From an uncultured Lachnospiraceae bacterium (GTDB taxonomy: Bacteria > Bacillota > Clostridia > Lachnospirales > Lachnospiraceae), in contig CANPZI010000001.1 in the NCBI GenBank assembly GCA_947588995.1, positions 124,001-188,000 on the forward strand: a DNA stretch of 64,000 nucleotides. Reading direction: 5' to 3'. Shown one piece after another: positions 1 through 64,000 of this stretch. Position 1 is the stretch's first letter. Each line of letters begins with the position of its first letter. Both the position numbers and the translations under genes were made by a program. Below the pieces are notes generated by a model. The model ran no database searches and had not been told where the DNA came from. It worked only from the letters and a program-made list of their open reading frames with translations.

Positions 1-22
1 CAACACCGAGCAGGAATATCAC
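1..22 (-). CDS. Possible start of a further membrane-protein gene (partial)
   Basis: Downstream of the GT39-like gene, reading leftwards, an AGGAG lies eight bases before a GTG at 20-22, and the codons up to the window edge read V-I-F-L-L-G-V, a hydrophobic beginning. This fits the start of the next gene of the same operon, perhaps a membrane protein. Only seven codons are visible, so neither the frame nor the function can be confirmed. Confidence 0.3.
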
Positions 23-46
23 GAATCCGGCTCCTGACCCGCGCTC

Positions 47-1990
47 TTATTCTGTCAGCAGATAGTGCCACTCTCCAAAATCCTGCACCTGCGCGTAGAC
101 CCGCCCGTTGACCGTGACCGGCTCTTCCGGCAGCCCCCCAAACCATATGACGCAGTCCGGCGTATAGCTTTCGTCGGCATACACCGCCGATTCGTTTTCT
201 ACGCCGACGTGCTCTATATGCTGTTCCGAAAGCATCTTCCAGATGGGGTACTCGTAATCGTCCGCCAGCGCCAGATGCAGGCCTACCGACGCATATCCCG
301 CGGACTTGATCTCGTCTGTCACCTGCGCGTAATAACTTCCCTCTCCCCACCGCATATGAAAATACCCATAAGGTCTTCCGGCAGCGCCCTGGTTCATACA
401 GATGTCATAGTGATAATGTGTGATGCTGACCGCCGACATCACGCACAGGAAACCGACTGTCCCCAGAACGGCATGTCTGAGCGCGACTCTCTCCTCCCGC
501 TGCATATGGCGCTGCAGCTGGGCACTGATCATGGGGCACAGAAGCGCCAGATAGCTCACCATATACCGGCTCACAAAAGGTTCCCAGCGCAGGATCGTGC
601 AGAAGATACAGAAAGCGGCCGCGCTCGTCAGCGAATATCCCGTGACGCTGCTCTTCCAGTCAGTCTTCTTCAGCGTGCAGATTCCCCAGACCACACACAG
701 AATAAACAGCCACAGGACAAGCGGATTGACCGCGACGTCACACCCATAGGTATTGGCCTCGTGCAGGCTGAATTCGATCCCGTTTTCCGCAATTGTCTCC
801 GCATTCAGCTCTACATGCAGTATCCCGGCCGCGCCGGCGGCGATTTTGGCAAAGATCTCATCGCTGCCCGCAAGCAGAGCCGTGGGCATGTTAAACGTAA
901 CATTCTTGAGAAAATTGACAAACAGATATGCCGGCTGAAGCGTCCCCACAAGCTGCCTGGCCCCGGTAGCGGAGCTGGCATAGGCATGAAATGTCCTGAA
1001 ATTGCGTACAAGCTCAGGTATTAACGGCAGCGCCACACATGGCAGGGCGGCAGTCAAAAGCCCAAGCAGCTGCCTGATCCTGTCTTTTCTGACCACACAA
1101 CAGACCAAAAGCCACACCGCAAAGACGACCATCGCAATGCACACGGACGGTTTCGTCAGATAGCCCCACGAGACGCACAGCCCCATCACACAGACTCTGC
1201 CGAGCGTCTCCCTGTCACAGACCAGTTTCTCTCTGCTGCCGGCCAGATCCAGCAGCAGATAGACATAAAATAAGAGCCATACCGCCGCAAAATTGTCAAC
1301 CTGCGTCGTCAGCGCTTCCGCATACGCTATGGGCATCGCCATATACAAAAGCGACGCCATAAAGCGAAAGCTTCTGCTGCAGCCAAGTTTCCCCGCAATC
1401 GCACCGGCCATATAAGCGCAGGTGAAATAGGATGCGGCCTGCAGCAGATTGAACAGGCGGTCGCTGCCTCTGCACAGCACGCACACGTGAAGGTTCACAA
1501 ATTCCGCCAGAACAGGGCTGCTGATCTGGCGAATGTCGTGCGTCGCATAGTGCTCCACCGACCGATTCTGGATCCAGTAGGCGATGCGCGGAAGATGATA
1601 TGTCATGGAATCCCAGTTGTAGGGCGTCGTGCGCAGAGCGAGATAAAAAACAGCCGCACCGATTGCCCACAAAATAAAATACCATGGCTGCTGCCGCCCT
1701 TTTTGCAGAATGCCCCGCACGTGCCGGCGCAGCCCGCCGATCCCATATCCGGCCTTTCTGATCTGCAGCGCCAGCAGCGCGATCAGCAGGCAGTCTGCCG
1801 CCGCCCAGAAAGCCGACAGCGTGATGAACCTGACCGCATGGAAAGCCGACAAAATCTCCGTCGCCGCAAACAGGCCAAGCTGCCAGATACAGCAGGCCCC
1901 GATATAAGAGTCGGCAACGCGCTGCTTTATGCCCCTGCGTACCTTGTAGATATGAAAATTGGCAAATAGTGTCACGACTGCCGTCAACAT
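47..1990 (-). CDS. Polytopic GT39-like (GT-C) membrane glycosyltransferase
   Basis: A 647-residue, very hydrophobic protein with many predicted membrane segments and a soluble C-terminal tail. Residues about 124-140 carry a WDSMTYHLPR stretch, resembling the first extracytoplasmic loop of GT39/ArnT-like polyprenyl-phosphate-sugar transferases, where an acidic residue is catalytic. By analogy it would move a sugar from a lipid carrier to a glycan on the outer face of the membrane; donor and acceptor cannot be told. The ATG is preceded by GGGAG at good spacing. It follows the NodB-like deacetylase gene by about 20 bases, so it is probably in the same operon. It could instead be an O-antigen-type polymerase or a protein of unknown function. 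Confidence 0.7.
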   Translation of the reverse strand: MLTAVVTLFANFHIYKVRRGIKQRVADSYIGACCIWQLGLFAATEILSAFHAVRFITLSAFWAAADCLLIALLALQIRKAGYGIGGLRRHVRGILQKGRQQPWYFILWAIGAAVFYLALRTTPYNWDSMTYHLPRIAYWIQNRSVEHYATHDIRQISSPVLAEFVNLHVCVLCRGSDRLFNLLQAASYFTCAYMAGAIAGKLGCSRSFRFMASLLYMAMPIAYAEALTTQVDNFAAVWLLFYVYLLLDLAGSREKLVCDRETLGRVCVMGLCVSWGYLTKPSVCIAMVVFAVWLLVCCVVRKDRIRQLLGLLTAALPCVALPLIPELVRNFRTFHAYASSATGARQLVGTLQPAYLFVNFLKNVTFNMPTALLAGSDEIFAKIAAGAAGILHVELNAETIAENGIEFSLHEANTYGCDVAVNPLVLWLFILCVVWGICTLKKTDWKSSVTGYSLTSAAAFCIFCTILRWEPFVSRYMVSYLALLCPMISAQLQRHMQREERVALRHAVLGTVGFLCVMSAVSITHYHYDICMNQGAAGRPYGYFHMRWGEGSYYAQVTDEIKSAGYASVGLHLALADDYEYPIWKMLSEQHIEHVGVENESAVYADESYTPDCVIWFGGLPEEPVTVNGRVYAQVQDFGEWHYLLTE

Positions 1991-2011
1991 CTGCTTCTGC
2001 TCCCAAAAATC

Positions 2012-2743
2012 CTAAAAAATTTCTTCCTCTCTCAAAAATTCTTCGATATCGCGAATATTATCCCGCAGATCGGCATAGCAGAGATCTGCCCTGCTTCTCA
2101 CAAACTGCCGCAGCACTTCTTTGGCACTGCGCTCATGTTCCCCATACCAGAAAGGATGCGTAAGAATGTGCAGTCTGTCATATGCGCCGCTCTCTGTGAC
2201 CGCCTCCACGTCCTCACGCCACCGGCGCCGGGAGTCCGACACGTACTTGTGATCGCGGAAAAAGACTTTGCCATAGCTGTTGACCACGCGCCCGCCCCTG
2301 ATCCGATAATCGGCTTCCAGAGTCGCCTGCGAAGGTCTGTGCATGGAAACAGTGGCGACCTCGCACCCCAGGCAGCGCTCCAGAATCGAGACTTCCTCCT
2401 CTATTGCCGTCACCATGTCATCTGGCGCGAAATCGTACTTTGCCTCGTCAAAGTGCAGGCCAACCTCATGTCCCATCTCCAGAATCCTGCCAAGATTCCT
2501 CTGGTTTCTCCCGGAAAAAACATTATAAAAATTGCTGCTCAGGAGGACAAAATAGGTAGACCGGACGCCAGCACGCTCCTCTAACGACGCCATCTGTACG
2601 GCCATGTCAATATCCATATCGATATCATGCCGCAGAATCACGCTCTTATCTCTCTGTGCATAGTTGTGGTAGTCGCAAAAAAAATATCCTTTTTCTCTCA
2701 AAAGACCGAGCAAACGCTCGTATGCGCCGTATGTAAATTCCAT
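2012..2743 (-). CDS. NodB-like polysaccharide deacetylase family protein
   Basis: 243 residues with the layout of a carbohydrate esterase 4-like barrel. RHDID at 38-42 fits the metal-binding Asp motif, GHEVGLHFD at 91-99 replaces the usual HxxxH region, and a late LTHPFWY at about 194-200 supplies the His motif near the end. Such enzymes remove N- or O-acetyl groups from glycans. The protein is short, with no signal peptide or membrane anchor, so it probably acts on a cytoplasmic precursor. An AGGAG sits six bases before the ATG, and only three bases separate it from the stop of the upstream SGNH gene, pointing to one operon. Substrate unknown; the family assignment is reasonable but sequence divergence is high. 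Confidence 0.7.
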   Translation of the reverse strand: MEFTYGAYERLLGLLREKGYFFCDYHNYAQRDKSVILRHDIDMDIDMAVQMASLEERAGVRSTYFVLLSSNFYNVFSGRNQRNLGRILEMGHEVGLHFDEAKYDFAPDDMVTAIEEEVSILERCLGCEVATVSMHRPSQATLEADYRIRGGRVVNSYGKVFFRDHKYVSDSRRRWREDVEAVTESGAYDRLHILTHPFWYGEHERSAKEVLRQFVRSRADLCYADLRDNIRDIEEFLREEEIF

Positions 2744-2746
2744 CTC

Positions 2747-3790
2747 TCACTCCTGTCCGTCCGCGAAACTGCCCTGCAGAACTCCCAAGACCGCAGCCTC
2801 CACACACTTCATGCCGGCCGGCGTCAAATGAACGCCGTCCGATGTCATTTCCGACAGATTGTCAATCTCAATCCCACAGTGATACAGATCAACCGCCGGT
2901 ATCCCCCTGTTGCCGGCGATCAGACGAATCCTGTCCGAGTAATCCGACGCCGTCAGCCCCTGGGCATTCTCAAACGCCACAAAAGGCTGCTCGACACCCC
3001 AGGTCCCCACCGGCGCGAGGGTACAGCAGCAGATCCTGGCTGCCGGATATTCGCTCTGCAGCTTATCCAGCATCAGACTGTAGGCGTCGCTGAAATTATC
3101 TATTTTTCCCTCCGACACAGCCGCCGTTCCGTCGTTGTTCCCCAGCGGGACACTCTCGACCAGATCGTTCGTCCCCATATAGACGATGATGAGATCCGGC
3201 GTTCTGCCCTGACTCCCTGTGGTAAAAGAGAGCCGGTAGCTGCTGCAGCCGCACTGTACATCCCGCGCCAGCGAATCGCCCGCGCACATGCTGGCCGCAC
3301 TGGAATTGTTGGCACACAGCTCCATCCCCGTATCTTCGAGCAGCATGCTCCACCATGTCTGTGATACATCCGTGATTTCACCGCTCATCGGATAGAAATT
3401 ACGACACTCGCCCGGTATCCAGCCCTCGTAGGTGGAAATACTGTCTCCCACGATCGACAGGCAGGATGGCCGCTGCTCATCCGCTGTCTTCGGCTGTCCG
3501 GCCTGTTCTTCTCCATCCGCCTGCCCCGGCTCTTCCTGCCGCACTGCCTCAGACTCTCTGTCCTGTGCCGTCTCCGCTGCTTCCGTCATGTCCTTCTCCG
3601 CGGCCATATCTTCCTGCTCTGCGGAGCCGTCCTCTGCGGCCGCCTCTTCCTGCTTTGCCGGTCCCGCGGCTTTCGTCTCCGTCTGACTCTGAGGCAGCAC
3701 GATTCTGTCGTATTCCGCGCCGCAGCCTGCCATACACAGGACCGTCAGCAGCGCGCCAATCAATGTCCCTGTCGCCTTTGCTCTTCTCAT
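2747..3790 (-). CDS. SGNH/GDSL-family lipoprotein hydrolase or acyltransferase
   Basis: 347 residues. The N-terminus is a lipoprotein signal peptide (basic start, hydrophobic core, CMAGC with Cys23). It is followed by an acidic, Glu/Ala-rich low-complexity linker to about residue 108, which should hold the domain away from the membrane. The SGNH domain shows GDSIS at 115-119 (Ser nucleophile), GTND at 206-209 (Asn block) and DGVHL near 318-322 (catalytic Asp and His). It acts outside the cell, as an esterase or an acetyl transferase on the glycan. It lies directly upstream of the NodB-like gene. A GGGGAG precedes the ATG. Substrate is not evident. Confidence 0.85.
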   Translation of the reverse strand: MRRAKATGTLIGALLTVLCMAGCGAEYDRIVLPQSQTETKAAGPAKQEEAAAEDGSAEQEDMAAEKDMTEAAETAQDRESEAVRQEEPGQADGEEQAGQPKTADEQRPSCLSIVGDSISTYEGWIPGECRNFYPMSGEITDVSQTWWSMLLEDTGMELCANNSSAASMCAGDSLARDVQCGCSSYRLSFTTGSQGRTPDLIIVYMGTNDLVESVPLGNNDGTAAVSEGKIDNFSDAYSLMLDKLQSEYPAARICCCTLAPVGTWGVEQPFVAFENAQGLTASDYSDRIRLIAGNRGIPAVDLYHCGIEIDNLSEMTSDGVHLTPAGMKCVEAAVLGVLQGSFADGQE

Positions 3791-3804
3791 CTTTTCTCCC
3801 CGCT

Positions 3805-4794
3805 TTACCGCTCCTGTTTTTTGAACACGGACTGCCTCGCCCCGTGCAGCTTCTCATGATGCTTCAGCACATCCTCCACCGCGTCCATGCGAAGCCCGGC
3901 GTCGATGAAATCACAGTACCGGCAGAAAGGATAGTTCTGTCGGCCGTCCCGGACCGCCTGCCGCAGCTCCCGATAAGGTCCGCTGTTCCAGCCGTCCTTG
4001 ACAGACACCTCATGCAGATCCGCCAGGTCGGTCACCTCAAAATTGTCGCAACAGCAGATTCCCAGTTTGCCGTTTGGCATAATCCACATGTCCGTGTAGG
4101 GCATCAGACACGTCTCCCGGATTACTTTTGCCGTTCCCTGCTTATTCGGCGCGCTGCCCGCCCGATTTGTGAGCACTTCTTTCAGGTAGCGTATCTGGAT
4201 GAGAATATCCACGTCCTGAAATTCATCCGGATGCGCCCTGACATAATCATAGATCTGCCGAACGTTGTCGTGCATCTTCATGTCCAGGCAGTAATTGTTG
4301 ATGATCAGCTGATTCACGTAGGGAACGATCGCTTTTGTCTTGTCGATATCGAGGAGCAGCCCGTTGGTGGACATGAAGATAAAGGCGCCGGGAAGCTGTT
4401 TCCTCGCATACCGGTGAAATTCCACGATCCGCTTGTCCAGCCAGGGCTCATTGTTGCCGTACAGTGTCAGATGCCCCCTGTAATTCCACGCGCGAAGCTG
4501 ATCAATGACGGAATAATACAGATCGTCCTCCATCTTCTGATACGGCCTCTTCTCCGCATGGATGTTGGCCGTGCAGAACTCGCAGGTGCTGTTGCAGCGG
4601 TTCACCGTCTCCAAATTGACAATCAGCGGGTGAGGCGGCTCTTTCTGAGCGAAAAAATATTCGATATATTGCCGCTGCAGTTTTCTCCTCGTCGCAAACT
4701 GCAGCTTCAAATAGCTCTCGCTGGACAGCTTCGGCAGATATTTTCTGGCGTTCCAGCCCAATACTCCCGCGAAGTTGTGTACTCTGATCGGCAT
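3805..4794 (-). CDS. Radical SAM protein with SPASM-like C-terminus
   Basis: Using the ATG at 4794, which has an AAAGGAG seven bases upstream, the protein is 329 residues; an in-frame extension to 4857 lacks a comparable site. CNSTCEFC (Cys67, 71, 74) is the CxxxCxxC motif binding the 4Fe-4S cluster that cleaves S-adenosylmethionine. Later cysteines, including a CCCDN stretch and CRYCDF, resemble a SPASM domain binding auxiliary clusters. SPASM enzymes modify peptides or sugars and appear in surface-glycan loci, but the substrate here is unknown. Neighbours are a polytopic membrane protein upstream and an SGNH lipoprotein downstream in the same run. A second radical SAM gene closes the window on the right. 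Confidence 0.85.
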   Translation of the reverse strand: MPIRVHNFAGVLGWNARKYLPKLSSESYLKLQFATRRKLQRQYIEYFFAQKEPPHPLIVNLETVNRCNSTCEFCTANIHAEKRPYQKMEDDLYYSVIDQLRAWNYRGHLTLYGNNEPWLDKRIVEFHRYARKQLPGAFIFMSTNGLLLDIDKTKAIVPYVNQLIINNYCLDMKMHDNVRQIYDYVRAHPDEFQDVDILIQIRYLKEVLTNRAGSAPNKQGTAKVIRETCLMPYTDMWIMPNGKLGICCCDNFEVTDLADLHEVSVKDGWNSGPYRELRQAVRDGRQNYPFCRYCDFIDAGLRMDAVEDVLKHHEKLHGARQSVFKKQER

Positions 4795-4859
4795 GATTCC
4801 ACTCCTTTTATCCCGTATTTTCAAATGACATTTCTGTCGGTTTTTGTCTCCTGCCAAAG

Positions 4860-6647
4860 CTATGCCATGCTTTCTTCTGCACCGCCCCGCACCTGATACA
4901 CATAGATCGTCATGCTGCCATCTGCGGCCGTGTAACTTCCGCGCAGGTCAAGTCCGACATCCCCTGCATTGGCAAGCTCTATCCGCGAGAAGATATACTT
5001 TCCGCCCAGAGCCCGAAACGCCTCTGTGTCGATATAAATGTTCCTGTCCGTAGCATACACCGTCTTAGTCGGGCTGACAATGCTCAAGTCTGTCCCGGAA
5101 TACAGATAGGCGCGGGCGCCCCAGTCGTCATAGTAGATGCGCGTCTCCTCCACCCGGTCGAGCGCCGGCGCGATAATTTTTCTAAAATCATCCTTGTAGG
5201 TCTGTGGATAGAAGCCCAGATAACCGTCCAGCGTAGCGATTCCATTGTATTCCAGCACCGCGGGATGCAGGCCGTAGGCCGCCGACCACTCGCCCCCGTA
5301 GCCGATGTCCTCCCTGATTTCTCCGAAGAGCTCCTGCGCGTAGAACTGCTCATAATCCAGCTCGTCCACCTCCGCGCCGTGAAAATGCTCGTAGGCCCTG
5401 TGATGGCAGGTGGCATACAGATCATTGTAGCGGTTCGGTGTCAGAATAATGGCCAGCACCGCCAGACAGACAATCACATTCGCCGTCCACATCTGCCATA
5501 TCCCTCTGTCATACAGCGCAGCCAGCGCCAGAAACAGCGCCGCGTACCAGAGAAACGGATTGAAGAAAACCGTCCTGTTGAACTGCCATCCCTGAAGCGG
5601 CGGCACAAGCGCCTCCACGAACGAGCGGACCGGTCCGCAGCCATACAAGCCGTACACCACACAGTTGAAGAGGATGAACAGCATGACGAAATTGAATGGA
5701 TCATGCAATATTCTGCGCGGCTGCCGTTTCCACAGATATGCGCCGTTGCGAAACAGAAAATATGCGGCACAGACGGGCAGTACCACTTTCGCGTGCACAC
5801 TGTCCGCATGGAAGATCCCCTCCCGCCAGACCGCAAGAATCTCCCGCGCGATTTCCGACGCAGTCAGACTCGGATTCACCATCGAGGCACGGATCGTCGC
5901 CTCATCGCCGAACAGCATCTGCCCGAACAGCCGGTACTCGCACGCCATATAGCCGAGTCCCAGCACAACCACCGCCGCGCCGAGACGCCACGCCGGTTTC
6001 CTGTCCCGCACGGAGAGCCACACCGCCGCAATCACCAGATATCCCAGAATAAAAATACCGTGATAGGAGAAGTACGACACGAGCGGATAGGCGAACAGCG
6101 CCAGATACCACAGATACCATCGTCTCCCCGCCCGCCGGTAAATCTTCACCAGCAGACAGACGCACAGCGGTATGGAGGCGAAAGCAAAGCCGAACGCCGG
6201 AAAGACCCACAGGATGCCATAGGCGAATCCCGTCATACAGACGAGCGGGCGATACCGCAGGTATCTGTCCGGAAACAGTTCTCCTGCCAGCAGACGAAAA
6301 GAAAAAATCCCGATCAGAATCTTGCCCAGAATGCCCAGCACATACGCCGTATAAGTCGGAAAAAGCATGTACAGCAGACTGTACAGGGAGAACTCCGACG
6401 GCAGATCGTCTCTCGTGACACCGCCCAGAAAAGGCGCCTCCACGCCGTGTTTCCAAAATGTGCCGGTATTTTTCAGCATCTGAAACTGTGCCAGAAAAAG
6501 ATCCATATTGTCATGCACAGCGATATAGCTGCGCTCTCCATAGCCGAAAAACACGGCGGCCGTAAGGAGCAGAAACCCTATGATCGGCACATAAAACCAA
6601 TATTTTGTCACCCACAGGAATCCCCGCGACTCAGCCAAGCGTCTCAT
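4860..6647 (-). CDS. Large polytopic membrane protein (DUF6044/YkoS-like?)
   Basis: The start at 6647 is preferred because GGAGAG lies six bases before it; it overlaps the end of the GtrA gene by 17 bases. The 595-residue product has about a dozen hydrophobic segments and a soluble C-terminal part. After the first membrane segment comes an AVHDNMD stretch, reminiscent of proteins annotated as DUF6044 (B. subtilis YkoS), which are GT-C-like. With GtrA directly upstream, it may be the outer-face transferase using a flipped lipid-linked sugar. The exact family is recalled, not tested; it could be another GT-C-like or YfhO-related protein. Confidence 0.6.
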   Translation of the reverse strand: MRRLAESRGFLWVTKYWFYVPIIGFLLLTAAVFFGYGERSYIAVHDNMDLFLAQFQMLKNTGTFWKHGVEAPFLGGVTRDDLPSEFSLYSLLYMLFPTYTAYVLGILGKILIGIFSFRLLAGELFPDRYLRYRPLVCMTGFAYGILWVFPAFGFAFASIPLCVCLLVKIYRRAGRRWYLWYLALFAYPLVSYFSYHGIFILGYLVIAAVWLSVRDRKPAWRLGAAVVVLGLGYMACEYRLFGQMLFGDEATIRASMVNPSLTASEIAREILAVWREGIFHADSVHAKVVLPVCAAYFLFRNGAYLWKRQPRRILHDPFNFVMLFILFNCVVYGLYGCGPVRSFVEALVPPLQGWQFNRTVFFNPFLWYAALFLALAALYDRGIWQMWTANVIVCLAVLAIILTPNRYNDLYATCHHRAYEHFHGAEVDELDYEQFYAQELFGEIREDIGYGGEWSAAYGLHPAVLEYNGIATLDGYLGFYPQTYKDDFRKIIAPALDRVEETRIYYDDWGARAYLYSGTDLSIVSPTKTVYATDRNIYIDTEAFRALGGKYIFSRIELANAGDVGLDLRGSYTAADGSMTIYVYQVRGGAEESMA

Positions 6648-7140
6648 CCGTCTCTCCGCAGGCAGCGCCCGCCGCCTGATCCTGATCTTCCTCTCTCCGC
6701 TTCCCAAAACTCCGCCTGCGAAACACAAGCAGTTTCTGTCCAAAAAAATTCATGACAATAAAAAGCCCCATGCCGAGGATCATCGCCACATTGTCCACAA
6801 TCACCTCGGACTGTGACGCCAGCACATACCGCACAAGAGGCTGCGCCACCCCGAAAGCCACGAGATAGCAGACGACAATATTCACGGCGAACCGCCACGG
6901 CAGCCATCTGTCCCTGTGCTCTACCTTGAAAGTCAGTTTCCCATTGGCGTGGTAGGAGAAAACGCTGCCGACGAAATAAGATATCCCGCTGGACAGCCAG
7001 TAATTCATATGGATCAGATTGTACAGCACCTCCATGATCACCAGCCCCATCAGGGTATTGGCGACGCCGACAATGCCGAAATGAAATACCTCCATGATAA
7101 AGTCCTTATATGTCGCATACAGCGCTTTTATCTTTTTCAT
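6631..7140 (-). CDS. GtrA-like membrane protein
   Basis: Taking the ATG at 7140, preceded by GGGAGAGAACG, the product is 169 residues. Four hydrophobic segments and the pattern FGIVGVANT near the start followed by NYWLSSGISYFVGS match the GtrA/DPMS_TMD family. These are thought to flip or present polyprenyl-phosphate sugars for transferases on the outer leaflet. The Lys/Arg/Glu-rich C-terminal tail is longer than usual. It overlaps the next gene by 17 bases, supporting coupled expression with that membrane protein. It is divergent from the VOC gene, whose promoter lies in the shared upstream region. The classical GtrB partner is not adjacent; candidates are at 16175-17110 and 23947-24942. Confidence 0.85.
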   Translation of the reverse strand: MKKIKALYATYKDFIMEVFHFGIVGVANTLMGLVIMEVLYNLIHMNYWLSSGISYFVGSVFSYHANGKLTFKVEHRDRWLPWRFAVNIVVCYLVAFGVAQPLVRYVLASQSEVIVDNVAMILGMGLFIVMNFFGQKLLVFRRRSFGKRREEDQDQAAGAACGETDETLG

Positions 7141-7177
7141 CGTTCTCTCCCGCACATCTTTCCCGTCGCGGACGACA

Positions 7178-7206
7178 TTTACAAATCCGTCCCGAACCGC
7201 TATAAT
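7178..7206 (+). promoter_or_regulatory. Sigma-A-like promoter of the VOC gene
   Basis: TTTACA at 7178-7183 and a perfect TATAAT at 7201-7206 are separated by 17 bases. The -10 lies about 40 bases before the ATG at 7247, giving a short leader with an AGGAAAGG ribosome site. The opposite strand of the same AT-rich stretch probably serves the GtrA gene, but no clear -35 is seen there. Confidence 0.75.
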
Positions 7207-7246
7207 AAATCTGAACGAATACACATTCCCAGGAAAGGTCAGATAC

Positions 7247-7648
7247 ATGCCCGCACTTAAGGTACATCACATCGGCTATCTCGTCAAAAAAATAGAACCC
7301 GCCGTCCGCACTTTCAAGGCGCTCGGCTATCAAATCGAAAAAGACACCGTCCGCGACGAAATCCGGCTGGCGGATATCTGCTTCTTGCGCAAGGACGGCT
7401 ACCGCATCGAACTGGTCTCCCCCTGCTCGGAAGCTTCCGTTGTCTACGGACTCCTGAAAAAATATAAAAATTGTCCGTATCACATCTGCTACGAGACAGC
7501 GGATTTCGACAGCAGCTTCGCGGCGCTGCGTAAAGAAGGATTCCTGCCGATCGATACGCCCACGCCCGCACCGGCCCTCGGCGGCTGCGAAGTCGTCTTT
7601 ATGACGCACGCGTCGCTCGGCATGATCGAACTGATCCGCCCGACCTGA
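7247..7648 (+). CDS. VOC-superfamily (glyoxalase-fold) protein
   Basis: 133 residues from the ATG at 7247, chosen for the AGGAAAGG upstream and because the family motif VHHIGYLVKKIEPA follows immediately. The vicinal-oxygen-chelate fold is indicated by that first His-containing strand, an IELVSP strand, a PYHICYET strand with the second His, and a closing MIELIRP with Glu. These could bind a divalent metal, as in methylmalonyl-CoA epimerase-like proteins. It stands alone on the plus strand beside the FkbH/ACP module. Its small size and position suggest a role on an acyl or sugar intermediate, for example an epimerisation or isomerisation, but no substrate can be read from sequence. Confidence 0.8.
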   Translation: MPALKVHHIGYLVKKIEPAVRTFKALGYQIEKDTVRDEIRLADICFLRKDGYRIELVSPCSEASVVYGLLKKYKNCPYHICYETADFDSSFAALRKEGFLPIDTPTPAPALGGCEVVFMTHASLGMIELIRPT

Positions 7649-7664
7649 ATCTCCTGCCGCCGCT

Positions 7665-9197
7665 TCAGCCATCTTTCCTGAAATACATGGTCAGTGTGCC
7701 GCATTTGCGCTCCTCAAAATCCGACAGATCCAGGCTGGGATCATAACACCAGTGCCTGTCCTCCCTGTTGTACATGACCACCATGTCCATATGCTCCAGC
7801 ACATCCTCATCATCTTCATGCTCGCCAAACCATTTGGAGATGAGCCTCTGATCTTCGTCCCAGTAGAATACGTCGTCATATCCGTGGATCCGCAGCCAGT
7901 AATACATCGTACGGTTTCCCTCAATATTCGGCCCGAGACATGACAGCACTTTCGCGTCCGGATGCTCCCTCGTATATGCCAGCGTCGTATCCAGCATGGT
8001 CTGGACACTGTCACCCCGATAGGCGAAATAATCCGCCTCCCTGAGCATGACCCGGGTATGAGCCGCGAGCATTAAGAGCAGACACAGCATATACAGCGCT
8101 CTCCGCTTTCCGCCAAGATTCTCCAGATGGCAGCCGACTATGATAAGCAAAAAGGCGATGCCGAACGAAGTCGGCAGGATATAGCGCTCCGTAATGCCGG
8201 TCTTGCTGTAGGTGACGATCTGCGGTACCAGAATGATGGCAGTCAGCGCAATCTCCCAGAGATGTCTGCGCAGCTGCTCCCAGTAAGTCAGCAGAATCAT
8301 GCCGCAGATCACGCCGAAGCGGAAATACCATTTCAGATCCGTTCCCAGCGCATTCAGCCAGATTGTCCTGTACTGTTTGTAGGTGAGGCCGGCATCCAGC
8401 CCGATATACTCATAATTGTTTGTCCCGATCACGAAAATCAGCAGGAACATCTCTGCGGCGAACGTCACCCCAAGGAAGACCAGCCAGGCAAATCTCGCCC
8501 GGATTCCCTCCCACAAGGCAGCCAGCGTGATCCTGCCGCCCTGCATCTGCACATACAAAGCGTAGCACATCAAAAACGGCAGAAGCAGAATAAAAGATTC
8601 CTTGTAAAGCGACATGAGGAAAAACAGGCAGGCCGATCCGACTGCGCGCCAGCCTTTACCCCCCCCCAGCCAGGTCAGCATCAGATAGAAGCCGACGGAA
8701 AAAAGCATCGTGCCGAATGATTCCTGCGGCCCCAGCTTCCACCAGACAGCCGACTGATATCCCACCATAACCGTCAGCGAAAACAGCAGCGCATACAGGA
8801 TGGAACAGCGCATCTGTCTGGCGCAGTAGTAAAGCGCTGTCAGCGCGACCACGATTTCCAGCCCCTTCAGCAGCGACATGGCAGTCAGGTTCACGCCGAA
8901 GACCGCCGCGGCCAGAACACGATTGATATAGTATAACGGTCGAAGCCGCAGCTGCAGATCAAAGGAAAGCGTCTCGTTCAGACACTCCCAGAAGCGGCTC
9001 CGGCCAGGCGACATCTGATCCACGTACTTGGCGTACTCCCAGTCGTCCACCAGGTGATACCCGGAGGTGAGCGTTCCTGTCAGGATCAGGACCCCGAAAA
9101 CCAGCAAGGCAGAAAATGCCCAGACCAGCACGCACTCTTTTCTGCGATCCAGCCGTTCAAGACCGTCCGTGAACTTCCGCCATCGCTGCCTCAGCAT
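7665..9197 (-). CDS. Polytopic GT-C-like membrane protein containing a G9 tract
   Basis: From the ATG at 9197 (GAGAGG six bases upstream; an alternative ATG is at 9212) the product is 510 residues with about ten hydrophobic segments and a soluble C-terminal region with many acidic and aromatic residues. An early VDDWEYAKYVDQ after the first membrane segment resembles the acidic first loop of GT-C transferases. It ends the SGNH-FkbH-ACP operon, starting 21 bases after the ACP stop, so it may pass an acyl or sugar group to the glycan. A nine-G run encodes three glycines mid-protein and is a possible slippage site. No specific family was recognised. Confidence 0.65.
   Translation of the reverse strand: MLRQRWRKFTDGLERLDRRKECVLVWAFSALLVFGVLILTGTLTSGYHLVDDWEYAKYVDQMSPGRSRFWECLNETLSFDLQLRLRPLYYINRVLAAAVFGVNLTAMSLLKGLEIVVALTALYYCARQMRCSILYALLFSLTVMVGYQSAVWWKLGPQESFGTMLFSVGFYLMLTWLGGGKGWRAVGSACLFFLMSLYKESFILLLPFLMCYALYVQMQGGRITLAALWEGIRARFAWLVFLGVTFAAEMFLLIFVIGTNNYEYIGLDAGLTYKQYRTIWLNALGTDLKWYFRFGVICGMILLTYWEQLRRHLWEIALTAIILVPQIVTYSKTGITERYILPTSFGIAFLLIIVGCHLENLGGKRRALYMLCLLLMLAAHTRVMLREADYFAYRGDSVQTMLDTTLAYTREHPDAKVLSCLGPNIEGNRTMYYWLRIHGYDDVFYWDEDQRLISKWFGEHEDDEDVLEHMDMVVMYNREDRHWCYDPSLDLSDFEERKCGTLTMYFRKDG
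8659..8667 (-). repeat. Homopolymer G9 tract inside a coding region
   Basis: Nine consecutive C on the plus strand (G on the coding strand) encode three Gly residues in the membrane protein of 7665-9197. The present length keeps the frame open; gain or loss of one base would truncate the protein. Confidence 0.9.
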
Positions 9198-9218
9198 CCC
9201 ACACCTCTCCATATCGGC

Positions 9219-9464
9219 TCAGGCTCCCAGCTGTGCGATGATGATATCCGCCATCTCGCCGACATTCTTCATGGACACTACTTGTCCCATATTAAATTTG
9301 ATGCCGAATTCCTGCTCCACAGCCGCCAGCAGATTGATGTGTTCCAGAGAATCCCACTCCTCGATATCGTCCGCCGTGGTTGTCTCCGTCACCGTGATGC
9401 TGTCGTCGTCAAACACATCGCGGAACACTTCATTCAGCCTGTCAAATACTTCTTCTCTGTTCAT
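9219..9464 (-). CDS. Acyl carrier protein
   Basis: 81 residues from the ATG at 9464 (GGGAGAAG upstream; longer in-frame extensions do not resemble the family). It has the acidic four-helix pattern of carrier proteins, with DSLEHINL holding the Ser39 that would receive phosphopantetheine. It lies 104 bases after the FkbH-like gene, the classical partner that loads a three-carbon unit. It is most likely a dedicated carrier for glycan decoration rather than the fatty-acid ACP: it sits in a surface-glycan locus, and no ketosynthase or fatty-acid gene is nearby. Loading also needs a phosphopantetheinyl transferase encoded elsewhere. Confidence 0.92.
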   Translation of the reverse strand: MNREEVFDRLNEVFRDVFDDDSITVTETTTADDIEEWDSLEHINLLAAVEQEFGIKFNMGQVVSMKNVGEMADIIIAQLGA

Positions 9465-9506
9465 ACCGTCTTCTCCCACCACGCCACACCGTTTTTGGCG
9501 TTCACG

Positions 9507-9538
9507 CGCACACCTGTCCGGACAGCCGGCCGGTGCGC
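9507..9538 (-). other. GC-rich inverted repeat before the ACP gene
   Basis: In the leader between the FkbH and ACP genes, GCGCAC-ACC at 9506-9514 can pair with GGTGCGC at 9532-9538. The enclosed segment contains the palindromes TGTCCGGACA and GCCGGC. No T-run follows, so this is not a standard terminator; it may shape mRNA processing or relative expression of the carrier protein. Function is unproven. Confidence 0.35.
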
Positions 9539-9568
9539 TCACTACTCAATACTATATACGGTTTCGGG

Positions 9569-11356
9569 TTATTCCGCAACCCTGATTACCGTATTTTTGT
9601 CTTCATAAACCGCAGGAATGTCATAACGCCACACGCTGCTGTGATCTTCCTCTTCCCGGATTTTCTCAAATCCCATCGCCCCATAGAAGTCCCTGACCAT
9701 AGCGTTCTTGGCGGTGGGATAGTAGTAGCCGAACAGCGTGGCAATCCCGCAGGAGCGGCAGGCATGTACCATCCCGTCCAGCATCGCATACTCCATGTCG
9801 CGCTTTAACACGCGGCAGCTCATCAGCCATAGTTCCAGATGCAGCGCTCTTTCGGCCTCATCTTTTCTGCCGATCACCACGGAGACTACGCCGTTGTCGC
9901 CAAACTTGTCCTCCAGTTTGCCGTATCGGGTAATATACGACTCATCCGCCGCAAAGCGCTCAATATCGCTCTGCGTGTACCGCCTCGTCGTCAGATTAAA
10001 CTGGTTGCTCTTATTGGTAAGCTGGGCGATTCTCGCCATATAGACCGGCTCGAACGGCTTGATCGTCCCCCTCATCTCCAGCGAGCGGAGATATTCCCGA
10101 TAGTCCCCGAAATTTTGCTGCTGCCTTTCCCGTTCTATGTTCGCCCTGTACATCTCGCTGCGTCTGCGGTCGTCCTCCGACAGATTGGTCACCTCGAAGA
10201 AGCCCGCATGATCCAGGACGCGGATGTACTGCTCCGGCGTACCGATATCCGGCGCAGCCACGCCGGGCAGCTGCGTGCGCACAATATCCCGCTCCGCCGG
10301 ATTGTCGTCCACGAACACCAGACTTTCCGGCAGGATATTCAGCTCCTGCGCAATCGCCGCCATATTGCTACTCTTGGGTTCCCAATTGGCCTTGATCACC
10401 AGAAAATCGTCCGGCCGCAGAATCCCGTCGGGATGATTCAGCCCTGCCAGAGCGTTGTCGTACTCATTCTTGGAATTGACGTTGAGCATGACGCCAATGT
10501 CTTTCTGCGCCTTGATATAGCGCTGGAATTCCGAATAGACCTGTCCCAGAGACGTCTCCTGCCCGATCTCCAGATTCTCCGCGCCATCGTCCCCGACGAC
10601 GCCTCCCCACAGCGTGTTGTCCAAATCCAGCACGAGGGATTTTTTGTTCCTGCCGAAGATGGCTTTGATGATGTTGGCCAGATTGTAGGAGAATTCCGGA
10701 ATCGCCTGCATACACATGGCATACTTGTACATGTGCCAGTAGAACGGATCGGCCCACTTGTCCAGGCCGTAGGCGGCCGAGATATAGTTGATATCATGGA
10801 TATAGAAATCGTCGTGTTCTCTCGCGTAGCGGTAGAACTTCTCGTTCAGCCTGTTCAGGAAACGGATGCGCCCCTGCGGGAGCACCGCCTCCCTGTTTCC
10901 CAGAATCCTGTAAAAAGGGTACTCAAAATTGTTCTGGATCACAGGACAGTGGTACCTGTCCGCAATCCTGTCCCACATGGCGGCGAAATGCCCGTACTGT
11001 TCCTCCAGCATGGCATCGATTTCATCCTCGCCCGTGCCCGGCGCCGGATAGGCCGCAATATTGCGGTTAGACGTATGGATAAAGATCAGATCCGGCTCGA
11101 ACCGGACCAGAAGCGGATTGTCAAACATCACGTCCTGCCAGTACTGCGCATACTCCGACTCATAGAATTCCGGCTCGATTCCGCAATTCAGCAGGAAAAG
11201 CTCCAGCACCCTGATGATGTCGTGGGTCGTACTGCCTCCCAAAACCGCTATTTTTTTGTGCAGGAAAGCGGACCCCTCCTCCAGAAGCTGCCGCCTGATC
11301 CGCTTTGATTTTTTCAGGATATACTCACTGTCAAAAGGATATTCCAATTCTCTCAT
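9569..11356 (-). CDS. FkbH-like HAD-IIIC protein (three-carbon loading onto ACP)
   Basis: 595 residues in three parts. The N-terminal domain (about 1-220) is SGNH-like, with GSTT at 41-44. A HAD domain starts with the hallmark DLDNTLWGG (244-252), whose aspartates form the phosphatase site. A C-terminal GNAT-like region follows (about 430-595). FkbH enzymes take 1,3-bisphosphoglycerate, dephosphorylate it and leave a glyceryl group on an acyl carrier protein. The ACP gene directly downstream supports that role, and the SGNH gene ends three bases upstream. A GGAGGAG precedes the ATG. In glycan loci such proteins are plausibly linked to glycerate or related three-carbon substituents; this use is inference. 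Confidence 0.88.
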   Translation of the reverse strand: MRELEYPFDSEYILKKSKRIRRQLLEEGSAFLHKKIAVLGGSTTHDIIRVLELFLLNCGIEPEFYESEYAQYWQDVMFDNPLLVRFEPDLIFIHTSNRNIAAYPAPGTGEDEIDAMLEEQYGHFAAMWDRIADRYHCPVIQNNFEYPFYRILGNREAVLPQGRIRFLNRLNEKFYRYAREHDDFYIHDINYISAAYGLDKWADPFYWHMYKYAMCMQAIPEFSYNLANIIKAIFGRNKKSLVLDLDNTLWGGVVGDDGAENLEIGQETSLGQVYSEFQRYIKAQKDIGVMLNVNSKNEYDNALAGLNHPDGILRPDDFLVIKANWEPKSSNMAAIAQELNILPESLVFVDDNPAERDIVRTQLPGVAAPDIGTPEQYIRVLDHAGFFEVTNLSEDDRRRSEMYRANIERERQQQNFGDYREYLRSLEMRGTIKPFEPVYMARIAQLTNKSNQFNLTTRRYTQSDIERFAADESYITRYGKLEDKFGDNGVVSVVIGRKDEAERALHLELWLMSCRVLKRDMEYAMLDGMVHACRSCGIATLFGYYYPTAKNAMVRDFYGAMGFEKIREEEDHSSVWRYDIPAVYEDKNTVIRVAE

Positions 11357-11359
11357 GAT

Positions 11360-12475
11360 CTACTCCTCCGGATAGAAGTCCGTCAGAATCTGCCTGGACA
11401 GGCAGTCCGCATACAGCCTCCTGCCCTCCTCGGACAGATGTACGCCGTCTTCCAGATAGCGGTCCGCCGTGTAGGCGTCAATCCCACTCTCCTCCATCGC
11501 ATTGAAGAAGAGTACGCCATCCTCCTTGTGCTGTTCCGCCACATAACCCGCTGCGCGGAAAAACTCCACCAAATTGCCGTAACCGTAGCTTACGCTGTAC
11601 GCATCGCCCACAAAAGTGTCGCCGTCAAAAAACTGGCAGAAATGCGGCGAAGCGATCAGGATCTTCGCGTCCGGGAAAGCGGAGTGCAGCATATTCACCG
11701 CGGTATCCAGCGCCCCCGCGTATGTACTGATGTCCCGGATCGCCAGTTCTTCTCCGTCTTCCAGATACTTGCTCCTGGGAATCTCGCCGCTCAGGAAATC
11801 ATTGATGCCGTACTCGATCACAAAATAATCCGTCCTGGAGAAATCGCAGGCTTTCATAGCTTCCCCTGCCTTTAACCCGTCGAACAGCGCCGGATCGATA
11901 TTGCCCAGAATGGCGTTGACTACGCCGAGGAGTCCCCGCGAATCCCACATCGAATACTCTGCGGGTTCGTCAGGTGGGAGCGCCGCCATGCTGCCGTCCA
12001 CGGCCAGATTATATACCCTGGCGTTGCACGTCCCGCCGACCAGCGACGCCACACCGGCCTGGTCACGGTCACCGTCCAGAATACTGTCGCCCATGAAAAC
12101 AATCTGCATATCCCGTCCGTCGTCAATCGGATCACCGCTGTTCTCGGAGAGGGTCTGCTGTGCCTGCTTTTCCTCCGTGTCGACCGGTTCTTTCTCCGTC
12201 TCTATGACCGTGCCGCCGCTCTCTTTTATGTTCATCGCACCATCCGCTTCGCCACTCCCGCCCGATTCTTCCTGCAGGCCGCCCCACTCTTTCCTCAGCT
12301 CCTGCACCGCCTGTCTGTTGGACTCCTCCAGGGCCAGCCGCTCTCTCTCCATTTTGATCTGCGCCTGCCCGTATATGATCTCTATGATTGCCAGGATACA
12401 GAAACCAATCAGGATCGCCAGAAGAATCGTACTGGCGCTGTAACCGCCTCTGCCTTTATGTCTGTCGCTCTCCAT
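11360..12475 (-). CDS. Membrane-anchored SGNH/GDSL hydrolase or acyltransferase
   Basis: The ATG at 12475 with AGGGGTG upstream is chosen over a TTG at 12508. The 371-residue product begins with a basic segment and a single membrane helix (about 14-34), then a Glu-rich coiled-coil-like stretch, an acidic linker and an SGNH domain outside the cell. Seen motifs are FMGDSILDG (Ser), EYGINDFL (Asn block) and DGVHLSEEG (Asp/His). It is first in an operon with FkbH, ACP and a membrane protein. A role in transferring or trimming an ester on the glycan is likely; whether the ester is glyceryl or acetyl cannot be read. Confidence 0.85.
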   Translation of the reverse strand: MESDRHKGRGGYSASTILLAILIGFCILAIIEIIYGQAQIKMERERLALEESNRQAVQELRKEWGGLQEESGGSGEADGAMNIKESGGTVIETEKEPVDTEEKQAQQTLSENSGDPIDDGRDMQIVFMGDSILDGDRDQAGVASLVGGTCNARVYNLAVDGSMAALPPDEPAEYSMWDSRGLLGVVNAILGNIDPALFDGLKAGEAMKACDFSRTDYFVIEYGINDFLSGEIPRSKYLEDGEELAIRDISTYAGALDTAVNMLHSAFPDAKILIASPHFCQFFDGDTFVGDAYSVSYGYGNLVEFFRAAGYVAEQHKEDGVLFFNAMEESGIDAYTADRYLEDGVHLSEEGRRLYADCLSRQILTDFYPEE

Positions 12476-12606
12476 TTTCACCCCTGCCTTTCCGCCGTTC
12501 CCACACAATATGTACCTGTATGAAATCTATCGTCAGGATATCACTTTTTCCTTCCCCTGAACAGATTTCTCAGGATTTCTTAAAAAAATTTTTTCAAATC
12601 TTAAGA

Positions 12607-12634
12607 ATTGTATCCCATTTTCGTTTGTAAGCAA
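12607..12634 (-). promoter_or_regulatory. Candidate promoter of the SGNH-FkbH-ACP operon
   Basis: On the minus strand TTGCTT (12629-12634) and TACAAT (12607-12612) are 16 bases apart, about 130 bases before the ATG at 12475. The surrounding 245-base divergent gap is AT-rich, and includes an imperfect TTCTTAA/TTAAGAA inverted repeat around a poly-A/T stretch near 12577-12607. Confidence 0.55.
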
Positions 12635-12654
12635 AGCCTATTATAGTATATAAT
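12625..12654 (+). promoter_or_regulatory. Candidate promoter of the 12720 membrane-protein gene
   Basis: TTGTAA (12625-12630) and TATAAT (12649-12654) with an 18-base spacer lie about 65 bases before the ATG at 12720. The -35 overlaps the -35 of the divergent promoter by two bases, so the two polymerases probably exclude each other. Confidence 0.6.
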
Positions 12655-12719
12655 TAAAATTTGGAAATATACATTGCAGATGCCATATGACATCCGATAT
12701 CGGTGAAAAGGAGAAGCCT

Positions 12720-14561
12720 ATGTCGCTCATCGCCTCCGGCGCACAGCCCACACTGCAGACAGAGTCCTCATTCGGCTCCCGCCGGCTCAAAAAAAACGGC
12801 GGCAGGAACCTTTCCCCCGCCATGCTCCGGCGGCTTTATTTTCTCGCCTTTGTGTTCCTGTTCTACTGCGTGGAACTGCTCTGGATCAAGCCCGTGGACG
12901 GCATCAACGACGACTGGGGCATGTACAGCACCCTGTCCGGCGCCTATCTCGGCTACCCGGAACCTCACGTGCTCTTTTTCCTCTACCCTCTCTCCTGGAT
13001 ATTGGCCAGACTGTACGGACTGTGCAGTTTTCTCCCCTGGTACGGCCTCTTTCTCCATGCCGTGATCATCGCCGCCCTCTATGCCGTCTACGATCGGAGC
13101 ATGCAGATTCTGGAGCGGCACGCCTGCCCGGACGCCCTCTGGAAACCGGCGCTTACGCTCCTTGGCATCCTGTTCCTGATTATCGCCTTAAACGTGCTGT
13201 CGGAAGTGCAGTACACCACCGCGGCAGGAGCCGCGGCCGCGGCCGCGATTTTCTGTTTCACCACAACCCGCAGCGATCTTCCCGTGCGGCATTTTTTGCT
13301 GCGCAATATTCCAGCCTTTGTCCTGGCCTGGCTCTCCTTTGCCATGCGCCAGAATGTTTTCTATCTGATGCTTCCCATAGCCGGCATGATCTGGCTCTCC
13401 AAATGGATCACTGCCCGGCGTTCAGGCTATGAACATACGGCGCATAAGCTGCTTGGCTTCGCCGCCATTCTCCTGGCCGGCATGGGCATTCTGTACGGAC
13501 TGAACGCGGCGGCATACGCCTCGGAGGAATGGGCTGATTTTCGTAAGATCAACTACTACCGAGAGCGGATCGGAGACTTCTATACCTGGCCGGAATACGA
13601 AGAGTGCGCAGACGCTCTCAAGGCCCTCGGCATCAGCCGGGAAGCGTATGAGTGGCGCAGGGGCGGCGCTCCCTATATCGGTTACGGCATGTCGGTCGAG
13701 GACTGGAAACAGATGCACGATATCGCGAGGAACTGCTATCTCAGGCGCACTTCCGTGCAGGATAAGCTAAAGAAAGCGGTCGTCGGCAGTCTGTCCGTTT
13801 TCTTCTATGAGGACGGTATGCAGCCGGCCAATCTGCTTTCCCTGTTTTCCCTGGCGGCGACGTTGTTTCTCATACTCTGCCGCAAAAACGGCCGCGCTCT
13901 CCTCGCTTTCGTTTTCTATTTTGCGGGGCGCACGGTAAGCTGGTTCTATGTGCTGTACGAGGGACGTTTTCCCAAACGCATCATACAGCCGCTGATCTTC
14001 GTGGACTACGCCGTCCTCTTCGGCATCCTGCTCGGCTTCAATCTGCTGCGGGCAGAGCGCGCCAAAAAATACCGCTTTATCCTGCCTGTCGTCCTGCTCC
14101 TTTGCGCAGCCTCTCTCATGATCACCAAAGACAACGTGGACGCAGACTACCACGCAGGCAGGCAGACCTGGGAAGAACTCAAGGCATACTGCCATGCTCA
14201 CCCGGACAACCTCTATGTATGGACCTACTCTTCGGGGACACTGGAGAACTACTGCGAATCGCCTTTTGACACGACGCTGGACACCTACAACAACTGGATT
14301 TACACAAACTGGGGAGTGATCCTGAACCCGAACAGCCGCACCAAACTGTCGCAGTACGGTGTGAGTGAGTTTGGCCGGGACGTCGTGGAAAGCGACCGCG
14401 TTTATTTCATCCTGCAGGAAGCGCCCTACCCCGAAGAACAGCCTGTCATCATGTACTTCCGACACACCTATAACGCCGTGTTGGAGACTGCCGACACTTT
14501 CACTGCCGGCGGTACAGCTTATATGGTATACCGGCTGCGGCCAGCAGAACCAGCACCGTAA
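12720..14561 (+). CDS. Polytopic GT-C-like membrane protein
   Basis: 613 residues from the ATG at 12720, which has AGGAG six bases upstream; an earlier in-frame ATG at 12687 lacks one. About eleven hydrophobic segments are followed by a soluble tail. After the first membrane helix, DGINDDWGMYS gives the acidic first-loop pattern of GT-C transferases. It is one of the few plus-strand genes and has its own promoter. Its last 62 bases overlap the end of the convergent DUF6020-like gene. Donor and acceptor are unknown. It could be a polymerase or side-chain transferase. Confidence 0.65.
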   Translation: MSLIASGAQPTLQTESSFGSRRLKKNGGRNLSPAMLRRLYFLAFVFLFYCVELLWIKPVDGINDDWGMYSTLSGAYLGYPEPHVLFFLYPLSWILARLYGLCSFLPWYGLFLHAVIIAALYAVYDRSMQILERHACPDALWKPALTLLGILFLIIALNVLSEVQYTTAAGAAAAAAIFCFTTTRSDLPVRHFLLRNIPAFVLAWLSFAMRQNVFYLMLPIAGMIWLSKWITARRSGYEHTAHKLLGFAAILLAGMGILYGLNAAAYASEEWADFRKINYYRERIGDFYTWPEYEECADALKALGISREAYEWRRGGAPYIGYGMSVEDWKQMHDIARNCYLRRTSVQDKLKKAVVGSLSVFFYEDGMQPANLLSLFSLAATLFLILCRKNGRALLAFVFYFAGRTVSWFYVLYEGRFPKRIIQPLIFVDYAVLFGILLGFNLLRAERAKKYRFILPVVLLLCAASLMITKDNVDADYHAGRQTWEELKAYCHAHPDNLYVWTYSSGTLENYCESPFDTTLDTYNNWIYTNWGVILNPNSRTKLSQYGVSEFGRDVVESDRVYFILQEAPYPEEQPVIMYFRHTYNAVLETADTFTAGGTAYMVYRLRPAEPAP

Positions 14562-16185
14562 CCGACAGCATAACCGGATACAGATAGCGCACCAGCACAC
14601 ACGGCCCAAGCAGCAGCGTTCCCGTGAGTGCCGCGGCATATACCGCCGGTATTAACATCCGCATTCTTCGCAGCCCGATACAGCAGACGCAGTAGTAGAA
14701 CAGCAGCCAGCAATAGAAAGCGGGCTGCATGACAAGCGCGAGCGGCGGAAAATATTTCCACACGGCAGGAGAGGCGGCGAAATATCTGTACACAGCCTGT
14801 AACAGCTGCAGTTTTTGGTGTCTCTCATACCCCGGCGCCAACACATCCATGTATTCCTGCTGATCGCTCGGATAGGTCAACTGCAGATAACCTTTTGCAT
14901 ATGAGTAGATATCATACAGATACGAAGTGTCTCCCAGATACCACATACCCTTGTTTTTGATCAAAAACGCTTTGACATACTCGTCCGGATACCGCAGGCC
15001 CAGACTGAACCACTCCCGCGCCAGCGTCTTCAGCACCTCTACGTCGTTGGGAATATCCTTTTTGCTGCGGTCCGCGATGGCGGGCACATACTCGGGCAGC
15101 TGGGCTGTCCCCCACACCGCAGACAAGCGTTCCGTGTCCTCTGCCGTGAGTTCCCCGCCATGATACGCCACTGCCCGCGCGATCTGCTGTGCCGGTACGC
15201 TGAGCGCCTCCCTCGCATAAGTCGTATTGCCCGCATGGACGGCCGCCGCCATACCGGCGCCAAGCAGCAGATACAGCACTGCGGCCGCGGCGTGGACGAC
15301 GCATATCCTGTGAAACGCTTTCGTCTTCCTCCCCCCGTATTTCCGGCAAAGCACGGGCGTCGCAATGATCAGCCAGACGATCCAGGCATAGATACTGTTG
15401 TTGCGAAACAAGAGCAGCAGCACATTCAGAATCAGATAACCCGCCATCCATCTCCCGCTCATCGGCTGCTCAGCATCCCGCGTGATCAGTTCCCAGCCGC
15501 ACACCGTAAACAGCATTACCAGAACGCCATAAATCGTGTCCTTGGTGATCGAGACGGCCAGCAGGCCGTGCGTCGGATAGAATGCCACGCAGAGCACAAA
15601 CAGCCGGCATATATACCTGTGTACGCCGTGTCTGCGCAAAAACACGCTTACATACGCAAAAGCGCCCGCCACCACCAGCATCTGCAGAATCGTGTAACAC
15701 GCGAGTCCCGCACGGTCGGCATTGCTCACCCAGGGAAGAAGCTCCCCGATCTTCAGGCTCATGGCAAGCATCAGCGTATGAATCAGCGGGTGGTGCGTCG
15801 TGTAACCGCTCGATCGGATCTGATCTAACTGCGGTATCACGTCATAAGCCATGACAGCCGGATAGTAGGTGGCAAAAGGGATCGCAAATCCCGCCAGGAT
15901 CACGGCATATGCCGCAAAAAAGCATCGGGATGAGGAGAACGCCGGCACAGACGCCCGCGGGCGTCCGGCGCACTGCGCCACTTTGGCAAACAGAAAATTC
16001 TGCCCCAGATAGACGAGAATCGTCAGGCACAGGCCGCCCGACACCAGAAACGGCAGATAAGTCCTCACAGCCTCGTCCGATATGCTGCAGCAGAGTCCCA
16101 GAATCTGCGTTCCCGCAAAAAATAGGGCGAGAAAGCCTCTCACCCATATCGGAAAAAGCAGGTTTCCGTCCCGCTTACTCTTCAT
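14500..16185 (-). CDS. DUF6020-like polytopic membrane protein
   Basis: 561 residues with about twelve hydrophobic segments. ATYYPAVMAYD followed by GYTTHHPLIHTL (about 130-160) matches my memory of the DUF6020 family of putative membrane glycosyltransferases, with an Asp and paired His in the first large outer loop. CGGAGGG precedes the ATG. Its start overlaps the end of the GT2 gene by 11 bases, so a GT2-made polyprenyl-phosphate sugar may be its donor. Its 3' end overlaps a convergent gene by 62 bases. Function of the family is not established. Confidence 0.7.
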   Translation of the reverse strand: MKSKRDGNLLFPIWVRGFLALFFAGTQILGLCCSISDEAVRTYLPFLVSGGLCLTILVYLGQNFLFAKVAQCAGRPRASVPAFSSSRCFFAAYAVILAGFAIPFATYYPAVMAYDVIPQLDQIRSSGYTTHHPLIHTLMLAMSLKIGELLPWVSNADRAGLACYTILQMLVVAGAFAYVSVFLRRHGVHRYICRLFVLCVAFYPTHGLLAVSITKDTIYGVLVMLFTVCGWELITRDAEQPMSGRWMAGYLILNVLLLLFRNNSIYAWIVWLIIATPVLCRKYGGRKTKAFHRICVVHAAAAVLYLLLGAGMAAAVHAGNTTYAREALSVPAQQIARAVAYHGGELTAEDTERLSAVWGTAQLPEYVPAIADRSKKDIPNDVEVLKTLAREWFSLGLRYPDEYVKAFLIKNKGMWYLGDTSYLYDIYSYAKGYLQLTYPSDQQEYMDVLAPGYERHQKLQLLQAVYRYFAASPAVWKYFPPLALVMQPAFYCWLLFYYCVCCIGLRRMRMLIPAVYAAALTGTLLLGPCVLVRYLYPVMLSVTVLVLLAAAGIPYKLYRRQ

Positions 16186-17110
16186 GATTCACCCTCCGGG
16201 TCACAAGCGTCAGCCGATACTCAAAATCCCGCCTGTTCTTGAGCGCCATATTGGACAGAATCAAGCCGGCAAACAGCGACTGAATCGCGGCCAGCCCGAT
16301 AAACCCGCACACAAACAGCGTCGGGAAACGAAGCACCAGGCCCGTCTCGATGTAGGCGATCAGAATCGGCATGAACAGCGCCACAGCGATGACGGCGAGG
16401 ATCAGCGAACACAGGCCGAAGAAGCGCATCGGCTTATAATCCCTGTACAGTTTCACGATCGTGTGAAGTACCTTGAACCCGTCGGAAAAAGTATTGAGCT
16501 TTGATTCGCTCCCCTCCGGCCTGTCGCGGTAATCCACCACCACATTCTCAATCTGCATGTGATTGTAGACCGCATGAATCGTCATCTCCGTCTCAATCTC
16601 AAAACCGGTGGACAATATGGGAAATGTCTTGACAAAACCATAGCTGAAAGCGCGGTATCCCGTCATGATGTCCTTGATCTCACAATCGAACAGCTGATTG
16701 ATGCTGCTGCGCACGATCGTGTTCCCAAAATTGTGGAACGGGCGCTTATTCTCCGTAAAATAAGTGGAAGAGAGTCTGTCGCCCACCACCATATCCGCAT
16801 TGTGGTGCAGCACCTTGTCCGCCATCTCGGCCGCATACTCCATCGGATAAGTGTCGTCGCCGTCCACCATGATATAACATTCCGCCTCAATCTCCCGGAA
16901 CATGCGGCGTATCACGTTGCCCTTGCCCTGCATATGCTCATAGCGCACAACCGCCCCCGCCTCTCCGGCGAGTTCCACGGTACGGTCTGCGGAATTGTTG
17001 TCATACACATAGACCACCGCGTCCGGCAGCGCCTCTTTCGCATCGCGCACCACCTTGGCAATCGTTCGTTCCTCGTTATAGCAGGGTATCAAAACAGCTA
17101 TCTTATCCAT
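16175..17110 (-). CDS. GT2, polyprenyl-phosphate sugar synthase-like
   Basis: 311 residues. An N-terminal GT-A domain begins IAVLIPCYNEERTI and contains MVDGDDTYP, the DxD-like metal/nucleotide site. Two C-terminal hydrophobic segments (about 220-285) anchor it, as in dolichyl-phosphate-mannose-synthase and GtrB-type enzymes. The role would be to build a polyprenyl-phosphate monosaccharide inside the cell for an outer-face transferase, probably the DUF6020-like protein it overlaps by 11 bases. Upstream is an MBOAT gene 71 bases away in the same direction. Which sugar is used cannot be inferred. Confidence 0.88.
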   Translation of the reverse strand: MDKIAVLIPCYNEERTIAKVVRDAKEALPDAVVYVYDNNSADRTVELAGEAGAVVRYEHMQGKGNVIRRMFREIEAECYIMVDGDDTYPMEYAAEMADKVLHHNADMVVGDRLSSTYFTENKRPFHNFGNTIVRSSINQLFDCEIKDIMTGYRAFSYGFVKTFPILSTGFEIETEMTIHAVYNHMQIENVVVDYRDRPEGSESKLNTFSDGFKVLHTIVKLYRDYKPMRFFGLCSLILAVIAVALFMPILIAYIETGLVLRFPTLFVCGFIGLAAIQSLFAGLILSNMALKNRRDFEYRLTLVTRRVNHEE

Positions 17111-17180
17111 TCTCCACGCAACCTTTCGGATCAGTTTGTATTGACTTCATCAATAGCTTACCACATCATGGCAGATTTTA

Positions 17181-18716
17181 CTAGAAGCCCTGATAAATAA
17201 ATTCTCCGGCACTGTACCCCGGTCCATAACAGCCGAGAAGAATCACGGCGAATACCAGCGCGTACCAGACGAGCCAGCGGGCCGGCAGCGGCATTCCGGC
17301 TATCCGCTCCCGCACCGGTTTTTGCTGCTGCAGAAGAGATACCGCCCACAAAAGCAGCAGCGAGAAGCCCGCGACGGCAAGTTCCTCCCCCTCCAGCCCC
17401 AGCGACAGCAGCGAACCGTCCCACAACACGGACGGATTCCATACCGAAACCGCCCCGCCTAACATGGCGAAAGCGTCTCCCAGAGAAGCGGCACGGAAGA
17501 ACAGATCGCCGATACATACGAGAAAAAAGGTCCTGACGATGCGCACGACGCCCACCACACGGCCTTTCGCATCGATGCGGCACCTCTCCATGATACGTGC
17601 ACAGGGCTGCTCCAGCAATTCCTCCATCACAATATAAAACCAGTGCAGCAGGCCTGAGCCGATGACGAACTTCCAATCTCCCCCATGCCAGATGCCCACC
17701 GTCAGCCACAGGATAAACATCGCCGCGAAAGTGGCATACTGCTTGCCCCGCTTCTTGCCGAACTTCTGCCGCCATCTCTGATTCAGATTGGTAAAAAAGC
17801 GGGTCCGCAGCAGAGGATAGAACACATACTCTTTCATCCACACGCCCAGTGTAATATGCCATCTGCGCCAGTACTCCGAGATGCTCTTCGCCAAAAAAGG
17901 CGTCTGAAAGTTCTCCGGCAGCATAATCCCCAGGCTCTCGGACATGCCCAGCACGATATCCATACATCCTGAAAAGTCCGTGTAAAGCTGAAACGCATAA
18001 CAGACCGTCGCGAACCATATATATGCGCCCGGATATCCCGCATAGTCTCCATACACCGTATCCACCAGCACGCCCAGGCGCTCCGCGATCACCAGCTTCT
18101 TAAAAAGGCCCCAGGCCATGCGCTGCAGCCCCCTCGTCACCAGGCGGTAGTCAAACGCATGCGGCGAAAAGAACTGTTCGCCGTGCTCCCTGTACTTCAG
18201 AATAGGCCCGGAGATAACCGCCGGAAAATACATGCCGTAGAGCATCAGGCGAAGATAATGCCGCTGCGGCCCGGCAATGCCATAGTACACGTCGATCACG
18301 TATCCCAGCAGCGAGAACGTATAGAAAGATACGCCCAGCGGGATCAAAAAATCCACGCCCTCGATGAGCGTCCGCTCACTGCCAAACAGACGCGCGATAC
18401 CGTCTATCGTGTAAATGCCAAAATTCACATACTTCAGCACGGCCAGAATACCGACATTGATCAGGATCGTCACAAGCAGGATGGCCCTGCGGCGAGCGGC
18501 CTGCTCCGCCGGCACCGCGCCGAGCAGCCTGCCCCCCGCGTAGCAGACGCTGACCGATACGATGGGATACAGAATCAGAATGCCGTTGCCGCTAAGCAGA
18601 TAGTAGGCAACACTGCCAAGAAGCAGAAGCGCCCACTGAAACCTGTGCGGAATCAGATAATACAGTATCAGGAGTGCCGCAAAAAAGCACAAAAAATAAA
18701 AAGAGGTAATACCCAT
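17181..18716 (-). CDS. MBOAT O-acyltransferase (AlgI/DltB-like)
   Basis: 511 residues from the ATG at 18716, with AGGTG eight bases upstream; this removes an unlikely 29-residue extension. Hallmarks are LIPHRFQW near the N-terminus, EYWRRWHITLGVWMKEYVF (about 281-299) and GIWHGGDWKF with the conserved His344. AlgI-like proteins carry acyl groups, usually acetyl, through the membrane to glycans, with an SGNH partner. The only SGNH gene nearby is divergent (20312), beyond a second MBOAT, so partner choice is uncertain. It heads a run with a GT2 and a DUF6020-like gene. Confidence 0.92.
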   Translation of the reverse strand: MGITSFYFLCFFAALLILYYLIPHRFQWALLLLGSVAYYLLSGNGILILYPIVSVSVCYAGGRLLGAVPAEQAARRRAILLVTILINVGILAVLKYVNFGIYTIDGIARLFGSERTLIEGVDFLIPLGVSFYTFSLLGYVIDVYYGIAGPQRHYLRLMLYGMYFPAVISGPILKYREHGEQFFSPHAFDYRLVTRGLQRMAWGLFKKLVIAERLGVLVDTVYGDYAGYPGAYIWFATVCYAFQLYTDFSGCMDIVLGMSESLGIMLPENFQTPFLAKSISEYWRRWHITLGVWMKEYVFYPLLRTRFFTNLNQRWRQKFGKKRGKQYATFAAMFILWLTVGIWHGGDWKFVIGSGLLHWFYIVMEELLEQPCARIMERCRIDAKGRVVGVVRIVRTFFLVCIGDLFFRAASLGDAFAMLGGAVSVWNPSVLWDGSLLSLGLEGEELAVAGFSLLLLWAVSLLQQQKPVRERIAGMPLPARWLVWYALVFAVILLGCYGPGYSAGEFIYQGF

Positions 18717-18787
18717 ATCTTTCTCACCTGTATCCAGTATATCATGAATTCCATCCAAAAAAAACTGTTTTTGCGCGATGCCGTCAT

Positions 18788-18816
18788 TTGCATATTTGTC
18801 CAAAATAGAGTAAAAT
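18788..18816 (+). promoter_or_regulatory. Promoter of the plus-strand MBOAT gene
   Basis: TTGCAT (18788-18793), a 17-base spacer and TAAAAT (18811-18816) lie just before the AGAGGAG site of the ATG at 18847, giving a leader of only about 25 bases. Confidence 0.65.
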
Positions 18817-18829
18817 GCCTATAGCATTT
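18813..18829 (+). promoter_or_regulatory. Inverted repeat overlapping the -10 and start site
   Basis: AAATGC-CTATA-GCATTT is a perfect six-base inverted repeat that covers the -10 end and the likely transcription start, directly before the ribosome site. It could be a small operator or an mRNA hairpin; no protein is known to bind it. Confidence 0.4.
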
Positions 18830-18846
18830 CAGAGAGGAGAAATTCC

Positions 18847-20292
18847 ATGCTGTTTAACTCGCTGTCTTTCGGTATATTTATCACCGCCGTATTTCTGCTG
18901 TACTGTCTGGTGCCGCACAGATACCGATGGTGTTTTCTGCTTATCGCAAGCTATGTGTTCTACATGAATCTCCACGCGGGGTACTGTATTTTACTTCTTA
19001 CGGCTACCATCCTGACTTACGTGCTGGCGCTGCGCCTGGAGAAAGCGTCCACGACCGGCGCAAAAAAACTCTGCCTTCTGGGCGGCATACTGCCTCTGCT
19101 GCTGATCCTGCTCTTCTACAAGACCGCAGCCCCCCTGATCGACCGGCTGAATCTGCTGATCGACGCGGGACGCCTGCATCTGCAGCCGATCACGCTGAAG
19201 ATTCTGCTGCCTGCCGGCATCTCTTTTTATTTTTTCCAGTCGATGGGCTATCTGATCGACGTCTACCGCGGCCGCATCCGCGCGGAACGCCACTTCGGCT
19301 ATTATGCGCTCTTCGTATCGTTCTTCCCGCAGCTTCTGGCCGGCCCTATCGGGCGGGCCGACAGTCTGCTGCCGCAATACAAAAAGGAACGTCCTTTTGC
19401 TTACGAGGACGTCACCTACGGCCTCAAACTGATGACATGGGGCTACTTCAAGAAACTGGTGATTGCCGACGTGCTCGCCGGCATTGTCGACGCGGTCTAC
19501 AACAACGCCCAAATCTATGTGGGCCTTGTGTTTATCGTCGTCACACTCTTGTTCGCGATTGAGATCTACTGCGATTTCTCAGGCTACTCCGATATCGCCA
19601 TAGGCTGCGCGAGACTGTTCGGGATCCGGCTGATGACCAACTTCAAGAGCCCGTACTTTTCTTTCTCCATCAGGGAATTCTGGAGCCGCTGGCATATCTC
19701 CCTCTCCACCTGGTTCCGGGACTATGTCTATATTCCTCTCGGCGGCAACAGAGTCCCCAAGTGGCGGCACTGTCTGAATCTGCTCATCACTTTCCTGGTG
19801 AGCGGCTTCTGGCACGGCAGCAGCCTGACTTACATCGTATGGGGAGGTCTGCACGGCCTCCTGCAGATCGCGGAAACCCTGCTCTTCCCCTGGAAGAGGG
19901 ACGGCGTGGAAGTCAGCCGCCGCAGACACTGGTGGCAGCTTCCCGTCACTTTCCTCCTGCTCTGTTTCACCTGGATCTTTTTCCGCGCAAACAGCATACA
20001 GGACGCGCTCTGGATCATCTCCCGGCTCTTCTGGGACGCCTCCCGGCCCCTCAACTATCTGCAGACCTGCATCCAGTGCCTCGGCGTCTCGGCATCCACG
20101 GCTCTCGGCATAGGCCTGTCCGTCGCTGTGCTGACGGCCTACGATCTGACCGCGTTAAAGACAGATCCGATCGAAGCGCTGTCCCGGCGGAAATTTTTTG
20201 TCAGATGGCCCGTATATATATGTTTTCTCGTGGTGATTGCGCTGTTTGCCCCTAAGGGTATAGCGACGGAATTTATCTATTTCCAATTTTAA
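18847..20292 (+). CDS. MBOAT O-acyltransferase (AlgI-like), SGNH-paired
   Basis: 481 residues starting MLFNSLSFG, the usual AlgI start, with AGAGGAG upstream. It shows LVPHRYRW (21-28), YFKKLVIADVL (200-210), RWHISLSTWFRDYVYIPLGG (281-300) and GFWHGSS with the conserved His323. About a dozen membrane segments are expected. It supplies activated acyl groups across the membrane for O-acylation of a surface glycan. The SGNH-like gene 19 bases downstream is the expected partner, so the pair looks like a complete O-acetylation unit. It shares only family-level similarity with the divergent MBOAT at 17181-18716, so the two probably act on different targets. Confidence 0.95.
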   Translation: MLFNSLSFGIFITAVFLLYCLVPHRYRWCFLLIASYVFYMNLHAGYCILLLTATILTYVLALRLEKASTTGAKKLCLLGGILPLLLILLFYKTAAPLIDRLNLLIDAGRLHLQPITLKILLPAGISFYFFQSMGYLIDVYRGRIRAERHFGYYALFVSFFPQLLAGPIGRADSLLPQYKKERPFAYEDVTYGLKLMTWGYFKKLVIADVLAGIVDAVYNNAQIYVGLVFIVVTLLFAIEIYCDFSGYSDIAIGCARLFGIRLMTNFKSPYFSFSIREFWSRWHISLSTWFRDYVYIPLGGNRVPKWRHCLNLLITFLVSGFWHGSSLTYIVWGGLHGLLQIAETLLFPWKRDGVEVSRRRHWWQLPVTFLLLCFTWIFFRANSIQDALWIISRLFWDASRPLNYLQTCIQCLGVSASTALGIGLSVAVLTAYDLTALKTDPIEALSRRKFFVRWPVYICFLVVIALFAPKGIATEFIYFQF

Positions 20293-20311
20293 CTGAAAGG
20301 AACTGCCCGCT

Positions 20312-21271
20312 ATGAAAAAAAGAAACGATGTCCTGCGCTTTATCCTGAAATGTATTTTCATTCCCGCCGCGGCGATTCTCATCATCCTGTGCCTGAACCG
20401 GCCCTACAGCAAAATCCATGAACAGCAGTACAGCGATCTCCTCAAATTCGGCATGCTCGGCACATGGTACGGGGAGATTCACATCGCCAACCTCGGCAGT
20501 TCCCACGGCGCCTACGATTTTCTCTACAATGAGGAGACGGTGCACGGCTACGTCGGCTTTAACTTTGCCAACACCAGCCAGAGTTACGACTACGATTACG
20601 CCATTCTGAAGACCTACAGCCAATATATGGAGCCGGACAGCGTCCTCTTTATCCCGGTATCCTATTTTTCTTACAACAACGAGGTCATAAACGAGACGGA
20701 GGCAGAGGCGCTGAAAGTCCGTTACTATCAGTTCCTGCCTCCCGAAAATATCCCAGACTACGACCCCTATGTGGATCTGGTGACCCACAAACTGTCGATC
20801 CTGTCGGCCGGGGAAGACATCCTCAAACTGTTTCCCAAGCTGCACACAGCCCTGACCGCCCAGGCCGCAGGAGACGGCGTGGACGAAGCGGTTTTTGCCG
20901 AATGGGCAAGCGCCCGCTACAGCAGACATTTTGACAACAAAGAGGAATACTTTCTTCCGGAACGGACACAGGAACTGTACGACATCATCGCATACTGCCA
21001 GGCGCACGAGATCACGCCCGTACTGATCACAACGCCCTTTTCAAAGCCTTATCTGGATCTGGTTTCCCCGGAATTCCTGGAGGAATTTCGGGCAGCCACA
21101 GAAAAGATTGCGTCCGATACGGGCGTCAGCTATTACGATTACTCCCACGACGAGCGGTTCTACGCGAATCTGGAGTATTTTTCGGACGCCGACCATCTCA
21201 ATGAGGAGGGCGCGTTATTCTTCATGAGCATTATCTGGGAGGAAGTGGCGGAACTGGGGCGATATCACTGA
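20312..21271 (+). CDS. SGNH-like (AlgJ/AlgX/DltD-type) O-acylation partner
   Basis: 319 residues: a membrane helix at about 11-29, then an extracytoplasmic domain. LGSSHGAYD at 61-69 carries the Ser of block I, and DADHLNEEGA near the C-terminus carries the catalytic Asp and His. This arrangement follows AlgJ/AlgX/DltD-like proteins, which accept an acyl group passed by an MBOAT and place it on a glycan. It follows the MBOAT stop by 19 bases with AAAGGA before the ATG. Its end overlaps the convergent ChbG-like gene by seven bases. The glycan acceptor is unknown. Confidence 0.85.
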   Translation: MKKRNDVLRFILKCIFIPAAAILIILCLNRPYSKIHEQQYSDLLKFGMLGTWYGEIHIANLGSSHGAYDFLYNEETVHGYVGFNFANTSQSYDYDYAILKTYSQYMEPDSVLFIPVSYFSYNNEVINETEAEALKVRYYQFLPPENIPDYDPYVDLVTHKLSILSAGEDILKLFPKLHTALTAQAAGDGVDEAVFAEWASARYSRHFDNKEEYFLPERTQELYDIIAYCQAHEITPVLITTPFSKPYLDLVSPEFLEEFRAATEKIASDTGVSYYDYSHDERFYANLEYFSDADHLNEEGALFFMSIIWEEVAELGRYH

Positions 21272-22203
21272 GCGATATCTCTCATGCGCGCCACGGCCTC
21301 CCGCTCCGTACGGCGGTCGCCCTGCAGATAAAAATCCGCCGCGGCCTCCTGACCGATCTCGTCCGTTGCTTCCCCGGGCAGCATCCCGCCCGGATGAAAC
21401 AGGATCTCAAGCACTCTTCCGTCTTTCTCTGCTTTCGCCGCCATCTTCGGATACAGCCGCTCTATCCTGTCGAAATCCATGCGCCCGCTCATGACGAGCC
21501 CCCACAGATACATCGGCGCCAGCCCATGTGCAGCCAGATACCGGTCGACCCTGTGAGAGTAGAACGCCAGGATCCGGTTCTTGACAAAATTGACCGGCCG
21601 ATAAGTCCGCCACAGAGCGGTTTCCGACACAAAAGGCCGCAAAAGCTCCCGGGAATTGCGAATATATTCCACTTCCATTTTTTCTTCCGCAATCGCTTCC
21701 GTCAGCGCCTCCCAGACGACGGGAATCATGTGCGCGTGCTGATGGGAGTCAATCCTTAAGCCGCGCTGCGAACAGGGGATCCCATTCTCTCTGGCGATGT
21801 CCAGCGCACGCCCGACCGCCTCTTTCACTGTCCTGATCTGCGCCTTGATCTCCGCTTTCAGCTGCCGCTTTGCCTCACGCCGTTTCCAGGGCAGATAGGA
21901 GAGAAGAAATACACCGCCCCAGGAAAGCCCCATCAAGGCACTCCCCTCGCTGACCAGAAACGGCACGTTCTCCGCTCCTGCCAGACTGTGTCCTTCCACA
22001 AAGTCAAGATGCACGGACATTCCCGGCAGAAACGGAAATTCCGGAATCGCCGCATACAGCATCTCCATGCACTCCCGAAAACATGACATGTTCGGCACGA
22101 TGCTGATACTGTCGAGTTCTCCTTGTCTCATGCAGTCAAGCATGTCCTCAGACGTGTGAGTGGTCAGCGCATAATCGTCCGCGTGAATATCGGTCTGTAA
22201 CAT
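21265..22203 (-). CDS. ChbG/YdjC-family carbohydrate deacetylase
   Basis: The start is set at 22203 because HADDYAL, the family's metal-binding opening, follows at residues 7-13. The ribosome site is modest and longer in-frame starts lie inside the upstream gene. About 312 residues. SVHLDFVEG and RIDSHQHAHMIP supply further metal-binding His residues; PVNFVKNR and LFHPGG near the end complete the YdjC-like barrel. These enzymes remove N-acetyl groups from amino sugars. It closes the UDP-glucuronate operon and converges on the SGNH gene. Whether it acts on a sugar nucleotide, a lipid-linked sugar or a breakdown product is open. Confidence 0.88.
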   Translation of the reverse strand: MLQTDIHADDYALTTHTSEDMLDCMRQGELDSISIVPNMSCFRECMEMLYAAIPEFPFLPGMSVHLDFVEGHSLAGAENVPFLVSEGSALMGLSWGGVFLLSYLPWKRREAKRQLKAEIKAQIRTVKEAVGRALDIARENGIPCSQRGLRIDSHQHAHMIPVVWEALTEAIAEEKMEVEYIRNSRELLRPFVSETALWRTYRPVNFVKNRILAFYSHRVDRYLAAHGLAPMYLWGLVMSGRMDFDRIERLYPKMAAKAEKDGRVLEILFHPGGMLPGEATDEIGQEAAADFYLQGDRRTEREAVARMRDIAQ

Positions 22204-22237
22204 ATCCCTGTCCAACCCTTTCTTTCCCGGTCCGCCT

Positions 22238-23944
22238 CTACCCGGCAGCATCCGGGAGATAGCGGAAGCCATCCTCAAAGCCGTCGCCCCGCAGCCCCAG
22301 ATGACGGAACTGACCGCCCTGCGGTGTGGAGGGAAAAGCATAGTATCCGCCGAGATCTCCCTCGTCCGGCATCCACACGGACAGCTCTTCCTGTCCTCTG
22401 ATCGGATATGCCGTCTGCGGCCATGCGGGATACATCGCCTGTACGATCAGGTGGACCGGCTCCAAATTGTCGAATCCCCCTCCCGGCAGATCCCAGCCAT
22501 ATGCCGCACACTGGAGCAGTACCGCCAGCAGCATACCGGCGCTCACTGCAGCATACAGTCTGTGCCTCTTTATCTGACCGCCGGCATTTCCCGCCGCGGC
22601 GGCAATAACAATGAACAGCCAGGCTATCCCATAGCGCAGAAGCGGCGCGGCCGCCAGCCAGAAGAACAGACAGAGCAGAATCGTCGTGACAAACACCGTC
22701 TCGCGGAATCTTTTGGCCCGGATATAACGCCACAGCCGCACCAGCAGCACACACGCGCAGACGGCGCCGACCAGAACCAGGATCCGGTTTCCCACACTCT
22801 GCCCACAAAACCAGTGCGGAATCCATCGAAACACCGGCGCGGCATAATAATCCTCCAGATTATTGTAGCCGCGCCCGAAAGCCCTGATCCACAAACTGTC
22901 TTCCACCGCCACATCCGGGTCCATCTTCCAATCCACAGGAAACAGATCCAGCTGCGCATAAGGATAAACCAGATAGCCCGAAATAATCACATTGCGAATC
23001 AGATAGGGAAGCACGATCAAAAGCCCACCCACTACATTTTTCCAAATTTCCCGACCCCGGCGCTCCCGGATCAGGCAATACAGCGGCCAGAGTGTCAGCA
23101 TCACAAACGGCGCCACGGACAGCTTGACCGTCAGGGCATAAAAAGAGAGAAGACAGATGCAGCACCACGGTTCGATATCCGTGATTCCCGCCTCCGTGAA
23201 TTCACACCACTTTGTACAGACATACAGCACCAGAAGCATCGCCCAGATATCGGTACACGGGGAGGAGATATCCCATCTCACCGTCGCAATATAGAGAAGC
23301 GTGGCGCATTTCAGCCAATCAGACGTTCTCCATGCCCCCTCCCTGCTGCGCACGCGCACAGTCGTCACAGCATAGACCGCCATCAGGGCGCAGCAGAATC
23401 CGTTGACCGTGTGGAGCGACCTTCCCACGAGCCACTGCAGGCTGAAGAGCGCCTGCAGACACATAAACGCGCTGTTATAAGCAAAGCGCATATGCAGATT
23501 GCCCAGCCCCGGCACCACGCCGTACTCCTCAATCCATCGGATTGCCTGCGCATGGTACAGCCCCGTATCGTAGTGTCCCGGTCCCCGAAGCGTCCACAGC
23601 GCAGTCGCCAGCACAAACACCGCCGCCACGGCCACGCGGCATCTGCCGACTCCCGCAATACCAGGACGCCGTATGTGCTCGTGCCGGCGCAGACACCTAA
23701 AAACATACAGCGCCGCTATGAGGATACCTGCCGCGCCCAGCAGGACACAGGCTATCCCCGCAACCTTATAGAAGAGACTGAAAAATTCCGCATAGACAGT
23801 CACAACCACGATACCGGCTGCCATACAGATATCCGGCGTCCGCAGCGCGTCTGCCTTGCCGCGATACAGCGCAGCCAGAGCCGCCCTGCCGAAAATATAG
23901 GAAGCGACACCAATCACCAGCCAACTAAAAAGTACCTGTAACAT
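22238..23944 (-). CDS. Polytopic membrane protein, LIC_10190-like family
   Basis: 568 residues with about twelve hydrophobic segments. GHYDTGLYHAQAIRWIEEYG (about 127-146) followed by LHMRFAYNSAFM recalls the family annotated as LIC_10190 membrane proteins, which look like GT-C transferases with an Asp in the first outer loop. The C-terminal part is soluble. It starts two bases after the GtrB-like gene, suggesting that it uses the polyprenyl-phosphate sugar made by that enzyme. The family name is from memory and the function is not established. Confidence 0.65.
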   Translation of the reverse strand: MLQVLFSWLVIGVASYIFGRAALAALYRGKADALRTPDICMAAGIVVVTVYAEFFSLFYKVAGIACVLLGAAGILIAALYVFRCLRRHEHIRRPGIAGVGRCRVAVAAVFVLATALWTLRGPGHYDTGLYHAQAIRWIEEYGVVPGLGNLHMRFAYNSAFMCLQALFSLQWLVGRSLHTVNGFCCALMAVYAVTTVRVRSREGAWRTSDWLKCATLLYIATVRWDISSPCTDIWAMLLVLYVCTKWCEFTEAGITDIEPWCCICLLSFYALTVKLSVAPFVMLTLWPLYCLIRERRGREIWKNVVGGLLIVLPYLIRNVIISGYLVYPYAQLDLFPVDWKMDPDVAVEDSLWIRAFGRGYNNLEDYYAAPVFRWIPHWFCGQSVGNRILVLVGAVCACVLLVRLWRYIRAKRFRETVFVTTILLCLFFWLAAAPLLRYGIAWLFIVIAAAAGNAGGQIKRHRLYAAVSAGMLLAVLLQCAAYGWDLPGGGFDNLEPVHLIVQAMYPAWPQTAYPIRGQEELSVWMPDEGDLGGYYAFPSTPQGGQFRHLGLRGDGFEDGFRYLPDAAG

Positions 23945-23946
23945 AT

Positions 23947-24942
23947 CTACTGATCCTCCGCTCTCTCATCCTGCCAGACAATGCTGTCAATGATATAGCG
24001 GGGCCTGTGCTTCGTTTCCATGTAAATCTTGCCCACATATTCTCCGAGTATCCCCAGCGAGAGAAGCGTGATACCCCCGATCAGCAGCGACACGATCATG
24101 GTCGTCGTGTAGCCCGGCACATTGTTTCCTTTCGCCCAATCCACCAGACTGAGGACGCTCATGACAAAGCTGAACACAAAGACGATAAAACCGAGTGCGC
24201 TGATCATCCGCAGAGGCCGGACGCTCATGGAAGTGATTCCATCCAGCGCCAGGGTCATCATCTTGCTCAGCGTGTACTTGGAATGTCCTGCCTCCCTGGC
24301 TTTTACGTCGAAGTAGACCACGTCGGACGCAAACCCCATCGTCGGGATCAGGCCTCGCAGAAACAGGTTTGTCTCCTTGTATTCCGCCAGCGCGTCGAGC
24401 GCCTTTTGGGACATCAGACGATAGTCCGCGTGGTTGGTGATTACCTTGCTGCCCAGCAGGTGCATCAGCTTATAATAGAGCGTCGCGGTTCCTTTCTTGA
24501 AAGCGCCGTCTGAGTGTCTGTCGTTGCGCACACCGTACACCACCTCGCACCCGTTTTGGTAACATTCCAGAAATCTGTCCAGCGCCTCGATATCCTGCTG
24601 TAAGTCCGCGTCGATCGTCACCACCGCGTCGGCGTACTGCCTGGCCGTCATCATCCCCGCCAGGATCGCGCTCTGATGCCCGTAATTGCCCGCCAGACTG
24701 ACCACGGAAAACAGCCTGTCCCGCGACGCGATCCGGTGTAACAGTGCCAGCGTGCTGTCCCCGCTGCCGTCGTTGACAAACATGACCTTGCTGCCCCCGG
24801 CGATCTTATTCTCTTTCACCAGCCGCCGTATCTTCCCGCCCAGCACCTCTGCCGATCTCTCTATGACTTCTTCCTCGTTATAGCAGGGTACTACCAGATA
24901 CAGCACCGGTATCTCCCGCACGTTCCTTTCCGTTCCGCTCAT
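23947..24942 (-). CDS. GtrB/ArnC-like GT2, polyprenyl-phosphate sugar synthase
   Basis: About 331 residues from the ATG at 24942; a GTG at 24954 is the alternative start. YLVVPCYNEEEVIERS opens the GT-A domain, and TIDADLQQDIE holds the DxD motif. Two C-terminal membrane helices (about 232-300) are separated by a short loop, ending in the typical LGILGEYVGKIYMETKHRPRY. This is the classic layout of bactoprenol glucosyl transferase GtrB, with N-glycosylation-independent roles in side-chain modification. It sits between the UDP-glucuronate 4-epimerase gene and a GT-C-like gene two bases downstream. GtrA is not adjacent; the only clear copy is at 6631-7140. Confidence 0.93.
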   Translation of the reverse strand: MSGTERNVREIPVLYLVVPCYNEEEVIERSAEVLGGKIRRLVKENKIAGGSKVMFVNDGSGDSTLALLHRIASRDRLFSVVSLAGNYGHQSAILAGMMTARQYADAVVTIDADLQQDIEALDRFLECYQNGCEVVYGVRNDRHSDGAFKKGTATLYYKLMHLLGSKVITNHADYRLMSQKALDALAEYKETNLFLRGLIPTMGFASDVVYFDVKAREAGHSKYTLSKMMTLALDGITSMSVRPLRMISALGFIVFVFSFVMSVLSLVDWAKGNNVPGYTTTMIVSLLIGGITLLSLGILGEYVGKIYMETKHRPRYIIDSIVWQDERAEDQ

Positions 24943-24993
24943 ACGCCATCGCACCTCTCTGTTCTTTTGTCCCTGAACATGCGCTGCTTTTGC

Positions 24994-25989
24994 CTAGACC
25001 CTGTAATACTCCCGATACCACGCGACGAATCGGGAAAGTCCTTCCTCAATCGAGGTGTCCGGCTTGAAGTCGTAATCCCGCGTCAGATCCGTGACATCCG
25101 CATAGGTTCGGTACACATCCCCCGGCTGCATCGGCAGAAACTCTTTGACCGCTTTTTTCCCGAGACACCTCTCCAGCGTCTCGATATAATCCATCAGCTT
25201 CTCAGGCTTATTGTTGCCGATATTGTACAGCTTATAGCGCACACCCTTAGCGTTCTGCGCAGGCGGATTACAGAGAATATTCTCCACACCGCGCACGATG
25301 TCGTCAATGTAGGTGAAATCCCTGTACATATCACCGTGATTGTAGATCTGAATCGGCTCTCCCGCCATGATCTTCTGCGTAAACTTATAGTAGGCCATAT
25401 CCGGCCTGCCGTACGGTCCGTATACGGTGAAGAAGCGCAGCCCCGTCACGGGAATCCGGTACAGCTTGCTGTACGCATGGGCCATGAGCTCGTTGGACTT
25501 CTTCGTCGCCGCATAGAGGCTCACCGGCTCGTCCACTTGATCTGTCGTGGCAAACGGCACTTTCTCGTTGCCGCCGTACACGGAACTGGACGAGGCATAG
25601 ACGAGATGCTCCACGCCGAAATGACGGCACGCTTCCAGGATATGAAAAAAGCCGACGACATTGGACTGTATATAGGCGTCCGGATTGTCGATGCTGTAGC
25701 GCACGCCGGCCTGCGCGCCGAGATTCACCGCCACCTGCGGCTCATAGGTACGAAACAGCGCGAACACGCTGTCCTTATCGCTCAGGTCGCCTTTTACAAA
25801 AGTATACTTCTCATACGGCTTCAAGAGCGCCAGTCTGTCCTCTTTCAGGCGCACATCATAGTAATCATTCAGATTGTCAAAGCCGACGACTCTGGCTCCC
25901 TGCTCCAACAGACTCTTCGACAGGTGAAAACCGATGAAGCCTGCTCCTCCCGTCACGAGATAAGTCTTGTCAACATTTAGTGGATTCAT
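24994..25989 (-). CDS. UDP-glucuronate 4-epimerase-like SDR
   Basis: 331 residues of an extended short-chain dehydrogenase/epimerase. GGAGFIG at 14-20 binds NAD, LGAQAGVRYSI at 90-100 is typical of UDP-glucuronate 4-epimerases, and the catalytic pair is Tyr159/Lys163 in YAATK. MQPGDVYRTYAD near the end is also characteristic. It would interconvert UDP-GlcA and UDP-GalA. The adjacent upstream gene is UDP-glucose dehydrogenase, the source of UDP-GlcA, 15 bases away, which strongly supports this pathway. GGAGGAG precedes the ATG. A related specificity (UDP-GlcNAcA) is possible. Confidence 0.9.
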   Translation of the reverse strand: MNPLNVDKTYLVTGGAGFIGFHLSKSLLEQGARVVGFDNLNDYYDVRLKEDRLALLKPYEKYTFVKGDLSDKDSVFALFRTYEPQVAVNLGAQAGVRYSIDNPDAYIQSNVVGFFHILEACRHFGVEHLVYASSSSVYGGNEKVPFATTDQVDEPVSLYAATKKSNELMAHAYSKLYRIPVTGLRFFTVYGPYGRPDMAYYKFTQKIMAGEPIQIYNHGDMYRDFTYIDDIVRGVENILCNPPAQNAKGVRYKLYNIGNNKPEKLMDYIETLERCLGKKAVKEFLPMQPGDVYRTYADVTDLTRDYDFKPDTSIEEGLSRFVAWYREYYRV

Positions 25990-26004
25990 ATCTCCTCCCG
26001 GTTT

Positions 26005-27315
26005 TTAACGGCCGATGCTGTAATATTCCACGCCGGCCTCCCTCATCGCCGCCGTGTCATAGAGATTCCGCCCGTCATACACCAGAGGAATCTGCATCTT
26101 GGCCCGATAAATCTCCGGCACAACCGCCCTGATTTCTCCCCACTCCGTAAAGATAAAACAGATATGGGCATCTTGAAGGGCTTCTTCCGGAGCGTTCACA
26201 TACCGAATCGTTCCCCCGCCGCACTCTCCCTCCGGATATCTCTTGCGGAAATTGTCCGCGGCGACGGGATCGTAAGCACAGACATTGGCCCCGCTCTCCA
26301 GAAGAAGCCGCACGTTATCCAAGGAGGGCGCCTCCCGCAGATCGTCCGTACCCGCCTTGAACGCAAGCCCCAGCACCGCCGCTTTCAGGTTCTGGAACGT
26401 AATCAGGCGATTGCTCGCCTTGTGGAACAGTTTTGTCTTCTGCGCCTCGTTCACCGCCACGGCAGCCTCCACGGTGCGCAGCGTATACCCGTTCTGCTTC
26501 GCCAGATATTTGAGCGCTTTCGTATCTTTCGGGAAGCAGCTGCCTCCATACCCGACACCGGCATTCAGGAATTTCGCCCCGATCCTCGCGTCGTAGCTCA
26601 TCCCCTCCGCGACGGCTCCGATGTCCGCGCCCACCAGTTCGCACAGATTGGCGATATCGTTCATATAGGAAATCTTCAGGGCAAGGAAATCATTGCAGGC
26701 ATATTTGATCATCTCCGCCGAGCGCCTGTCGACGGACACAATCGGCAGCCCGAACGGTTCGTAGATTTTTCTAAGCGTCGCCTCAGCCTCCCTGCTCTGC
26801 GTGCCGATGATGATCCTGGCGGCGTGAAGCGTATCGTGCACCGCGGAGCCCTGTGCCAGGAATTCCGGGTTGGAGGCAACCTCGATCTTCACATCCCTCT
26901 TCAAAAAATCCCGGATAAACTGCTCCACCTTGTCGTTCGTTCCGACCGGCACTGTGGATTTCACCACGACGAGACAGTCACGCTCCACCGACTCCGCGAT
27001 CTGCCTGGACACAGTGGCAATATAACTCAGGTTGGCGGAGCCGTCCGGCTGTTCCGGCGTACCCACGCCGATGAAGATCGCCTCCGCGTCCCTGTAGGCA
27101 CCGCGGTAATCTGTCGTATAGTGCAGTCTGCCGGTGGCGTTGTTTCTGCGCATCAGTTCCTCCAGCCCCTCCTCATAGATAGGAGACACGCCGGAGGCCA
27201 TCAGCTTTACTTTATCTTCATCCACATCCACGCATGTGACATTGTGGCCTTTCTCCGCGAAGCAGACGCCTGCCACCAGACCCACATATCCCGTTCCCGC
27301 AACCGCTATTTTCAT
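26005..27315 (-). CDS. ugd: UDP-glucose 6-dehydrogenase family
   Basis: 436 residues from the ATG at 27315, where GTGYVG begins at residue 7; a longer frame to 27408 runs through the hairpin element and is unlikely to be translated. NAD-binding Rossmann start, VVKSTVPVGT (118-127), SNPEFLAQGSAVHD and GYGGSCFPKD with the catalytic Cys260 are all present. It oxidises UDP-glucose to UDP-glucuronate using two NAD. The epimerase follows by 15 bases. The ribosome site is GGGGATAGG. Just upstream lies a triple hairpin with a loop complementary to the region beside that site. It might also serve as the missing UDP-GlcNAc dehydrogenase, which cannot be excluded by reading. Confidence 0.92.
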   Translation of the reverse strand: MKIAVAGTGYVGLVAGVCFAEKGHNVTCVDVDEDKVKLMASGVSPIYEEGLEELMRRNNATGRLHYTTDYRGAYRDAEAIFIGVGTPEQPDGSANLSYIATVSRQIAESVERDCLVVVKSTVPVGTNDKVEQFIRDFLKRDVKIEVASNPEFLAQGSAVHDTLHAARIIIGTQSREAEATLRKIYEPFGLPIVSVDRRSAEMIKYACNDFLALKISYMNDIANLCELVGADIGAVAEGMSYDARIGAKFLNAGVGYGGSCFPKDTKALKYLAKQNGYTLRTVEAAVAVNEAQKTKLFHKASNRLITFQNLKAAVLGLAFKAGTDDLREAPSLDNVRLLLESGANVCAYDPVAADNFRKRYPEGECGGGTIRYVNAPEEALQDAHICFIFTEWGEIRAVVPEIYRAKMQIPLVYDGRNLYDTAAMREAGVEYYSIGR

Positions 27316-27351
27316 ACCTATCCCCATTCCGGAGCGTTTTCGCGACGGGGC

Positions 27352-27451
27352 GACGCGAATCTCAAATTCGCGTCTGCCATCAGGGGAATTTGTGACGCTC
27401 CGGCACAAATTCCCGTGTGAAAAATCAGCACATCAGTGTGATTTTTCACAC
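27352..27451 (-). promoter_or_regulatory. Three tandem perfect hairpins upstream of ugd
   Basis: In the 156-base gap between GT8 and ugd there are three successive inverted repeats without mismatches: 27352-27360 with 27366-27374 (9 bp, 5-nt loop), 27384-27394 with 27404-27414 (11 bp, 9-nt loop) and 27415-27427 with 27439-27451 (13 bp, 11-nt loop). Stem sequences differ, so this is not a direct repeat. Eight loop bases of the middle hairpin (27396-27403, CGCTCCGG) are the exact complement of 27329-27336, next to the ugd ribosome site. No T-run follows. It may be a structured leader or a small mobile repeat. Confidence 0.85.
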
Positions 27452-27471
27452 CAATCCCTTCTTGATTTTTT

Positions 27472-28410
27472 CTACAACTTCTCTCCGCTCAAAATCCCGC
27501 GAAGCCTGCGCACGGCTCTTTCGATCACCGTAGGCCCGTGATAGCGCCGCGCCGCAGCCTCATCGAAGAGTCCCCGCAGATCCTCCCTGCCGTTGACGTA
27601 ATCCCACCACACATCGCCCAGATTAGTGTCATAGCGCTTCCAGGGTTTGTCGCCCGCATAGTGGATGATAACCGGTTTCCCCAGCGCTTCGCGGCATTCC
27701 GTCTCCGTGAAGATTCCCTCGCTGACAAATAAGTCATAATCCTCATCCCGCATATAGGCCAGACGGTTATATTTGGGCGGCAGATAGCGGATGGCGTCCT
27801 GACAGGTCAGATTCAGAATGTCCTGATCCTGATAGTACAGCTTCTCCCCGGCCCATGCGCTCCACTGCTCTTCCAGGCCGTCCTGCCGTATCTTCGCAAG
27901 ATTTAAGAGCGTGACGCCGGCGTTGATGTAGCGCCCCCGCATCCCCGACAGCTTGTCCCAGTACGGCCGGCTGCTGTTCCACGTCCACTTGTCCGACAGG
28001 TTGACCGCTCCCTTGACCGCGGCGAGCACACAGTTCTCCAGATCCGTCTGCCACAGCGGCAGCAGAGAGTCCCGAAACAATACGTCCACGTCCGTGTACA
28101 GAATCCTGTCCACCTCCGGCAGAAACCTGTGCAGCATCAGCCGCAGATAAGTTCCCGCAGAGATACCGCGCACCTCATAGGCGCCCCGATATGGATTTTC
28201 CACCGGTTTGACCGTGAGCAGCGACTCCCCGTCCCGGCTCTCGATGACCTGCCGCAGGGACGGTTCTATCACGGCGGCCTCGGCCGTACAGACACAGTAA
28301 ATATGATAATGGACGCCGCCTTGCGCCGCGTCCAAAAGCGAAGCGGCCGCCACCTTGACCTGTTTTGCTATTTTTTCATCAAAACAAAACGCTATTTTTA
28401 TACGCTCCAA
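27472..28410 (-). CDS. GT8 family glycosyltransferase
   Basis: 312 residues with a TTG start (28408-28410) eight bases after AGGGG; no ATG fits the conserved N-terminus KIAFCFDEKIA. The donor site is DVDVLF with Asp107 and Asp109 (DxD), then INAGVTLLNL and the late HYAGDKPWK, the family's metal-binding His motif. GT8 enzymes are retaining transferases, for example galactosyl or glucosyl, from UDP sugars. It is the first gene after a strong promoter and precedes ugd and the epimerase, so a UDP-Glc, UDP-GlcA or UDP-GalA donor would be natural, though this is inference. Confidence 0.93.
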   Translation of the reverse strand: MERIKIAFCFDEKIAKQVKVAAASLLDAAQGGVHYHIYCVCTAEAAVIEPSLRQVIESRDGESLLTVKPVENPYRGAYEVRGISAGTYLRLMLHRFLPEVDRILYTDVDVLFRDSLLPLWQTDLENCVLAAVKGAVNLSDKWTWNSSRPYWDKLSGMRGRYINAGVTLLNLAKIRQDGLEEQWSAWAGEKLYYQDQDILNLTCQDAIRYLPPKYNRLAYMRDEDYDLFVSEGIFTETECREALGKPVIIHYAGDKPWKRYDTNLGDVWWDYVNGREDLRGLFDEAAARRYHGPTVIERAVRRLRGILSGEKL

Positions 28411-28457
28411 GCCGCATGCCCCTGTTCCCTGTTTTCTGCCTGCTTCCGCACTATTTT

Positions 28458-28486
28458 ATTGTATCTTGATACCGCCAAAAAATCAA
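28458..28486 (-). promoter_or_regulatory. Promoter of the GT8-ugd operon
   Basis: TTGATT (28481-28486) and TACAAT (28458-28463) on the minus strand have a 17-base spacer, about 50 bases before the TTG start of GT8. An inverted repeat CTTGAT-N11-ATCAAG (28465-28487) spans the spacer and could be an operator. Confidence 0.7.
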
Positions 28487-28503
28487 GGTGCGGCAGCCGC
28501 TTA

Positions 28504-28532
28504 TTGTACTTTGCCTCAAAATGAGATACTAT
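28504..28532 (+). promoter_or_regulatory. Promoter of the plus-strand GT2 gene
   Basis: TTGTAC (28504-28509), 17 bases, then TACTAT (28527-28532), about 50 bases before the ATG at 28583. It is arranged back to back with the GT8 promoter. Confidence 0.6.
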
Positions 28533-28582
28533 AAAGAGGTCCGATCTGTCCGACCGGCAATCTCACCAAAAAGGAGCCGCCC

Positions 28583-29602
28583 ATGAACGCCAATCCTCTG
28601 TTAAGTGTTATCGTTCCCGTCTATAATGTGGAAACTTATCTGTGCCAGTGTGTCGACAGCCTCCTGGCCCAGGATCTCGACGATTACGAGATTATCCTGG
28701 TGGACGACGGCTCCACGGACACAAGCGGAGACATCTGCGACCGCTATGCGGCAGCGCACGCCCATGTGCATTGTCTGCATCAGCCCAATGCCGGTCTTCC
28801 GGCTGCGCGGCAGAGCGGCATGCGCGCAAGCCGCGGGCGCTATGTCACTTTCGTGGACAGCGACGACTGGATCGCTCCCGACATGTATGCCAAAATGTGC
28901 GGGGCAATCCGCGATACCGGCGCCGACGTCGTGATCTGCAGCCACACCGCCGTCACAGCGGATAGCGAGATCGTCTGCCGCAACGACTTCCCGCCCGGCT
29001 ACTATAACAAAGAGCGGCTGGAACACGAAGTCTATCCCCGCATGCTTTACTCCGGCACATATTTCAGGTACGGCATCGCGCCGAACCTGTGGAACAAGAT
29101 TTTCCGCCGCGAGCTGCTGCTTAACCATCTGTTTCACGTCCCCACCGACGTCATTGTTGGCGAGGACGCACTGGCATCCTACAGCTGCCTGCTGGATGCC
29201 TCCTCCATCTATTTTCTGGACGAGTCTCTCTATTACTACCGCAGCAACGCCGACTCGTTGAGCCGACGCGCCGTGCCGCTTGGCCGCCTGCAGGAGAACC
29301 GCAAACTGTTTGACACCCTCTGCCGCGTGATCGACACGGAGAAATATCCCTGCATGGCAGGGCAGCTCGCCTACTACTGTGTCTACCAGAGTCTGCTCGC
29401 CTATGAACTGATCTTTCGGGATATGGCGCGCGGTCCTGAGGGATTCCGGCGCCGCTTCCTGGACGAATGCCGCTGCGATACCATCCGCAGTGCTTTCCGC
29501 ACCGTCCCCATAAGCGACATCGGCGGCCTGCACAACAAACTGTACGCTTTCTGTGTCCGCCACAGACTGTATGCTCTGTTTCGTTTTCTGCTGCGGCACT
29601 GA
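28583..29602 (+). CDS. GT2 family glycosyltransferase
   Basis: 339 residues. The GT-A domain starts LSVIVPVYNVETYL and has LVDDGSTD (39-46) and FVDSDDWI (90-97), the nucleotide and metal motifs of WcaA/CpsI-type family 2 enzymes. No strong membrane helix is seen, so it works on the cytoplasmic face, adding a sugar to a lipid-linked oligosaccharide. AAAGGAG lies six bases before the ATG. It is a single plus-strand gene with its own promoter, opposed to the GT8 operon and converging on the GT-C-like gene that ends at 29631. Donor is unknown. Confidence 0.93.
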   Translation: MNANPLLSVIVPVYNVETYLCQCVDSLLAQDLDDYEIILVDDGSTDTSGDICDRYAAAHAHVHCLHQPNAGLPAARQSGMRASRGRYVTFVDSDDWIAPDMYAKMCGAIRDTGADVVICSHTAVTADSEIVCRNDFPPGYYNKERLEHEVYPRMLYSGTYFRYGIAPNLWNKIFRRELLLNHLFHVPTDVIVGEDALASYSCLLDASSIYFLDESLYYYRSNADSLSRRAVPLGRLQENRKLFDTLCRVIDTEKYPCMAGQLAYYCVYQSLLAYELIFRDMARGPEGFRRRFLDECRCDTIRSAFRTVPISDIGGLHNKLYAFCVRHRLYALFRFLLRH

Positions 29603-29630
29603 CACCGCAGTTGTCTTACTTCTCAGTCAG

Positions 29631-31433
29631 TTAATCCGTTCGGTGATAATATTGCTGCACGGCTTCCTGCCCGTCGTCCAGCGCGATCGTGTGATGAAAA
29701 GTGCTGCTTCTCCCCACCCGCAGCGCCGCCAGCAGCACGAGGACCACACCCACGGCACAGGCCACCGTCTTCGCGTTTACGCCGATCCGCTTCATCCGCC
29801 GCCCCTCCTGCCGGGCGTCAGCCGCCCGGACAAGCACGCCTGTCCAATCGCAGAATCCCTTGACGGCATATGGTATCATGATCGTAAAATACGGAAGCGT
29901 GTAGGACGCACCGGCCTCCCACACCGTATGAAACAGATAGCCGCCCAGAAAAACGACCGCGCCCGTCAGCTCATGGACATTGCGGCTGTCCCGATGCAGA
30001 AACAGCCAGAGCAGCACGCCGGCCCAGACTAAGGTCTGCACCTCATTTAAGAGCACGGAGAGAACGACGCTCCCGCGCCCGTCGATCAGACTCTGTACCC
30101 AGGCGGCCCGCCCTCCGTCGGACCGTCTGCCCCACATCCTCTCCATACTGATAAATGTAGGGTCGTTCCACTGATACGCCGTCTTTCTCGCCAAAAATCC
30201 AAGGCCTCTGTCCAGCGGGTCGGCCGCCATCTCCCTGAGAATCTTTCGCAGATCTTCGAGCGACTGCCGGGCCGCCGCCTCGCTGTCATAACCGTTTGCG
30301 GCAAAGACGTTCGCTGTATATCCGTTGTAATCACCCGGACCTTTCGGCGCTTCGGACAGCCCCATCACTATCCAGGATATCATCGGCTCCCCCTCCGGCA
30401 TATCGCAGCCGGTCAGACGCTCCACACACCCCTCGGTAATCCGATCGCACCCCCACACACTCGCACACAGCAGAACAACGGAACCGACGGAAAGCAGACA
30501 GCGCTTTATCTCTTTCCTTTCCCGCCATGCGCCTTGTCCGCTTGTGCCCAGCAGCCCGTCTATGGCATCATACAGCAGAAAACACGCCATGGCGATCAGA
30601 TAGATCAGGCAGTTCATCTTCAGCACCGTCGCGATGCCGATACACAGCGCGGCTCCCGCCATATACCGAAACCTGCGCGTCTCCAGATAACGCGCCGACA
30701 GCGAGAGCGCGCCGACGGCGCAGGCCATTCCCGGCAGGATTCCATAGAGATAGGTGATGAAGAAAAACAGCGGGATCCAGCAGATCAGCGCGATATAAGA
30801 AAGGCCGGCTATCCCGTCAGCCGCTCCCCACCAGAAACGTGTCAGCCGAGACAGGCAGAGGAAAATCACCATCAGGGAAAGCAGATTGACGACCTGCAGA
30901 GCGATATAAGTCTGCTCCCCGAACAAAAAAGAGGCCAGATAATAAAACAGGATAATGCCGGACTGAAACGGATACTTAAACAGATACTCACCCTGCGCAA
31001 AGGCGGAAAAATCCCTCTCCCGCCACTGCATCGTGATATTGTATATCTTAGCAGGATCGGAGGCCGGCCACATGCGGGTCACCGCGATCCAGAACAGCCC
31101 CAGAACGATCAGGACAGCGCTGAGCGCAAGCGTCGCCCTGCGGCCGGAGATGGGCGTAAAGACACCATGATCCGGATGTCCGCCGCATTTGCGGCAGATT
31201 TTGCAAACCGCCGCACACAGCGTAGAGAGCAGCACAAACACGAGCAGATGCCTCCACGGGCTGTCCGCAATATTGAACGTCGTGTCATAGGGATTGCCCG
31301 CCGCGTCCACAGTGTGCCCGATAAAACTCGTACTGAAAATACTGTGCAGAAACAGCACAAAGACGACAACCGACAGGATAAACCGAAGCAAGCCGTTTAC
31401 CGCCGCTCTGTAAATCGACTGCTTTCTCTCCAT
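29631..31433 (-). CDS. Polytopic GT39-like membrane protein
   Basis: 600 residues from the ATG at 31433, preceded by AGGAGGAG; it overlaps the end of the upstream GT2 gene. About twelve hydrophobic segments. The first outer loop after helix 1 is long and Asp-bearing, followed by a second cluster with ARIYN-like spacing around ITMQWRERDFSAF. The closest feel is to GT39-type or mannosyltransferase-like membrane enzymes with a TMPxxP-like architecture. It ends the VTC/DUF4956/GT2 operon. The C-terminus has a membrane helix and a short tail. Function uncertain: polyprenyl-sugar transferase is likely, polymerase possible. Confidence 0.6.
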   Translation of the reverse strand: MERKQSIYRAAVNGLLRFILSVVVFVLFLHSIFSTSFIGHTVDAAGNPYDTTFNIADSPWRHLLVFVLLSTLCAAVCKICRKCGGHPDHGVFTPISGRRATLALSAVLIVLGLFWIAVTRMWPASDPAKIYNITMQWRERDFSAFAQGEYLFKYPFQSGIILFYYLASFLFGEQTYIALQVVNLLSLMVIFLCLSRLTRFWWGAADGIAGLSYIALICWIPLFFFITYLYGILPGMACAVGALSLSARYLETRRFRYMAGAALCIGIATVLKMNCLIYLIAMACFLLYDAIDGLLGTSGQGAWRERKEIKRCLLSVGSVVLLCASVWGCDRITEGCVERLTGCDMPEGEPMISWIVMGLSEAPKGPGDYNGYTANVFAANGYDSEAAARQSLEDLRKILREMAADPLDRGLGFLARKTAYQWNDPTFISMERMWGRRSDGGRAAWVQSLIDGRGSVVLSVLLNEVQTLVWAGVLLWLFLHRDSRNVHELTGAVVFLGGYLFHTVWEAGASYTLPYFTIMIPYAVKGFCDWTGVLVRAADARQEGRRMKRIGVNAKTVACAVGVVLVLLAALRVGRSSTFHHTIALDDGQEAVQQYYHRTD

Positions 31434-31458
31434 CTCTTCTCCTCCTGCTTGTTTTGTC

Positions 31459-32247
31459 TCACGCTCTGCCACGCGCTTTCGCGTCCCCGCCCTGCTTTCG
31501 GAATTGTCCGAGCACGCGAAAAGTTCTCCTCACCGTGACCGCAAGCGGATGCCTTACACCGTTTTTTTGCAGCGCCCGGTATCCCTCCCGGAAAGAGACG
31601 AGATAATTGCGCAGCCCCGCGTTGCTCGTCCCGCCGTAAAACATGGCAATCAGCACCTCCGGCACATAGGCGAGACGGTTGTTCTCATCTTTCAGGAAAC
31701 GGACCATAAACTCATAGTCGGCAGCACAGACATAGCCGGTATCGTAACAACCGTACCGCTCATAGACTTCGCGCTTCAAAAAGAGAGTCGGATGCCCCGG
31801 CATCCAGCCCTGCGAAAGCTTTCCCTCTCCCATGCGCCATGTCCTGACGATCCGCTCCCCGTCCACATAGACGAGATCCGCATGTGCCCCCACACACTTC
31901 GGGCCGCCCTCCTCTATCGCCCGCACCAGCCTGCTCACGGCATCTTCCCTGCACAGCCTGTCATTGCAGACCGCGACAATATCGCCGGTGCACAGGGCAT
32001 ACGCCTTGTTCATAGCGTCGTACAGGCCGTGGTCCGGCTCCGAGATCCAGCGGACCGAGAGACCATCCCCAAAAGAGGCGTGGCGTCCGGCAAAAGCACG
32101 GATCACATCCGTCGTGCCGTCCGCAGACGCGCCGTCCACGATCACCACCTCTATCTCCGCATAATCCTGGCTCTCGATGCTGGCCAGCGTAATCGGAAGA
32201 ACTTCGCGCACATTATAGGTTGTCACCAGCAACGATACTTTCCACAT
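31459..32247 (-). CDS. GT2 family glycosyltransferase (short form)
   Basis: 262 residues. The start VSLLVTTYNVREVL, IVDGASADGT and SEPDHGLYDAMNKA match the WcaA/colanic-type GT2 subgroup often annotated as PGL/p-HBAD-like transferases. The usual second Asp motif is replaced by AVCNDRLC. A late GHPTLFLKREVYERYG and CAADYEFMVRF are also typical. Soluble, cytoplasmic face. The ribosome site GGGATTTG is weak. It lies between the DUF4956 gene and the GT39-like membrane protein, whose start it overlaps. Confidence 0.9.
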   Translation of the reverse strand: MWKVSLLVTTYNVREVLPITLASIESQDYAEIEVVIVDGASADGTTDVIRAFAGRHASFGDGLSVRWISEPDHGLYDAMNKAYALCTGDIVAVCNDRLCREDAVSRLVRAIEEGGPKCVGAHADLVYVDGERIVRTWRMGEGKLSQGWMPGHPTLFLKREVYERYGCYDTGYVCAADYEFMVRFLKDENNRLAYVPEVLIAMFYGGTSNAGLRNYLVSFREGYRALQKNGVRHPLAVTVRRTFRVLGQFRKQGGDAKARGRA

Positions 32248-32280
32248 ACCACAAATCCCGTCCGGCCCAAACGGCTTTTC

Positions 32281-32961
32281 CTAGATTCTGCTCTCACCGT
32301 CATGAGAAATACAGTTAATCTGCGAGAACAATGCCGTCTTGGTCAATTCCGCAAGCAGCTTCTCCTTGTCGGCCGGCCTCACCTCAATGATCAGCTCCGC
32401 CTCGCCGTTTTTGATTGTCCGCGACTTTTCCTTGTGATATCTGCTGCCGGACTTCAACAGTTCCTCCAGCCTGTCATAATCCATCCCTGCCGCCTCACCG
32501 CGCAGCACCAGCAGATCCGGCGCTTTGGCGTTAGGTATCATCTCCAGGAAAAGCAGCAGAATGGTCATCACGATGCACAGGACAAAGGCCAGAACATAGA
32601 GGCCTACGCCCACAATAATCCCCGCGCTGACCGACCAGAACAGATACAGCAGATCCAGCGGATTCTTGACCGCGTTGCGGAACCTGACAATGGACAGCGC
32701 GCCGACCATACCGAGCGATACCAGCAGATTGGACTGCATCGCCACCATAATCGCCGCTACAATGAGCGGCAGCCCCGCCATCGTCACATTCAGGTCTTTC
32801 GAGTAAAAAGCCGACTTGCTGGTCGTCTTGTACACCATAAAGATATAGATGCCGATCAGGCAGGCAATGGCGATAATCAACACAATATTCCACGCCGATA
32901 AATTTGTCCCGCCCCCGAAACTCTCATACACGCTGTTTTTAATAATATCCTTAAACGACAT
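32281..32961 (-). CDS. DUF4956 membrane protein
   Basis: 226 residues: three or four hydrophobic helices in the first 145 residues (AWNIVLIIAIACLIGIYI onward), a conserved-looking GALSIVRFRNAVKNPLD loop, and a soluble C-terminal ferredoxin-like region. This matches DUF4956, which is regularly encoded beside VTC-domain proteins; the VTC gene lies 75 bases upstream here. AGAGGAG precedes the ATG. The pair is thought to make or handle a polyphosphate-like polymer at the membrane. Its position within a glycan operon suggests a phosphate-containing or regulatory role, which is inference. Confidence 0.88.
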   Translation of the reverse strand: MSFKDIIKNSVYESFGGGTNLSAWNIVLIIAIACLIGIYIFMVYKTTSKSAFYSKDLNVTMAGLPLIVAAIMVAMQSNLLVSLGMVGALSIVRFRNAVKNPLDLLYLFWSVSAGIIVGVGLYVLAFVLCIVMTILLLFLEMIPNAKAPDLLVLRGEAAGMDYDRLEELLKSGSRYHKEKSRTIKNGEAELIIEVRPADKEKLLAELTKTALFSQINCISHDGESRI

Positions 32962-33000
32962 TTTTCACTCCTCTTTCTCTCCTGTTTTTTATACACCGCT

Positions 33001-33023
33001 CCGCGGCTGTACAAAAGCCGCGG
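33001..33023 (-). other. Intergenic hairpin between VTC and DUF4956
   Basis: CCGCGGCT (33001-33008) and AGCCGCGG (33016-33023) form a perfect eight-base stem with a seven-base loop in the gap between the VTC stop and the DUF4956 start. No T-run follows on the minus strand, so it is more likely an mRNA processing or stability element than a terminator. Confidence 0.5.
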
Positions 33024-33035
33024 TAAGCCGCGTGT

Positions 33036-33767
33036 CTATCTGGCTGTTGCATCCTCATAGATCTCCCGGCACATCTGGTACTTGGAAAAAACCGACTGCT
33101 GCAGGTTGCCCAGTTCCAGAAGCTGCAGCAGGAAATCCGGTATAAACTCATCATACTTGACTTCCAGAACGCGGTCCTGCTCCGGCAGGGCATCGTACAC
33201 GATATCCGGCCGCCCGAAATATTCCACCCTGTCGCTGGCGCGGATATTGCGGTCAAAAGTGATTCTCGTATTGCCCGGCTCATAGACATACGCCTTGCGC
33301 TCATAGGCCACAATCACTCTGGGCCGCAGCCCCCGCGTCCGAATCGCCAGATTGAACAGCGTCGCCGGATCTCGCTCCGACATCCCGTCCCCGATGCACT
33401 GTCCGTCCATCAGCAGCTCCATCTCGGCGCGGCTGATCGTACGGGATTTCTTATAGATTCTCGAATCCTGTTTCCGCTTGACTTCCAGATTGATTCGTTC
33501 CAGAGAATGATTATATATCCTGATCCTGTATTTGTCACGCGTTTCATACCCGTCCAGTGTGTCCTGGTAACAGCTGTCCGCCAGATCGTCAAAATACAGG
33601 CTGACGATGCTGTAACCGTCCGCCCCGCTCTCATTGGCGTCCGGGCGGAGCGCCGCGCCCACCCGGGCCTGCAGCTGCAGCAGTTCGCCCTCGCTTAAGC
33701 AGTATTTGTCCTCTACCCGATACATAGCATTCCTCTCCGCCCGCTGTACGCCGGCGATCTCCTCCAT
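33036..33767 (-). CDS. VTC-domain polyphosphate polymerase-like protein
   Basis: 243 residues. MYRVEDKYCL near the start, RDKYRIRIYN, LEVKRKQ, MSERDPATLFN-like and VIVAYERKAYV are the basic and acidic strands of the VTC/CYTH tunnel that binds polyphosphate or nucleotide. LEVKYDEFIPDFL closes it. In eukaryotes VTC4 makes polyphosphate from ATP; bacterial copies paired with DUF4956 are assumed to do similar chemistry. The ATG at 33767 shares a base with the stop of the upstream GT4 gene (TGATG), so expression is coupled; a start at 33725 with GGAGAGG is the alternative. DUF4956 follows. Confidence 0.88.
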   Translation of the reverse strand: MEEIAGVQRAERNAMYRVEDKYCLSEGELLQLQARVGAALRPDANESGADGYSIVSLYFDDLADSCYQDTLDGYETRDKYRIRIYNHSLERINLEVKRKQDSRIYKKSRTISRAEMELLMDGQCIGDGMSERDPATLFNLAIRTRGLRPRVIVAYERKAYVYEPGNTRITFDRNIRASDRVEYFGRPDIVYDALPEQDRVLEVKYDEFIPDFLLQLLELGNLQQSVFSKYQMCREIYEDATAR

Positions 33768-35038
33768 CAGCGCCTCGTCTTGCCCGGCAGACCGTTCAGA
33801 ATCTGCAGCAGTCCGTCAAACGCTACATCGACACAAAACTCCCGTTTCCACAGCTCTCTGCTCCTATTCCGCACATCACCGGACTCCTTTCCGTCAAAAG
33901 ACAGAACGCGCTCAATCGCCGCGGCGACATCGCCGCCGCTCGGATCCGCCGGCAGCAGGACGCCGTTTCCCTGTATCATCTCCGTGATCCCTCCCACATC
34001 CGTCCCGATCACGGGGATGCCCTGCGCCATGGCCTCCTGGACAGACACCGGACTCCCGCCTTCCGTGGAAGAAGTGGTGATAAAACAATCCACCGGATTG
34101 TCCGCGTAATACTGTGTCACTTTATCGTTGTCCATATATCCGCTGAACGTATAGCTGATGTTGTCTTTCTGTCCCAGCTTTTCTTCGGCGTAGGCCTGCA
34201 GACGTTCCCTCTCGCTTCCGTCCCCGATGTGGAGCCAGTGAATCTTTCTCTCATCGATCAGGGCCAGCCCGTCAATAATCAGCGAAATCCTTTTGAGCGG
34301 AACCATATTGGAGCAGCTGACCAGTTCTGCTGTATCGCGCGCTCCCCATTCAGGATGCGGCCGCACATCCTCCGTCCCTACCCTGCACACATACAGGCTT
34401 GTCCGATCTATATTCTGCCGGGTATAAGCTTCATAGTATCTGCGGGCATAATGACAGGCGAAGAGAATCGCCTGTAGTCCCGCCTCCATCTGATGCCGGA
34501 AAGGCTGCCTGTTTCCCGGAGCTCTCTCATGATACAGATCAACGCCATGCGCGCGGGTAACCACCCGGAGATTCGGGCTGCGCCGCGCTTCCCGGACGGC
34601 GCTGTAGCAGTAATACGTGTACCAGTATGAATAATAAATGACTGCCCCGTCCGCATTCAATATTTTGCTGCGCCGTAATTTTCTCTGATCCGACAGCGTC
34701 TGCGCGTAGAACGCTAAGGATTGATAGAAACGCTGCCTGCGGTTCCTCCTCTCCGCGCAGATCTCCCGGATTTCCCGGCGTCCGTCCCTGTCCAGACAGT
34801 AGAGGAGCAGGGCTTTCAATTTATCGGCCACGGACAAGACGGGACTTCCTAAATACAGGTATTTTACATTTTCGGGAAGCCGCGTATATGCACCTTTCTC
34901 ATACTGCGTCTGATCCGCGTGCGACAGAAGAAGCACGTCAAAATGCCGGCTCAGCCGTTTCAGTTCCGGCAGGATAAAGGATATCTCATCCTCCGGCTTA
35001 TAAGGAAAACTATCCGTCGCCAAGATCAGTTTTGTCAT
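33767..35038 (-). CDS. GT4 family glycosyltransferase
   Basis: 423 residues from the ATG at 35038 (a GTG at 35059 is the alternative). GT-B fold: an N-terminal acceptor half opening LILATDSFPY, and a C-terminal half with LVSCSNMVPLKRISLIIDGL, LHIGDGSERERL and STEGGSPVSVQEAMAQGIPV, where the Glu-x7-Glu region binds the nucleotide sugar. Soluble, likely at the inner face. It overlaps the VTC gene by one base and follows the KdsC-like gene by about 40 bases. Its donor could be the product of the nearby CMP- or UDP-sugar pathways, but GT4 enzymes mostly use UDP or GDP sugars. Confidence 0.93.
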   Translation of the reverse strand: MTKLILATDSFPYKPEDEISFILPELKRLSRHFDVLLLSHADQTQYEKGAYTRLPENVKYLYLGSPVLSVADKLKALLLYCLDRDGRREIREICAERRNRRQRFYQSLAFYAQTLSDQRKLRRSKILNADGAVIYYSYWYTYYCYSAVREARRSPNLRVVTRAHGVDLYHERAPGNRQPFRHQMEAGLQAILFACHYARRYYEAYTRQNIDRTSLYVCRVGTEDVRPHPEWGARDTAELVSCSNMVPLKRISLIIDGLALIDERKIHWLHIGDGSERERLQAYAEEKLGQKDNISYTFSGYMDNDKVTQYYADNPVDCFITTSSTEGGSPVSVQEAMAQGIPVIGTDVGGITEMIQGNGVLLPADPSGGDVAAAIERVLSFDGKESGDVRNRSRELWKREFCVDVAFDGLLQILNGLPGKTRR

Positions 35039-35077
35039 ATATCTCTTACCTTTCAGCACTATTCTTCCGCCGTTGCC

Positions 35078-35599
35078 CTATATCCCTATGCCGTAAATTC
35101 GTTTCGTGAGCGTCTCCCACTCGCCGCGTTCACGCAGCATATACTCTATGATATCTCTGACCGCCCCGTGGCCGCCTTTCACATGGGCCACATAATCCGC
35201 CCGTTCTTTCACCTCCGCGCAGGCATCTTCCGGGCAGCCCGCGAAGCCGCACAGCTGCATGGCCGGCAGGTCGTTCAGATCATCGCCGAGATAGCCGATC
35301 TCCTCTCTCGCAATATGTTTCTCCTCCATAAAACGGGTCAGGTAAGCCACTTTATCCTTGCAGTTCTGCACCAGATCATCCACTTTCATCTCCGTCATCC
35401 TGCGCGTGGTCGCCGCACACTCCCTGCCGGTGAGCACCATAACCCTGATGCCCGCCTCCCGCGCCGCAAAGAATCCCGCGGCATCTTTCGTACAGAATTT
35501 TTTCAGCTCGTTGCCATGTTCGTCATAATAGACGCCGGCATCCGTCATAGTGCCGTCCACGTCCACGACCAGATATCTGATCTCGTCCCATCTGCTCAT
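35078..35599 (-). CDS. KdsC-like HAD phosphatase
   Basis: 173 residues, the usual size of KdsC. VVDVDGTMTDAG gives nucleophile Asp13 and Asp15; LTGRE holds the motif II Thr, a Lys follows in the middle, and GYLGDDLNDLPAM (about 102-114) supplies the motif IV aspartates. KdsC removes phosphate from 3-deoxy-ulosonate phosphates such as KDO-8-P, KDN-9-P or Neu5Ac-9-P. In this operon it is accompanied by an aldolase fusion and, nearby, a cytidylyltransferase, so a similar sugar phosphate is the probable substrate. No KdsA or NeuB is in the window. TAGGAGA precedes the ATG. Confidence 0.9.
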   Translation of the reverse strand: MSRWDEIRYLVVDVDGTMTDAGVYYDEHGNELKKFCTKDAAGFFAAREAGIRVMVLTGRECAATTRRMTEMKVDDLVQNCKDKVAYLTRFMEEKHIAREEIGYLGDDLNDLPAMQLCGFAGCPEDACAEVKERADYVAHVKGGHGAVRDIIEYMLRERGEWETLTKRIYGIGI

Positions 35600-35632
35600 C
35601 GTTTCGTCTCCTATCCCTATCCGTTCAGGCTT

Positions 35633-36709
35633 CTATGATCTGTACAGCCAATATTTATAATAGACGCATTTCAGCGCATAGACAAGCGCATTCCAAATTC
35701 TGGCGCAGCCTGTGCCGATCTTTTCCCGTCGGCTCAGTCTCTCCCCGCGCCGGTACAGCCACGCTTTCAGGGAAGACGTGACACCGATATAAAACGGCCC
35801 CGCATCGTGGCTGATCGGGAATCCCCTGAACGGCTCATAGTAGACATCTATGTATTCGGGGACGATTCCCTTGATTTGATCGAACGCGATCTGCCTCATA
35901 TTGCGATCACTCTGCTTCCGCAGAATGATGTGTTCCGTCCCTTCCCGCGCAAACAGGATATTATGTGAGGTCGTCCCCTCAATGGAGGCGAAAGACCTGC
36001 AGTGGCTGAACAGGTAAATCTGCTCTCTGACCGTCAGCCGCTCCGGCGCGATCACCTGATATCCCATCCGCCGGAAAATCATCTCGATCTCTTTTTCACC
36101 CAACTCCTTGCAGGCACTCATCTGCCGTCTGGTCAGATAAATCTTATCATAAGCCTTATAGACAGTCTCCTGGCTTACGCTGGCAGCCGCCCGGTCAAAT
36201 ACAGCCGCATAGCTGTCGGTATAAAAAGTCCCCGGAAAGCCCGCGAGCTCCGGTATAATGACCCGGCCAAAACGCGTCGGCCTGCGTATATCCATAAAAC
36301 GGCGCAAATCAATGCCGAGAATCTGCATAAATTCCCCGTAGGGAGAGGCCTCCCCCAGTTCATTTTCCCGTTGACTTTCCCCGCAGTATACGATTCTGTA
36401 CGGCTCCGTCTCCTGCAGAACATACCACAATCGTGCCGTACAGTCAAAAAGGAAATTGCCCCAGTGTCTCTGCATCCAGCCGATGTAAATGACTGTCTCC
36501 GCAATCTCCTCAACCGTTTCGGTACATTCATAACCGCCTCCCCAAAGAATCAGTTCGCCGCATCGGTAAAGAGATTCTTCCACGAGAACGGCATTGCTGT
36601 CGACGACGCCGCCAAGCCTGCCTTTCGCCGGCAGAATGGTGGCGTTTTCCACCGTCTTTGTGTGCAGTTTTCCTTTTCTGATCAAACCGTTTATCTCATC
36701 AGTCTGCAT
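35633..36709 (-). CDS. GT61 (DUF563)-like glycosyltransferase
   Basis: 358 residues. HWGNFLFDCTARLW, KIYLTRRQMSACKELG-type, and PERLTVREQIYLFSHC followed by SIEGTTSHNILFA correspond to the conserved stretches of DUF563/GT61 proteins, which in bacteria sit in capsule loci and in plants and animals add xylose, GlcNAc or similar sugars. No signal peptide or membrane helix is obvious. AGAGG precedes the ATG. It lies directly after the aldolase fusion gene (12 bases) and before the KdsC-like gene, so it may transfer the sugar those genes help make. The specificity is unknown. Confidence 0.85.
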   Translation of the reverse strand: MQTDEINGLIRKGKLHTKTVENATILPAKGRLGGVVDSNAVLVEESLYRCGELILWGGGYECTETVEEIAETVIYIGWMQRHWGNFLFDCTARLWYVLQETEPYRIVYCGESQRENELGEASPYGEFMQILGIDLRRFMDIRRPTRFGRVIIPELAGFPGTFYTDSYAAVFDRAAASVSQETVYKAYDKIYLTRRQMSACKELGEKEIEMIFRRMGYQVIAPERLTVREQIYLFSHCRSFASIEGTTSHNILFAREGTEHIILRKQSDRNMRQIAFDQIKGIVPEYIDVYYEPFRGFPISHDAGPFYIGVTSSLKAWLYRRGERLSRREKIGTGCARIWNALVYALKCVYYKYWLYRS

Positions 36710-36720
36710 ACCGCCGCCTC

Positions 36721-38292
36721 TCAGTCCGCATACTGCGAGGGTGTCAGGAACGTGATCCTCATCACTTTCCGCAGGTCGTCCACATACTTCCGGATATTGA
36801 TATTTTCCTTTTCTCCTTTCGTGTGCTGACTGGCCATATAAGACGTCACATAGTTATTCTCTCCAACCTTATACCCGTCAAAACCAGCCGTATATACGTC
36901 TGTGATTTTTAATTTCAGCAGCAGCTTCAGCAGCATAATGACACAGTTGTCGCAATTCCCTTTCTCGTCAAATACCAGATCCGCATAATTCAGCGCTTTC
37001 GCGTCACTGCAAACGTCCAGCAGATTGGAAGTGATCAGCAGGCAATACTCCGCCCGTCTGCCGCGCAGCGCACTGTAGCGCATGGCGTTTGAGCAGAATA
37101 CATAGTCCTGCGCATACTCGTCCGAAGCGAAATTGGCACTGATAATCACCGGCGACTCTTCCCGGATAAACCGCTTTATCTTCTCCCGCTCTCTCACGAT
37201 GCTGGAGCCGGGAGCCAGAATAAGACATTTCCTGCCCTCCAGACAGGCGGAAAGTTCCCGCAGCGTCTGCGCATCGTCGATGGCCCTGTTCTGAAAATCC
37301 TGGTACAGCTCCTCGATGTAAGCCTCGTCATACGCCGTCTTTTTATCCCTGGCTATGCTTCCCAGGATCTGATTGATCTGTTTCGCGCGCAGCCTGCCCT
37401 TATCCAGCAGGAACTCGGCATAATTGCGGTGCAGATTGTACTTGGCGGATATCGCGTAGGCGGTGCTGTATCCCCAGGGCTCAATCTGTTTCAGCCGCTC
37501 GATATGGTCGTCAATCCCGTCGAGTACCGGATTCACATCATAGTGCCCGGACTGACGCTTATTCATATAATCCATGATCAGCTCCATGCACAGATTCCCC
37601 GGCGAACGTCCCATGCCCAGCATGGAGGCGTCAATCACACATTCTCTGCCGCTGGCTTTCATACCGATAAAATCCTGCGCCAGCGAGTAGGACAAAGCCA
37701 GATTCTCATGCAGATGCAGCCCGATGACGATATCTTTATCCAGATTGTGTTCCACCAGCGAATAGATGCGCTGCAGATCCTCTTTCATCATAGAGCCGAA
37801 CGTGTCCACGATGGAGAAGGCGTAGGGTCTGATTTCGTTTACTTTCTCCAGCAGACGCAGAATCATGTCGTCCGAATATCCCATGATGTTGATCGGGTTG
37901 GCGAATACCTTATATCCCTTTTCCCTGACCCCTCTGATATAGGCAAGGCCCTCATCGATATCGTAGTCGTGGAACGTCACGCGCACCGCGTCTATCGTTC
38001 GGCCGTCATACGGTTCCAGCTTATCCAGGCTGTACCTGTTGTGCAGCGACATCGCGGTAAATCGGGTATTGCCGCGGTTTTCAGGAAGAATCCGCGCAAT
38101 TTCCGCGCAGTTATTGAACAGAGATTTCTCAGGGGAATATGCGCAGTCGCGCAAAAATCCCACCTCGACATAGTCCACCCCGGACGCAACCAGTTTGGAC
38201 AATATCTCTCTGATGGTATATTCCCCGAAGTTCCAGTCATTGATGTATCCGCCGTCCCGCAGGGTACAGTCTAACAGCTTAATATTTAACAT
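36721..38292 (-). CDS. DRE-TIM aldolase fused to an unknown C-terminal domain
   Basis: 523 residues from the ATG at 38292, with AGGGTGG upstream; an open frame to 38514 crosses the probable promoter. Residues 1 to about 330 are an HMGL-like (DRE-TIM) barrel: DCTLRDGG at 8-15 and GLHLHEN with His193 and His195 bind the metal, as in 4-hydroxy-2-oxovalerate aldolases. Residues from about 350 form a Rossmann-like domain with CLILAPGSS, ISANF, FCSN and YTAGFDGY, which recalls DUF115 or sialyltransferase-42 folds. It begins an operon with GT61 and a KdsC-like phosphatase. A pyruvate-dependent aldol reaction making a ulosonate is an inviting guess; it is not shown. Confidence 0.8.
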   Translation of the reverse strand: MLNIKLLDCTLRDGGYINDWNFGEYTIREILSKLVASGVDYVEVGFLRDCAYSPEKSLFNNCAEIARILPENRGNTRFTAMSLHNRYSLDKLEPYDGRTIDAVRVTFHDYDIDEGLAYIRGVREKGYKVFANPINIMGYSDDMILRLLEKVNEIRPYAFSIVDTFGSMMKEDLQRIYSLVEHNLDKDIVIGLHLHENLALSYSLAQDFIGMKASGRECVIDASMLGMGRSPGNLCMELIMDYMNKRQSGHYDVNPVLDGIDDHIERLKQIEPWGYSTAYAISAKYNLHRNYAEFLLDKGRLRAKQINQILGSIARDKKTAYDEAYIEELYQDFQNRAIDDAQTLRELSACLEGRKCLILAPGSSIVREREKIKRFIREESPVIISANFASDEYAQDYVFCSNAMRYSALRGRRAEYCLLITSNLLDVCSDAKALNYADLVFDEKGNCDNCVIMLLKLLLKLKITDVYTAGFDGYKVGENNYVTSYMASQHTKGEKENINIRKYVDDLRKVMRITFLTPSQYAD

Positions 38293-38358
38293 AATCCACC
38301 CTGTCCTTACACTGCCCGCCGTTTCTTTCGCAGCACAGTGACTTACCATATCACGATT

Positions 38359-38367
38359 ATTGTAGCA
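38359..38367 (-). promoter_or_regulatory. Candidate extended -10 of the aldolase operon
   Basis: On the minus strand TGCTACAAT (38359-38367) is an extended -10 about 65 bases before the ATG. A TTGACA is present at 38373-38378 but is too close to serve as its -35. Confidence 0.4.
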
Positions 38368-38396
38368 TATTCTGTCAAATAGCACTACCGTCTCTG

Positions 38397-41000
38397 TCAC
38401 AACAGAGCCCGAACCACCCGAATCAGCAGAAAGAGAACCGGTATCACATAAAAAATCAACAGCAAAAGCACCAGCAGCGCCCGATCCAAAGCCAGCAAAA
38501 TCCGTTCCGGCCACCGCCGGTCTTCCCTAAAGTGAAACTTCCCGCCAACCGCCGTCAGAAGTACGCCTAACAGCGACACAATCATCCCCGGCACCAATCC
38601 CCGCGGCGCAAAGGACAGCGTAATTTCATTGACGCCCTGCTCCAGCGGAACGGCGATAAGATAGTCGGCAAACTCTCCGATTGGCACTGCGCGTCCGTTG
38701 ACCACCGCACGCCAACCCGGATCATGGTAGAGCGGCACCAAAAGATACTCCGCCTGTTCCGCACCTGCCAGCGATATGTGCAGCGAATTGCCCTGTCTCG
38801 TTATCCTGTAATCGTCACAGTACGCAGGCGTATTCTCTGAGAAACGCTGCAGCGGCATCACGGCGCACAGAATGCGGTTGATCGGCACATTCGCCTGGAC
38901 CTGTATCTGAAGCGCCGCATTTTCATAGGTCCCCAATTCCAGGATGCCATTCATCCAGCCGCCCAATGCCGGCGATTCACAGACCCGCTCCTCACCGGTA
39001 TCCATATTCCTGACAGTGACACGCTCAAACTGTGCCGCCTGTTCCGAGTATAGGTACAGCACGCTTTGATCGTCAACCGTCAGGCTGATCTCCTCTCCCC
39101 CCCCCTGTGCCTCACTGATTTCCAAAAGCGCGCCGTCGCCGAGGACACTCTCCGCCAAGCGGTTCTGATAGTCGAACGGCGACTCTCCCTCTGCGGCCTT
39201 GCCCGGCAGTTTGCCCTTGACGCGAATTCCCTCTCCGTAGCGATACAGATTCTTGTAAATACTGTAATCGCCATATGTCTTTTCATAGCCGTACAGCGTC
39301 TCATCAACCGCTTTGCCGCTGATCACCTCATCAACCCCCAGCAATGCGTCGGTGAACAGTGTGCCGCCATAATCGCTCATCCGATAGCCGGTCTGAGCAT
39401 ACCCCATCTCCCACAGTCTTTCCTCCTGTCTCTGGCTGTTTGCCACCAGATAGTTGGAGGCGGAGCAACAGGTCACAATCAAGGGGTAATTATGACACAG
39501 CAATGCGTCAAGACTTTTCATACGAATCAGCGGATCATCGCTGCCATCATAATCCGCCGCCGCCTCATTTCCCATAGTGACGTAGCTGTCATCCACACTT
39601 CCCACAGTGATCACGATATTTAACGCCAAAGTAATCACCGAATACGCCGCGACAATCACCGCCAAAATATCGTATCGGTGCCGCCCGACCCGCAGCATCC
39701 CCATACCAAAAATCACACTGAACACAACCAGCAGAATAATGCTGAACGCGGATACTCCGTCCTTATATACCGAATCCGCGTCGCTTTTCAACAGCAGGTA
39801 TTGACCCGTCATAAGGGCAATATACGCCGCAAAACTGATCCAGCCCGCAAAATTTGAGCGCAGACCGGCACGGGCAGGAACACCCTCAGCCATCACTGCT
39901 CTCTGATTCCCGGCATACGCACCGGCGATGATAATCCAAAACGCAAGCATATACGAAAAACGCATCGTGTATCCCTGATAAGGTCCCGCATGCCAAAGAA
40001 TATTGGTGCTTTCCAGCACAATCGGCGCGGCAAGCAGCGCGATGACAATCGTTAAAAATGCCACATCTTTCCCTTTGCGTTTCCGGCACGCATACCAGAC
40101 AAAGAGCGAGAGAGGAATCCCCAGGTTGAGCAGTTTCATCCACTTTGCCGTATGCAGAATCCAGACGGAGTTCCAAATCTCCACCATGCTCATGCGCAGA
40201 TCGGCTCTCGCGGAGCCCGCAATCTGCAGACACGCCGGTATCCATATCCATGAAGCCATCATCATGGCAAGAATGGTTGAACCAAGCAGTTTCGGCAGCC
40301 GTCTTCCATAACGCTCCCTGTCAAACAACGGCAGAATAACCGTCAGCCAGAGCAGCATCAGAAGCACCAGATACGTGTGCTGGAAATTCATCATCAAAGT
40401 GACTGTCAGTATCACGGTGTACGGCATCCTTCTGTTTTCGTCCATCAGAAGAAAATATCCGTAGATAACAAGCGGAAAGATAAACGAAAGATCGAGCCAC
40501 ATCACCGCATTATAATATTGGAGATTAAAAACCGAAAACACATACAGAAGCGTCAGCGCCAGACACATCGGCGCGGAGAGACGCTGAAACCACTTTTTCA
40601 GAACAAATCTCATACTATAGCCGATGGCAAGCAGTTTGATCCACACATAGACCGACATGGATTTCTCTATCGCCGAGCGCCTGACGAAGAAAAAGAAAAG
40701 ATTAAACGGACTGATCAACCCGAAATGCAGGTCCGCGCCGGCCATGTTATTGCCCAGGCCCGTATACCAGTCGAACCAGAAGCTCTTCCTGCCATGCAGT
40801 ACATCCCACAGATGTGTATACGCCGGAACATACTGCGCCGCCATATCGTTAAAGTCAAAAAGGGTTGTCCCAAAAGGCCAGATTTCTCTGGCAGCGCAGG
40901 TGATGCCCCATATAACGGTGATAAAAGCAGTTAAAACGGCGCACTCCATGAGCGCATCTTTTTTTTTCGTCTGCACAGAAAGCTGAGCAAGATCATTCAT
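38397..41000 (-). CDS. YfhO-family GT-C-like membrane protein
   Basis: 867 residues, the usual YfhO size. After helix 1 comes FDFNDMAAQYVPAY, then FWFDWYTGLGNNM and PFNLFFFFV, the family's opening pattern. About a dozen membrane helices follow, then a long soluble region, and a C-terminal beta domain with LVPLYHDPGWRAVVNG and a last helix. B. subtilis YfhO acts in lipoteichoic acid glycosylation, so a role in moving a sugar from a polyprenyl carrier to a surface polymer is likely. It ends the amidino-sugar operon, 18 bases after the cytidylyltransferase gene. AAGGGA precedes the ATG. It carries an A9 tract at codons 12-14 and a G9 tract in the soluble part. Confidence 0.88.
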   Translation of the reverse strand: MNDLAQLSVQTKKKDALMECAVLTAFITVIWGITCAAREIWPFGTTLFDFNDMAAQYVPAYTHLWDVLHGRKSFWFDWYTGLGNNMAGADLHFGLISPFNLFFFFVRRSAIEKSMSVYVWIKLLAIGYSMRFVLKKWFQRLSAPMCLALTLLYVFSVFNLQYYNAVMWLDLSFIFPLVIYGYFLLMDENRRMPYTVILTVTLMMNFQHTYLVLLMLLWLTVILPLFDRERYGRRLPKLLGSTILAMMMASWIWIPACLQIAGSARADLRMSMVEIWNSVWILHTAKWMKLLNLGIPLSLFVWYACRKRKGKDVAFLTIVIALLAAPIVLESTNILWHAGPYQGYTMRFSYMLAFWIIIAGAYAGNQRAVMAEGVPARAGLRSNFAGWISFAAYIALMTGQYLLLKSDADSVYKDGVSAFSIILLVVFSVIFGMGMLRVGRHRYDILAVIVAAYSVITLALNIVITVGSVDDSYVTMGNEAAADYDGSDDPLIRMKSLDALLCHNYPLIVTCCSASNYLVANSQRQEERLWEMGYAQTGYRMSDYGGTLFTDALLGVDEVISGKAVDETLYGYEKTYGDYSIYKNLYRYGEGIRVKGKLPGKAAEGESPFDYQNRLAESVLGDGALLEISEAQGGGEEISLTVDDQSVLYLYSEQAAQFERVTVRNMDTGEERVCESPALGGWMNGILELGTYENAALQIQVQANVPINRILCAVMPLQRFSENTPAYCDDYRITRQGNSLHISLAGAEQAEYLLVPLYHDPGWRAVVNGRAVPIGEFADYLIAVPLEQGVNEITLSFAPRGLVPGMIVSLLGVLLTAVGGKFHFREDRRWPERILLALDRALLVLLLLIFYVIPVLFLLIRVVRALL
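39097..39105 (-). repeat. Homopolymer G9 tract in the YfhO-like gene
   Basis: Nine C on the plus strand encode Gly-Gly-Gly in the soluble part of the YfhO-like protein, near residue 633. One-base slippage would remove the C-terminal quarter. Confidence 0.9.
40959..40967 (-). repeat. Homopolymer A9 tract near the start of the YfhO-like gene
   Basis: Nine T on the plus strand encode three Lys at residues 12-14. A shift here would abolish the protein almost completely, or allow transcriptional slippage. Confidence 0.85.
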
Positions 41001-41018
41001 TGTCCATTCCCTTTATCT

Positions 41019-41699
41019 CTAAATTGTCGGTTTCGGATCTTTCATGGCATACAGCGCTTTCGCCATCTCATAGTCGTACCAGTCGTCGATATCCGCGGCC
41101 TCCCGTTTATTGACGACAAGCTGATAATATTTCGGTCCATAATTATAGTGCCATTCCCTCACCTTATCTTTCGGCGCAAGATCTATGCCGTTGGTAAAAT
41201 GGTACAGCATAGGCAGCTGTTCGGAATTCTTGTGCTCCAGTCCCATCTTGAAATTCAGCGGGCCGTTGTCGTCCATCAGATAAGTCTGATAGGGCGATAC
41301 CGTAATCAGAGAGTCATATCCTTCTTTCAGCTTTTCAAAATATATGTTGATGGCTTTTTCGTACAGATAAGGCTCCACGCAGGGAGACGTCGCGCAGGCG
41401 TACAACAGATGATCGCCCTCTATGGTATCGCACAGATACTCCAAAAACATGCCGAAAGGCACCGATTCATCCGCATACTGTTTCGGCCTCTTGACTGCCT
41501 TGACGCCGCACTTTTCCCCGATGGCCAGCATCTCGTCGGAGTCGGAAGATACCAAGATCTCGTGCAGGCCTTTCACCTGCTTGAGCTGCTCTATCTTGTG
41601 CTGCAGCAGATTGGAATTGCCGAACGGCAGAATATTCTTATTCGGCAGCCTCGTGCTGTTTCCCTTGACCGGTATGACCGCTGTGATTTTGTCACTCAT
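41019..41699 (-). CDS. CMP-sugar synthetase, NeuA-like (acylneuraminate cytidylyltransferase family)
   Basis: 226 residues from the ATG at 41699 with GGAGGG upstream. TAVIPVKGNSTRLPNKN (about 6-22) is the CTP-binding start, with the Arg and Lys of the P-loop-like motif. ILVSSDSDEML and YACATSPCVEP carry further conserved residues, and a late DIDDWYDYEMA supplies metal-binding Asp. These enzymes activate ulosonic sugars (Neu5Ac, KDO, KDN, pseudaminic or legionaminic acid) with CTP. Its ATG overlaps the stop of the upstream gene (ATGA). Together with the KdsC-like phosphatase it implies a CMP-linked sugar. The exact sugar cannot be deduced. Confidence 0.9.
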   Translation of the reverse strand: MSDKITAVIPVKGNSTRLPNKNILPFGNSNLLQHKIEQLKQVKGLHEILVSSDSDEMLAIGEKCGVKAVKRPKQYADESVPFGMFLEYLCDTIEGDHLLYACATSPCVEPYLYEKAINIYFEKLKEGYDSLITVSPYQTYLMDDNGPLNFKMGLEHKNSEQLPMLYHFTNGIDLAPKDKVREWHYNYGPKYYQLVVNKREAADIDDWYDYEMAKALYAMKDPKPTI

Positions 41700-43078
41700 T
41701 TCTTTTCCCTCCATGCTTGTAATTGTTCCTCTATCCGGGCGATGATCGCGCCGATCTCCTCCTCGGAAGTGCTCTCAATATCGAAGCTGTGATGCGCCTG
41801 CGCTTTTTGCCGCCTCAGCTCCCGCTGTTTCAGGATCCATCTGTTATGGCAGTTTTCGTCTTCCAGCGCCGCTCTGTACCTGCCGTACAGCCAGTCCTGC
41901 CGCTGCAGCAGCTTCTGAACCCTGACGCCCAGAGGCTGTTTCGTCTTATAGGAGCGCAGCTGCTTTCTGGTCAGCGCGTAGGACGGATCCCGCAGGACTT
42001 CCTCCGCCATATCGGCAAACTTGATATAACTCGGCGTATCGTCCACCAGATAGATCTCGTTGATTGCCTCTTTCGCTATGGGAAAAGGTCCTCCCTCTCC
42101 CATCACCGAGCGTCGGAAAGCGTCGTAATCCCTGATCTTATCTCCCTGGCTGACCAGCTTCAGTTCATAGCCCTCCGTCACCTCGTACGGGAACAGAAGA
42201 TAGCACATCTTGTCGGCAAAAAAAGCTTCCACGATGGTAGAACTGTTCCCGGTATAGACCAGATCGCAGGTCAGGATCCACTGTTTGACCGACCTCTCGC
42301 TGATCACACGGAAATTGGCGCACCGCTCCGCCACTTCGGACATGTGCCTGCCGATATGTCCGGGATGAGGCCTGTACACGACCACGATATCCTCCCGCTC
42401 ACGGCACAGCCGCTCCAGCCACTCCAGAATCGTCCGCTCGGACCTCATCATAAAATCATAATAGTCTCTCCACTCTTCCCCATGTTTGCGGCACATGCCG
42501 GCGATGTACTCTTCCGAAAGATTGTCCGCGTAGAACGGCGACGCAAACAGGAGCGTCTTTTTGTCCAATGGCAGGTCATACAGCGGGAACAATTCCTCTC
42601 TGCTCATGTAATAACCCCGAAGCTGCGGACGCAGAAAATCCATGCCCACATGCCCGACCACCTTGATATTGCGCTCGTCCATATGAGCCGCCTCCAGAAG
42701 CCGTCTCTTGTTGGCCGCACCCCAGGACACCCGGACGACTTCCCTGCCGATACCGGTATAATTCTTAAATACGCCGGCCCCCTCATCTCTCGGATAGACG
42801 ATATTCTCCCACTGCATATCGATCACTTTATCAAAAGAGACAAAATCCTTGGTGTGCCATTCCAGCGAGGCGTTCTGGTAACACTGCATCGTCACCGCCA
42901 CCCTGGCGTGGTAGATCGGCTTGACGGCGTTCAGTGCCTCTTCATCCTCGATGTGCTTGATGACCACCGTATATCCCCGCCGTTCCAGCTCATACTTTAA
43001 CAGGCACATATTTTCCAGTTCCCGTACCTTGTGTTCATAGATCATCAGAAAATCTACTTCCTGCATTTGCTTTCTCAT
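41696..43078 (-). CDS. GT-B-like surface carbohydrate biosynthesis protein
   Basis: 460 residues from the ATG at 43078 (AGAGGG upstream). The N-terminal half opens DFLMIYEHKVRELEN and the C-terminal half has VVVYRPHPGHIGRH and LVYTGNSSTIVEAFFADK, giving the look of CDP-glycerol glycerophosphotransferase, KDO-transferase or the surface-polysaccharide GT-B family often found beside NeuA/NeuB genes. The last 80 residues are charged and helical. The gene overlaps the cytidylyltransferase by four bases, which suggests that it uses a CMP-linked product. It could instead be a glycero- or ribitol-phosphate transferase. Confidence 0.65.
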   Translation of the reverse strand: MRKQMQEVDFLMIYEHKVRELENMCLLKYELERRGYTVVIKHIEDEEALNAVKPIYHARVAVTMQCYQNASLEWHTKDFVSFDKVIDMQWENIVYPRDEGAGVFKNYTGIGREVVRVSWGAANKRRLLEAAHMDERNIKVVGHVGMDFLRPQLRGYYMSREELFPLYDLPLDKKTLLFASPFYADNLSEEYIAGMCRKHGEEWRDYYDFMMRSERTILEWLERLCREREDIVVVYRPHPGHIGRHMSEVAERCANFRVISERSVKQWILTCDLVYTGNSSTIVEAFFADKMCYLLFPYEVTEGYELKLVSQGDKIRDYDAFRRSVMGEGGPFPIAKEAINEIYLVDDTPSYIKFADMAEEVLRDPSYALTRKQLRSYKTKQPLGVRVQKLLQRQDWLYGRYRAALEDENCHNRWILKQRELRRQKAQAHHSFDIESTSEEEIGAIIARIEEQLQAWREKK

Positions 43079-43094
43079 GATTCCATCCCTCTGT

Positions 43095-44879
43095 TCAGTC
43101 AAAATATAGATGCGCCGCGCTCAGCACCGTCAACGCCATACTCTTCTCCGTAAAATCCCCCTGCTCAAACATCAGCCTGACATCCCCGGACAATTTCTCA
43201 TCTAATACGCCGCAGACAATCCTGTCGTCAAACATGTTCTGCAGGCACCGCCGCGTCTCTTCACTGTTTGCGAACCAGTAATCCAGCGGATTCATGGAGT
43301 CTGTATTTTCGGTTTTGAGCAGATTGCAGGCAAACTGCCGCAACAGCCTCTGTGTCGTTCTGATTTTCCGGAGCAGAATATGATCCTCTCTCGGCTTGAC
43401 GCCTCCCCATTTTTCCCAGCCGAACTCCGTCGCCATCGGATATTTTTCTTTCATCCAGCGCAGGTAAATACGATGAGCGACTCTGTACGCAAAAGGAAGT
43501 GAAAATACGGTATTCAAAAAATCCACGTCCATAAAAGGCGAAGCCGTCTCCGCATACTGCTGTCTGATCAGATAGGAGGACTGCGCCCCCAGAATGCCTC
43601 TCGTATAGATGGCGAACATCTCCTGACAGGAATATCTGGCGGTCACGGCATCGTCAAACTCATAGGAAAGCCTCTCTGAATGTTTGTGCAGGCCGAATTG
43701 CGGCTTCCCATAATTAAAATCTCTGTCATGATAAAAGGTGGACAGTATGGCATCGCCGATCATGCCGGTATGTTCAATGCCAAAGTCCTCCGTCCGCAGG
43801 GCCGCCAAAAATTGATTGCCGCCGGTAATACCCGAATAGAGCGCCGCTCCGTTATTGCGCCGTACAATCGCATCGACATCGCGCATCCAGCCGATGTCGT
43901 CCAGCGACTTATAGATATACTCATGTCCCAGGCGGCGTGCCACCCTGCCGGAAATTTTTTGATCCGCGTACCCCAGCTTGCTGTAGGACAAGTTGAGCTG
44001 ATCCGTATAGCCCATATCATGGGCGACCCAAGTCACCATCCTGCTGTCCAGACCGCCGCTGATATCCACCAGATGCCTGTAGCCGTATTCCCTGTCCTTG
44101 CCAAACTCCCGGTCAACCGCCTGCCGGAAAGCGGCGTCAACCCGCTCCACCGCCTCTTCTTCCGTCATCTGCACTTCCTGATTCGGAATCATATAATAGC
44201 TTGCTTCCTGCACGGCGCCGTCTCTGATTTCTATGACGCTGCCGGGATACACGCGGCGTATCTGGCGGATAAACGTGCTGTCGTCGATCATATAGCCGTA
44301 AGTGAGCATGTATTTCGCCGCCGTCTCGTCAAAATCATACCGGATGCCGTTGCTCTGCAGCACGCTGACCATATAAGGGATGTGATTGGACAGCATCCAT
44401 CTGTCCCCATCCGCATAGTAATACAGCGCCCGGACCGACACCTGGTCCACATAGGCCGCCACACTGCCCGCGGCTTTGTCCAGCACATAACCGCAGAATC
44501 CGCCCCGAAGCGCCTGCAAAGTCCGCGGCAGTCCCGCTGCCGCCGCGCGGGCAAAAGCCTCCGGCCAGCTTGCGGCAAAATCCCGGATATACTCACTCTT
44601 ATTATAGACATAGCCATCCAAAAAATAAATGCCGCTGCCATCCTCAAAAAGCAGGCCGTCTTCCGGAAATTTGTTCAACAGATTGGCAAACCCGGCATAT
44701 TGCCCCCGTTCTCCGCTCTCCCAGTACATGGCGTTCTTTGGGCGGACAGGCTCACCCGCGCGCAGCTTTATCGTATTGTCCACGCCGGAATCGGGATGTT
44801 CCCGCAGATATTGCATACGCAGACATTCTATATTCAGGTTTCCCGCTGCCAGCCAGCCATGCAGACTTTTCTTTTCCAT
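43095..44879 (-). CDS. Asparagine synthetase-like amide ligase lacking the nucleophile Cys
   Basis: 594 residues. The C-terminal half is a PP-loop ATP-binding synthetase: VDISGGLDSR (271-280) is the pyrophosphate loop, and the rest follows AsnB folds. The N-terminal part aligns loosely with an Ntn glutaminase domain, but residue 2 is Glu, not the required Cys, so glutamine hydrolysis is not expected. Class members without Cys2 (beta-lactam synthetase-like) form amides from other amines or use free ammonia. Lying between the aminotransferase and the CMP-sugar genes, it may amidate a uronic acid carboxyl. Distinguishing this from a scaffold role is not possible by reading. Confidence 0.8.
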   Translation of the reverse strand: MEKKSLHGWLAAGNLNIECLRMQYLREHPDSGVDNTIKLRAGEPVRPKNAMYWESGERGQYAGFANLLNKFPEDGLLFEDGSGIYFLDGYVYNKSEYIRDFAASWPEAFARAAAAGLPRTLQALRGGFCGYVLDKAAGSVAAYVDQVSVRALYYYADGDRWMLSNHIPYMVSVLQSNGIRYDFDETAAKYMLTYGYMIDDSTFIRQIRRVYPGSVIEIRDGAVQEASYYMIPNQEVQMTEEEAVERVDAAFRQAVDREFGKDREYGYRHLVDISGGLDSRMVTWVAHDMGYTDQLNLSYSKLGYADQKISGRVARRLGHEYIYKSLDDIGWMRDVDAIVRRNNGAALYSGITGGNQFLAALRTEDFGIEHTGMIGDAILSTFYHDRDFNYGKPQFGLHKHSERLSYEFDDAVTARYSCQEMFAIYTRGILGAQSSYLIRQQYAETASPFMDVDFLNTVFSLPFAYRVAHRIYLRWMKEKYPMATEFGWEKWGGVKPREDHILLRKIRTTQRLLRQFACNLLKTENTDSMNPLDYWFANSEETRRCLQNMFDDRIVCGVLDEKLSGDVRLMFEQGDFTEKSMALTVLSAAHLYFD

Positions 44880-44904
44880 AGCTCTCCGCCTTCATCTCGC
44901 CGCG

Positions 44905-46044
44905 TCATCCGACAAGCCTCAGATATTCCGCAATCTGATCCGTGACCCTCTCTATCGCTCCCGTCTCCATATAGGGATGGAACGGCAGCGAAAGCACCGT
45001 CCGGCACAACTGTTCGGTATGCGCAAAAGGCCGGTCGTCCTCCGGCAGGAGGCAGCCGGCAAAAGCCTCCTGTCTGTGCAGCGCTTTCGGATAATAAACC
45101 GCCGTGGGAATGGCTCTCTCTCTCAGGAAACTCTGCAGGCCGTCCCTTGTGCCCTCATCCGAAAGCTGTATCGTGTACTGCGCCCAGCTCGAAGTCATCC
45201 CGCTTTTGATCACGGGCGTCTTCACCCGCTCTGCCAGCCTCCGGGTATATTCCGCCGCTATTTGACCGCAGGCTTCCATCTCGCCGTCAAAAAACTTCAG
45301 TTTTTCGAGCAGCACCGCGGCCTGCAGCGTATCCAGGCGCGAATTCATGCCGATTCTGATATTGTCGTATTTATTTTGTCCTTTTCCGTGAATCCGATAG
45401 GAGCGGATCAGGTCAGCCCACTCATCATGATCCGTAAAGACGGCGCCGCCGTCCCCGTAACAGCCAAGCGGCTTCGCCGGAAAAAAGGATGTCGTCGCAA
45501 TATCTCCGAAACCGCACGCTCTCCTCGCTCCTATACGGCCGCCGAACCCCTGCGCGCCGTCTTCCAGCAGCAGCAGCCCGTATTGATCCGTGATCGCCCG
45601 AATCGCCGCAAAATCCGCGGGCTGACCGAACAGATCCACCGCTATCACCGCACGCGGTTTCAAATCCGTATGCCGGATCACATACCGGATCGCTTCCTCC
45701 AGACTCTGCGGACTGATATTGTAAGTGTCCGGCTCCACATCCGTAAAAACCGGTACGGCGCCGACCGTCGGCACAACCTCCCCGCTGGAGAAAAAGGTAA
45801 AGTCCGGAACAAACACCGCATCTCCCGGCCCGATTTCCCACGCCATCAGGGCCAGCTGCAGCGCGTCCGTACCGTTTGCGCACGCGACGCAGTGCTTTAC
45901 GCCCACATACCGCGCCAGCGCTTCTTCCAGTTCTGTGACCTGCCGTCCGCCAATAAACCGCGTGCCTGTCAATACATCCTGTATCGCCGCGTCCAGTTCT
46001 GTCCTGTGCGCCGTATACTGCGCCTTTAAGTCCCGAAACTCCAT
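44905..46044 (-). CDS. wbpE: PLP-dependent 3-aminotransferase, WbpE-like
   Basis: 379 residues from the ATG at 46044, which shares its A with the upstream stop (TGATG) and has AGAGGG nearby. DegT/DnrJ/EryC1 family: CANGTDALQLAL binds the cofactor phosphate, LLEDGAQGFGG holds the PLP Asp, and SFFPAKPLGCYGDGG contains Lys191 for the Schiff base. In Pseudomonas aeruginosa, WbpE transfers an amino group to the 3-keto UDP-GlcNAc-uronic acid made by WbpB. Neighbours of WbpB, WbpD and WbpI type in the same operon make that the best assignment. Symbol by analogy only. Confidence 0.88.
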   Translation of the reverse strand: MEFRDLKAQYTAHRTELDAAIQDVLTGTRFIGGRQVTELEEALARYVGVKHCVACANGTDALQLALMAWEIGPGDAVFVPDFTFFSSGEVVPTVGAVPVFTDVEPDTYNISPQSLEEAIRYVIRHTDLKPRAVIAVDLFGQPADFAAIRAITDQYGLLLLEDGAQGFGGRIGARRACGFGDIATTSFFPAKPLGCYGDGGAVFTDHDEWADLIRSYRIHGKGQNKYDNIRIGMNSRLDTLQAAVLLEKLKFFDGEMEACGQIAAEYTRRLAERVKTPVIKSGMTSSWAQYTIQLSDEGTRDGLQSFLRERAIPTAVYYPKALHRQEAFAGCLLPEDDRPFAHTEQLCRTVLSLPFHPYMETGAIERVTDQIAEYLRLVG

Positions 46045-46643
46045 CAGTCTGCCCTCTGTTTTCTGTCGATCTGCCGGATCGGGCAGATTCCCTGATTCCC
46101 GTCGTCCGCGTATACGCTGCCGCAATCCGGACACTGCAGCCTTTCATTCAGCACCTGTCCGCACTCACACACCCAGCCGATCCGTCTGGCGGGAACCCCT
46201 GCCATCAGCGCGTGCGGCGGCACATCTGCAGTCACCACCGCTCCTGCCGCAATCATGCAGTATCGTCCCAGTTCATGCCCGCACACAACCGTCGCATTCG
46301 CGCCGATCGTCGCGCCCCTGCGGACCAGCGTCCGCCTGTAGCCTGCCCTGCCCTTGGGATATTCCGCCCGAGGTGTCAGGTCATTGGTAAAAACCATGGA
46401 CGGGCCGCAAAACACCCCGTCTTCCAGCTCCACGCCCTCATATACGGAGACATTGTTCTGAATCTTGCACCCGTCTCCGATCACCGCGTGATTGGAAATA
46501 TTGACATTCTGCCCGACCGTGCAGTTTCTGCCTATCTTCGCGCCGCTTTGTACATGGCAGAAATGCCATATTTTAGTTCCCTCGCCGATGGCGACGTCCT
46601 CATCGATATAGCTGCTTTCATGGACAAAATAACGTTCTCTCAT
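46044..46643 (-). CDS. wbpD: UDP-sugar 3-N-acetyltransferase, WbpD-like, with Zn-ribbon tail
   Basis: 199 residues of left-handed beta-helix hexapeptide repeats, opening YFVHESSYIDEDVAIGEGT and including KIWHFCHV, NVNISNHAVIGDG and the active-site-region FTNDLTPRAEYP. This pattern is that of WbpD/WlbB, which acetylates the 3-amino group of UDP-2-acetamido-3-amino-glucuronate. Unlike short forms, a C-terminal tail carries Cys159, 161, 171 and 174 (CECG and CPDCG), a likely zinc ribbon. Its ATG overlaps the stop of the upstream acyltransferase by four bases. Symbol by analogy. Confidence 0.9.
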   Translation of the reverse strand: MRERYFVHESSYIDEDVAIGEGTKIWHFCHVQSGAKIGRNCTVGQNVNISNHAVIGDGCKIQNNVSVYEGVELEDGVFCGPSMVFTNDLTPRAEYPKGRAGYRRTLVRRGATIGANATVVCGHELGRYCMIAAGAVVTADVPPHALMAGVPARRIGWVCECGQVLNERLQCPDCGSVYADDGNQGICPIRQIDRKQRAD

Positions 46644-47572
46644 GCCTTTCCCGTCCCCGACTGCTCTTCTCTCTTCCGTATCACTTTGGCCGGTACGCCC
46701 ACCGCCACTTCACCGTCTCCTATATCTTTCGTCACCACGGAGCCCATACCAACCATGGTATTGCTTCCCACGCTGCACTGATTTTTGACGATACTGCCCA
46801 CCACATACGCATTGCTTCCCAGGTGCACGCTTCCGTATAGCTGAGAGCAGATAACCGTCGCATTCTTCTCTATGTGGTCATTATGCGCGATCACCGTGGA
46901 CGGTGAAATTCTGACCCCGTCTTCGATGATCGTATCGCCCATGGTCCCTCGCGCAATATTGACATGTGAATCGATGAAAACGTCATTTCCTATCGATACC
47001 CCGCCATGGTGCCGGATCATAACCTTGCGGTCATCCTCGCGCTCAAAATACCCGAATCCGTCCTCCCCGATAACCGTCAGAGCGTGTATGACACAATTGC
47101 TGCCAATGCTGACTCTGTTTTTGATCACCACATTGTCCGAGATGACGGTATGATCGCCGATGACGATATCGCCCACAATCGAGCAGTTATTCCCTATCAC
47201 CACATCTTTGCCGATGCGGACCGCGTCGCCGATCACCGTATGGATCCCCGTCTTCTCCGGCACGGCCGAATCGTCAAAAAAGTGATTTAAGACCGAAAAA
47301 AATACTGCTTTCGGAGAATTCGTGACAATCAGTCCGATGTGATCGCCCTGGCAGGCGACAGCCTTATCTGTTACGACAATCCCTGTCCGCATTGGAGAAA
47401 AGTCATAGACTTTCTCCGCAGCGGCATTTTTGATCCAGGTTATGCTGCCGCTTTTCAGGCTGTCTGCCTGACAGTAATCCGTGACGGATATATCCTCCGC
47501 CCCCTGATAGTGTACCGAGTAACCGCTGTTTTCCAAAAATGTCAGGATATCCCTGATATTGATCACCGTCAT
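46640..47572 (-). CDS. LpxD-like N-acyltransferase (LbetaH)
   Basis: 310 residues. An N-terminal domain of about 95 residues with ITWIKN resembles the uridine-binding domain of LpxD, followed by a long series of hexapeptide repeats (VIGDAVRIGKDVVIG onward) and a mixed C-terminal tail. LpxD itself makes lipid A in Gram-negatives, so here it is more likely to put an acyl group, perhaps acetyl or a variant, on an amino sugar nucleotide. It lies between WbpB-like and WbpD-like genes with four-base overlaps on both sides, so a second acylation step in the diamino-sugar pathway is the natural reading. Confidence 0.75.
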   Translation of the reverse strand: MTVINIRDILTFLENSGYSVHYQGAEDISVTDYCQADSLKSGSITWIKNAAAEKVYDFSPMRTGIVVTDKAVACQGDHIGLIVTNSPKAVFFSVLNHFFDDSAVPEKTGIHTVIGDAVRIGKDVVIGNNCSIVGDIVIGDHTVISDNVVIKNRVSIGSNCVIHALTVIGEDGFGYFEREDDRKVMIRHHGGVSIGNDVFIDSHVNIARGTMGDTIIEDGVRISPSTVIAHNDHIEKNATVICSQLYGSVHLGSNAYVVGSIVKNQCSVGSNTMVGMGSVVTKDIGDGEVAVGVPAKVIRKREEQSGTGKA

Positions 47573-48666
47573 ATTTCCCGCGCTCCGCCGAAACGCCCCG
47601 TGAAATCAGTCGTCTTACATTCTCCCAGCGGCAGCCTGACAATGCTGTCCGTCGCCGCGGACTGATAAATCGCCAGTACCAGCTCCAGCGCACGGCGTCC
47701 CGCCGCGGCGTCCACATAGGGCGGCCTGTCCTCCTCGATGGCCGCTATCACATCCGCGTACAGCGGCGTATGTCCATAGCCGTACACATTCGGCGGATTC
47801 TCATGGAACATTCTCTTCACTTCCTCCGGATCATCCAGAATATCCGAAAAGCGCCACTCCTCAATGACATTGACGGACTGGCCTCCGGCCTTGACCGTTC
47901 CTTTCTCGCCGAACAGATACAACGTTTCCTCCAGGTTGCTGGGATAGACATCCGTCGTTCCCTCTATGATGCCGTAAGCGCCGTTCTTAAATCTGATCAG
48001 CGCAATCCCCAGATCTTCCGCTTCAATATAATCATGGTTGAGACGGTCTGTCATGCCGACTACTTCCTCAATCTCGTCGCCCATCATCCAGCGGAGGAGA
48101 TCAATATTGTGAATACACTGGTTCATGAGCGCGCCGCCGTCCTGTTCCCACGTTCCCCGCCATTTGGCCCGGGAATAATACGCATAATCCCGCGTCCATC
48201 TGATATGCGCCGTGCCGTAAAGCATCCTGCCGAAGCGCTCCATCTCGATAGCCTCCCGGATTTTCTGAATGGATTTATTGAAACGGTTCTGATGGCAAGC
48301 GCATACTTTCAGATGCTCCCTCTCCGCCGTCTCTATTATTCTGTCCGCGTCGGCAAGCGACAGAGCGATGGGTTTCTCGATAATCAGATTGGCATGGCCG
48401 ATGGTCATGCAGTCAAGCGCGATCTGCGCGTGCCTGCCGCTCTCCGTCGCAATCGCCACGAGCTCCGGCTTTTCCTGTTCCAGCATCTGCTTATAGTCCG
48501 TGTAGCATTTCACGGAAGCCGGCAGCCTGAACTTCAGTATCTTGTCTTTCATATTGTGCTCGTTGACGTCACAGATCGCCACGATATCCAGATTGTTCTT
48601 CTGTGCCGCCACGATATGGTTCGGCGATATTCTTCCGCATCCTATCAAAGCATATCTCATCATCAT
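47569..48666 (-). CDS. wbpB: Gfo/Idh/MocA UDP-sugar 3-dehydrogenase, WbpB/WlbA-like
   Basis: 365 residues, with several alternative ATGs at the start; 48666 is chosen because AAAGG lies six bases upstream. LIGCGRIS gives the NAD-binding glycine pattern, LIIEKPIAL (about 94-102) the family's EKP motif, and GGALMNQCIHNIDLLRW the catalytic Lys/His-like region. WbpB oxidises C3 of UDP-GlcNAc uronic acid, with WbpE as coupled partner that regenerates the cofactor through 2-oxoglutarate chemistry. The gene stop overlaps the next ATG. Symbol by analogy with Pseudomonas and Bordetella pathways. Confidence 0.9.
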   Translation of the reverse strand: MMMRYALIGCGRISPNHIVAAQKNNLDIVAICDVNEHNMKDKILKFRLPASVKCYTDYKQMLEQEKPELVAIATESGRHAQIALDCMTIGHANLIIEKPIALSLADADRIIETAEREHLKVCACHQNRFNKSIQKIREAIEMERFGRMLYGTAHIRWTRDYAYYSRAKWRGTWEQDGGALMNQCIHNIDLLRWMMGDEIEEVVGMTDRLNHDYIEAEDLGIALIRFKNGAYGIIEGTTDVYPSNLEETLYLFGEKGTVKAGGQSVNVIEEWRFSDILDDPEEVKRMFHENPPNVYGYGHTPLYADVIAAIEEDRPPYVDAAAGRRALELVLAIYQSAATDSIVRLPLGECKTTDFTGRFGGAREI

Positions 48667-48718
48667 CACACGCCTTTCTCCTCCGCAGCCGTCCTGTCCG
48701 TCCTCCGGTTGAAATCTG

Positions 48719-49789
48719 TCAGATCAGCCTCTCCTGCCGCAGTGCGCTTACCATTTTCGCGGCAGCGCAGCCGTCCCCGTAATACTTCGGGCGGTCCTCT
48801 TTCGCGACGCGCGATGCGCCCTGTGCGAACGCAAGCGCCTCCGCCACACTCTCCGCACTCTGCGGATCCACCTTGCGGATCCAGCCATCCTCAAGCAGGT
48901 CCGGCCAGACATCCAGATCCAGCATGAACAGGCACCTGGCTCCCGCAAAGGAAGATTCCTTGGAAACGCCGCCGGAATCCGTCAGAATCAGCCGGGCCCG
49001 GTTCATAAGCCGCACCATCTCCACATACCCTAACGGCTCTGTCATCTCAAAATTAACAATGGATGCGGCTCTCTGCATCAGCTCGTACTCTTCCAGACAT
49101 TTTCTGGTCCGCGGATGCAGCGGACAGATCACTTTGCCGTCCATCTTCTCCACCAGATCGAGAATACTCTCCATGCGCGCCCTGTCCGCGGTGTTCTCCT
49201 GTCTGTGCCAGGTCATCACAATAATTTCTTCCTCCGCAGGCACCGGGGCAATCCGCCCGGCTATGGACAGATACGTATCATACATGATATCGCCGGTCAC
49301 ATATGCGATAGCACCCAGCCCTTCCTGCTGCAGATTCCGCATCGATACCGTATCGGGACAGAAGAGCGCGGAAGACAGATGATCCGTCACAATACGGTTG
49401 CACTCCTCCGGATTGGACTTGTCATGCACCCGCGGCCCCGCCTCCACATGCGCTATGGGAATACACAGCTTGGCCGCTGTCATAGCGCCGGCTGCCGTCG
49501 TATCGGTATCGCCGTACAGGATAACCAGATCCGGGGGATGATCTGTCAGCTCCCTCTCCAGCCCGACCATCATCCTGGCCGTCATCTGCGCATGGCTGCC
49601 GCCGCCTGCAGACAGATTCACATACGGCTCCGGGATCCCCAGCTCCGCAAAGAAGACCTCAGACATGTTCTGGTCGTAATGCTGGCCGCTGTGAATAATA
49701 TTCTGCGCATATCCCGCTTTCTCCAGTTCCCGATAGAGCGGCGCCAGCTTGATAAACTGCGGTCTGTTTCCCACAATATGTGTAATCAT
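48719..49789 (-). CDS. UDP-N-acetyl sugar 2-epimerase (WecB/WbpI-like)
   Basis: 356 residues from the ATG at 49789; AAAGGG lies eight bases upstream. GT-B fold: GNRPQFIKLAPL at the N-terminus, SGQHYDQNMS, HVEAGPRVHDKSNPEE-type segment (here GPR in place of the common GLRS) with conserved Glu and Arg, TWHRQENT and TDSGGVSKES for UDP binding. WecB makes UDP-ManNAc; WbpI makes UDP-ManNAc3NAcA from the gluco form. With WbpB, WbpD and WbpE homologues in the same operon, the WbpI role is favoured, though a hydrolysing or plain WecB role cannot be excluded. Confidence 0.88.
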   Translation of the reverse strand: MITHIVGNRPQFIKLAPLYRELEKAGYAQNIIHSGQHYDQNMSEVFFAELGIPEPYVNLSAGGGSHAQMTARMMVGLERELTDHPPDLVILYGDTDTTAAGAMTAAKLCIPIAHVEAGPRVHDKSNPEECNRIVTDHLSSALFCPDTVSMRNLQQEGLGAIAYVTGDIMYDTYLSIAGRIAPVPAEEEIIVMTWHRQENTADRARMESILDLVEKMDGKVICPLHPRTRKCLEEYELMQRAASIVNFEMTEPLGYVEMVRLMNRARLILTDSGGVSKESSFAGARCLFMLDLDVWPDLLEDGWIRKVDPQSAESVAEALAFAQGASRVAKEDRPKYYGDGCAAAKMVSALRQERLI

Positions 49790-49852
49790 ATGGCTTACCC
49801 TTTCTCCAAATACCGCAAATGTCTCTCCCACGGCATCACCGGTATGGCGCCG

Positions 49853-50980
49853 TCATGCCCTCACATAGTCGACAACCGGCTTCATAACGGCCTCGATGCT
49901 GATGTGCTGCCGCGCGAAACTCCTGATCGAATCAGCCAGCTTCTCTTTGCTTTCCGCAGCCGCTTTCACTCTCTGGTAAAACGCAATGATATCCTCCGTC
50001 TTCACGATGCTCGCATCATTCGGAAATGTTTCGGCATATGGGTAATCCTCCGGCAGAACATCGATCGCACAGCCCGTAATCAGCGGCATGCCTTTGGCGA
50101 GACATTCTCTGGATTTCAGCGCGCCCAGTTTCCCATAGAATCCCACCTTGTAAGTTCCAAAAGAAACCAGCGCTATATCACTGACATTATACAGCTCGTC
50201 CAGTTCTTTCCCGGACATATTGGGATAGAAATGCACATACTCTTCCAGCCGATATCTCCGCACCAGCTCCTGATACACAGGTTTTTCGGGGCCGTCTCCC
50301 ACCAGCCGCAGTTCCACCCGGTACGGCGGCGCAGCCGGCGCATCATAATACTGATGCAGCCCTTCTATGATCCGCTCATATCCGTGGTGCCGCTGCATAT
50401 AGGCCACCCCGATCAATCCGACTTCCCTGTCGTGAAAAACGCCCTCCACCCGGGAGATACTGTCCATATTGATGCCGTTGGTCGTACGGATCGTCGGGAT
50501 GCCGAAAATCTCCCGGTCTTCCGTATAGGTCACGAGCCGGTCCACATACCTTTTCAGCCGGGGGCGATACAGCAGTTCCTTGAAATAAAAAGGCCAGGCG
50601 TTCCACTTCGCAAAATCATCCCTGTCATAGGGATAGGCAAACAGTTCAATCACAATCTTGCAGTGCGGATACAGCTCTTTCAGCTTCTTCCAGAAACGGA
50701 CATAAGCCCGATCCGCCACCGTGCGCCTGACATAGACAAAATCGGGATCCTTAAGCCGTGCCAGAGCCGCTTCATAGTCCCAGCCGATCGAAGCGGTGGG
50801 AAACAGGCCGAGCAGGCGCCGCGCCAAAGAACGGTGAAGCGCCCTGACCTCAATCTCTTCCATCTCAAAACATCTGGCGAACTCTTCCATCTGCATATCA
50901 ATCTTTCTGGCGACACCGATGGACTGCCGTCCCTCAAAATGGATATAATAACCTTTTTTCATCTCCGCACTTTTGTGCAT
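49853..50980 (-). CDS. GT4-like glycosyltransferase
   Basis: 375 residues with a GT-B layout. Early residues GYYIHFEGRQSIGVARK and later VGDGPEKPVYQELV, YNVSDIALVSFGTYK and LKSRECLAKGMPLI give the nucleotide-binding half; the usual E-x7-E is replaced by a variant with KSRECLAKG. Soluble, cytoplasmic. It sits between the HisF-like and the 2-epimerase genes, with the start ATG shortly after the HisF stop. Its position inside the amidino-sugar operon makes transfer of that sugar its most likely task, but this is context only. The start is uncertain by six residues. Confidence 0.85.
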   Translation of the reverse strand: MHKSAEMKKGYYIHFEGRQSIGVARKIDMQMEEFARCFEMEEIEVRALHRSLARRLLGLFPTASIGWDYEAALARLKDPDFVYVRRTVADRAYVRFWKKLKELYPHCKIVIELFAYPYDRDDFAKWNAWPFYFKELLYRPRLKRYVDRLVTYTEDREIFGIPTIRTTNGINMDSISRVEGVFHDREVGLIGVAYMQRHHGYERIIEGLHQYYDAPAAPPYRVELRLVGDGPEKPVYQELVRRYRLEEYVHFYPNMSGKELDELYNVSDIALVSFGTYKVGFYGKLGALKSRECLAKGMPLITGCAIDVLPEDYPYAETFPNDASIVKTEDIIAFYQRVKAAAESKEKLADSIRSFARQHISIEAVMKPVVDYVRA

Positions 50981-50991
50981 ACCTTTCTATA

Positions 50992-51765
50992 TCATCCTCT
51001 GCCGTCGTCCGCGAACAGCGCCGTGACTTCCGCGCTGTCCGGATAATTGATCAGCACCGCCCTGTTGGGCCCCCAGAACACAAAAATACTCCCGGCGGCG
51101 GCGGCGCTCGCACCGCTGTCTATCGCGCTCCTGCAGTCCTGCAGACTTCCTGCGCCGCCGCATACGATCACCGGCACTTTCACGCAGTCAGTCACCTCGC
51201 TGATCAGCTCGCAGTCATAGCCTGTCATTGTGCCGTCGCGCATAACCGTGTTGAGAAAGATCTCGCCCGCGCCGAATTCCTCCAGCCTTTTTGCATATTC
51301 TCTCGGGCTGTACTTCGTGCTGCGCGTTCCGCCGTCCGTCCTGACAACCGTTTTGCCAAACACGTTTTTCCCGACGTCCATGGCTCCCACGATACTCTGG
51401 CTTCCATAGATTCCCGCCGCTTTCTCGATCAGGTCCGGATGCTCTATGGCCGCCGTATTGATCGAAACTTTCTCAAAGCCGATGCGGAACAATGTGCCGA
51501 TATCCTCCGTCGAGGAGACGCCGCCTCCATAGCACAAAGGCATAAAACACTGTTCCGTAATTTTTTTTAGATAGTCAAAATGCGGCCCTCTGTGTGAGCG
51601 CGTCGCATCGATATCCAGAAAAATCAGTTCATCCACTTCTTTATCGTTAAAGATTCTGACAGCATTAATCGGATCTCCGACATATACCGGCCGGCGGAAG
51701 CGAACCGTCTTGACCAGTTTCCCATGATCCAGAAGAAGGCACGGAATCAATCTGTTGTAATACAT
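50992..51765 (-). CDS. HisF-like ammonia-channel synthase for sugar amidination
   Basis: 257 residues of a (beta/alpha)8 barrel close to HisF. At the N-terminus it reads IPCLLLDHG where histidine HisF has IPCLDVKDG, so the catalytic Asp11 is Leu. The second Asp is kept in GAMDVGKN. This matches HisF paralogues in wbp/wbu loci, which pair with HisH to deliver ammonia to the WbpG-type ligase and convert an N-acetyl group to an acetamidino group. HisH precedes it with nine bases between, WbpG lies before that, and no other histidine gene is present. GAGGGA precedes the ATG. Confidence 0.88.
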   Translation of the reverse strand: MYYNRLIPCLLLDHGKLVKTVRFRRPVYVGDPINAVRIFNDKEVDELIFLDIDATRSHRGPHFDYLKKITEQCFMPLCYGGGVSSTEDIGTLFRIGFEKVSINTAAIEHPDLIEKAAGIYGSQSIVGAMDVGKNVFGKTVVRTDGGTRSTKYSPREYAKRLEEFGAGEIFLNTVMRDGTMTGYDCELISEVTDCVKVPVIVCGGAGSLQDCRSAIDSGASAAAAGSIFVFWGPNRAVLINYPDSAEVTALFADDGRG

Positions 51766-51774
51766 ATCATTCCC

Positions 51775-52386
51775 TCATTCTTTTGCAAAATTTCCGAGAA
51801 GTTCCATGCCATACCGATGACTTTTCTCCGGATGAAACTGTGTGCCCATAATATTGCCCCTGCAGACGACGGAGTCGAATCTGATGCCGTACTCGGTCAC
51901 AGCCGCCGCATCCGCACGATCCCGGCACGCCGCATAATAGGAATGGACAAAATAGTATCTCTCTTTGCCGGCAAAATTCCGAAACAGCGGCAAATCCCGC
52001 TGTACGGTGATATAATCCCAGCCCATATGGGGTATTTTTAATCCCGGGTTGTCCGGAAAGTCAAACTTCTTCACTTCACCCGGAATCCAGCCCAGTCCGG
52101 CACAGTCCCCCTCCTCACTGTATTCCAGCAGAAGCTGCATACCGAGACAAATCCCCAGAATCGGTGTCTTTTTCTCCAAAACCTGCTCGTTTAAAACATC
52201 CGCAAGTCCGCTGTCCCTGATCACCTGCATCGCCTTTTTGAAATGACCGACGCCCGGCAGAATCAGCTTGTCCGCCGCTCTTATTCGCGATATCTCCCCG
52301 GTGATCTCGCTCTCGCAGCCGAGATATTTCAGCATGTTCTGCACGGAATACAGATTTCCCATGCCATAGTCTACTATCGCGATCAT
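51775..52386 (-). CDS. HisH-like glutamine amidotransferase
   Basis: 203 residues, class I amidotransferase. GICLGMQ has nucleophile Cys80; GTQFHPEKS near residues 180-188 has the catalytic His and Glu. PHMGWD, conserved in HisH, is also present. It hydrolyses glutamine to ammonia and feeds it through the HisF-like barrel next door. In glycan loci, HisH/HisF pairs support the WbpG/WbuX ligase. It is the second gene of the operon, about 100 bases after the WbpG-like gene, and nine bases before the HisF-like gene. Confidence 0.93.
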   Translation of the reverse strand: MIAIVDYGMGNLYSVQNMLKYLGCESEITGEISRIRAADKLILPGVGHFKKAMQVIRDSGLADVLNEQVLEKKTPILGICLGMQLLLEYSEEGDCAGLGWIPGEVKKFDFPDNPGLKIPHMGWDYITVQRDLPLFRNFAGKERYYFVHSYYAACRDRADAAAVTEYGIRFDSVVCRGNIMGTQFHPEKSHRYGMELLGNFAKE

Positions 52387-52487
52387 GTTCTAAGCTCTCC
52401 ACTGTTTATGAATATGAAAATGCCACACATGAACTATATCTTCCATCAAATAAATGCAGCCAAATATGATTTTCTTCACCGCTTTTT

Positions 52488-53600
52488 TCATCCGACGCCT
52501 CCGCCAAACATTTTGGAGATTTTCCGTATCACTCCGGCCATCCAATCGTTTTCATTGTTCGGATAATCCTCATAGCGCAGCGGACGCTCTTTCATGATCC
52601 GGTCAAACTCTTCCCTGGAAATCTGCATTTTTTCTATAAAATATTCTATATCCCTCTCTATCGCTGCGGCGTCGTAGGGCGGTGTCTCGAGGACTGCCAA
52701 CGCCTCCTCACGGCTCATCTGCCCCGCCGCAATCAGGCTGGACAGGTGCATCCTGCGCTTATCATACCCGAATTTCACAGGCAATATATAGGTCTGATAG
52801 AATCTTGTATAAAAAGACTCATAATGCTTGCCGCCGTAATCACGCCACCCGTAGTTCTCCTGTAAAAATTCTTTTGCTTTTTCTTTGTCATAGGACATAT
52901 AGTCAAGAATGCTGAACCAAACAAACTTGCGCGTGAAATAGTCGTAATCCGGCCGGTCAAAATGGGGAAAACTCTTTAAGCTGCGAGAACCCTCTCCATG
53001 CATTTTGTATACGGAGCGGATGTAGCGCCAGTCGAAATGCCCCTGAGACCAGGTGCGCGGAAGAATGCTCTCCGACGCATTGTTGTAACCCATAATAATA
53101 TATTTACATTTGTACTTATGCGCCATCATACCCATCACCGGAAAGATCATGTGATCCGTAGGGATCTCACAATCCGGCGTAGACGCTCTGAAAAATGCCA
53201 GCTGCAGTGATCGGAATTCCTGCCAGTCCACCACATAGGTGTACAGATCAATCTCCAATTTTTCAAGCAGATTCTTAATATTCTGTACTGCCAGTTCGGA
53301 ATCCCATCCGTTGTCAATGTGCACCGCCAGCGGACGCAGTCCCAGTTTTTTCACCAGATACATGACATAGCAGCTGTCCACCCCGCCGCTTATGCCGACA
53401 ATACAGTCGTATTTTTTCCCCTCTCCATCCGCTTTCACTCTGGCCGCGAAAGCATCAATATCAAAACTGCGCCTCTTCTCTTCGATCTCCCGCAGTTTTC
53501 TCTCGGCATCGTGACAATGATTGCAGACTCCCTCTTCATCAAATACAATCTCTGCATCCGACGTATCCATGATACATTTGCTGCATATTTGATATTTCAT
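52488..53600 (-). CDS. wbpG: N-acetyl sugar amidotransferase, WbpG/WbuX-like
   Basis: 370 residues from the ATG at 53600, which has AGGAGA upstream; a longer frame to 53660 crosses the promoter. CSKC (6-9) and CNHC (26-29) form a zinc site, and VGISGGVDSC (68-77) is the PP-loop ATP site. This is the layout of the N-acetyl sugar amidotransferase family. It activates the carbonyl of an N-acetyl group on a UDP sugar with ATP, and ammonia from HisH/HisF converts it to acetamidino. It is first in its operon. The diamino-uronate genes downstream suggest the sugar is UDP-ManNAc3NAcA or its gluco isomer. Confidence 0.92.
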   Translation of the reverse strand: MKYQICSKCIMDTSDAEIVFDEEGVCNHCHDAERKLREIEEKRRSFDIDAFAARVKADGEGKKYDCIVGISGGVDSCYVMYLVKKLGLRPLAVHIDNGWDSELAVQNIKNLLEKLEIDLYTYVVDWQEFRSLQLAFFRASTPDCEIPTDHMIFPVMGMMAHKYKCKYIIMGYNNASESILPRTWSQGHFDWRYIRSVYKMHGEGSRSLKSFPHFDRPDYDYFTRKFVWFSILDYMSYDKEKAKEFLQENYGWRDYGGKHYESFYTRFYQTYILPVKFGYDKRRMHLSSLIAAGQMSREEALAVLETPPYDAAAIERDIEYFIEKMQISREEFDRIMKERPLRYEDYPNNENDWMAGVIRKISKMFGGGVG

Positions 53601-53636
53601 CACAACACTCTCCTCGTTCCCGCAAAAGCCTATTAT

Positions 53637-53665
53637 ATTATAGCACACTAAGCATACCAACGCAA
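53637..53665 (-). promoter_or_regulatory. Promoter of the amidino-sugar operon
   Basis: TTGCGT (53660-53665) and a perfect TATAAT (53637-53642), preceded by TGC giving a TG-n extension, are 17 bases apart on the minus strand. The -10 is about 37 bases before the ATG at 53600. It lies between the GT2 stop and the WbpG-like start and probably drives genes down to 38397. Confidence 0.75.
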
Positions 53666-53678
53666 ACGCTAAGCCGCG

Positions 53679-54587
53679 CTATCGGTACTGTCCCGATCTG
53701 CCGAACCGTCCCTTTCGGTAATCCCGTATCCCCATCCGCGTCGCCCGCACCAGCTCCGTTTTTCCCCGCAGCAGCCACAGCAGACTGCAGGCAGCGCGGT
53801 TGAGCGCATAATAAATCACAAAGAGCGGGTATCTCCCGCTCAGATGCAGCCTGCTGCACAACAGCCAGTTCCGTGCGATATAGTATGCGCACAGCGGGCT
53901 GTCCGCGCCGCGGGTGCTCGCGCCGACCTTGTGATACATGAGAGCCGTCGGGCAATAATACATACGGATTCCTTTTTCCTGCAGGCGGAAGCTGTACTCC
54001 GTGTCCTCATAATAGAGAAAAAAGCGCTCGTCCAGCACGCCGGCTTCGCGGATCACCGACATCGGCAGAAGCAGACAGCAGCCCGGCGCGAAAGCGATCT
54101 CCCGCTCCCTGTCATACTGTCCCTCATCCTCCTCATTCAGACCGATATGCCGCACTTTCCTGATCACCGGCGACATCTCTCCTCCGGCGGACCAGATACG
54201 TCTCCTGTCGTCGCTGTAACAGATCTTGGGCGCGATGACGCTTCCCGGATGCCTGTCCGCGCACGCCGTCAGTTCCCGCAGCATATCGGGGGCAAGCTCC
54301 GTATCGTTGTTGAGGAGCATCACATAATCCGCGTCCCACTCCTGCGCCCTGCGGATGCCCGCATTGTTGGCATAGGAGAAGCCGTAATTGTCATCCAGAG
54401 CGATCACTGTCACACTGTCGTCTGCTCCGTACCGCTCTTTCAGAATCCGCACGGAGTCGTCCGAAGATGCGTTGTCCGCCACTATGATCCGCAGTTCACC
54501 GGCGAACCCGTTTCCCCGGATGGATTCGATACACGCCTCATTATACAGTTTTCCGTTATAGTTCACCAGTATCACCGCCAGCTTCAT
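53679..54587 (-). CDS. GT2 rhamnosyltransferase-like
   Basis: 302 residues. AVILVNYNGKLYN, VADNASSDDSV, MLLNNDTELAPD and FFLYYEDTEYSFRLQEKG are hallmark segments of the RfbN/WbbL-type GT2 enzymes that transfer rhamnose or related deoxy sugars. The C-terminal region has a hydrophobic stretch (about 240-265) that may contact the membrane. Its ATG overlaps the stop of the GT4 gene upstream (ATGA) and it is the last gene before the promoter of the next operon. No dTDP-rhamnose genes are seen here, so the donor would come from elsewhere if it is rhamnose. Confidence 0.92.
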   Translation of the reverse strand: MKLAVILVNYNGKLYNEACIESIRGNGFAGELRIIVADNASSDDSVRILKERYGADDSVTVIALDDNYGFSYANNAGIRRAQEWDADYVMLLNNDTELAPDMLRELTACADRHPGSVIAPKICYSDDRRRIWSAGGEMSPVIRKVRHIGLNEEDEGQYDREREIAFAPGCCLLLPMSVIREAGVLDERFFLYYEDTEYSFRLQEKGIRMYYCPTALMYHKVGASTRGADSPLCAYYIARNWLLCSRLHLSGRYPLFVIYYALNRAACSLLWLLRGKTELVRATRMGIRDYRKGRFGRSGQYR

Positions 54588-55732
54588 AACGTCGTCTCAT
54601 CTCTCCTGTCCCGGCCGGCAAATGCCTCCGTCAGCACCCGGTAATATTGTTCCGTCAGCCGCATCTTATCATATGCGCCGAAATCCACCTCCGCTATCCT
54701 GTCGGCCGGCGCTTCCATCACGCGGATCCACTCATCCGCATCATAGGGATCTCTCACGTAATTGGCCTTGTGCTGCGTCACCTCGGGAATACACGTCCTG
54801 TCCGTCGTGATCACCACCGTTCCGAACAGCATGGCCTCGATGACAGGCATACCGAACCCCTCAAAGACGCTCGGAAAAAGAAAGGCTCTGCAATACTTGT
54901 ACAGTGCGTTCCGCACGTCGTCCCCGACAAAACCGGTGAGAATCACTTCCCGCTCCAGGCCCCGCTCCCTGATCCTCGTCTCCAGTTCTTCCCTGCTCTC
55001 ACCGTTCACGCCGGAGATCAGCAGTTTGTGCGGAAGAGCAAGCCCTCGCTCCCTGATCCTCTCCATCACCGTGATCAGCGTATCCAGATTCTTATGCGGG
55101 ATCAGCTGTGACACCGTATAATAGAAGCCCTCCTGACCGACGCCGTACCGCTCGGCTATGCAGGCAAAAGAGGCGATATTTTCCCGATCTACCGTGATCG
55201 GATTGTAGATCGCGGTGATCTTCTCCGGCCTGACATGGTATCGCTTCATGATATCCTCTCTGACCCAGCCGGAGATCGCTATGATATGACGTGACAGATG
55301 CGCATCAAGCCACCAGCACAATTTTGAGTAGGCAATCTCGTGAAAAGGATGATATTGCGGATAGTGGGCCGCCTGCAGATCGTGAATCGTATTGACATAG
55401 ACGACGCCGCCGTTTGTGAGCGGCCTGCAGTATACCGGCGCGAAGCATCTGCGTATTCCATGTTTTCGCAGGAAACGGTTCTGACAGAAAAACTGCCACA
55501 AAATGCGGCCCGCGATATTGGCGGACGTCACCCCCGTCTCCAAAAGTTCTATCCTCTCGTCCTGCCCGTAGTGCACAAGCGTCTCTTTATTGTCCTGCGA
55601 CACGAGCAGATACAGATGGAACGGCTCCTCAAGCTGCAGAAAGCCGTCCAGCAGATTTCTGATATAAAATTCCGTCCCGCCCACCTTTTTCGGGCGCAGC
55701 CACAACAGATCAACCGCGATATCCAGCATCAT
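54584..55732 (-). CDS. GT4 family glycosyltransferase
   Basis: 382 residues. The GT-B C-terminal half has YTVSQLIPHKNLDTLI, VILTGFVGDDV and LFPSVFEGFGMPVIEAMLFGT, the clear E-x7-E signature. The N-terminal half has RPKKVGGTEFYIRNLLDGF. It resembles the mannosyl/galactosyl GT4 enzymes such as WbaZ or WbdA-type. Soluble at the inner face. Four-base overlaps with both neighbours show tight coupling: DUF2304 upstream and the GT2 downstream. Donor sugar unknown. Confidence 0.95.
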   Translation of the reverse strand: MMLDIAVDLLWLRPKKVGGTEFYIRNLLDGFLQLEEPFHLYLLVSQDNKETLVHYGQDERIELLETGVTSANIAGRILWQFFCQNRFLRKHGIRRCFAPVYCRPLTNGGVVYVNTIHDLQAAHYPQYHPFHEIAYSKLCWWLDAHLSRHIIAISGWVREDIMKRYHVRPEKITAIYNPITVDRENIASFACIAERYGVGQEGFYYTVSQLIPHKNLDTLITVMERIRERGLALPHKLLISGVNGESREELETRIRERGLEREVILTGFVGDDVRNALYKYCRAFLFPSVFEGFGMPVIEAMLFGTVVITTDRTCIPEVTQHKANYVRDPYDADEWIRVMEAPADRIAEVDFGAYDKMRLTEQYYRVLTEAFAGRDRRDETTL

Positions 55733-56112
55733 TTCCGCTCTTCTCTCTCCCTGTCCCGCATCCGCTCTTCCAGATCCCGCACCCGCTTGTCCAGAATCGC
55801 CAGTTCCTGCGTCAGCGTCCTGATCTTGCGGTTCTGCCTGGATGCGATCGATGTCAGCGACAGCAGGATCATGATGATAAAGCCTATGGAAAAGATAAAC
55901 AGGCCGTTCATATTGTCCTGAATCCCGAACACGTGAATCACCGACATCAACAGTTCAGGAACCATCACCAGTATGCCCATAACCACACCGGCCACGAGCC
56001 ACAACAGCGTATATTTTAAGTTGAGCGCTTTTTGTTTCAAAAAATACAGGATGACGACAAAATAGCAGATCACCGCGATGATCAGGCTGACTCTCAGCGT
56101 AGCAGGTATCAT
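55729..56112 (-). CDS. DUF2304 membrane protein
   Basis: 127 residues: three hydrophobic helices (about 7-25, 33-53, 68-88) followed by a charged coiled-coil tail with heptad Leu/Ile. This is the usual DUF2304 arrangement. Such proteins nearly always neighbour a DPM-like GT2, as here (overlap of four bases), and are thought to act with it, perhaps as the flippase or membrane subunit, in the same way as GtrA. Four-base overlap with the GT4 downstream as well. Confidence 0.92.
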   Translation of the reverse strand: MIPATLRVSLIIAVICYFVVILYFLKQKALNLKYTLLWLVAGVVMGILVMVPELLMSVIHVFGIQDNMNGLFIFSIGFIIMILLSLTSIASRQNRKIRTLTQELAILDKRVRDLEERMRDREREERK

Positions 56113-56870
56113 TTTTCCGTTCCTCTCTCACTTTCCGGCGCGGCAGGCGCGTTCTTTCTCCTGCTTCTTCGCACACCGTAACTCATGCGGCACAACAATA
56201 TGGCGAGCGTCACTTTGATCATATAATAGATCGACCGCTTGAAAGTGATGGAGCTCGTCCCGCCCTCTCTGGCCCGCATCTCCACGGGAACCTCCGCGAC
56301 GCAGGCTCTGTGCATGACGGCCGACACGATCGCCTCCGGCTCCGGATAGTCCATAGGGTAATCTTTGCTGTAGATATCGATGAACATCCTGTTCACCGCC
56401 CGGTAGCCGCTGGTAACATCCATAATCTTATGTCCTGTCGTCAACAGGATCAGCCCGCTCAGGAACCCGATTCCCATTCTGCGGGTAAACGAAGACTGAA
56501 ATCCTTGCTTTTTCAGGAACCGTGAGCCGATGACTATGTCGGCTTTCCCGTCCAAAATCGGCTGAAGCACTTTGTCAAGATAGGCGATATCGTGCTGTCC
56601 GTCGCCGTCCATCTGCACGGCGATATCATAATCATTTTTGCGGGCATAGATATAGCCGGCCTGCACCGCGCCGCCGATCCCCATATTGATCGGCAGGTCC
56701 AGATAGGAGAAACTCTCCTGACGGCACAGCTTCAGCGTCTCGTCCGAAGACCCGTCGTTGACCACAAGATAATCATACTGCGGCGCCTGTTCCATCATGT
56801 GCCTGACAACACCCACAATATTTTCCGCTTCATTGTATGCAGGTATGATGACCAATACTCTAGGTTTCAT
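56109..56870 (-). CDS. DPM1-like GT2, polyprenyl-phosphate sugar synthase
   Basis: 253 residues from the ATG at 56870 (GGGAG six bases upstream); longer frames lie in the upstream gene. VLVIIPAYNEAENI opens the domain, VVNDGSSDET and QMDGDGQHD carry the nucleotide and metal motifs, and GSRFLKKQG and TSGYRAVNR are typical of dolichol-phosphate-mannose synthases. There is no C-terminal double helix, so the adjacent DUF2304 protein probably anchors it. It overlaps the preceding membrane protein by 11 bases, which likely uses the lipid-linked sugar. Confidence 0.93.
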   Translation of the reverse strand: MKPRVLVIIPAYNEAENIVGVVRHMMEQAPQYDYLVVNDGSSDETLKLCRQESFSYLDLPINMGIGGAVQAGYIYARKNDYDIAVQMDGDGQHDIAYLDKVLQPILDGKADIVIGSRFLKKQGFQSSFTRRMGIGFLSGLILLTTGHKIMDVTSGYRAVNRMFIDIYSKDYPMDYPEPEAIVSAVMHRACVAEVPVEMRAREGGTSSITFKRSIYYMIKVTLAILLCRMSYGVRRSRRKNAPAAPESERGTEK

Positions 56871-58521
56871 CCTCTTCTCCCTCACACAGCGCTCCCCTGC
56901 GGTTTTTGCCTTGTTCTCCGCGAGCGGCTCCATCGACCGCTGCCTGTCGTATTGCCGTATGTCTGCCGAAACGCGGCAGACGGCCCGCCAGACGCTCACG
57001 GATGCGCACCGCCCACAGCTGCCGCAGCAGAAGATAATACGCCATATAAAAAATCCCAAAGTTGTATACCAGATACCGCTGCTGACCGAAAAACACCAGC
57101 GATATAACCAGTATCATCACCAGATTGCCGCCGAGAACGAGCGCCATAGACTCCGCGGCGGCATCATCCGCTTTTCTGTCCGCATATCCCCATATCATCA
57201 GTGCAAGGGCCGACACATATAAGAACAGCGTCACTAAATGGCAGAGCAGATAGATCGGCGCGATCTGGAAAAACACCGTGCAGACAAACGCCTGCGGCAG
57301 CAGCATCAGCGTATGATACAAAAACCGCCCGAAATGCCGCTTCAACAGCTGCGTCCCGATCGTCCGCAAATGTTCATTGCGGATATCGCTGAAACTGTCC
57401 GACAAAATGATATCCGGATAATACTGAACATAATACTCTGACGGTACGGCAAGGCAGGTCTTGCCCACCATCCCGATGCCGCCCACGATATCGCGCCACA
57501 TCCACAGACCCTTTTGCGCATAGGCATAGCGCTGTTTCTGTGCGTCTGTCGCCCGATAGAGCTCCAGGTACAATCCCCTGACCACTTCATCCTTGAAGAG
57601 CGCCGCATCCTCCGGATCCGCCTCGTACATGCCTCTGGAAAAGACCAGACTGACATACTGGCTGGGCACAAACATTTTCTCACGCAGGTGGTCGGTATCT
57701 TCAGCGTTATATTCCACCGCGGGCAGTCCGACTTTCTCCCGCTCCAGCCCCGCGAGATACTCTTCCTGATCCAGCGGACTCTGCACAGACAGCACAAACA
57801 GGCGAAAGGCCGGAACCGCGCACAGCCTCTTGTAACTTCCGAGCAGCGCCGCCGTCACCGCCACGCCTGCCAGACCGATCGCGATACAGCCGACGCAGCC
57901 TGAGATAAAACGCGCGGCAAAACACAGTCTCCCGCCCTTTGCCCTGTTCCTGCAAATCAGATAAAGGAAGACGACGCCGCACACGCCGAACAGAATCTGC
58001 AGCTGAGAGCGAACCATGGCGAGAAGCAGCGTCATCGCCAGAGAGGCACACAGCCACCGGTACTGTTTCGTCCAGACCGTCTTTAAGAGCACGCCGCTCC
58101 ACAGATAAAAAAGCGCATAGGCAACCCCCTCCGTCAGAATCTGCTGCGTCGCCAGAGAACCCGGCATCTCCGTGGTAAAAGGCATCAGGGCCAGGGCGCA
58201 AAACAGCGCGCATTCCCAATACCGCAGAGCAAACTTCTTTTCCAGCACCCGCACAAACACCAGAATGCCAACGACCGCCAAAAGCGCCTGTTCGATAATG
58301 ACAATCTGCAGATAGGCCGCGTCGCCGAACAGGCATTGATTGCCAAAAAGAAAGAGCTGGTAGAGAGGCATGACTCCCTCCGCATACCCCACGTTCAGAT
58401 AGGAGGCGCTGTCGTCAAACAGAACCGGCGTCCGGGAGCCGACCGTCAGGAAAATCAGGAGCCCAAGCAGCGCAGACAGCCCGTAAAACAGCCTGTCCTG
58501 CCTTTTCGTATGCAATTTCAT
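56860..58521 (-). CDS. Polytopic GT-C-like membrane protein
   Basis: 553 residues from the ATG at 58521, with GGAG nine bases upstream. About eleven hydrophobic segments. The first outer loop has FDDSASYLNVGYAEGVMPLYQLF, with acidic residues as expected for a GT-C-type enzyme, and then a long loop rich in Glu/Asp between about 270 and 370. It lies between the ABC flippase and the DPM1-like GT2. A GT-C transferase using the polyprenyl sugar of the GT2 is plausible; a Wzy-like polymerase is the alternative. No family is recognised with confidence. Confidence 0.6.
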   Translation of the reverse strand: MKLHTKRQDRLFYGLSALLGLLIFLTVGSRTPVLFDDSASYLNVGYAEGVMPLYQLFLFGNQCLFGDAAYLQIVIIEQALLAVVGILVFVRVLEKKFALRYWECALFCALALMPFTTEMPGSLATQQILTEGVAYALFYLWSGVLLKTVWTKQYRWLCASLAMTLLLAMVRSQLQILFGVCGVVFLYLICRNRAKGGRLCFAARFISGCVGCIAIGLAGVAVTAALLGSYKRLCAVPAFRLFVLSVQSPLDQEEYLAGLEREKVGLPAVEYNAEDTDHLREKMFVPSQYVSLVFSRGMYEADPEDAALFKDEVVRGLYLELYRATDAQKQRYAYAQKGLWMWRDIVGGIGMVGKTCLAVPSEYYVQYYPDIILSDSFSDIRNEHLRTIGTQLLKRHFGRFLYHTLMLLPQAFVCTVFFQIAPIYLLCHLVTLFLYVSALALMIWGYADRKADDAAAESMALVLGGNLVMILVISLVFFGQQRYLVYNFGIFYMAYYLLLRQLWAVRIRERLAGRLPRFGRHTAIRQAAVDGAARGEQGKNRRGALCEGEEDET

Positions 58522-58543
58522 TCTCTCGTCTCCGTTCACGCCG

Positions 58544-60322
58544 CTACTCTCCAAATACCTCGGCTCTGCTCTTTCGCACAACCCCGCCGTCTTCCACCTC
58601 ATAGATTTCGTCCACATTGCGAATCGTCGTCAGACGATGGGCAATAATAATCATGGTTTTTGTGCCCTGGAGATGTTCAAAAGCCTCCATGACCGCGGTC
58701 TCCGTGTCATTGTCAAGCGCCGATGTCGCTTCGTCCAGCACCAGAATCTCCGGGTCGTGATACAGCGCCCTCGCGATGCCGATCCGCTGCCTCTGGCCTC
58801 CCGACAGTCTCACGCCTCTGTCGCCCACGATCGTGTCCAGCCCGTATGGCAGACTGTCCACAAACTCCGTAAGCTGCGCCTTATCCATCGCCCGGCGCAC
58901 CGCCTGTTCGTCGATCTCCTCCGCCCTGACGCCAAAAGCGATATTGTTGCGGATCGTATCGTCAGACAGATAGATGACCTGTGGGATATAGCCCACCTGC
59001 GTGTGAAATGTCCTGGGTTTCTCATGGACATTGATGCCGTCGGCCATGACCGCGCCCTCCTGCGGCGTCAGCAGACCCAGGATAATATCCGCCAGCGTCG
59101 TCTTGCCGGCGCCGGTGGTTCCGATGAACGCCACCGTTTTGCCCTTGGGTATAAACAGGCTCGCGTGTCTGATGACCGCCTCCTCCGCGCCGGGATAGCG
59201 GTAAGTCAGATCGCGGACCTCGATGCCTGTCTGCAGCTTCCACGGCTCCGGCACTTCGCCATCCTGCTTTCCGATGTACTCCTCGATCTCCTGCAGATCG
59301 TGGTAGACCAGATCCACAGAGGGAAGCGCATACAGCGTATTGGTGGCGTGTTCGTTGATCCGGCCCACGCTCGGCATGAGCCTGAAAGCCGCCACCGCAA
59401 AGACGCCGAGCTGCGTCACATAGTAAGTCATATCCGCCTCGCCGAAGAGCAGCTTGACGATGATTGCCACCAAAAGTCCGGAGATCGCCACGGCTTCCAC
59501 GACATATTTCGGTATGATGGAGATCGTCCGCGCAATGCGCAGCCCGCTCGCATATTTCACATAATATCTGCGGTACTCATCCGTAAAAAACGCTTCCCGC
59601 TCCAGTATCTTAATTTCCTTGATGCCGCCCAGCGCCTGATTCATCCACTGATAGATTTTGCCCTGATATCCCTGATTGTTCTGTCCGAGCTTACGGCTGT
59701 ACTTTCTGGTAAACGTCAGAAACGAACCCACGCACATCACCATCAGCCCCAGCACAATGATCGTGATGGATTTGCTGACAAACAAAAGATAAACGCCGAT
59801 CACAAAGCACACGGCCAGCTCCGCCACCAGCTCCAGCGAGTACAGAATGACCTGCATGAATTTGGAAGTGTCCTCCTGCAGAGTTCGCTGCAGCGTCGCA
59901 ATGTTCTTGTTCAGATGAAAGGTATAGGGCTCTTTCATATAGGTATTCAACAGCCGCGTGGACAGCTTCATCTGCATATTGTAGGAGAACTTATATATAT
60001 AACTTTTCTCAATGATCAGATACACATTCTTAATCAGATAGATCAGGATGATCCCTATGGAGAGCACGATCAGAAAGCTCTTGTTGGACGTAAGATGCAG
60101 GCGTTCGTAAACCCACTGCAGATACCACGTCCGCTGGATGGTCGACGGTTCGCGGATGATCTCGATAAAAGGCATAAATATCGTGACGCCCAGAAGTTCC
60201 AGAAAACTGCCGATCACCACCGCAGCCAGCAGGATACCGATCTTCCATTTGTCTTTCCTGTCAAAAATATACGCCAGCTTGGCAAACATTCTCACTCGTG
60301 TATTTTTATCCGACTTGCCCAT
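58544..60322 (-). CDS. ABC transporter, PglK/MsbA-like lipid-linked oligosaccharide flippase
   Basis: 592 residues, a half-transporter with six membrane helices in about the first 320 residues and an ATPase domain after. Walker A GTTGAGKTT (401-409), signature LSGGQRQ (506-512) and Walker B ILVLDEATSALD (526-537) are intact, and the H-loop His is in IIAHRLTT. The domain order and the FLELLGVTIFMP start resemble PglK, which flips undecaprenyl-pyrophosphate oligosaccharides. It is therefore the best candidate for moving the glycan repeat unit outwards in this locus, since no Wzx is seen. Works as a homodimer. TGAGGAG precedes the ATG. Confidence 0.92.
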   Translation of the reverse strand: MGKSDKNTRVRMFAKLAYIFDRKDKWKIGILLAAVVIGSFLELLGVTIFMPFIEIIREPSTIQRTWYLQWVYERLHLTSNKSFLIVLSIGIILIYLIKNVYLIIEKSYIYKFSYNMQMKLSTRLLNTYMKEPYTFHLNKNIATLQRTLQEDTSKFMQVILYSLELVAELAVCFVIGVYLLFVSKSITIIVLGLMVMCVGSFLTFTRKYSRKLGQNNQGYQGKIYQWMNQALGGIKEIKILEREAFFTDEYRRYYVKYASGLRIARTISIIPKYVVEAVAISGLLVAIIVKLLFGEADMTYYVTQLGVFAVAAFRLMPSVGRINEHATNTLYALPSVDLVYHDLQEIEEYIGKQDGEVPEPWKLQTGIEVRDLTYRYPGAEEAVIRHASLFIPKGKTVAFIGTTGAGKTTLADIILGLLTPQEGAVMADGINVHEKPRTFHTQVGYIPQVIYLSDDTIRNNIAFGVRAEEIDEQAVRRAMDKAQLTEFVDSLPYGLDTIVGDRGVRLSGGQRQRIGIARALYHDPEILVLDEATSALDNDTETAVMEAFEHLQGTKTMIIIAHRLTTIRNVDEIYEVEDGGVVRKSRAEVFGE

Positions 60323-60336
60323 AGATCAGTTGCTCC

Positions 60337-60912
60337 TCAGTCAAAAAGTGCGCTGCACAGATTGCTGTGCGAATCTCTGTCGCCGATCTTCCTCGCAGGT
60401 ACGCCGGCCCATGTCGTACCCGCCTCCGTGATATCGCAGACCACCACTGCGCCGGCCCCGACCGCCACGTCGTCCGCTATGGTGACGGCGCCGATCACTT
60501 TGGCTCCGCTGCCAAAATAACAATTGTCCCCTATCACAGCCGCCTCATGGTTCCCGCCTGTGGCGCCGATGGTGACGCCCTCCTGCAGCCTGCAGTTGCG
60601 CCCCGCTCTCACCGCGCTGTGTACGACGATGGTCCCGTAATGCGGAATCGCCAGTCCCGGTCCGAATACATTGGGCGGGATGGTAAAACCCAGCCTGACG
60701 CTCAATCGATGAAACCTGACCTTATGATATCCGCCGATAATGCGTGCGGACAGCCCGCTCCGGCAGTTGCTGTCATACTCCACCTTGCGCAGCAAAATCT
60801 CAAATTTCCAGATTTCGTCCCCGAACAGTCTGGGCCGCCTGTCCCGGCTTCTGCCGAGCGCCAGCCTGTCCTGTTCCCGATATTCTCTATACGCCTGTCT
60901 GCTGTCTATCAT
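60337..60912 (-). CDS. LbetaH acetyltransferase (CysE/colanic acid-like)
   Basis: 191 residues from the ATG at 60912 (AGAGG six bases upstream). Hexapeptide repeats start at GPGLAIPHYGTIVVHSAV; TIGATGGNHEAAVIGDNCYFGSGAKVIG and VVVCDITEAGTTWAGVPAR are typical of serine acetyltransferase-like capsule acetylases. The N-terminal helical part (about 1-70) is also as in that family. It would put an O-acetyl group on a glycan intermediate in the cytosol. Next to the ABC flippase and the GT-D enzyme, so an acetylated repeat unit is likely. It is not the cysteine-pathway CysE, as no sulfur gene is near. Confidence 0.88.
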   Translation of the reverse strand: MIDSRQAYREYREQDRLALGRSRDRRPRLFGDEIWKFEILLRKVEYDSNCRSGLSARIIGGYHKVRFHRLSVRLGFTIPPNVFGPGLAIPHYGTIVVHSAVRAGRNCRLQEGVTIGATGGNHEAAVIGDNCYFGSGAKVIGAVTIADDVAVGAGAVVVCDITEAGTTWAGVPARKIGDRDSHSNLCSALFD

Positions 60913-60937
60913 ATCCAACCTCTCGCCCAAAGACGTT

Positions 60938-61801
60938 TCACAGCCATGCCCTGACCTGCGCCAGGTACTCGTGATATCCCGCCGCCCGATTTGCTTCTTC
61001 CCCGACGACGTCATGTTTCTCAAGCGACACCTTGTCAGGCACTTTTCTCACATACCACTCATACTCCATATCCAGATTGCCGATGTCCAGCACGCGATAA
61101 CCCTCGCGAAACAGGGACACCGCGAGGAATTTTGCCGCAACCCCGACAGACAGCAGAAAGAGCCTGTCCTTATCGCACCGCCTGCACTCCTCCAAAATCG
61201 CCGGCAGAGCGCCGTATGCGTCCCGCGGCGGACAGATAATCCGCTCAATACCCGCCGCACTGTCAAACAGATCGTTGCCGACGCCGTTGTGTGTCCGCGT
61301 TCCCTCCACAATCACAATCTCTTTATTTTCCCATATTTTCCGTATTTTTGCAAACCATCCGTCGCACCGGCTCCTGTCCCGCCCGAAATAATAACAGCGC
61401 GACACGAAAGTAGAGTAATAGATCCTCTCCGGATTGCAGTATCTCTCATAAGTTTTGCGGCAGAAGAGGAGATGGTCCCGCCAGAAGCGCCGGCTCGCCC
61501 TGTGATGATCGGAGAGCGTCCGAAAGATATCCGGAATCGTCACCAGCAGATCGTCATAAGGATAGCCCAGGATTTCGGCCAATCCCTCGCCAATCTCCGG
61601 AGACGCCTGCTGCAGCATGAGATCCACGCCCTTGATCATCACGATCTCGCCGTCGCCGAAGCGCACCATACTTTTTTCCGTGCGCAGAAGCTCGTCGATC
61701 GTCTCGTCGATATCGTGAACCCGTATGCGGTTGTGCAGTATGCCTTTCTCGTACAGCAGATAGACGAGCGCGGCAAGGATATCTTTGATTCTTTGTTTCA
61801 T
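60938..61801 (-). CDS. GT-D fold glycosyltransferase (SP_1767/DUF1792)
   Basis: 287 residues from the ATG at 61801; its GGAG is 15 bases away, so the start is somewhat unsure. RFGDGEIVMIKG is the central GT-D motif (DxE) for metal-bound UDP sugars, and DIGNLDMEYEWYV near the end is also typical of the DUF1792 family. In Streptococcus such proteins add glucose to O-linked glycans of serine-rich adhesins. Here it lies between a GT4 and an O-acetyltransferase, so glycan assembly is more natural than protein glycosylation. Soluble enzyme with no signal peptide. Confidence 0.92.
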   Translation of the reverse strand: MKQRIKDILAALVYLLYEKGILHNRIRVHDIDETIDELLRTEKSMVRFGDGEIVMIKGVDLMLQQASPEIGEGLAEILGYPYDDLLVTIPDIFRTLSDHHRASRRFWRDHLLFCRKTYERYCNPERIYYSTFVSRCYYFGRDRSRCDGWFAKIRKIWENKEIVIVEGTRTHNGVGNDLFDSAAGIERIICPPRDAYGALPAILEECRRCDKDRLFLLSVGVAAKFLAVSLFREGYRVLDIGNLDMEYEWYVRKVPDKVSLEKHDVVGEEANRAAGYHEYLAQVRAWL

Positions 61802-61830
61802 TGATCCGACGCTGATCTCCTTTCGTCCCC

Positions 61831-62979
61831 TCAATACAGACCCTCTCTCTGTATCCTGTCCCGCATCTCCATGACGGCCGCATAATAAGTCCCGAAATTA
61901 TATTTCTCCGAAAGCGCGCGATACCCCGCCGCTCCCATCCGTACCATACGTTCCCTGTCGGACAGCATGGCGTCCAGTTTCGCCTGCAGATCCGCCTCGT
62001 CGCAGTCCCGGAACAGATATCCAGTCACACCGTCCTCCACATAACATGCCGTACCGTTTTTGTCGCTGCAGATCACCGGCAGGGAATAGCTCATGGCTTC
62101 GAGCTGAGATACCGACGCCATCTCTCTGGTGCTGGGAATCACATAGACATCCGCCGCCAGATATTCCCGCTCCATCCCGTTTCGTGGAACATTCGTCCTG
62201 ACCGTGACGATATCCTCCAGGCGGTGCTGTGCCACATAAGCCCGCACCTGCCCGCAGTATTCTTTCTGAAAATGATTGGTCGCCTCACCCACCAGCGTCA
62301 GGCGTATCCGATATTTCTCTCTGAGCCTGTCCACAATGCGCAGGAGCATCAGATGATGTTTTCTGGTCTCATATTTACCGATGCAGAGAATATGCAGCGC
62401 ACCCTCATCGAAATAAGTCCTGTCCTGCTGCGCTCTCTGTGGATCTACCACAAAAGGAACAAAATAGTCATACTCTCCCGGCGACGCTCCCGCCCGCTCC
62501 GTGCCCATCACCGGCGTCATGCGCAGTTTCGGCGACAGTTTTGCCGCCAGACGGTGCGCCGGATCGGTCTTCAGCGGTTCTGTCCACAGCGGCGTCTGGT
62601 TGTAGAGGATGCAGGGATATCCTTTCTTCCTGCACAACAGATAGGCCGCCATGGAGTACACAGAGCGCTCCCGCAGGATCACAAGGTCCGGCCCGTATCC
62701 GTAGATAATCTTCCGCAGTCTGCGCATCGGCGGGAACCCGTGCCGGATCTTAAATACGATTGCCTCCGGATCTTTTCTGCGGATCACATTGACATAGAGC
62801 CAGTCGAACAGTCTGTAAAGCCGCGAATACCCCAGCACAATCGGCTGTACGCAGGAATAATCCTCTATGGCCGCTGCATAATGGCTGACAAAGCACACTT
62901 CGTCTCCGTGTTCTTTCAAGCCTTTCATGATATCCGTCTGATTGGTATGATAGCGCGGAGCCACATACAGAAATCTCAT
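61831..62979 (-). CDS. GT4 family glycosyltransferase
   Basis: 382 residues. MRFLYVAPRYHTNQTDIMKGL opens the acceptor half; ILCIGKYETRKHHLMLLRIV and YVIPSTREMASVSQLEAMSYSLPV are the donor half, with the Glu pair in REMASVSQLE. AAGGAG lies 11 bases before the ATG, which overlaps the stop of the radical SAM gene (ATGA). Cytoplasmic glycosyl transfer to the lipid-linked intermediate is expected. The donor is unknown. Confidence 0.93.
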   Translation of the reverse strand: MRFLYVAPRYHTNQTDIMKGLKEHGDEVCFVSHYAAAIEDYSCVQPIVLGYSRLYRLFDWLYVNVIRRKDPEAIVFKIRHGFPPMRRLRKIIYGYGPDLVILRERSVYSMAAYLLCRKKGYPCILYNQTPLWTEPLKTDPAHRLAAKLSPKLRMTPVMGTERAGASPGEYDYFVPFVVDPQRAQQDRTYFDEGALHILCIGKYETRKHHLMLLRIVDRLREKYRIRLTLVGEATNHFQKEYCGQVRAYVAQHRLEDIVTVRTNVPRNGMEREYLAADVYVIPSTREMASVSQLEAMSYSLPVICSDKNGTACYVEDGVTGYLFRDCDEADLQAKLDAMLSDRERMVRMGAAGYRALSEKYNFGTYYAAVMEMRDRIQREGLY

Positions 62980-63974
62980 ATAAATTTATTCTCCTTCAGA
63001 CTGTACCTGCCGCCTTTCAGGAATTTATGCCTGATCACCCACCACGCCGGCACCCAGATATACCTGTGCATGGCCGGCGACGCGCTCCCGATCATCCAGC
63101 AGTTCCTGTCGCACTGCTTCGTACATTCCCTGACTCTCCGGGCCTGCCCGGAATGCCACAGTTCATCCCAACTCTGCTCTCTGAGATTGCCCATGACAGC
63201 TTTTTTCTCCATGCCGTTGCACGGGATGACGTCGCAGAACGGATCGATAAAAAAGGCGTTTCTGGACATATCGCAGGGCAGTAGCCGCTTGTTGCCATAG
63301 ATATAGTTGATCAGTCCGTGATTGAAATAGGCGCGGAACCACTTCTTGGGCGATCTGCTCTGCAAAAGCGCATTGATCAGCTTCTCGAAATTCTGCGCCA
63401 CCTTGTACTTGTCTTCGATTTTATTGTCCGTCTTGCGAAAATAAAAGGAATTGTGCAGCGTGGCCGTGGCGAACTCCATTCCCATGTCGTCGGCGATGTG
63501 ATAGAGCGGAACGAGATCCTCACAGTTCATGTCCTGCACAGTCATGCCGAACCCCACGTCGGGATGCCCCATCTCCACCAGCGTCTTCAGGGTATTGTAT
63601 CCTCTGTTGAAGCCGTCCGGGATTCCTCTGATCGCGTCGTTCGTCTCCCGCAGGCCCTCGATGCTGATGCGGATGCCGACTTTCGGGAATTCGCGGCACA
63701 GCGCGATGATGCGGTCGGTAAAGTAGCCGTTGGTAGAAATGACAATCCTGTCAGATTTCTTGTAGAGTTCCCGCACGATATCGGGAATGTCCTGCCTGAT
63801 AAAAGGTTCTCCGCCCGTGATGTTGGTGAAAGCCATCTCCGGCAGCTTCTTAATCTCCTCCAGCGTAATCTCCTCGTCGGGTCTGGTGGGATCCTTAAAG
63901 CAGTCGCACATATTGCAGTGGGCGTTGCAGCGATAAGTCACGATGACTGTGCCGTACAGGGTTCGTCTGGACAT
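62976..63974 (-). CDS. Radical SAM protein with SPASM-like cysteines
   Basis: 332 residues. CNAHCNMC (Cys16, 20, 23) is the CxxxCxxC cluster site, followed by NITGGEPFIRQD, the SAM-binding GGE motif. Towards the C-terminus DPFCDVIPCNGME and CTKQCDRNC form a SPASM-like set for auxiliary clusters. Enzymes of this type act on peptides or sugars, for example as dehydrogenases or epimerases. AGAGGAG precedes the ATG. It heads the rightmost visible operon and its stop overlaps the GT4 start. It is related in architecture to the protein at 3805-4794, but its substrate is not apparent. Confidence 0.9.
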   Translation of the reverse strand: MSRRTLYGTVIVTYRCNAHCNMCDCFKDPTRPDEEITLEEIKKLPEMAFTNITGGEPFIRQDIPDIVRELYKKSDRIVISTNGYFTDRIIALCREFPKVGIRISIEGLRETNDAIRGIPDGFNRGYNTLKTLVEMGHPDVGFGMTVQDMNCEDLVPLYHIADDMGMEFATATLHNSFYFRKTDNKIEDKYKVAQNFEKLINALLQSRSPKKWFRAYFNHGLINYIYGNKRLLPCDMSRNAFFIDPFCDVIPCNGMEKKAVMGNLREQSWDELWHSGQARRVRECTKQCDRNCWMIGSASPAMHRYIWVPAWWVIRHKFLKGGRYSLKENKFI

Positions 63975-64000
63975 GGAAAGCTCCTCTCTGTGAAACCATA

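Follow-up and report, generated by a model that had tools for sequence, protein, structure and literature searches.

A predicted acetamidino diamino-uronate operon with an LpxD-like acyltransferase of a deacetylase-linked clade in an uncultured Lachnospiraceae bacterium

The window analysed was a 64,000-nucleotide stretch of contig CANPZI010000001.1 (positions 124,001 to 188,000, forward strand; assembly GCA_947588995.1) from an uncultured Lachnospiraceae bacterium. From the list of open reading frames and family profiles, we delineated a minus-strand operon (53600-44905) of nine genes in a tight run, in the order WbpG, HisH, HisF, GT4, WbpI-, WlbA-, LpxD-, WlbB- and WbpE-like (Table 1). A preliminary description of this DNA had listed WbpG-, HisH-, HisF-, WbpI/WecB-, WbpB-, WbpD- and WbpE-like genes and an additional LpxD-like acyltransferase, all of which were confirmed as open frames on that strand and in that place; two genes beyond that list were found, namely a GT4 glycosyltransferase within the run and an AsnB-like gene directly 3' of it. 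The operon had also been called complete, which it is not, as the UDP-GlcNAc 6-dehydrogenase (WbpA) is absent from it. The accompanying proposal of a single promoter was consistent with the sequence insofar as one promoter-like match precedes the WbpG ATG, but the operon itself contains five further matches on the minus strand and its upstream neighbours are co-directional, so that the transcript may start elsewhere; a consensus scan of 44700-60500 returned 21 promoter-like matches as compared to 12.1 expected (sd 3.6).

Table 1. Features of the window, with positions counted from its first nucleotide.
Feature	Position	Strand	Remarks
PDac, CE4-like putative sugar de-N-acetylase	2012..2743	-	44 kb from the LpxD-like gene; candidate partner of its product
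TuaD-like UDP-glucose 6-dehydrogenase	26005..27408	-	TuaD 487 bits (cut-off 700), TviB 45.8
CTP transferase gene	41019-41714		Downstream of operon
AsnB-like amide synthetase	43095..44879	-	Directly after operon
WbpE-like PLP 3-aminotransferase	44905..46044	-	ORF from 46134, likely ATG 46044
WlbB-like (WbpD) N-acetyltransferase	46044..46643	-	3mqg 190 bits
LpxD-like N-acyltransferase	46640..47572	-	Deacetylase-linked clade
WlbA-like UDP-GlcNAcA 3-dehydrogenase (Gfo/Idh)	47569..48669	-	3q2k 247 bits
WbpI-like UDP-2,3-diacetamido-glucuronate 2-epimerase	48719..49789	-	ORF from 49831, likely ATG 49789
GT4 glycosyltransferase group 1	49853..50980	-	PF00534
HisF2/AglZ-like ammonia-channel partner	50992..51765	-	HisF motif CLDV replaced by CLLL
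HisH-like glutaminase	51775..52386	-	TIGR01855 243 bits, cut-off 105
WbpG-like N-acetyl sugar amidotransferase	52488..53600	-	370 aa from ATG; TTG ORF from 53660
Promoter-like TTGGTA-17-TATAAT	53632..53660	-	5' of WbpG ATG (53600); consensus match only
GT2-type glycosyltransferase	53679..54587	-	Upstream neighbour; homologues in L015, L018, L027
GT4-type glycosyltransferase	54584..55732	-	Upstream neighbour, same direction; homologues in L015, L027

The operon encodes the C3 dehydrogenase, C3 aminotransferase and N-acetyltransferase of a Wbp/Wlb pathway. The best solved-structure matches of the Gfo/Idh dehydrogenase were 3q2k and 3q2i, which we take to be WlbA, and the protein gained only 35 bits against 3o9z (named WbpB) versus 247 bits against 3q2k; the gene described earlier as WbpB-like was therefore retained as a C3 dehydrogenase and reassigned to the WlbA type. 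The N-acetyltransferase matched 3mqg, presumably WlbB. No WlbB-like gene was found in the 20.9 kb of locus L027, which counts against the pathway favoured below. For the aminotransferase, WbpE (330 bits) came second to 4qgr (368 bits), an entry titled only DegT/DnrJ/EryC1/StrS aminotransferase. The WbpI-like protein was most similar to a UDP-2,3-diacetamido-glucuronate 2-epimerase among solved structures (8sxv, 261 bits, versus 132 bits for the UDP-GlcNAc 2-epimerase 1f6d), but it also scored 232 bits against the wecB model TIGR00236 (cut-off 210), and NCBIfam alone would name it a UDP-GlcNAc 2-epimerase. Its Y106, D108 and W309 correspond to Y96, D98 and W307 of the reference (T. thermophilus numbering); Trp307 and Tyr96 are thus kept, while Ala18 is replaced by Leu29 and the R302/E306 pair also differs. 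The likely product of the operon is UDP-ManNAc3NAmA.

The new part of the operon is the LpxD-like protein, which belongs to a deacetylase-linked clade set apart from other LpxD rows in the tree with support of 100/99. Its frame is intact and overlaps each neighbouring gene by 4 bp, and its His230, which aligns with His239 of E. coli LpxD (presumably the catalytic His of that enzyme), was invariant in 36 of 36 rows. A sugar de-N-acetylase, either CE4-like or PIG-L, lay within 2 kb in 37 of 40 clade rows versus 0 of 38 rows outside the clade, and a larger quick tree gave a deacetylase neighbour in 41 of 46 clade rows versus 0 of 61 others. For these counts the distance was set at 2 kb and the scores at 60 bits (PDac) and 40 bits (PIG-L and MaoC), all once the loci had first been inspected; four of 77 loci (L081, L087, L089 and L090) were left out because they had no LpxD-like frame above 60 bits, as were 32 of a further 62 matches that came without loci. 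In a family sample not picked for the trait, PIG-L stood alongside in four of five genomes with a match, the fifth being the genome studied here. The deacetylase slot is filled by two types, PF02585 or CE4-like, and in P0013 PDac and LpxD-like sequence are fused in a single frame. The family is large (2,787 matches at E <=1e-8), with no Pfam domain in 118 of 120 among the matches listed, and a scan of viral contigs for the gene matched three stretches, none of them a relative.

The neighbours of the LpxD-like gene varied among loci. A MaoC-type hydratase was found beside it in 9 of 40 clade rows and not within 2 kb in the other 31, and a thiolase and a 3-hydroxyacyl-CoA dehydrogenase lie upstream in L034. 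WbpG was present at only some LpxD-like loci (L018, L030, L043, L150, L162 and the window), and a tie of the LpxD-like gene to amidination was therefore rejected: the gene tracks the deacetylase and not the amidination genes. Because L017 has a formyltransferase in the WlbB slot and yet retains PDac, LpxD-like and MaoC genes, the WlbB-slot and LpxD-like acyltransferases probably serve different nitrogens. The earlier suspicion that one N-acyl group may be non-acetyl was strengthened by the deacetylase linkage of the clade, which suggests that one acetyl group is exchanged for another acid, possibly 3-hydroxybutyryl.

The window is one of three clade rows without a nearby deacetylase, and its CE4-like gene, PDac, in turn has no LpxD-like neighbour of the usual kind. 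Profile PF01522 gave no match to this PDac and 16.5 bits to the L015 copy (cut-off 23.1). A profile search against solved structures gave weak similarity (best E 2.7e-4, residues 56-128 only); among the 13 structure matches at E up to 10, 11 titles name a deacetylase or CE4 and two are uninformative. In addition, PF01575 had no match in the genome, and with neither such a match nor an adjacent deacetylase the 3-hydroxyacyl donor is unexplained in this organism. The same absences lend some weight to a simpler product, the unmodified UDP-ManNAc3NAmA of P. aeruginosa O5 with both N-acyl groups from acetyl-CoA, for which the LpxD-like protein would be a leftover or serve another sugar of the island: the operon is without PDac and MaoC, though both adjoin the LpxD-like gene in L015-L018. 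We consider this unlikely given the intact frame, the overlaps on both sides, the conserved His230, and a genome that retains PDac apart from its usual partner.

No WbpA-type 6-dehydrogenase was found in the operon or in the loci compared from the syntenic relatives L015, L017, L018, L024 and L027. A TviB-like dehydrogenase is encoded on the same contig about 65 kb away, although its 498 bits fall short of the 592-bit cut-off of the TviB equivalog; the TuaD-like enzyme in the window was rejected as the missing WbpA on the basis of its scores (Table 1). Two matches of this dehydrogenase family were present in all five genomes with a syntenic operon and likewise in the genome studied here, and none of the matches in those five lay inside the operon loci compared. 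The acetamidino diamino-uronic acid pathway of the preliminary description stands as to gene set, families and solved relatives, but its 6-dehydrogenase must come from elsewhere. The missing dehydrogenase, together with the score of the epimerase above the UDP-GlcNAc 2-epimerase cut-off, would also accommodate a non-uronic variant, with UDP-GlcNAc itself as the substrate oxidised by WlbA and an amidine-bearing 2,3-diamino hexose as the product. This variant is improbable in view of the closeness of WlbA and WbpI to uronate-acting enzymes among solved structures, the family dehydrogenases located elsewhere in every syntenic genome and in our own (one of its two being TviB-like), and more distant loci such as L021, where a dehydrogenase lies within the cluster.

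The three amidination genes were assigned by family and residues. The WbpG-like protein scored 313 bits against WbuX (TIGR03573; cut-off 203.2), and the genome has one WbuX match; P0121 has 370 aa, as does the WbpG-like protein read from its ATG; GICLGMQ and HPEKS are visible in the HisH-like translation. HisF2 likewise exceeded its curated cut-off (AglZ/HisF2, NF038364; 343.5 bits versus 310) and fell short of that for true HisF (204 versus 294.6 bits). AglX/Y/Z are the gene names of the Methanococcus maripaludis system. HisF2 is separate from histidine biosynthesis, a distinct HisF being present elsewhere in the genome (at C3), and has lost the motif Asp, which is catalytic in HisF and was kept in 25 of 25 HisF rows and replaced in 8 of 8 HisF2-type rows. 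An amidino sugar had been regarded as unusual for a monoderm; the gene set for it is rare (WbuX above cut-off in 7 of 398 genomes of the phylum, our own included) but not unheard of, since acetamidino-pseudaminate genes have already been predicted in Clostridium (PMC13317340).

Acetamidino-synthases for CMP-nonulosonates are on record (PMC13317340), and the WbpG, HisH and HisF2 proteins might act on another sugar of the island, such as a CMP-activated ulosonic acid, instead of the WbpI product. A CTP transferase gene lies downstream of the operon, the amidination genes are placed differently in the window and in L018, and the full diamino-uronate set was not seen at three of five further AglZ loci from the family (no diamino-uronate gene at L124 and L125, both on short contigs, and WlbA only at L126). 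We nevertheless hold this to be very improbable, as the cassette runs straight into GT4 and WbpI, the amidination sets of L122 and L123 again sit beside WlbA, WlbB and a dehydrogenase, and WbpG occurs in only two of six syntenic genomes (our own and L018), both with WlbB. A role of the LpxD-like protein in the lipid A pathway of a diderm organism was rejected as scarcely credible: its similarity to LpxD includes the N-terminal domain, but the gene evidence is strongly against it, with scores below the LpxD cut-offs (152.5 versus 242.5 bits for TIGR01853, 150.9 versus 207 for NF002060), a separate clade, and no LpxC match in the genome.

The reading that we favour, with somewhat better than even confidence, is that the operon would make an acetamidino 2,3-diamino-2,3-dideoxy-mannuronate nucleotide sugar and holds an apparent half of an N-acyl exchange module. 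UDP-GlcNAc would be converted to UDP-GlcNAcA by the TviB-like dehydrogenase acting in trans, followed by predicted C3 oxidation by WlbA, amination by WbpE, 3-N-acetylation by WlbB and C2 epimerisation by WbpI. WbpG would then convert the 3-acetamido group to an acetamidine in an ATP-dependent step, with ammonia supplied by HisH via HisF2. PDac, in trans and presumably cytosolic, would deacetylate one nitrogen (most likely N2), which would then be re-acylated by the LpxD-like protein, probably, judging by gene context, with an (R)-3-hydroxyacyl group such as 3-hydroxybutyryl. The AsnB-like protein, which keeps the ATP-pyrophosphatase motif SGGxDS (as SGGLDS) and is missing the N-terminal glutaminase Cys in all three aligned rows, may then amidate the C6 carboxylate; the positive charge of the sugar hinges on whether the C6 carboxylate is free, and such amidation may remove that carboxylate. 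Transfer of the finished sugar into a surface glycan would probably fall to GT4, which adjoins WbpI in L015, L017 and L018 and belongs to the WbpI cluster at L024 and L027 as well.

Among solved structures, the closest matches of the dehydrogenase and the acetyltransferase belong to the Wlb pathway to UDP-ManNAc3NAcA (Bordetella, Chromobacterium); the amidination, LpxD-like and AsnB-like genes are extra here. In lipid A synthesis, the LpxC/LpxD pair performs N-deacetylation and then N-acylation with a 3-hydroxyacyl group, an order of steps that the predicted module would share; here, however, the deacetylase is CE4-like or PIG-L, the acyltransferase falls in a separate clade, and the substrate would be a surface sugar, not lipid A. 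In P. aeruginosa O5 the Wbp gene set leads to UDP-ManNAc3NAmA. The Wbp pathway of that strain comprises WbpA/B/E/D/I (PMC10622841), and our operon has matching families for the 3-dehydrogenase, 3-aminotransferase, 3-N-acetyltransferase, 2-epimerase and amidination set, but differs in its WlbA type, its lack of WbpA, its added LpxD-like and AsnB-like genes and its Gram-positive host. M. maripaludis archaellin carries a ManNAc3NAmA6Thr residue whose threonine-adding enzyme was not identified in a 2010 review (PMC2952790); the acetamidino 2,3-diamino-mannuronate would be shared, as would an amide at C6, for which there is only a candidate enzyme here. The archaeal system is an N-glycan, unlike our bacterial operon. 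In Acinetobacter, surface polysaccharides contain amino sugars with N-3-hydroxybutanoyl groups (PMC9676051, PMC3628348) and a polysaccharide deacetylase (Pda) is predicted to act on UDP-GlcNAc (PMC3628348), but the acyl group goes onto an aminotransferase-made amine and LpxD is mentioned in neither main text. No account of WbuX in Lachnospiraceae, or of acyl exchange linked to LpxD, was found in the open-access literature, where an absence counts for little.

More tentatively, we propose that a de-N-acetylase (a CE4-like protein unrecognised by Pfam, or PIG-L) and an LpxD-clade acyltransferase might together form a widespread, undescribed module that exchanges N-acyl groups on surface sugars of bacteria in general, which here could yield a 2-(3-hydroxyacylamido)-3-acetamidino mannuronic acid or its amide. 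If so, the module would be a counterpart of LpxC/LpxD outside lipid A, and in relatives that have retained the MaoC hydratase, butyrate fermentation would possibly supply its 3-hydroxybutyryl groups. A testable rule would follow, namely that an LpxD-resembling gene in a lipid A-free bacterium supplies the acylating half of a pair whose other half is a deacetylase; sugars with non-acetyl N-acyl groups could then be predicted from their gene context, and a large nameless protein family would gain a candidate function. For the organism itself, an amidine sugar would place positive charge on the surface glycan and could alter the encounters of gut bacteria with phages, cationic peptides and lectins.

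The observation behind a preliminary description, which had read this minus-strand run as an acetamidino diamino-uronic acid operon, is correct. The run carries genes for WbpG, HisH, HisF, a GT4 glycosyltransferase, WbpI, a Gfo/Idh dehydrogenase (WlbA), an LpxD-like protein, WlbB and WbpE. These nine genes lie in that order with intergenic gaps of at most 101 bp and a single promoter-like match directly ahead of the WbpG ATG, and an AsnB-like gene follows WbpE immediately (see table). The core interpretation is likely correct. WbpG scored 313 bits against the WbuX model (cut-off 203), and the operon HisF scored 343.5 bits against the AglZ/HisF2 model (cut-off 310) while falling below the cut-off for true HisF; the same genome encodes another HisF on contig C3. 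In a 33-row alignment, the Asp of the CLDV motif, which we take to be catalytic in HisF, was replaced by Leu in all eight AglZ-type rows (the window and loci L018, L043 and L122-L126) and retained in all 25 HisF rows. WbuX exceeded its cut-off in 7 of 398 phylum genomes and AglZ in 6 of 348 family genomes, the window's genome included each time; the same-genus genome G060 had no AglZ match over cut-off. Acetamidino-pseudaminate genes have already been predicted in Clostridium (PMC13317340), so the notion of an amidine sugar in a Gram-positive organism has a precedent; a limited search of open-access literature brought up no diamino-uronate version in Lachnospiraceae.

Features of the window and of comparison loci (locus coordinates where a locus is named)
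Feature	Position	Strand	Remarks
WbpG-to-WbpE operon	53600-44905	-	
HMGL-type aldolase (PF00682)	36721-38514	-	downstream of operon
CTP transferase (PF02348)	41019-41714	-	downstream of operon
TIGR04396 surface-carbohydrate protein	41696-43102	-	downstream of operon
PDac, putative sugar de-N-acetylase	2743-2012	-	glycan island
Membrane protein	47-1990	-	60% identity to L028
VTC-domain protein	32281-33767	-	72% identity to L028
FkbH N-terminal domain protein (PF21211)	9569-11356	-	glycan island
Second PDac, with AsnB-like frame	L004 13919-16729	-	same contig as window
Formyltransferase (PF00551)	L017 11341-12066	+	WlbB slot
3-Hydroxyacyl-CoA dehydrogenase and thiolase	L034 6639-9198	+	Mogibacterium MAG

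Among solved structures, WbpI best matched the T. thermophilus UDP-GlcNAc3NAcA 2-epimerase (261 bits, versus 132 for 1f6d), and the Gfo/Idh dehydrogenase matched 3q2k (247 bits) and 3q2i (227 bits), presumably the Bordetella and Chromobacterium WlbA, far better than 3o9z, named WbpB (35 bits). WlbB best matched 3mqg, and the aminotransferase matched WbpE with 330 bits, second to 4qgr (368). PMC10622841 cites a WlbA paper on Bordetella and Chromobacterium and names Trp307, Ala18 and Tyr96 as the epimerase residues admitting a 3-acetamido uronate. The window epimerase has Trp309 and Tyr106 at the Trp307 and Tyr96 positions, Leu29 at that of Ala18, and no R302/E306 pair; five relatives with a syntenic operon (L015, L017, L018, L024 and L027) have epimerases that share every one of these residues, save for Ile at 306 in three. 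The WbpI-like protein also exceeded the UDP-GlcNAc 2-epimerase model cut-off. No 6-dehydrogenase lies in the operon; the genome encodes two members of that family elsewhere, one TuaD-like (in the window) and one TviB-like (same contig, ~65 kb from WbpG). Two such dehydrogenases also occur in all five genomes with the syntenic operon. The uronate reading is therefore likely, though it depends on an enzyme in trans.

The AsnB-like protein retains SGGLDS. In the window, L018 and L027 it begins without the Cys that glutamine-dependent enzymes have there; L024 has the gene too, and none was seen at L015 or L017. By analogy with what we take to be amide-forming AsnB relatives, the protein may couple ammonia or an amine with the carboxylate at C6. 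In M. maripaludis, a sugar of this type bears threonine at its C6 (PMC2952790).

WbpG is expected to need a 3-acetamido group. A formyltransferase occupies the WlbB slot in the otherwise similar operon of L017, which nevertheless retains PDac, the LpxD-like gene and a MaoC-type hydratase, and WbpG occurs in two of six syntenic genomes (the window's and L018's), both with WlbB. Thus WlbB most likely acts on N3 and the LpxD-like protein on N2, a scheme that does not account for L027, which has no WlbB-like gene in 20.9 kb.

The LpxD-like gene overlaps those of WlbA and WlbB by 4 bp each. Its product falls below both LpxD cut-offs, retains the aligned His and has its nearest named homologues in Lachnospiraceae; LpxC had no match in the 3.21-Mb genome, of which the window covers C1:124001-188000. 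With its profile we fetched 77 named loci; in a family sample of 150 genomes five had a match, the window's included (four loci fetched), and a phylum sample of 398 yielded 29 further loci. A 78-row tree placed the window in a 40-row clade (support 100/99), in which 37 rows had a deacetylase frame no more than 2 kb away; 26 of them had PDac and 12 PIG-L, one locus having both. The exceptions were the window, L049 and L033, whose protein is an identical copy of that of L037 in the same genome. No deacetylase lay within 2 kb in any of the 38 rows outside the clade, taken for lipid A LpxD by likeness and hosts. In the phylum sample, three of four short proteins (L155-L158, 307-312 aa; L158 excepted) had a deacetylase within 1.5 kb; the remaining 25, with frames of 342-434 aa, included a single such case, L162. 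A quick 107-row tree split at the midpoint put L155-L158 and L162 on the window's side (46 rows, including L047), where 41 rows had a deacetylase, versus 0 of 61 on the other. The rows in these counts are not independent, since many come from related MAGs and L015 and L016 derive from one MAG.

The PDac family (~243 aa), to which the window copy belongs, comprises 2,787 hits at an E value of at most 1e-8; among the 120 relatives listed, 118 lacked a Pfam domain and nine carried a source name, always 'hypothetical protein'. The PDac profile has weak matches to CE4 deacetylases (best E 2.7e-4, residues 56-128), and its conserved blocks (RHDxD, GHxxGLHFD, HRPS and THP) presumably resemble CE4 motifs. 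All nine PIG-L neighbours scanned matched PF02585 (L019, L040, L149-L152, L156, L157, L162), and those at L038, L041, L043-L045 and L066 were called by likeness to them. A MaoC-type hydratase lay within 2 kb in 9 of 40 clade rows versus 0 of 38 others (PF01575 confirmed in L015, L027, L040 and L150), and in L034 the genes for the 3-hydroxyacyl-CoA dehydrogenase and thiolase immediately precede PDac and the LpxD-like gene. Fused frames, which could include sequencing or gene-calling artefacts, join the second half of PDac (residues 1-108, 169 bits) to an LpxD-like protein (P0013), a weak MaoC-tail match (18 bits) to the front of another (P0120), and PDac to a GNAT domain (P0298, P0302).

In L015-L018, PDac lies between WlbA and the LpxD-like gene, with MaoC right behind the latter; the window has neither at these positions, and its genome has no PF01575 match. 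The window's PDac, with no LpxD-like gene adjoining, shares 58-65% identity with its counterparts in L019-L023, L025, L026 and L028, against 40-44% with the copies of L015-L018, L024 and L027. Its adjoining membrane protein resembles one next to PDac in L028. The LpxD-like gene, single-copy in the genome, groups with L015-L018 in the 78-row tree. That each lacks its usual partner and both lie in one glycan island suggests that the two proteins could work together, with the caveat that the contig carries a second, divergent PDac elsewhere, which adjoins an AsnB-like frame with an MCG start. The VTC-domain protein of the window is likewise common to L028, and the DUF4956 protein next to it looks so too. 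The island also encodes the FkbH-domain protein. The aldolase, CTP transferase and TIGR04396 protein might constitute a pathway leading to a CMP-activated ulosonic acid; all three genes are again adjacent in L015, and the last two recur where L018 ends.

The five loci fetched via AglZ (L122-L126) contained no PDac, MaoC, LpxD-like or PIG-L frame. WbpG-like genes adjoin PIG-L and LpxD-like genes in L162 (genome G501) and L150 (G049); the amidine and acyl-exchange modules therefore meet repeatedly. More surprising than the amidine operon is the deacetylase-linked LpxD clade, which is supported by gene context across several phyla, its members in the 78-row tree coming from Bacillota, Campylobacterota, Pseudomonadota, Myxococcota, Calditrichota and WWE3.
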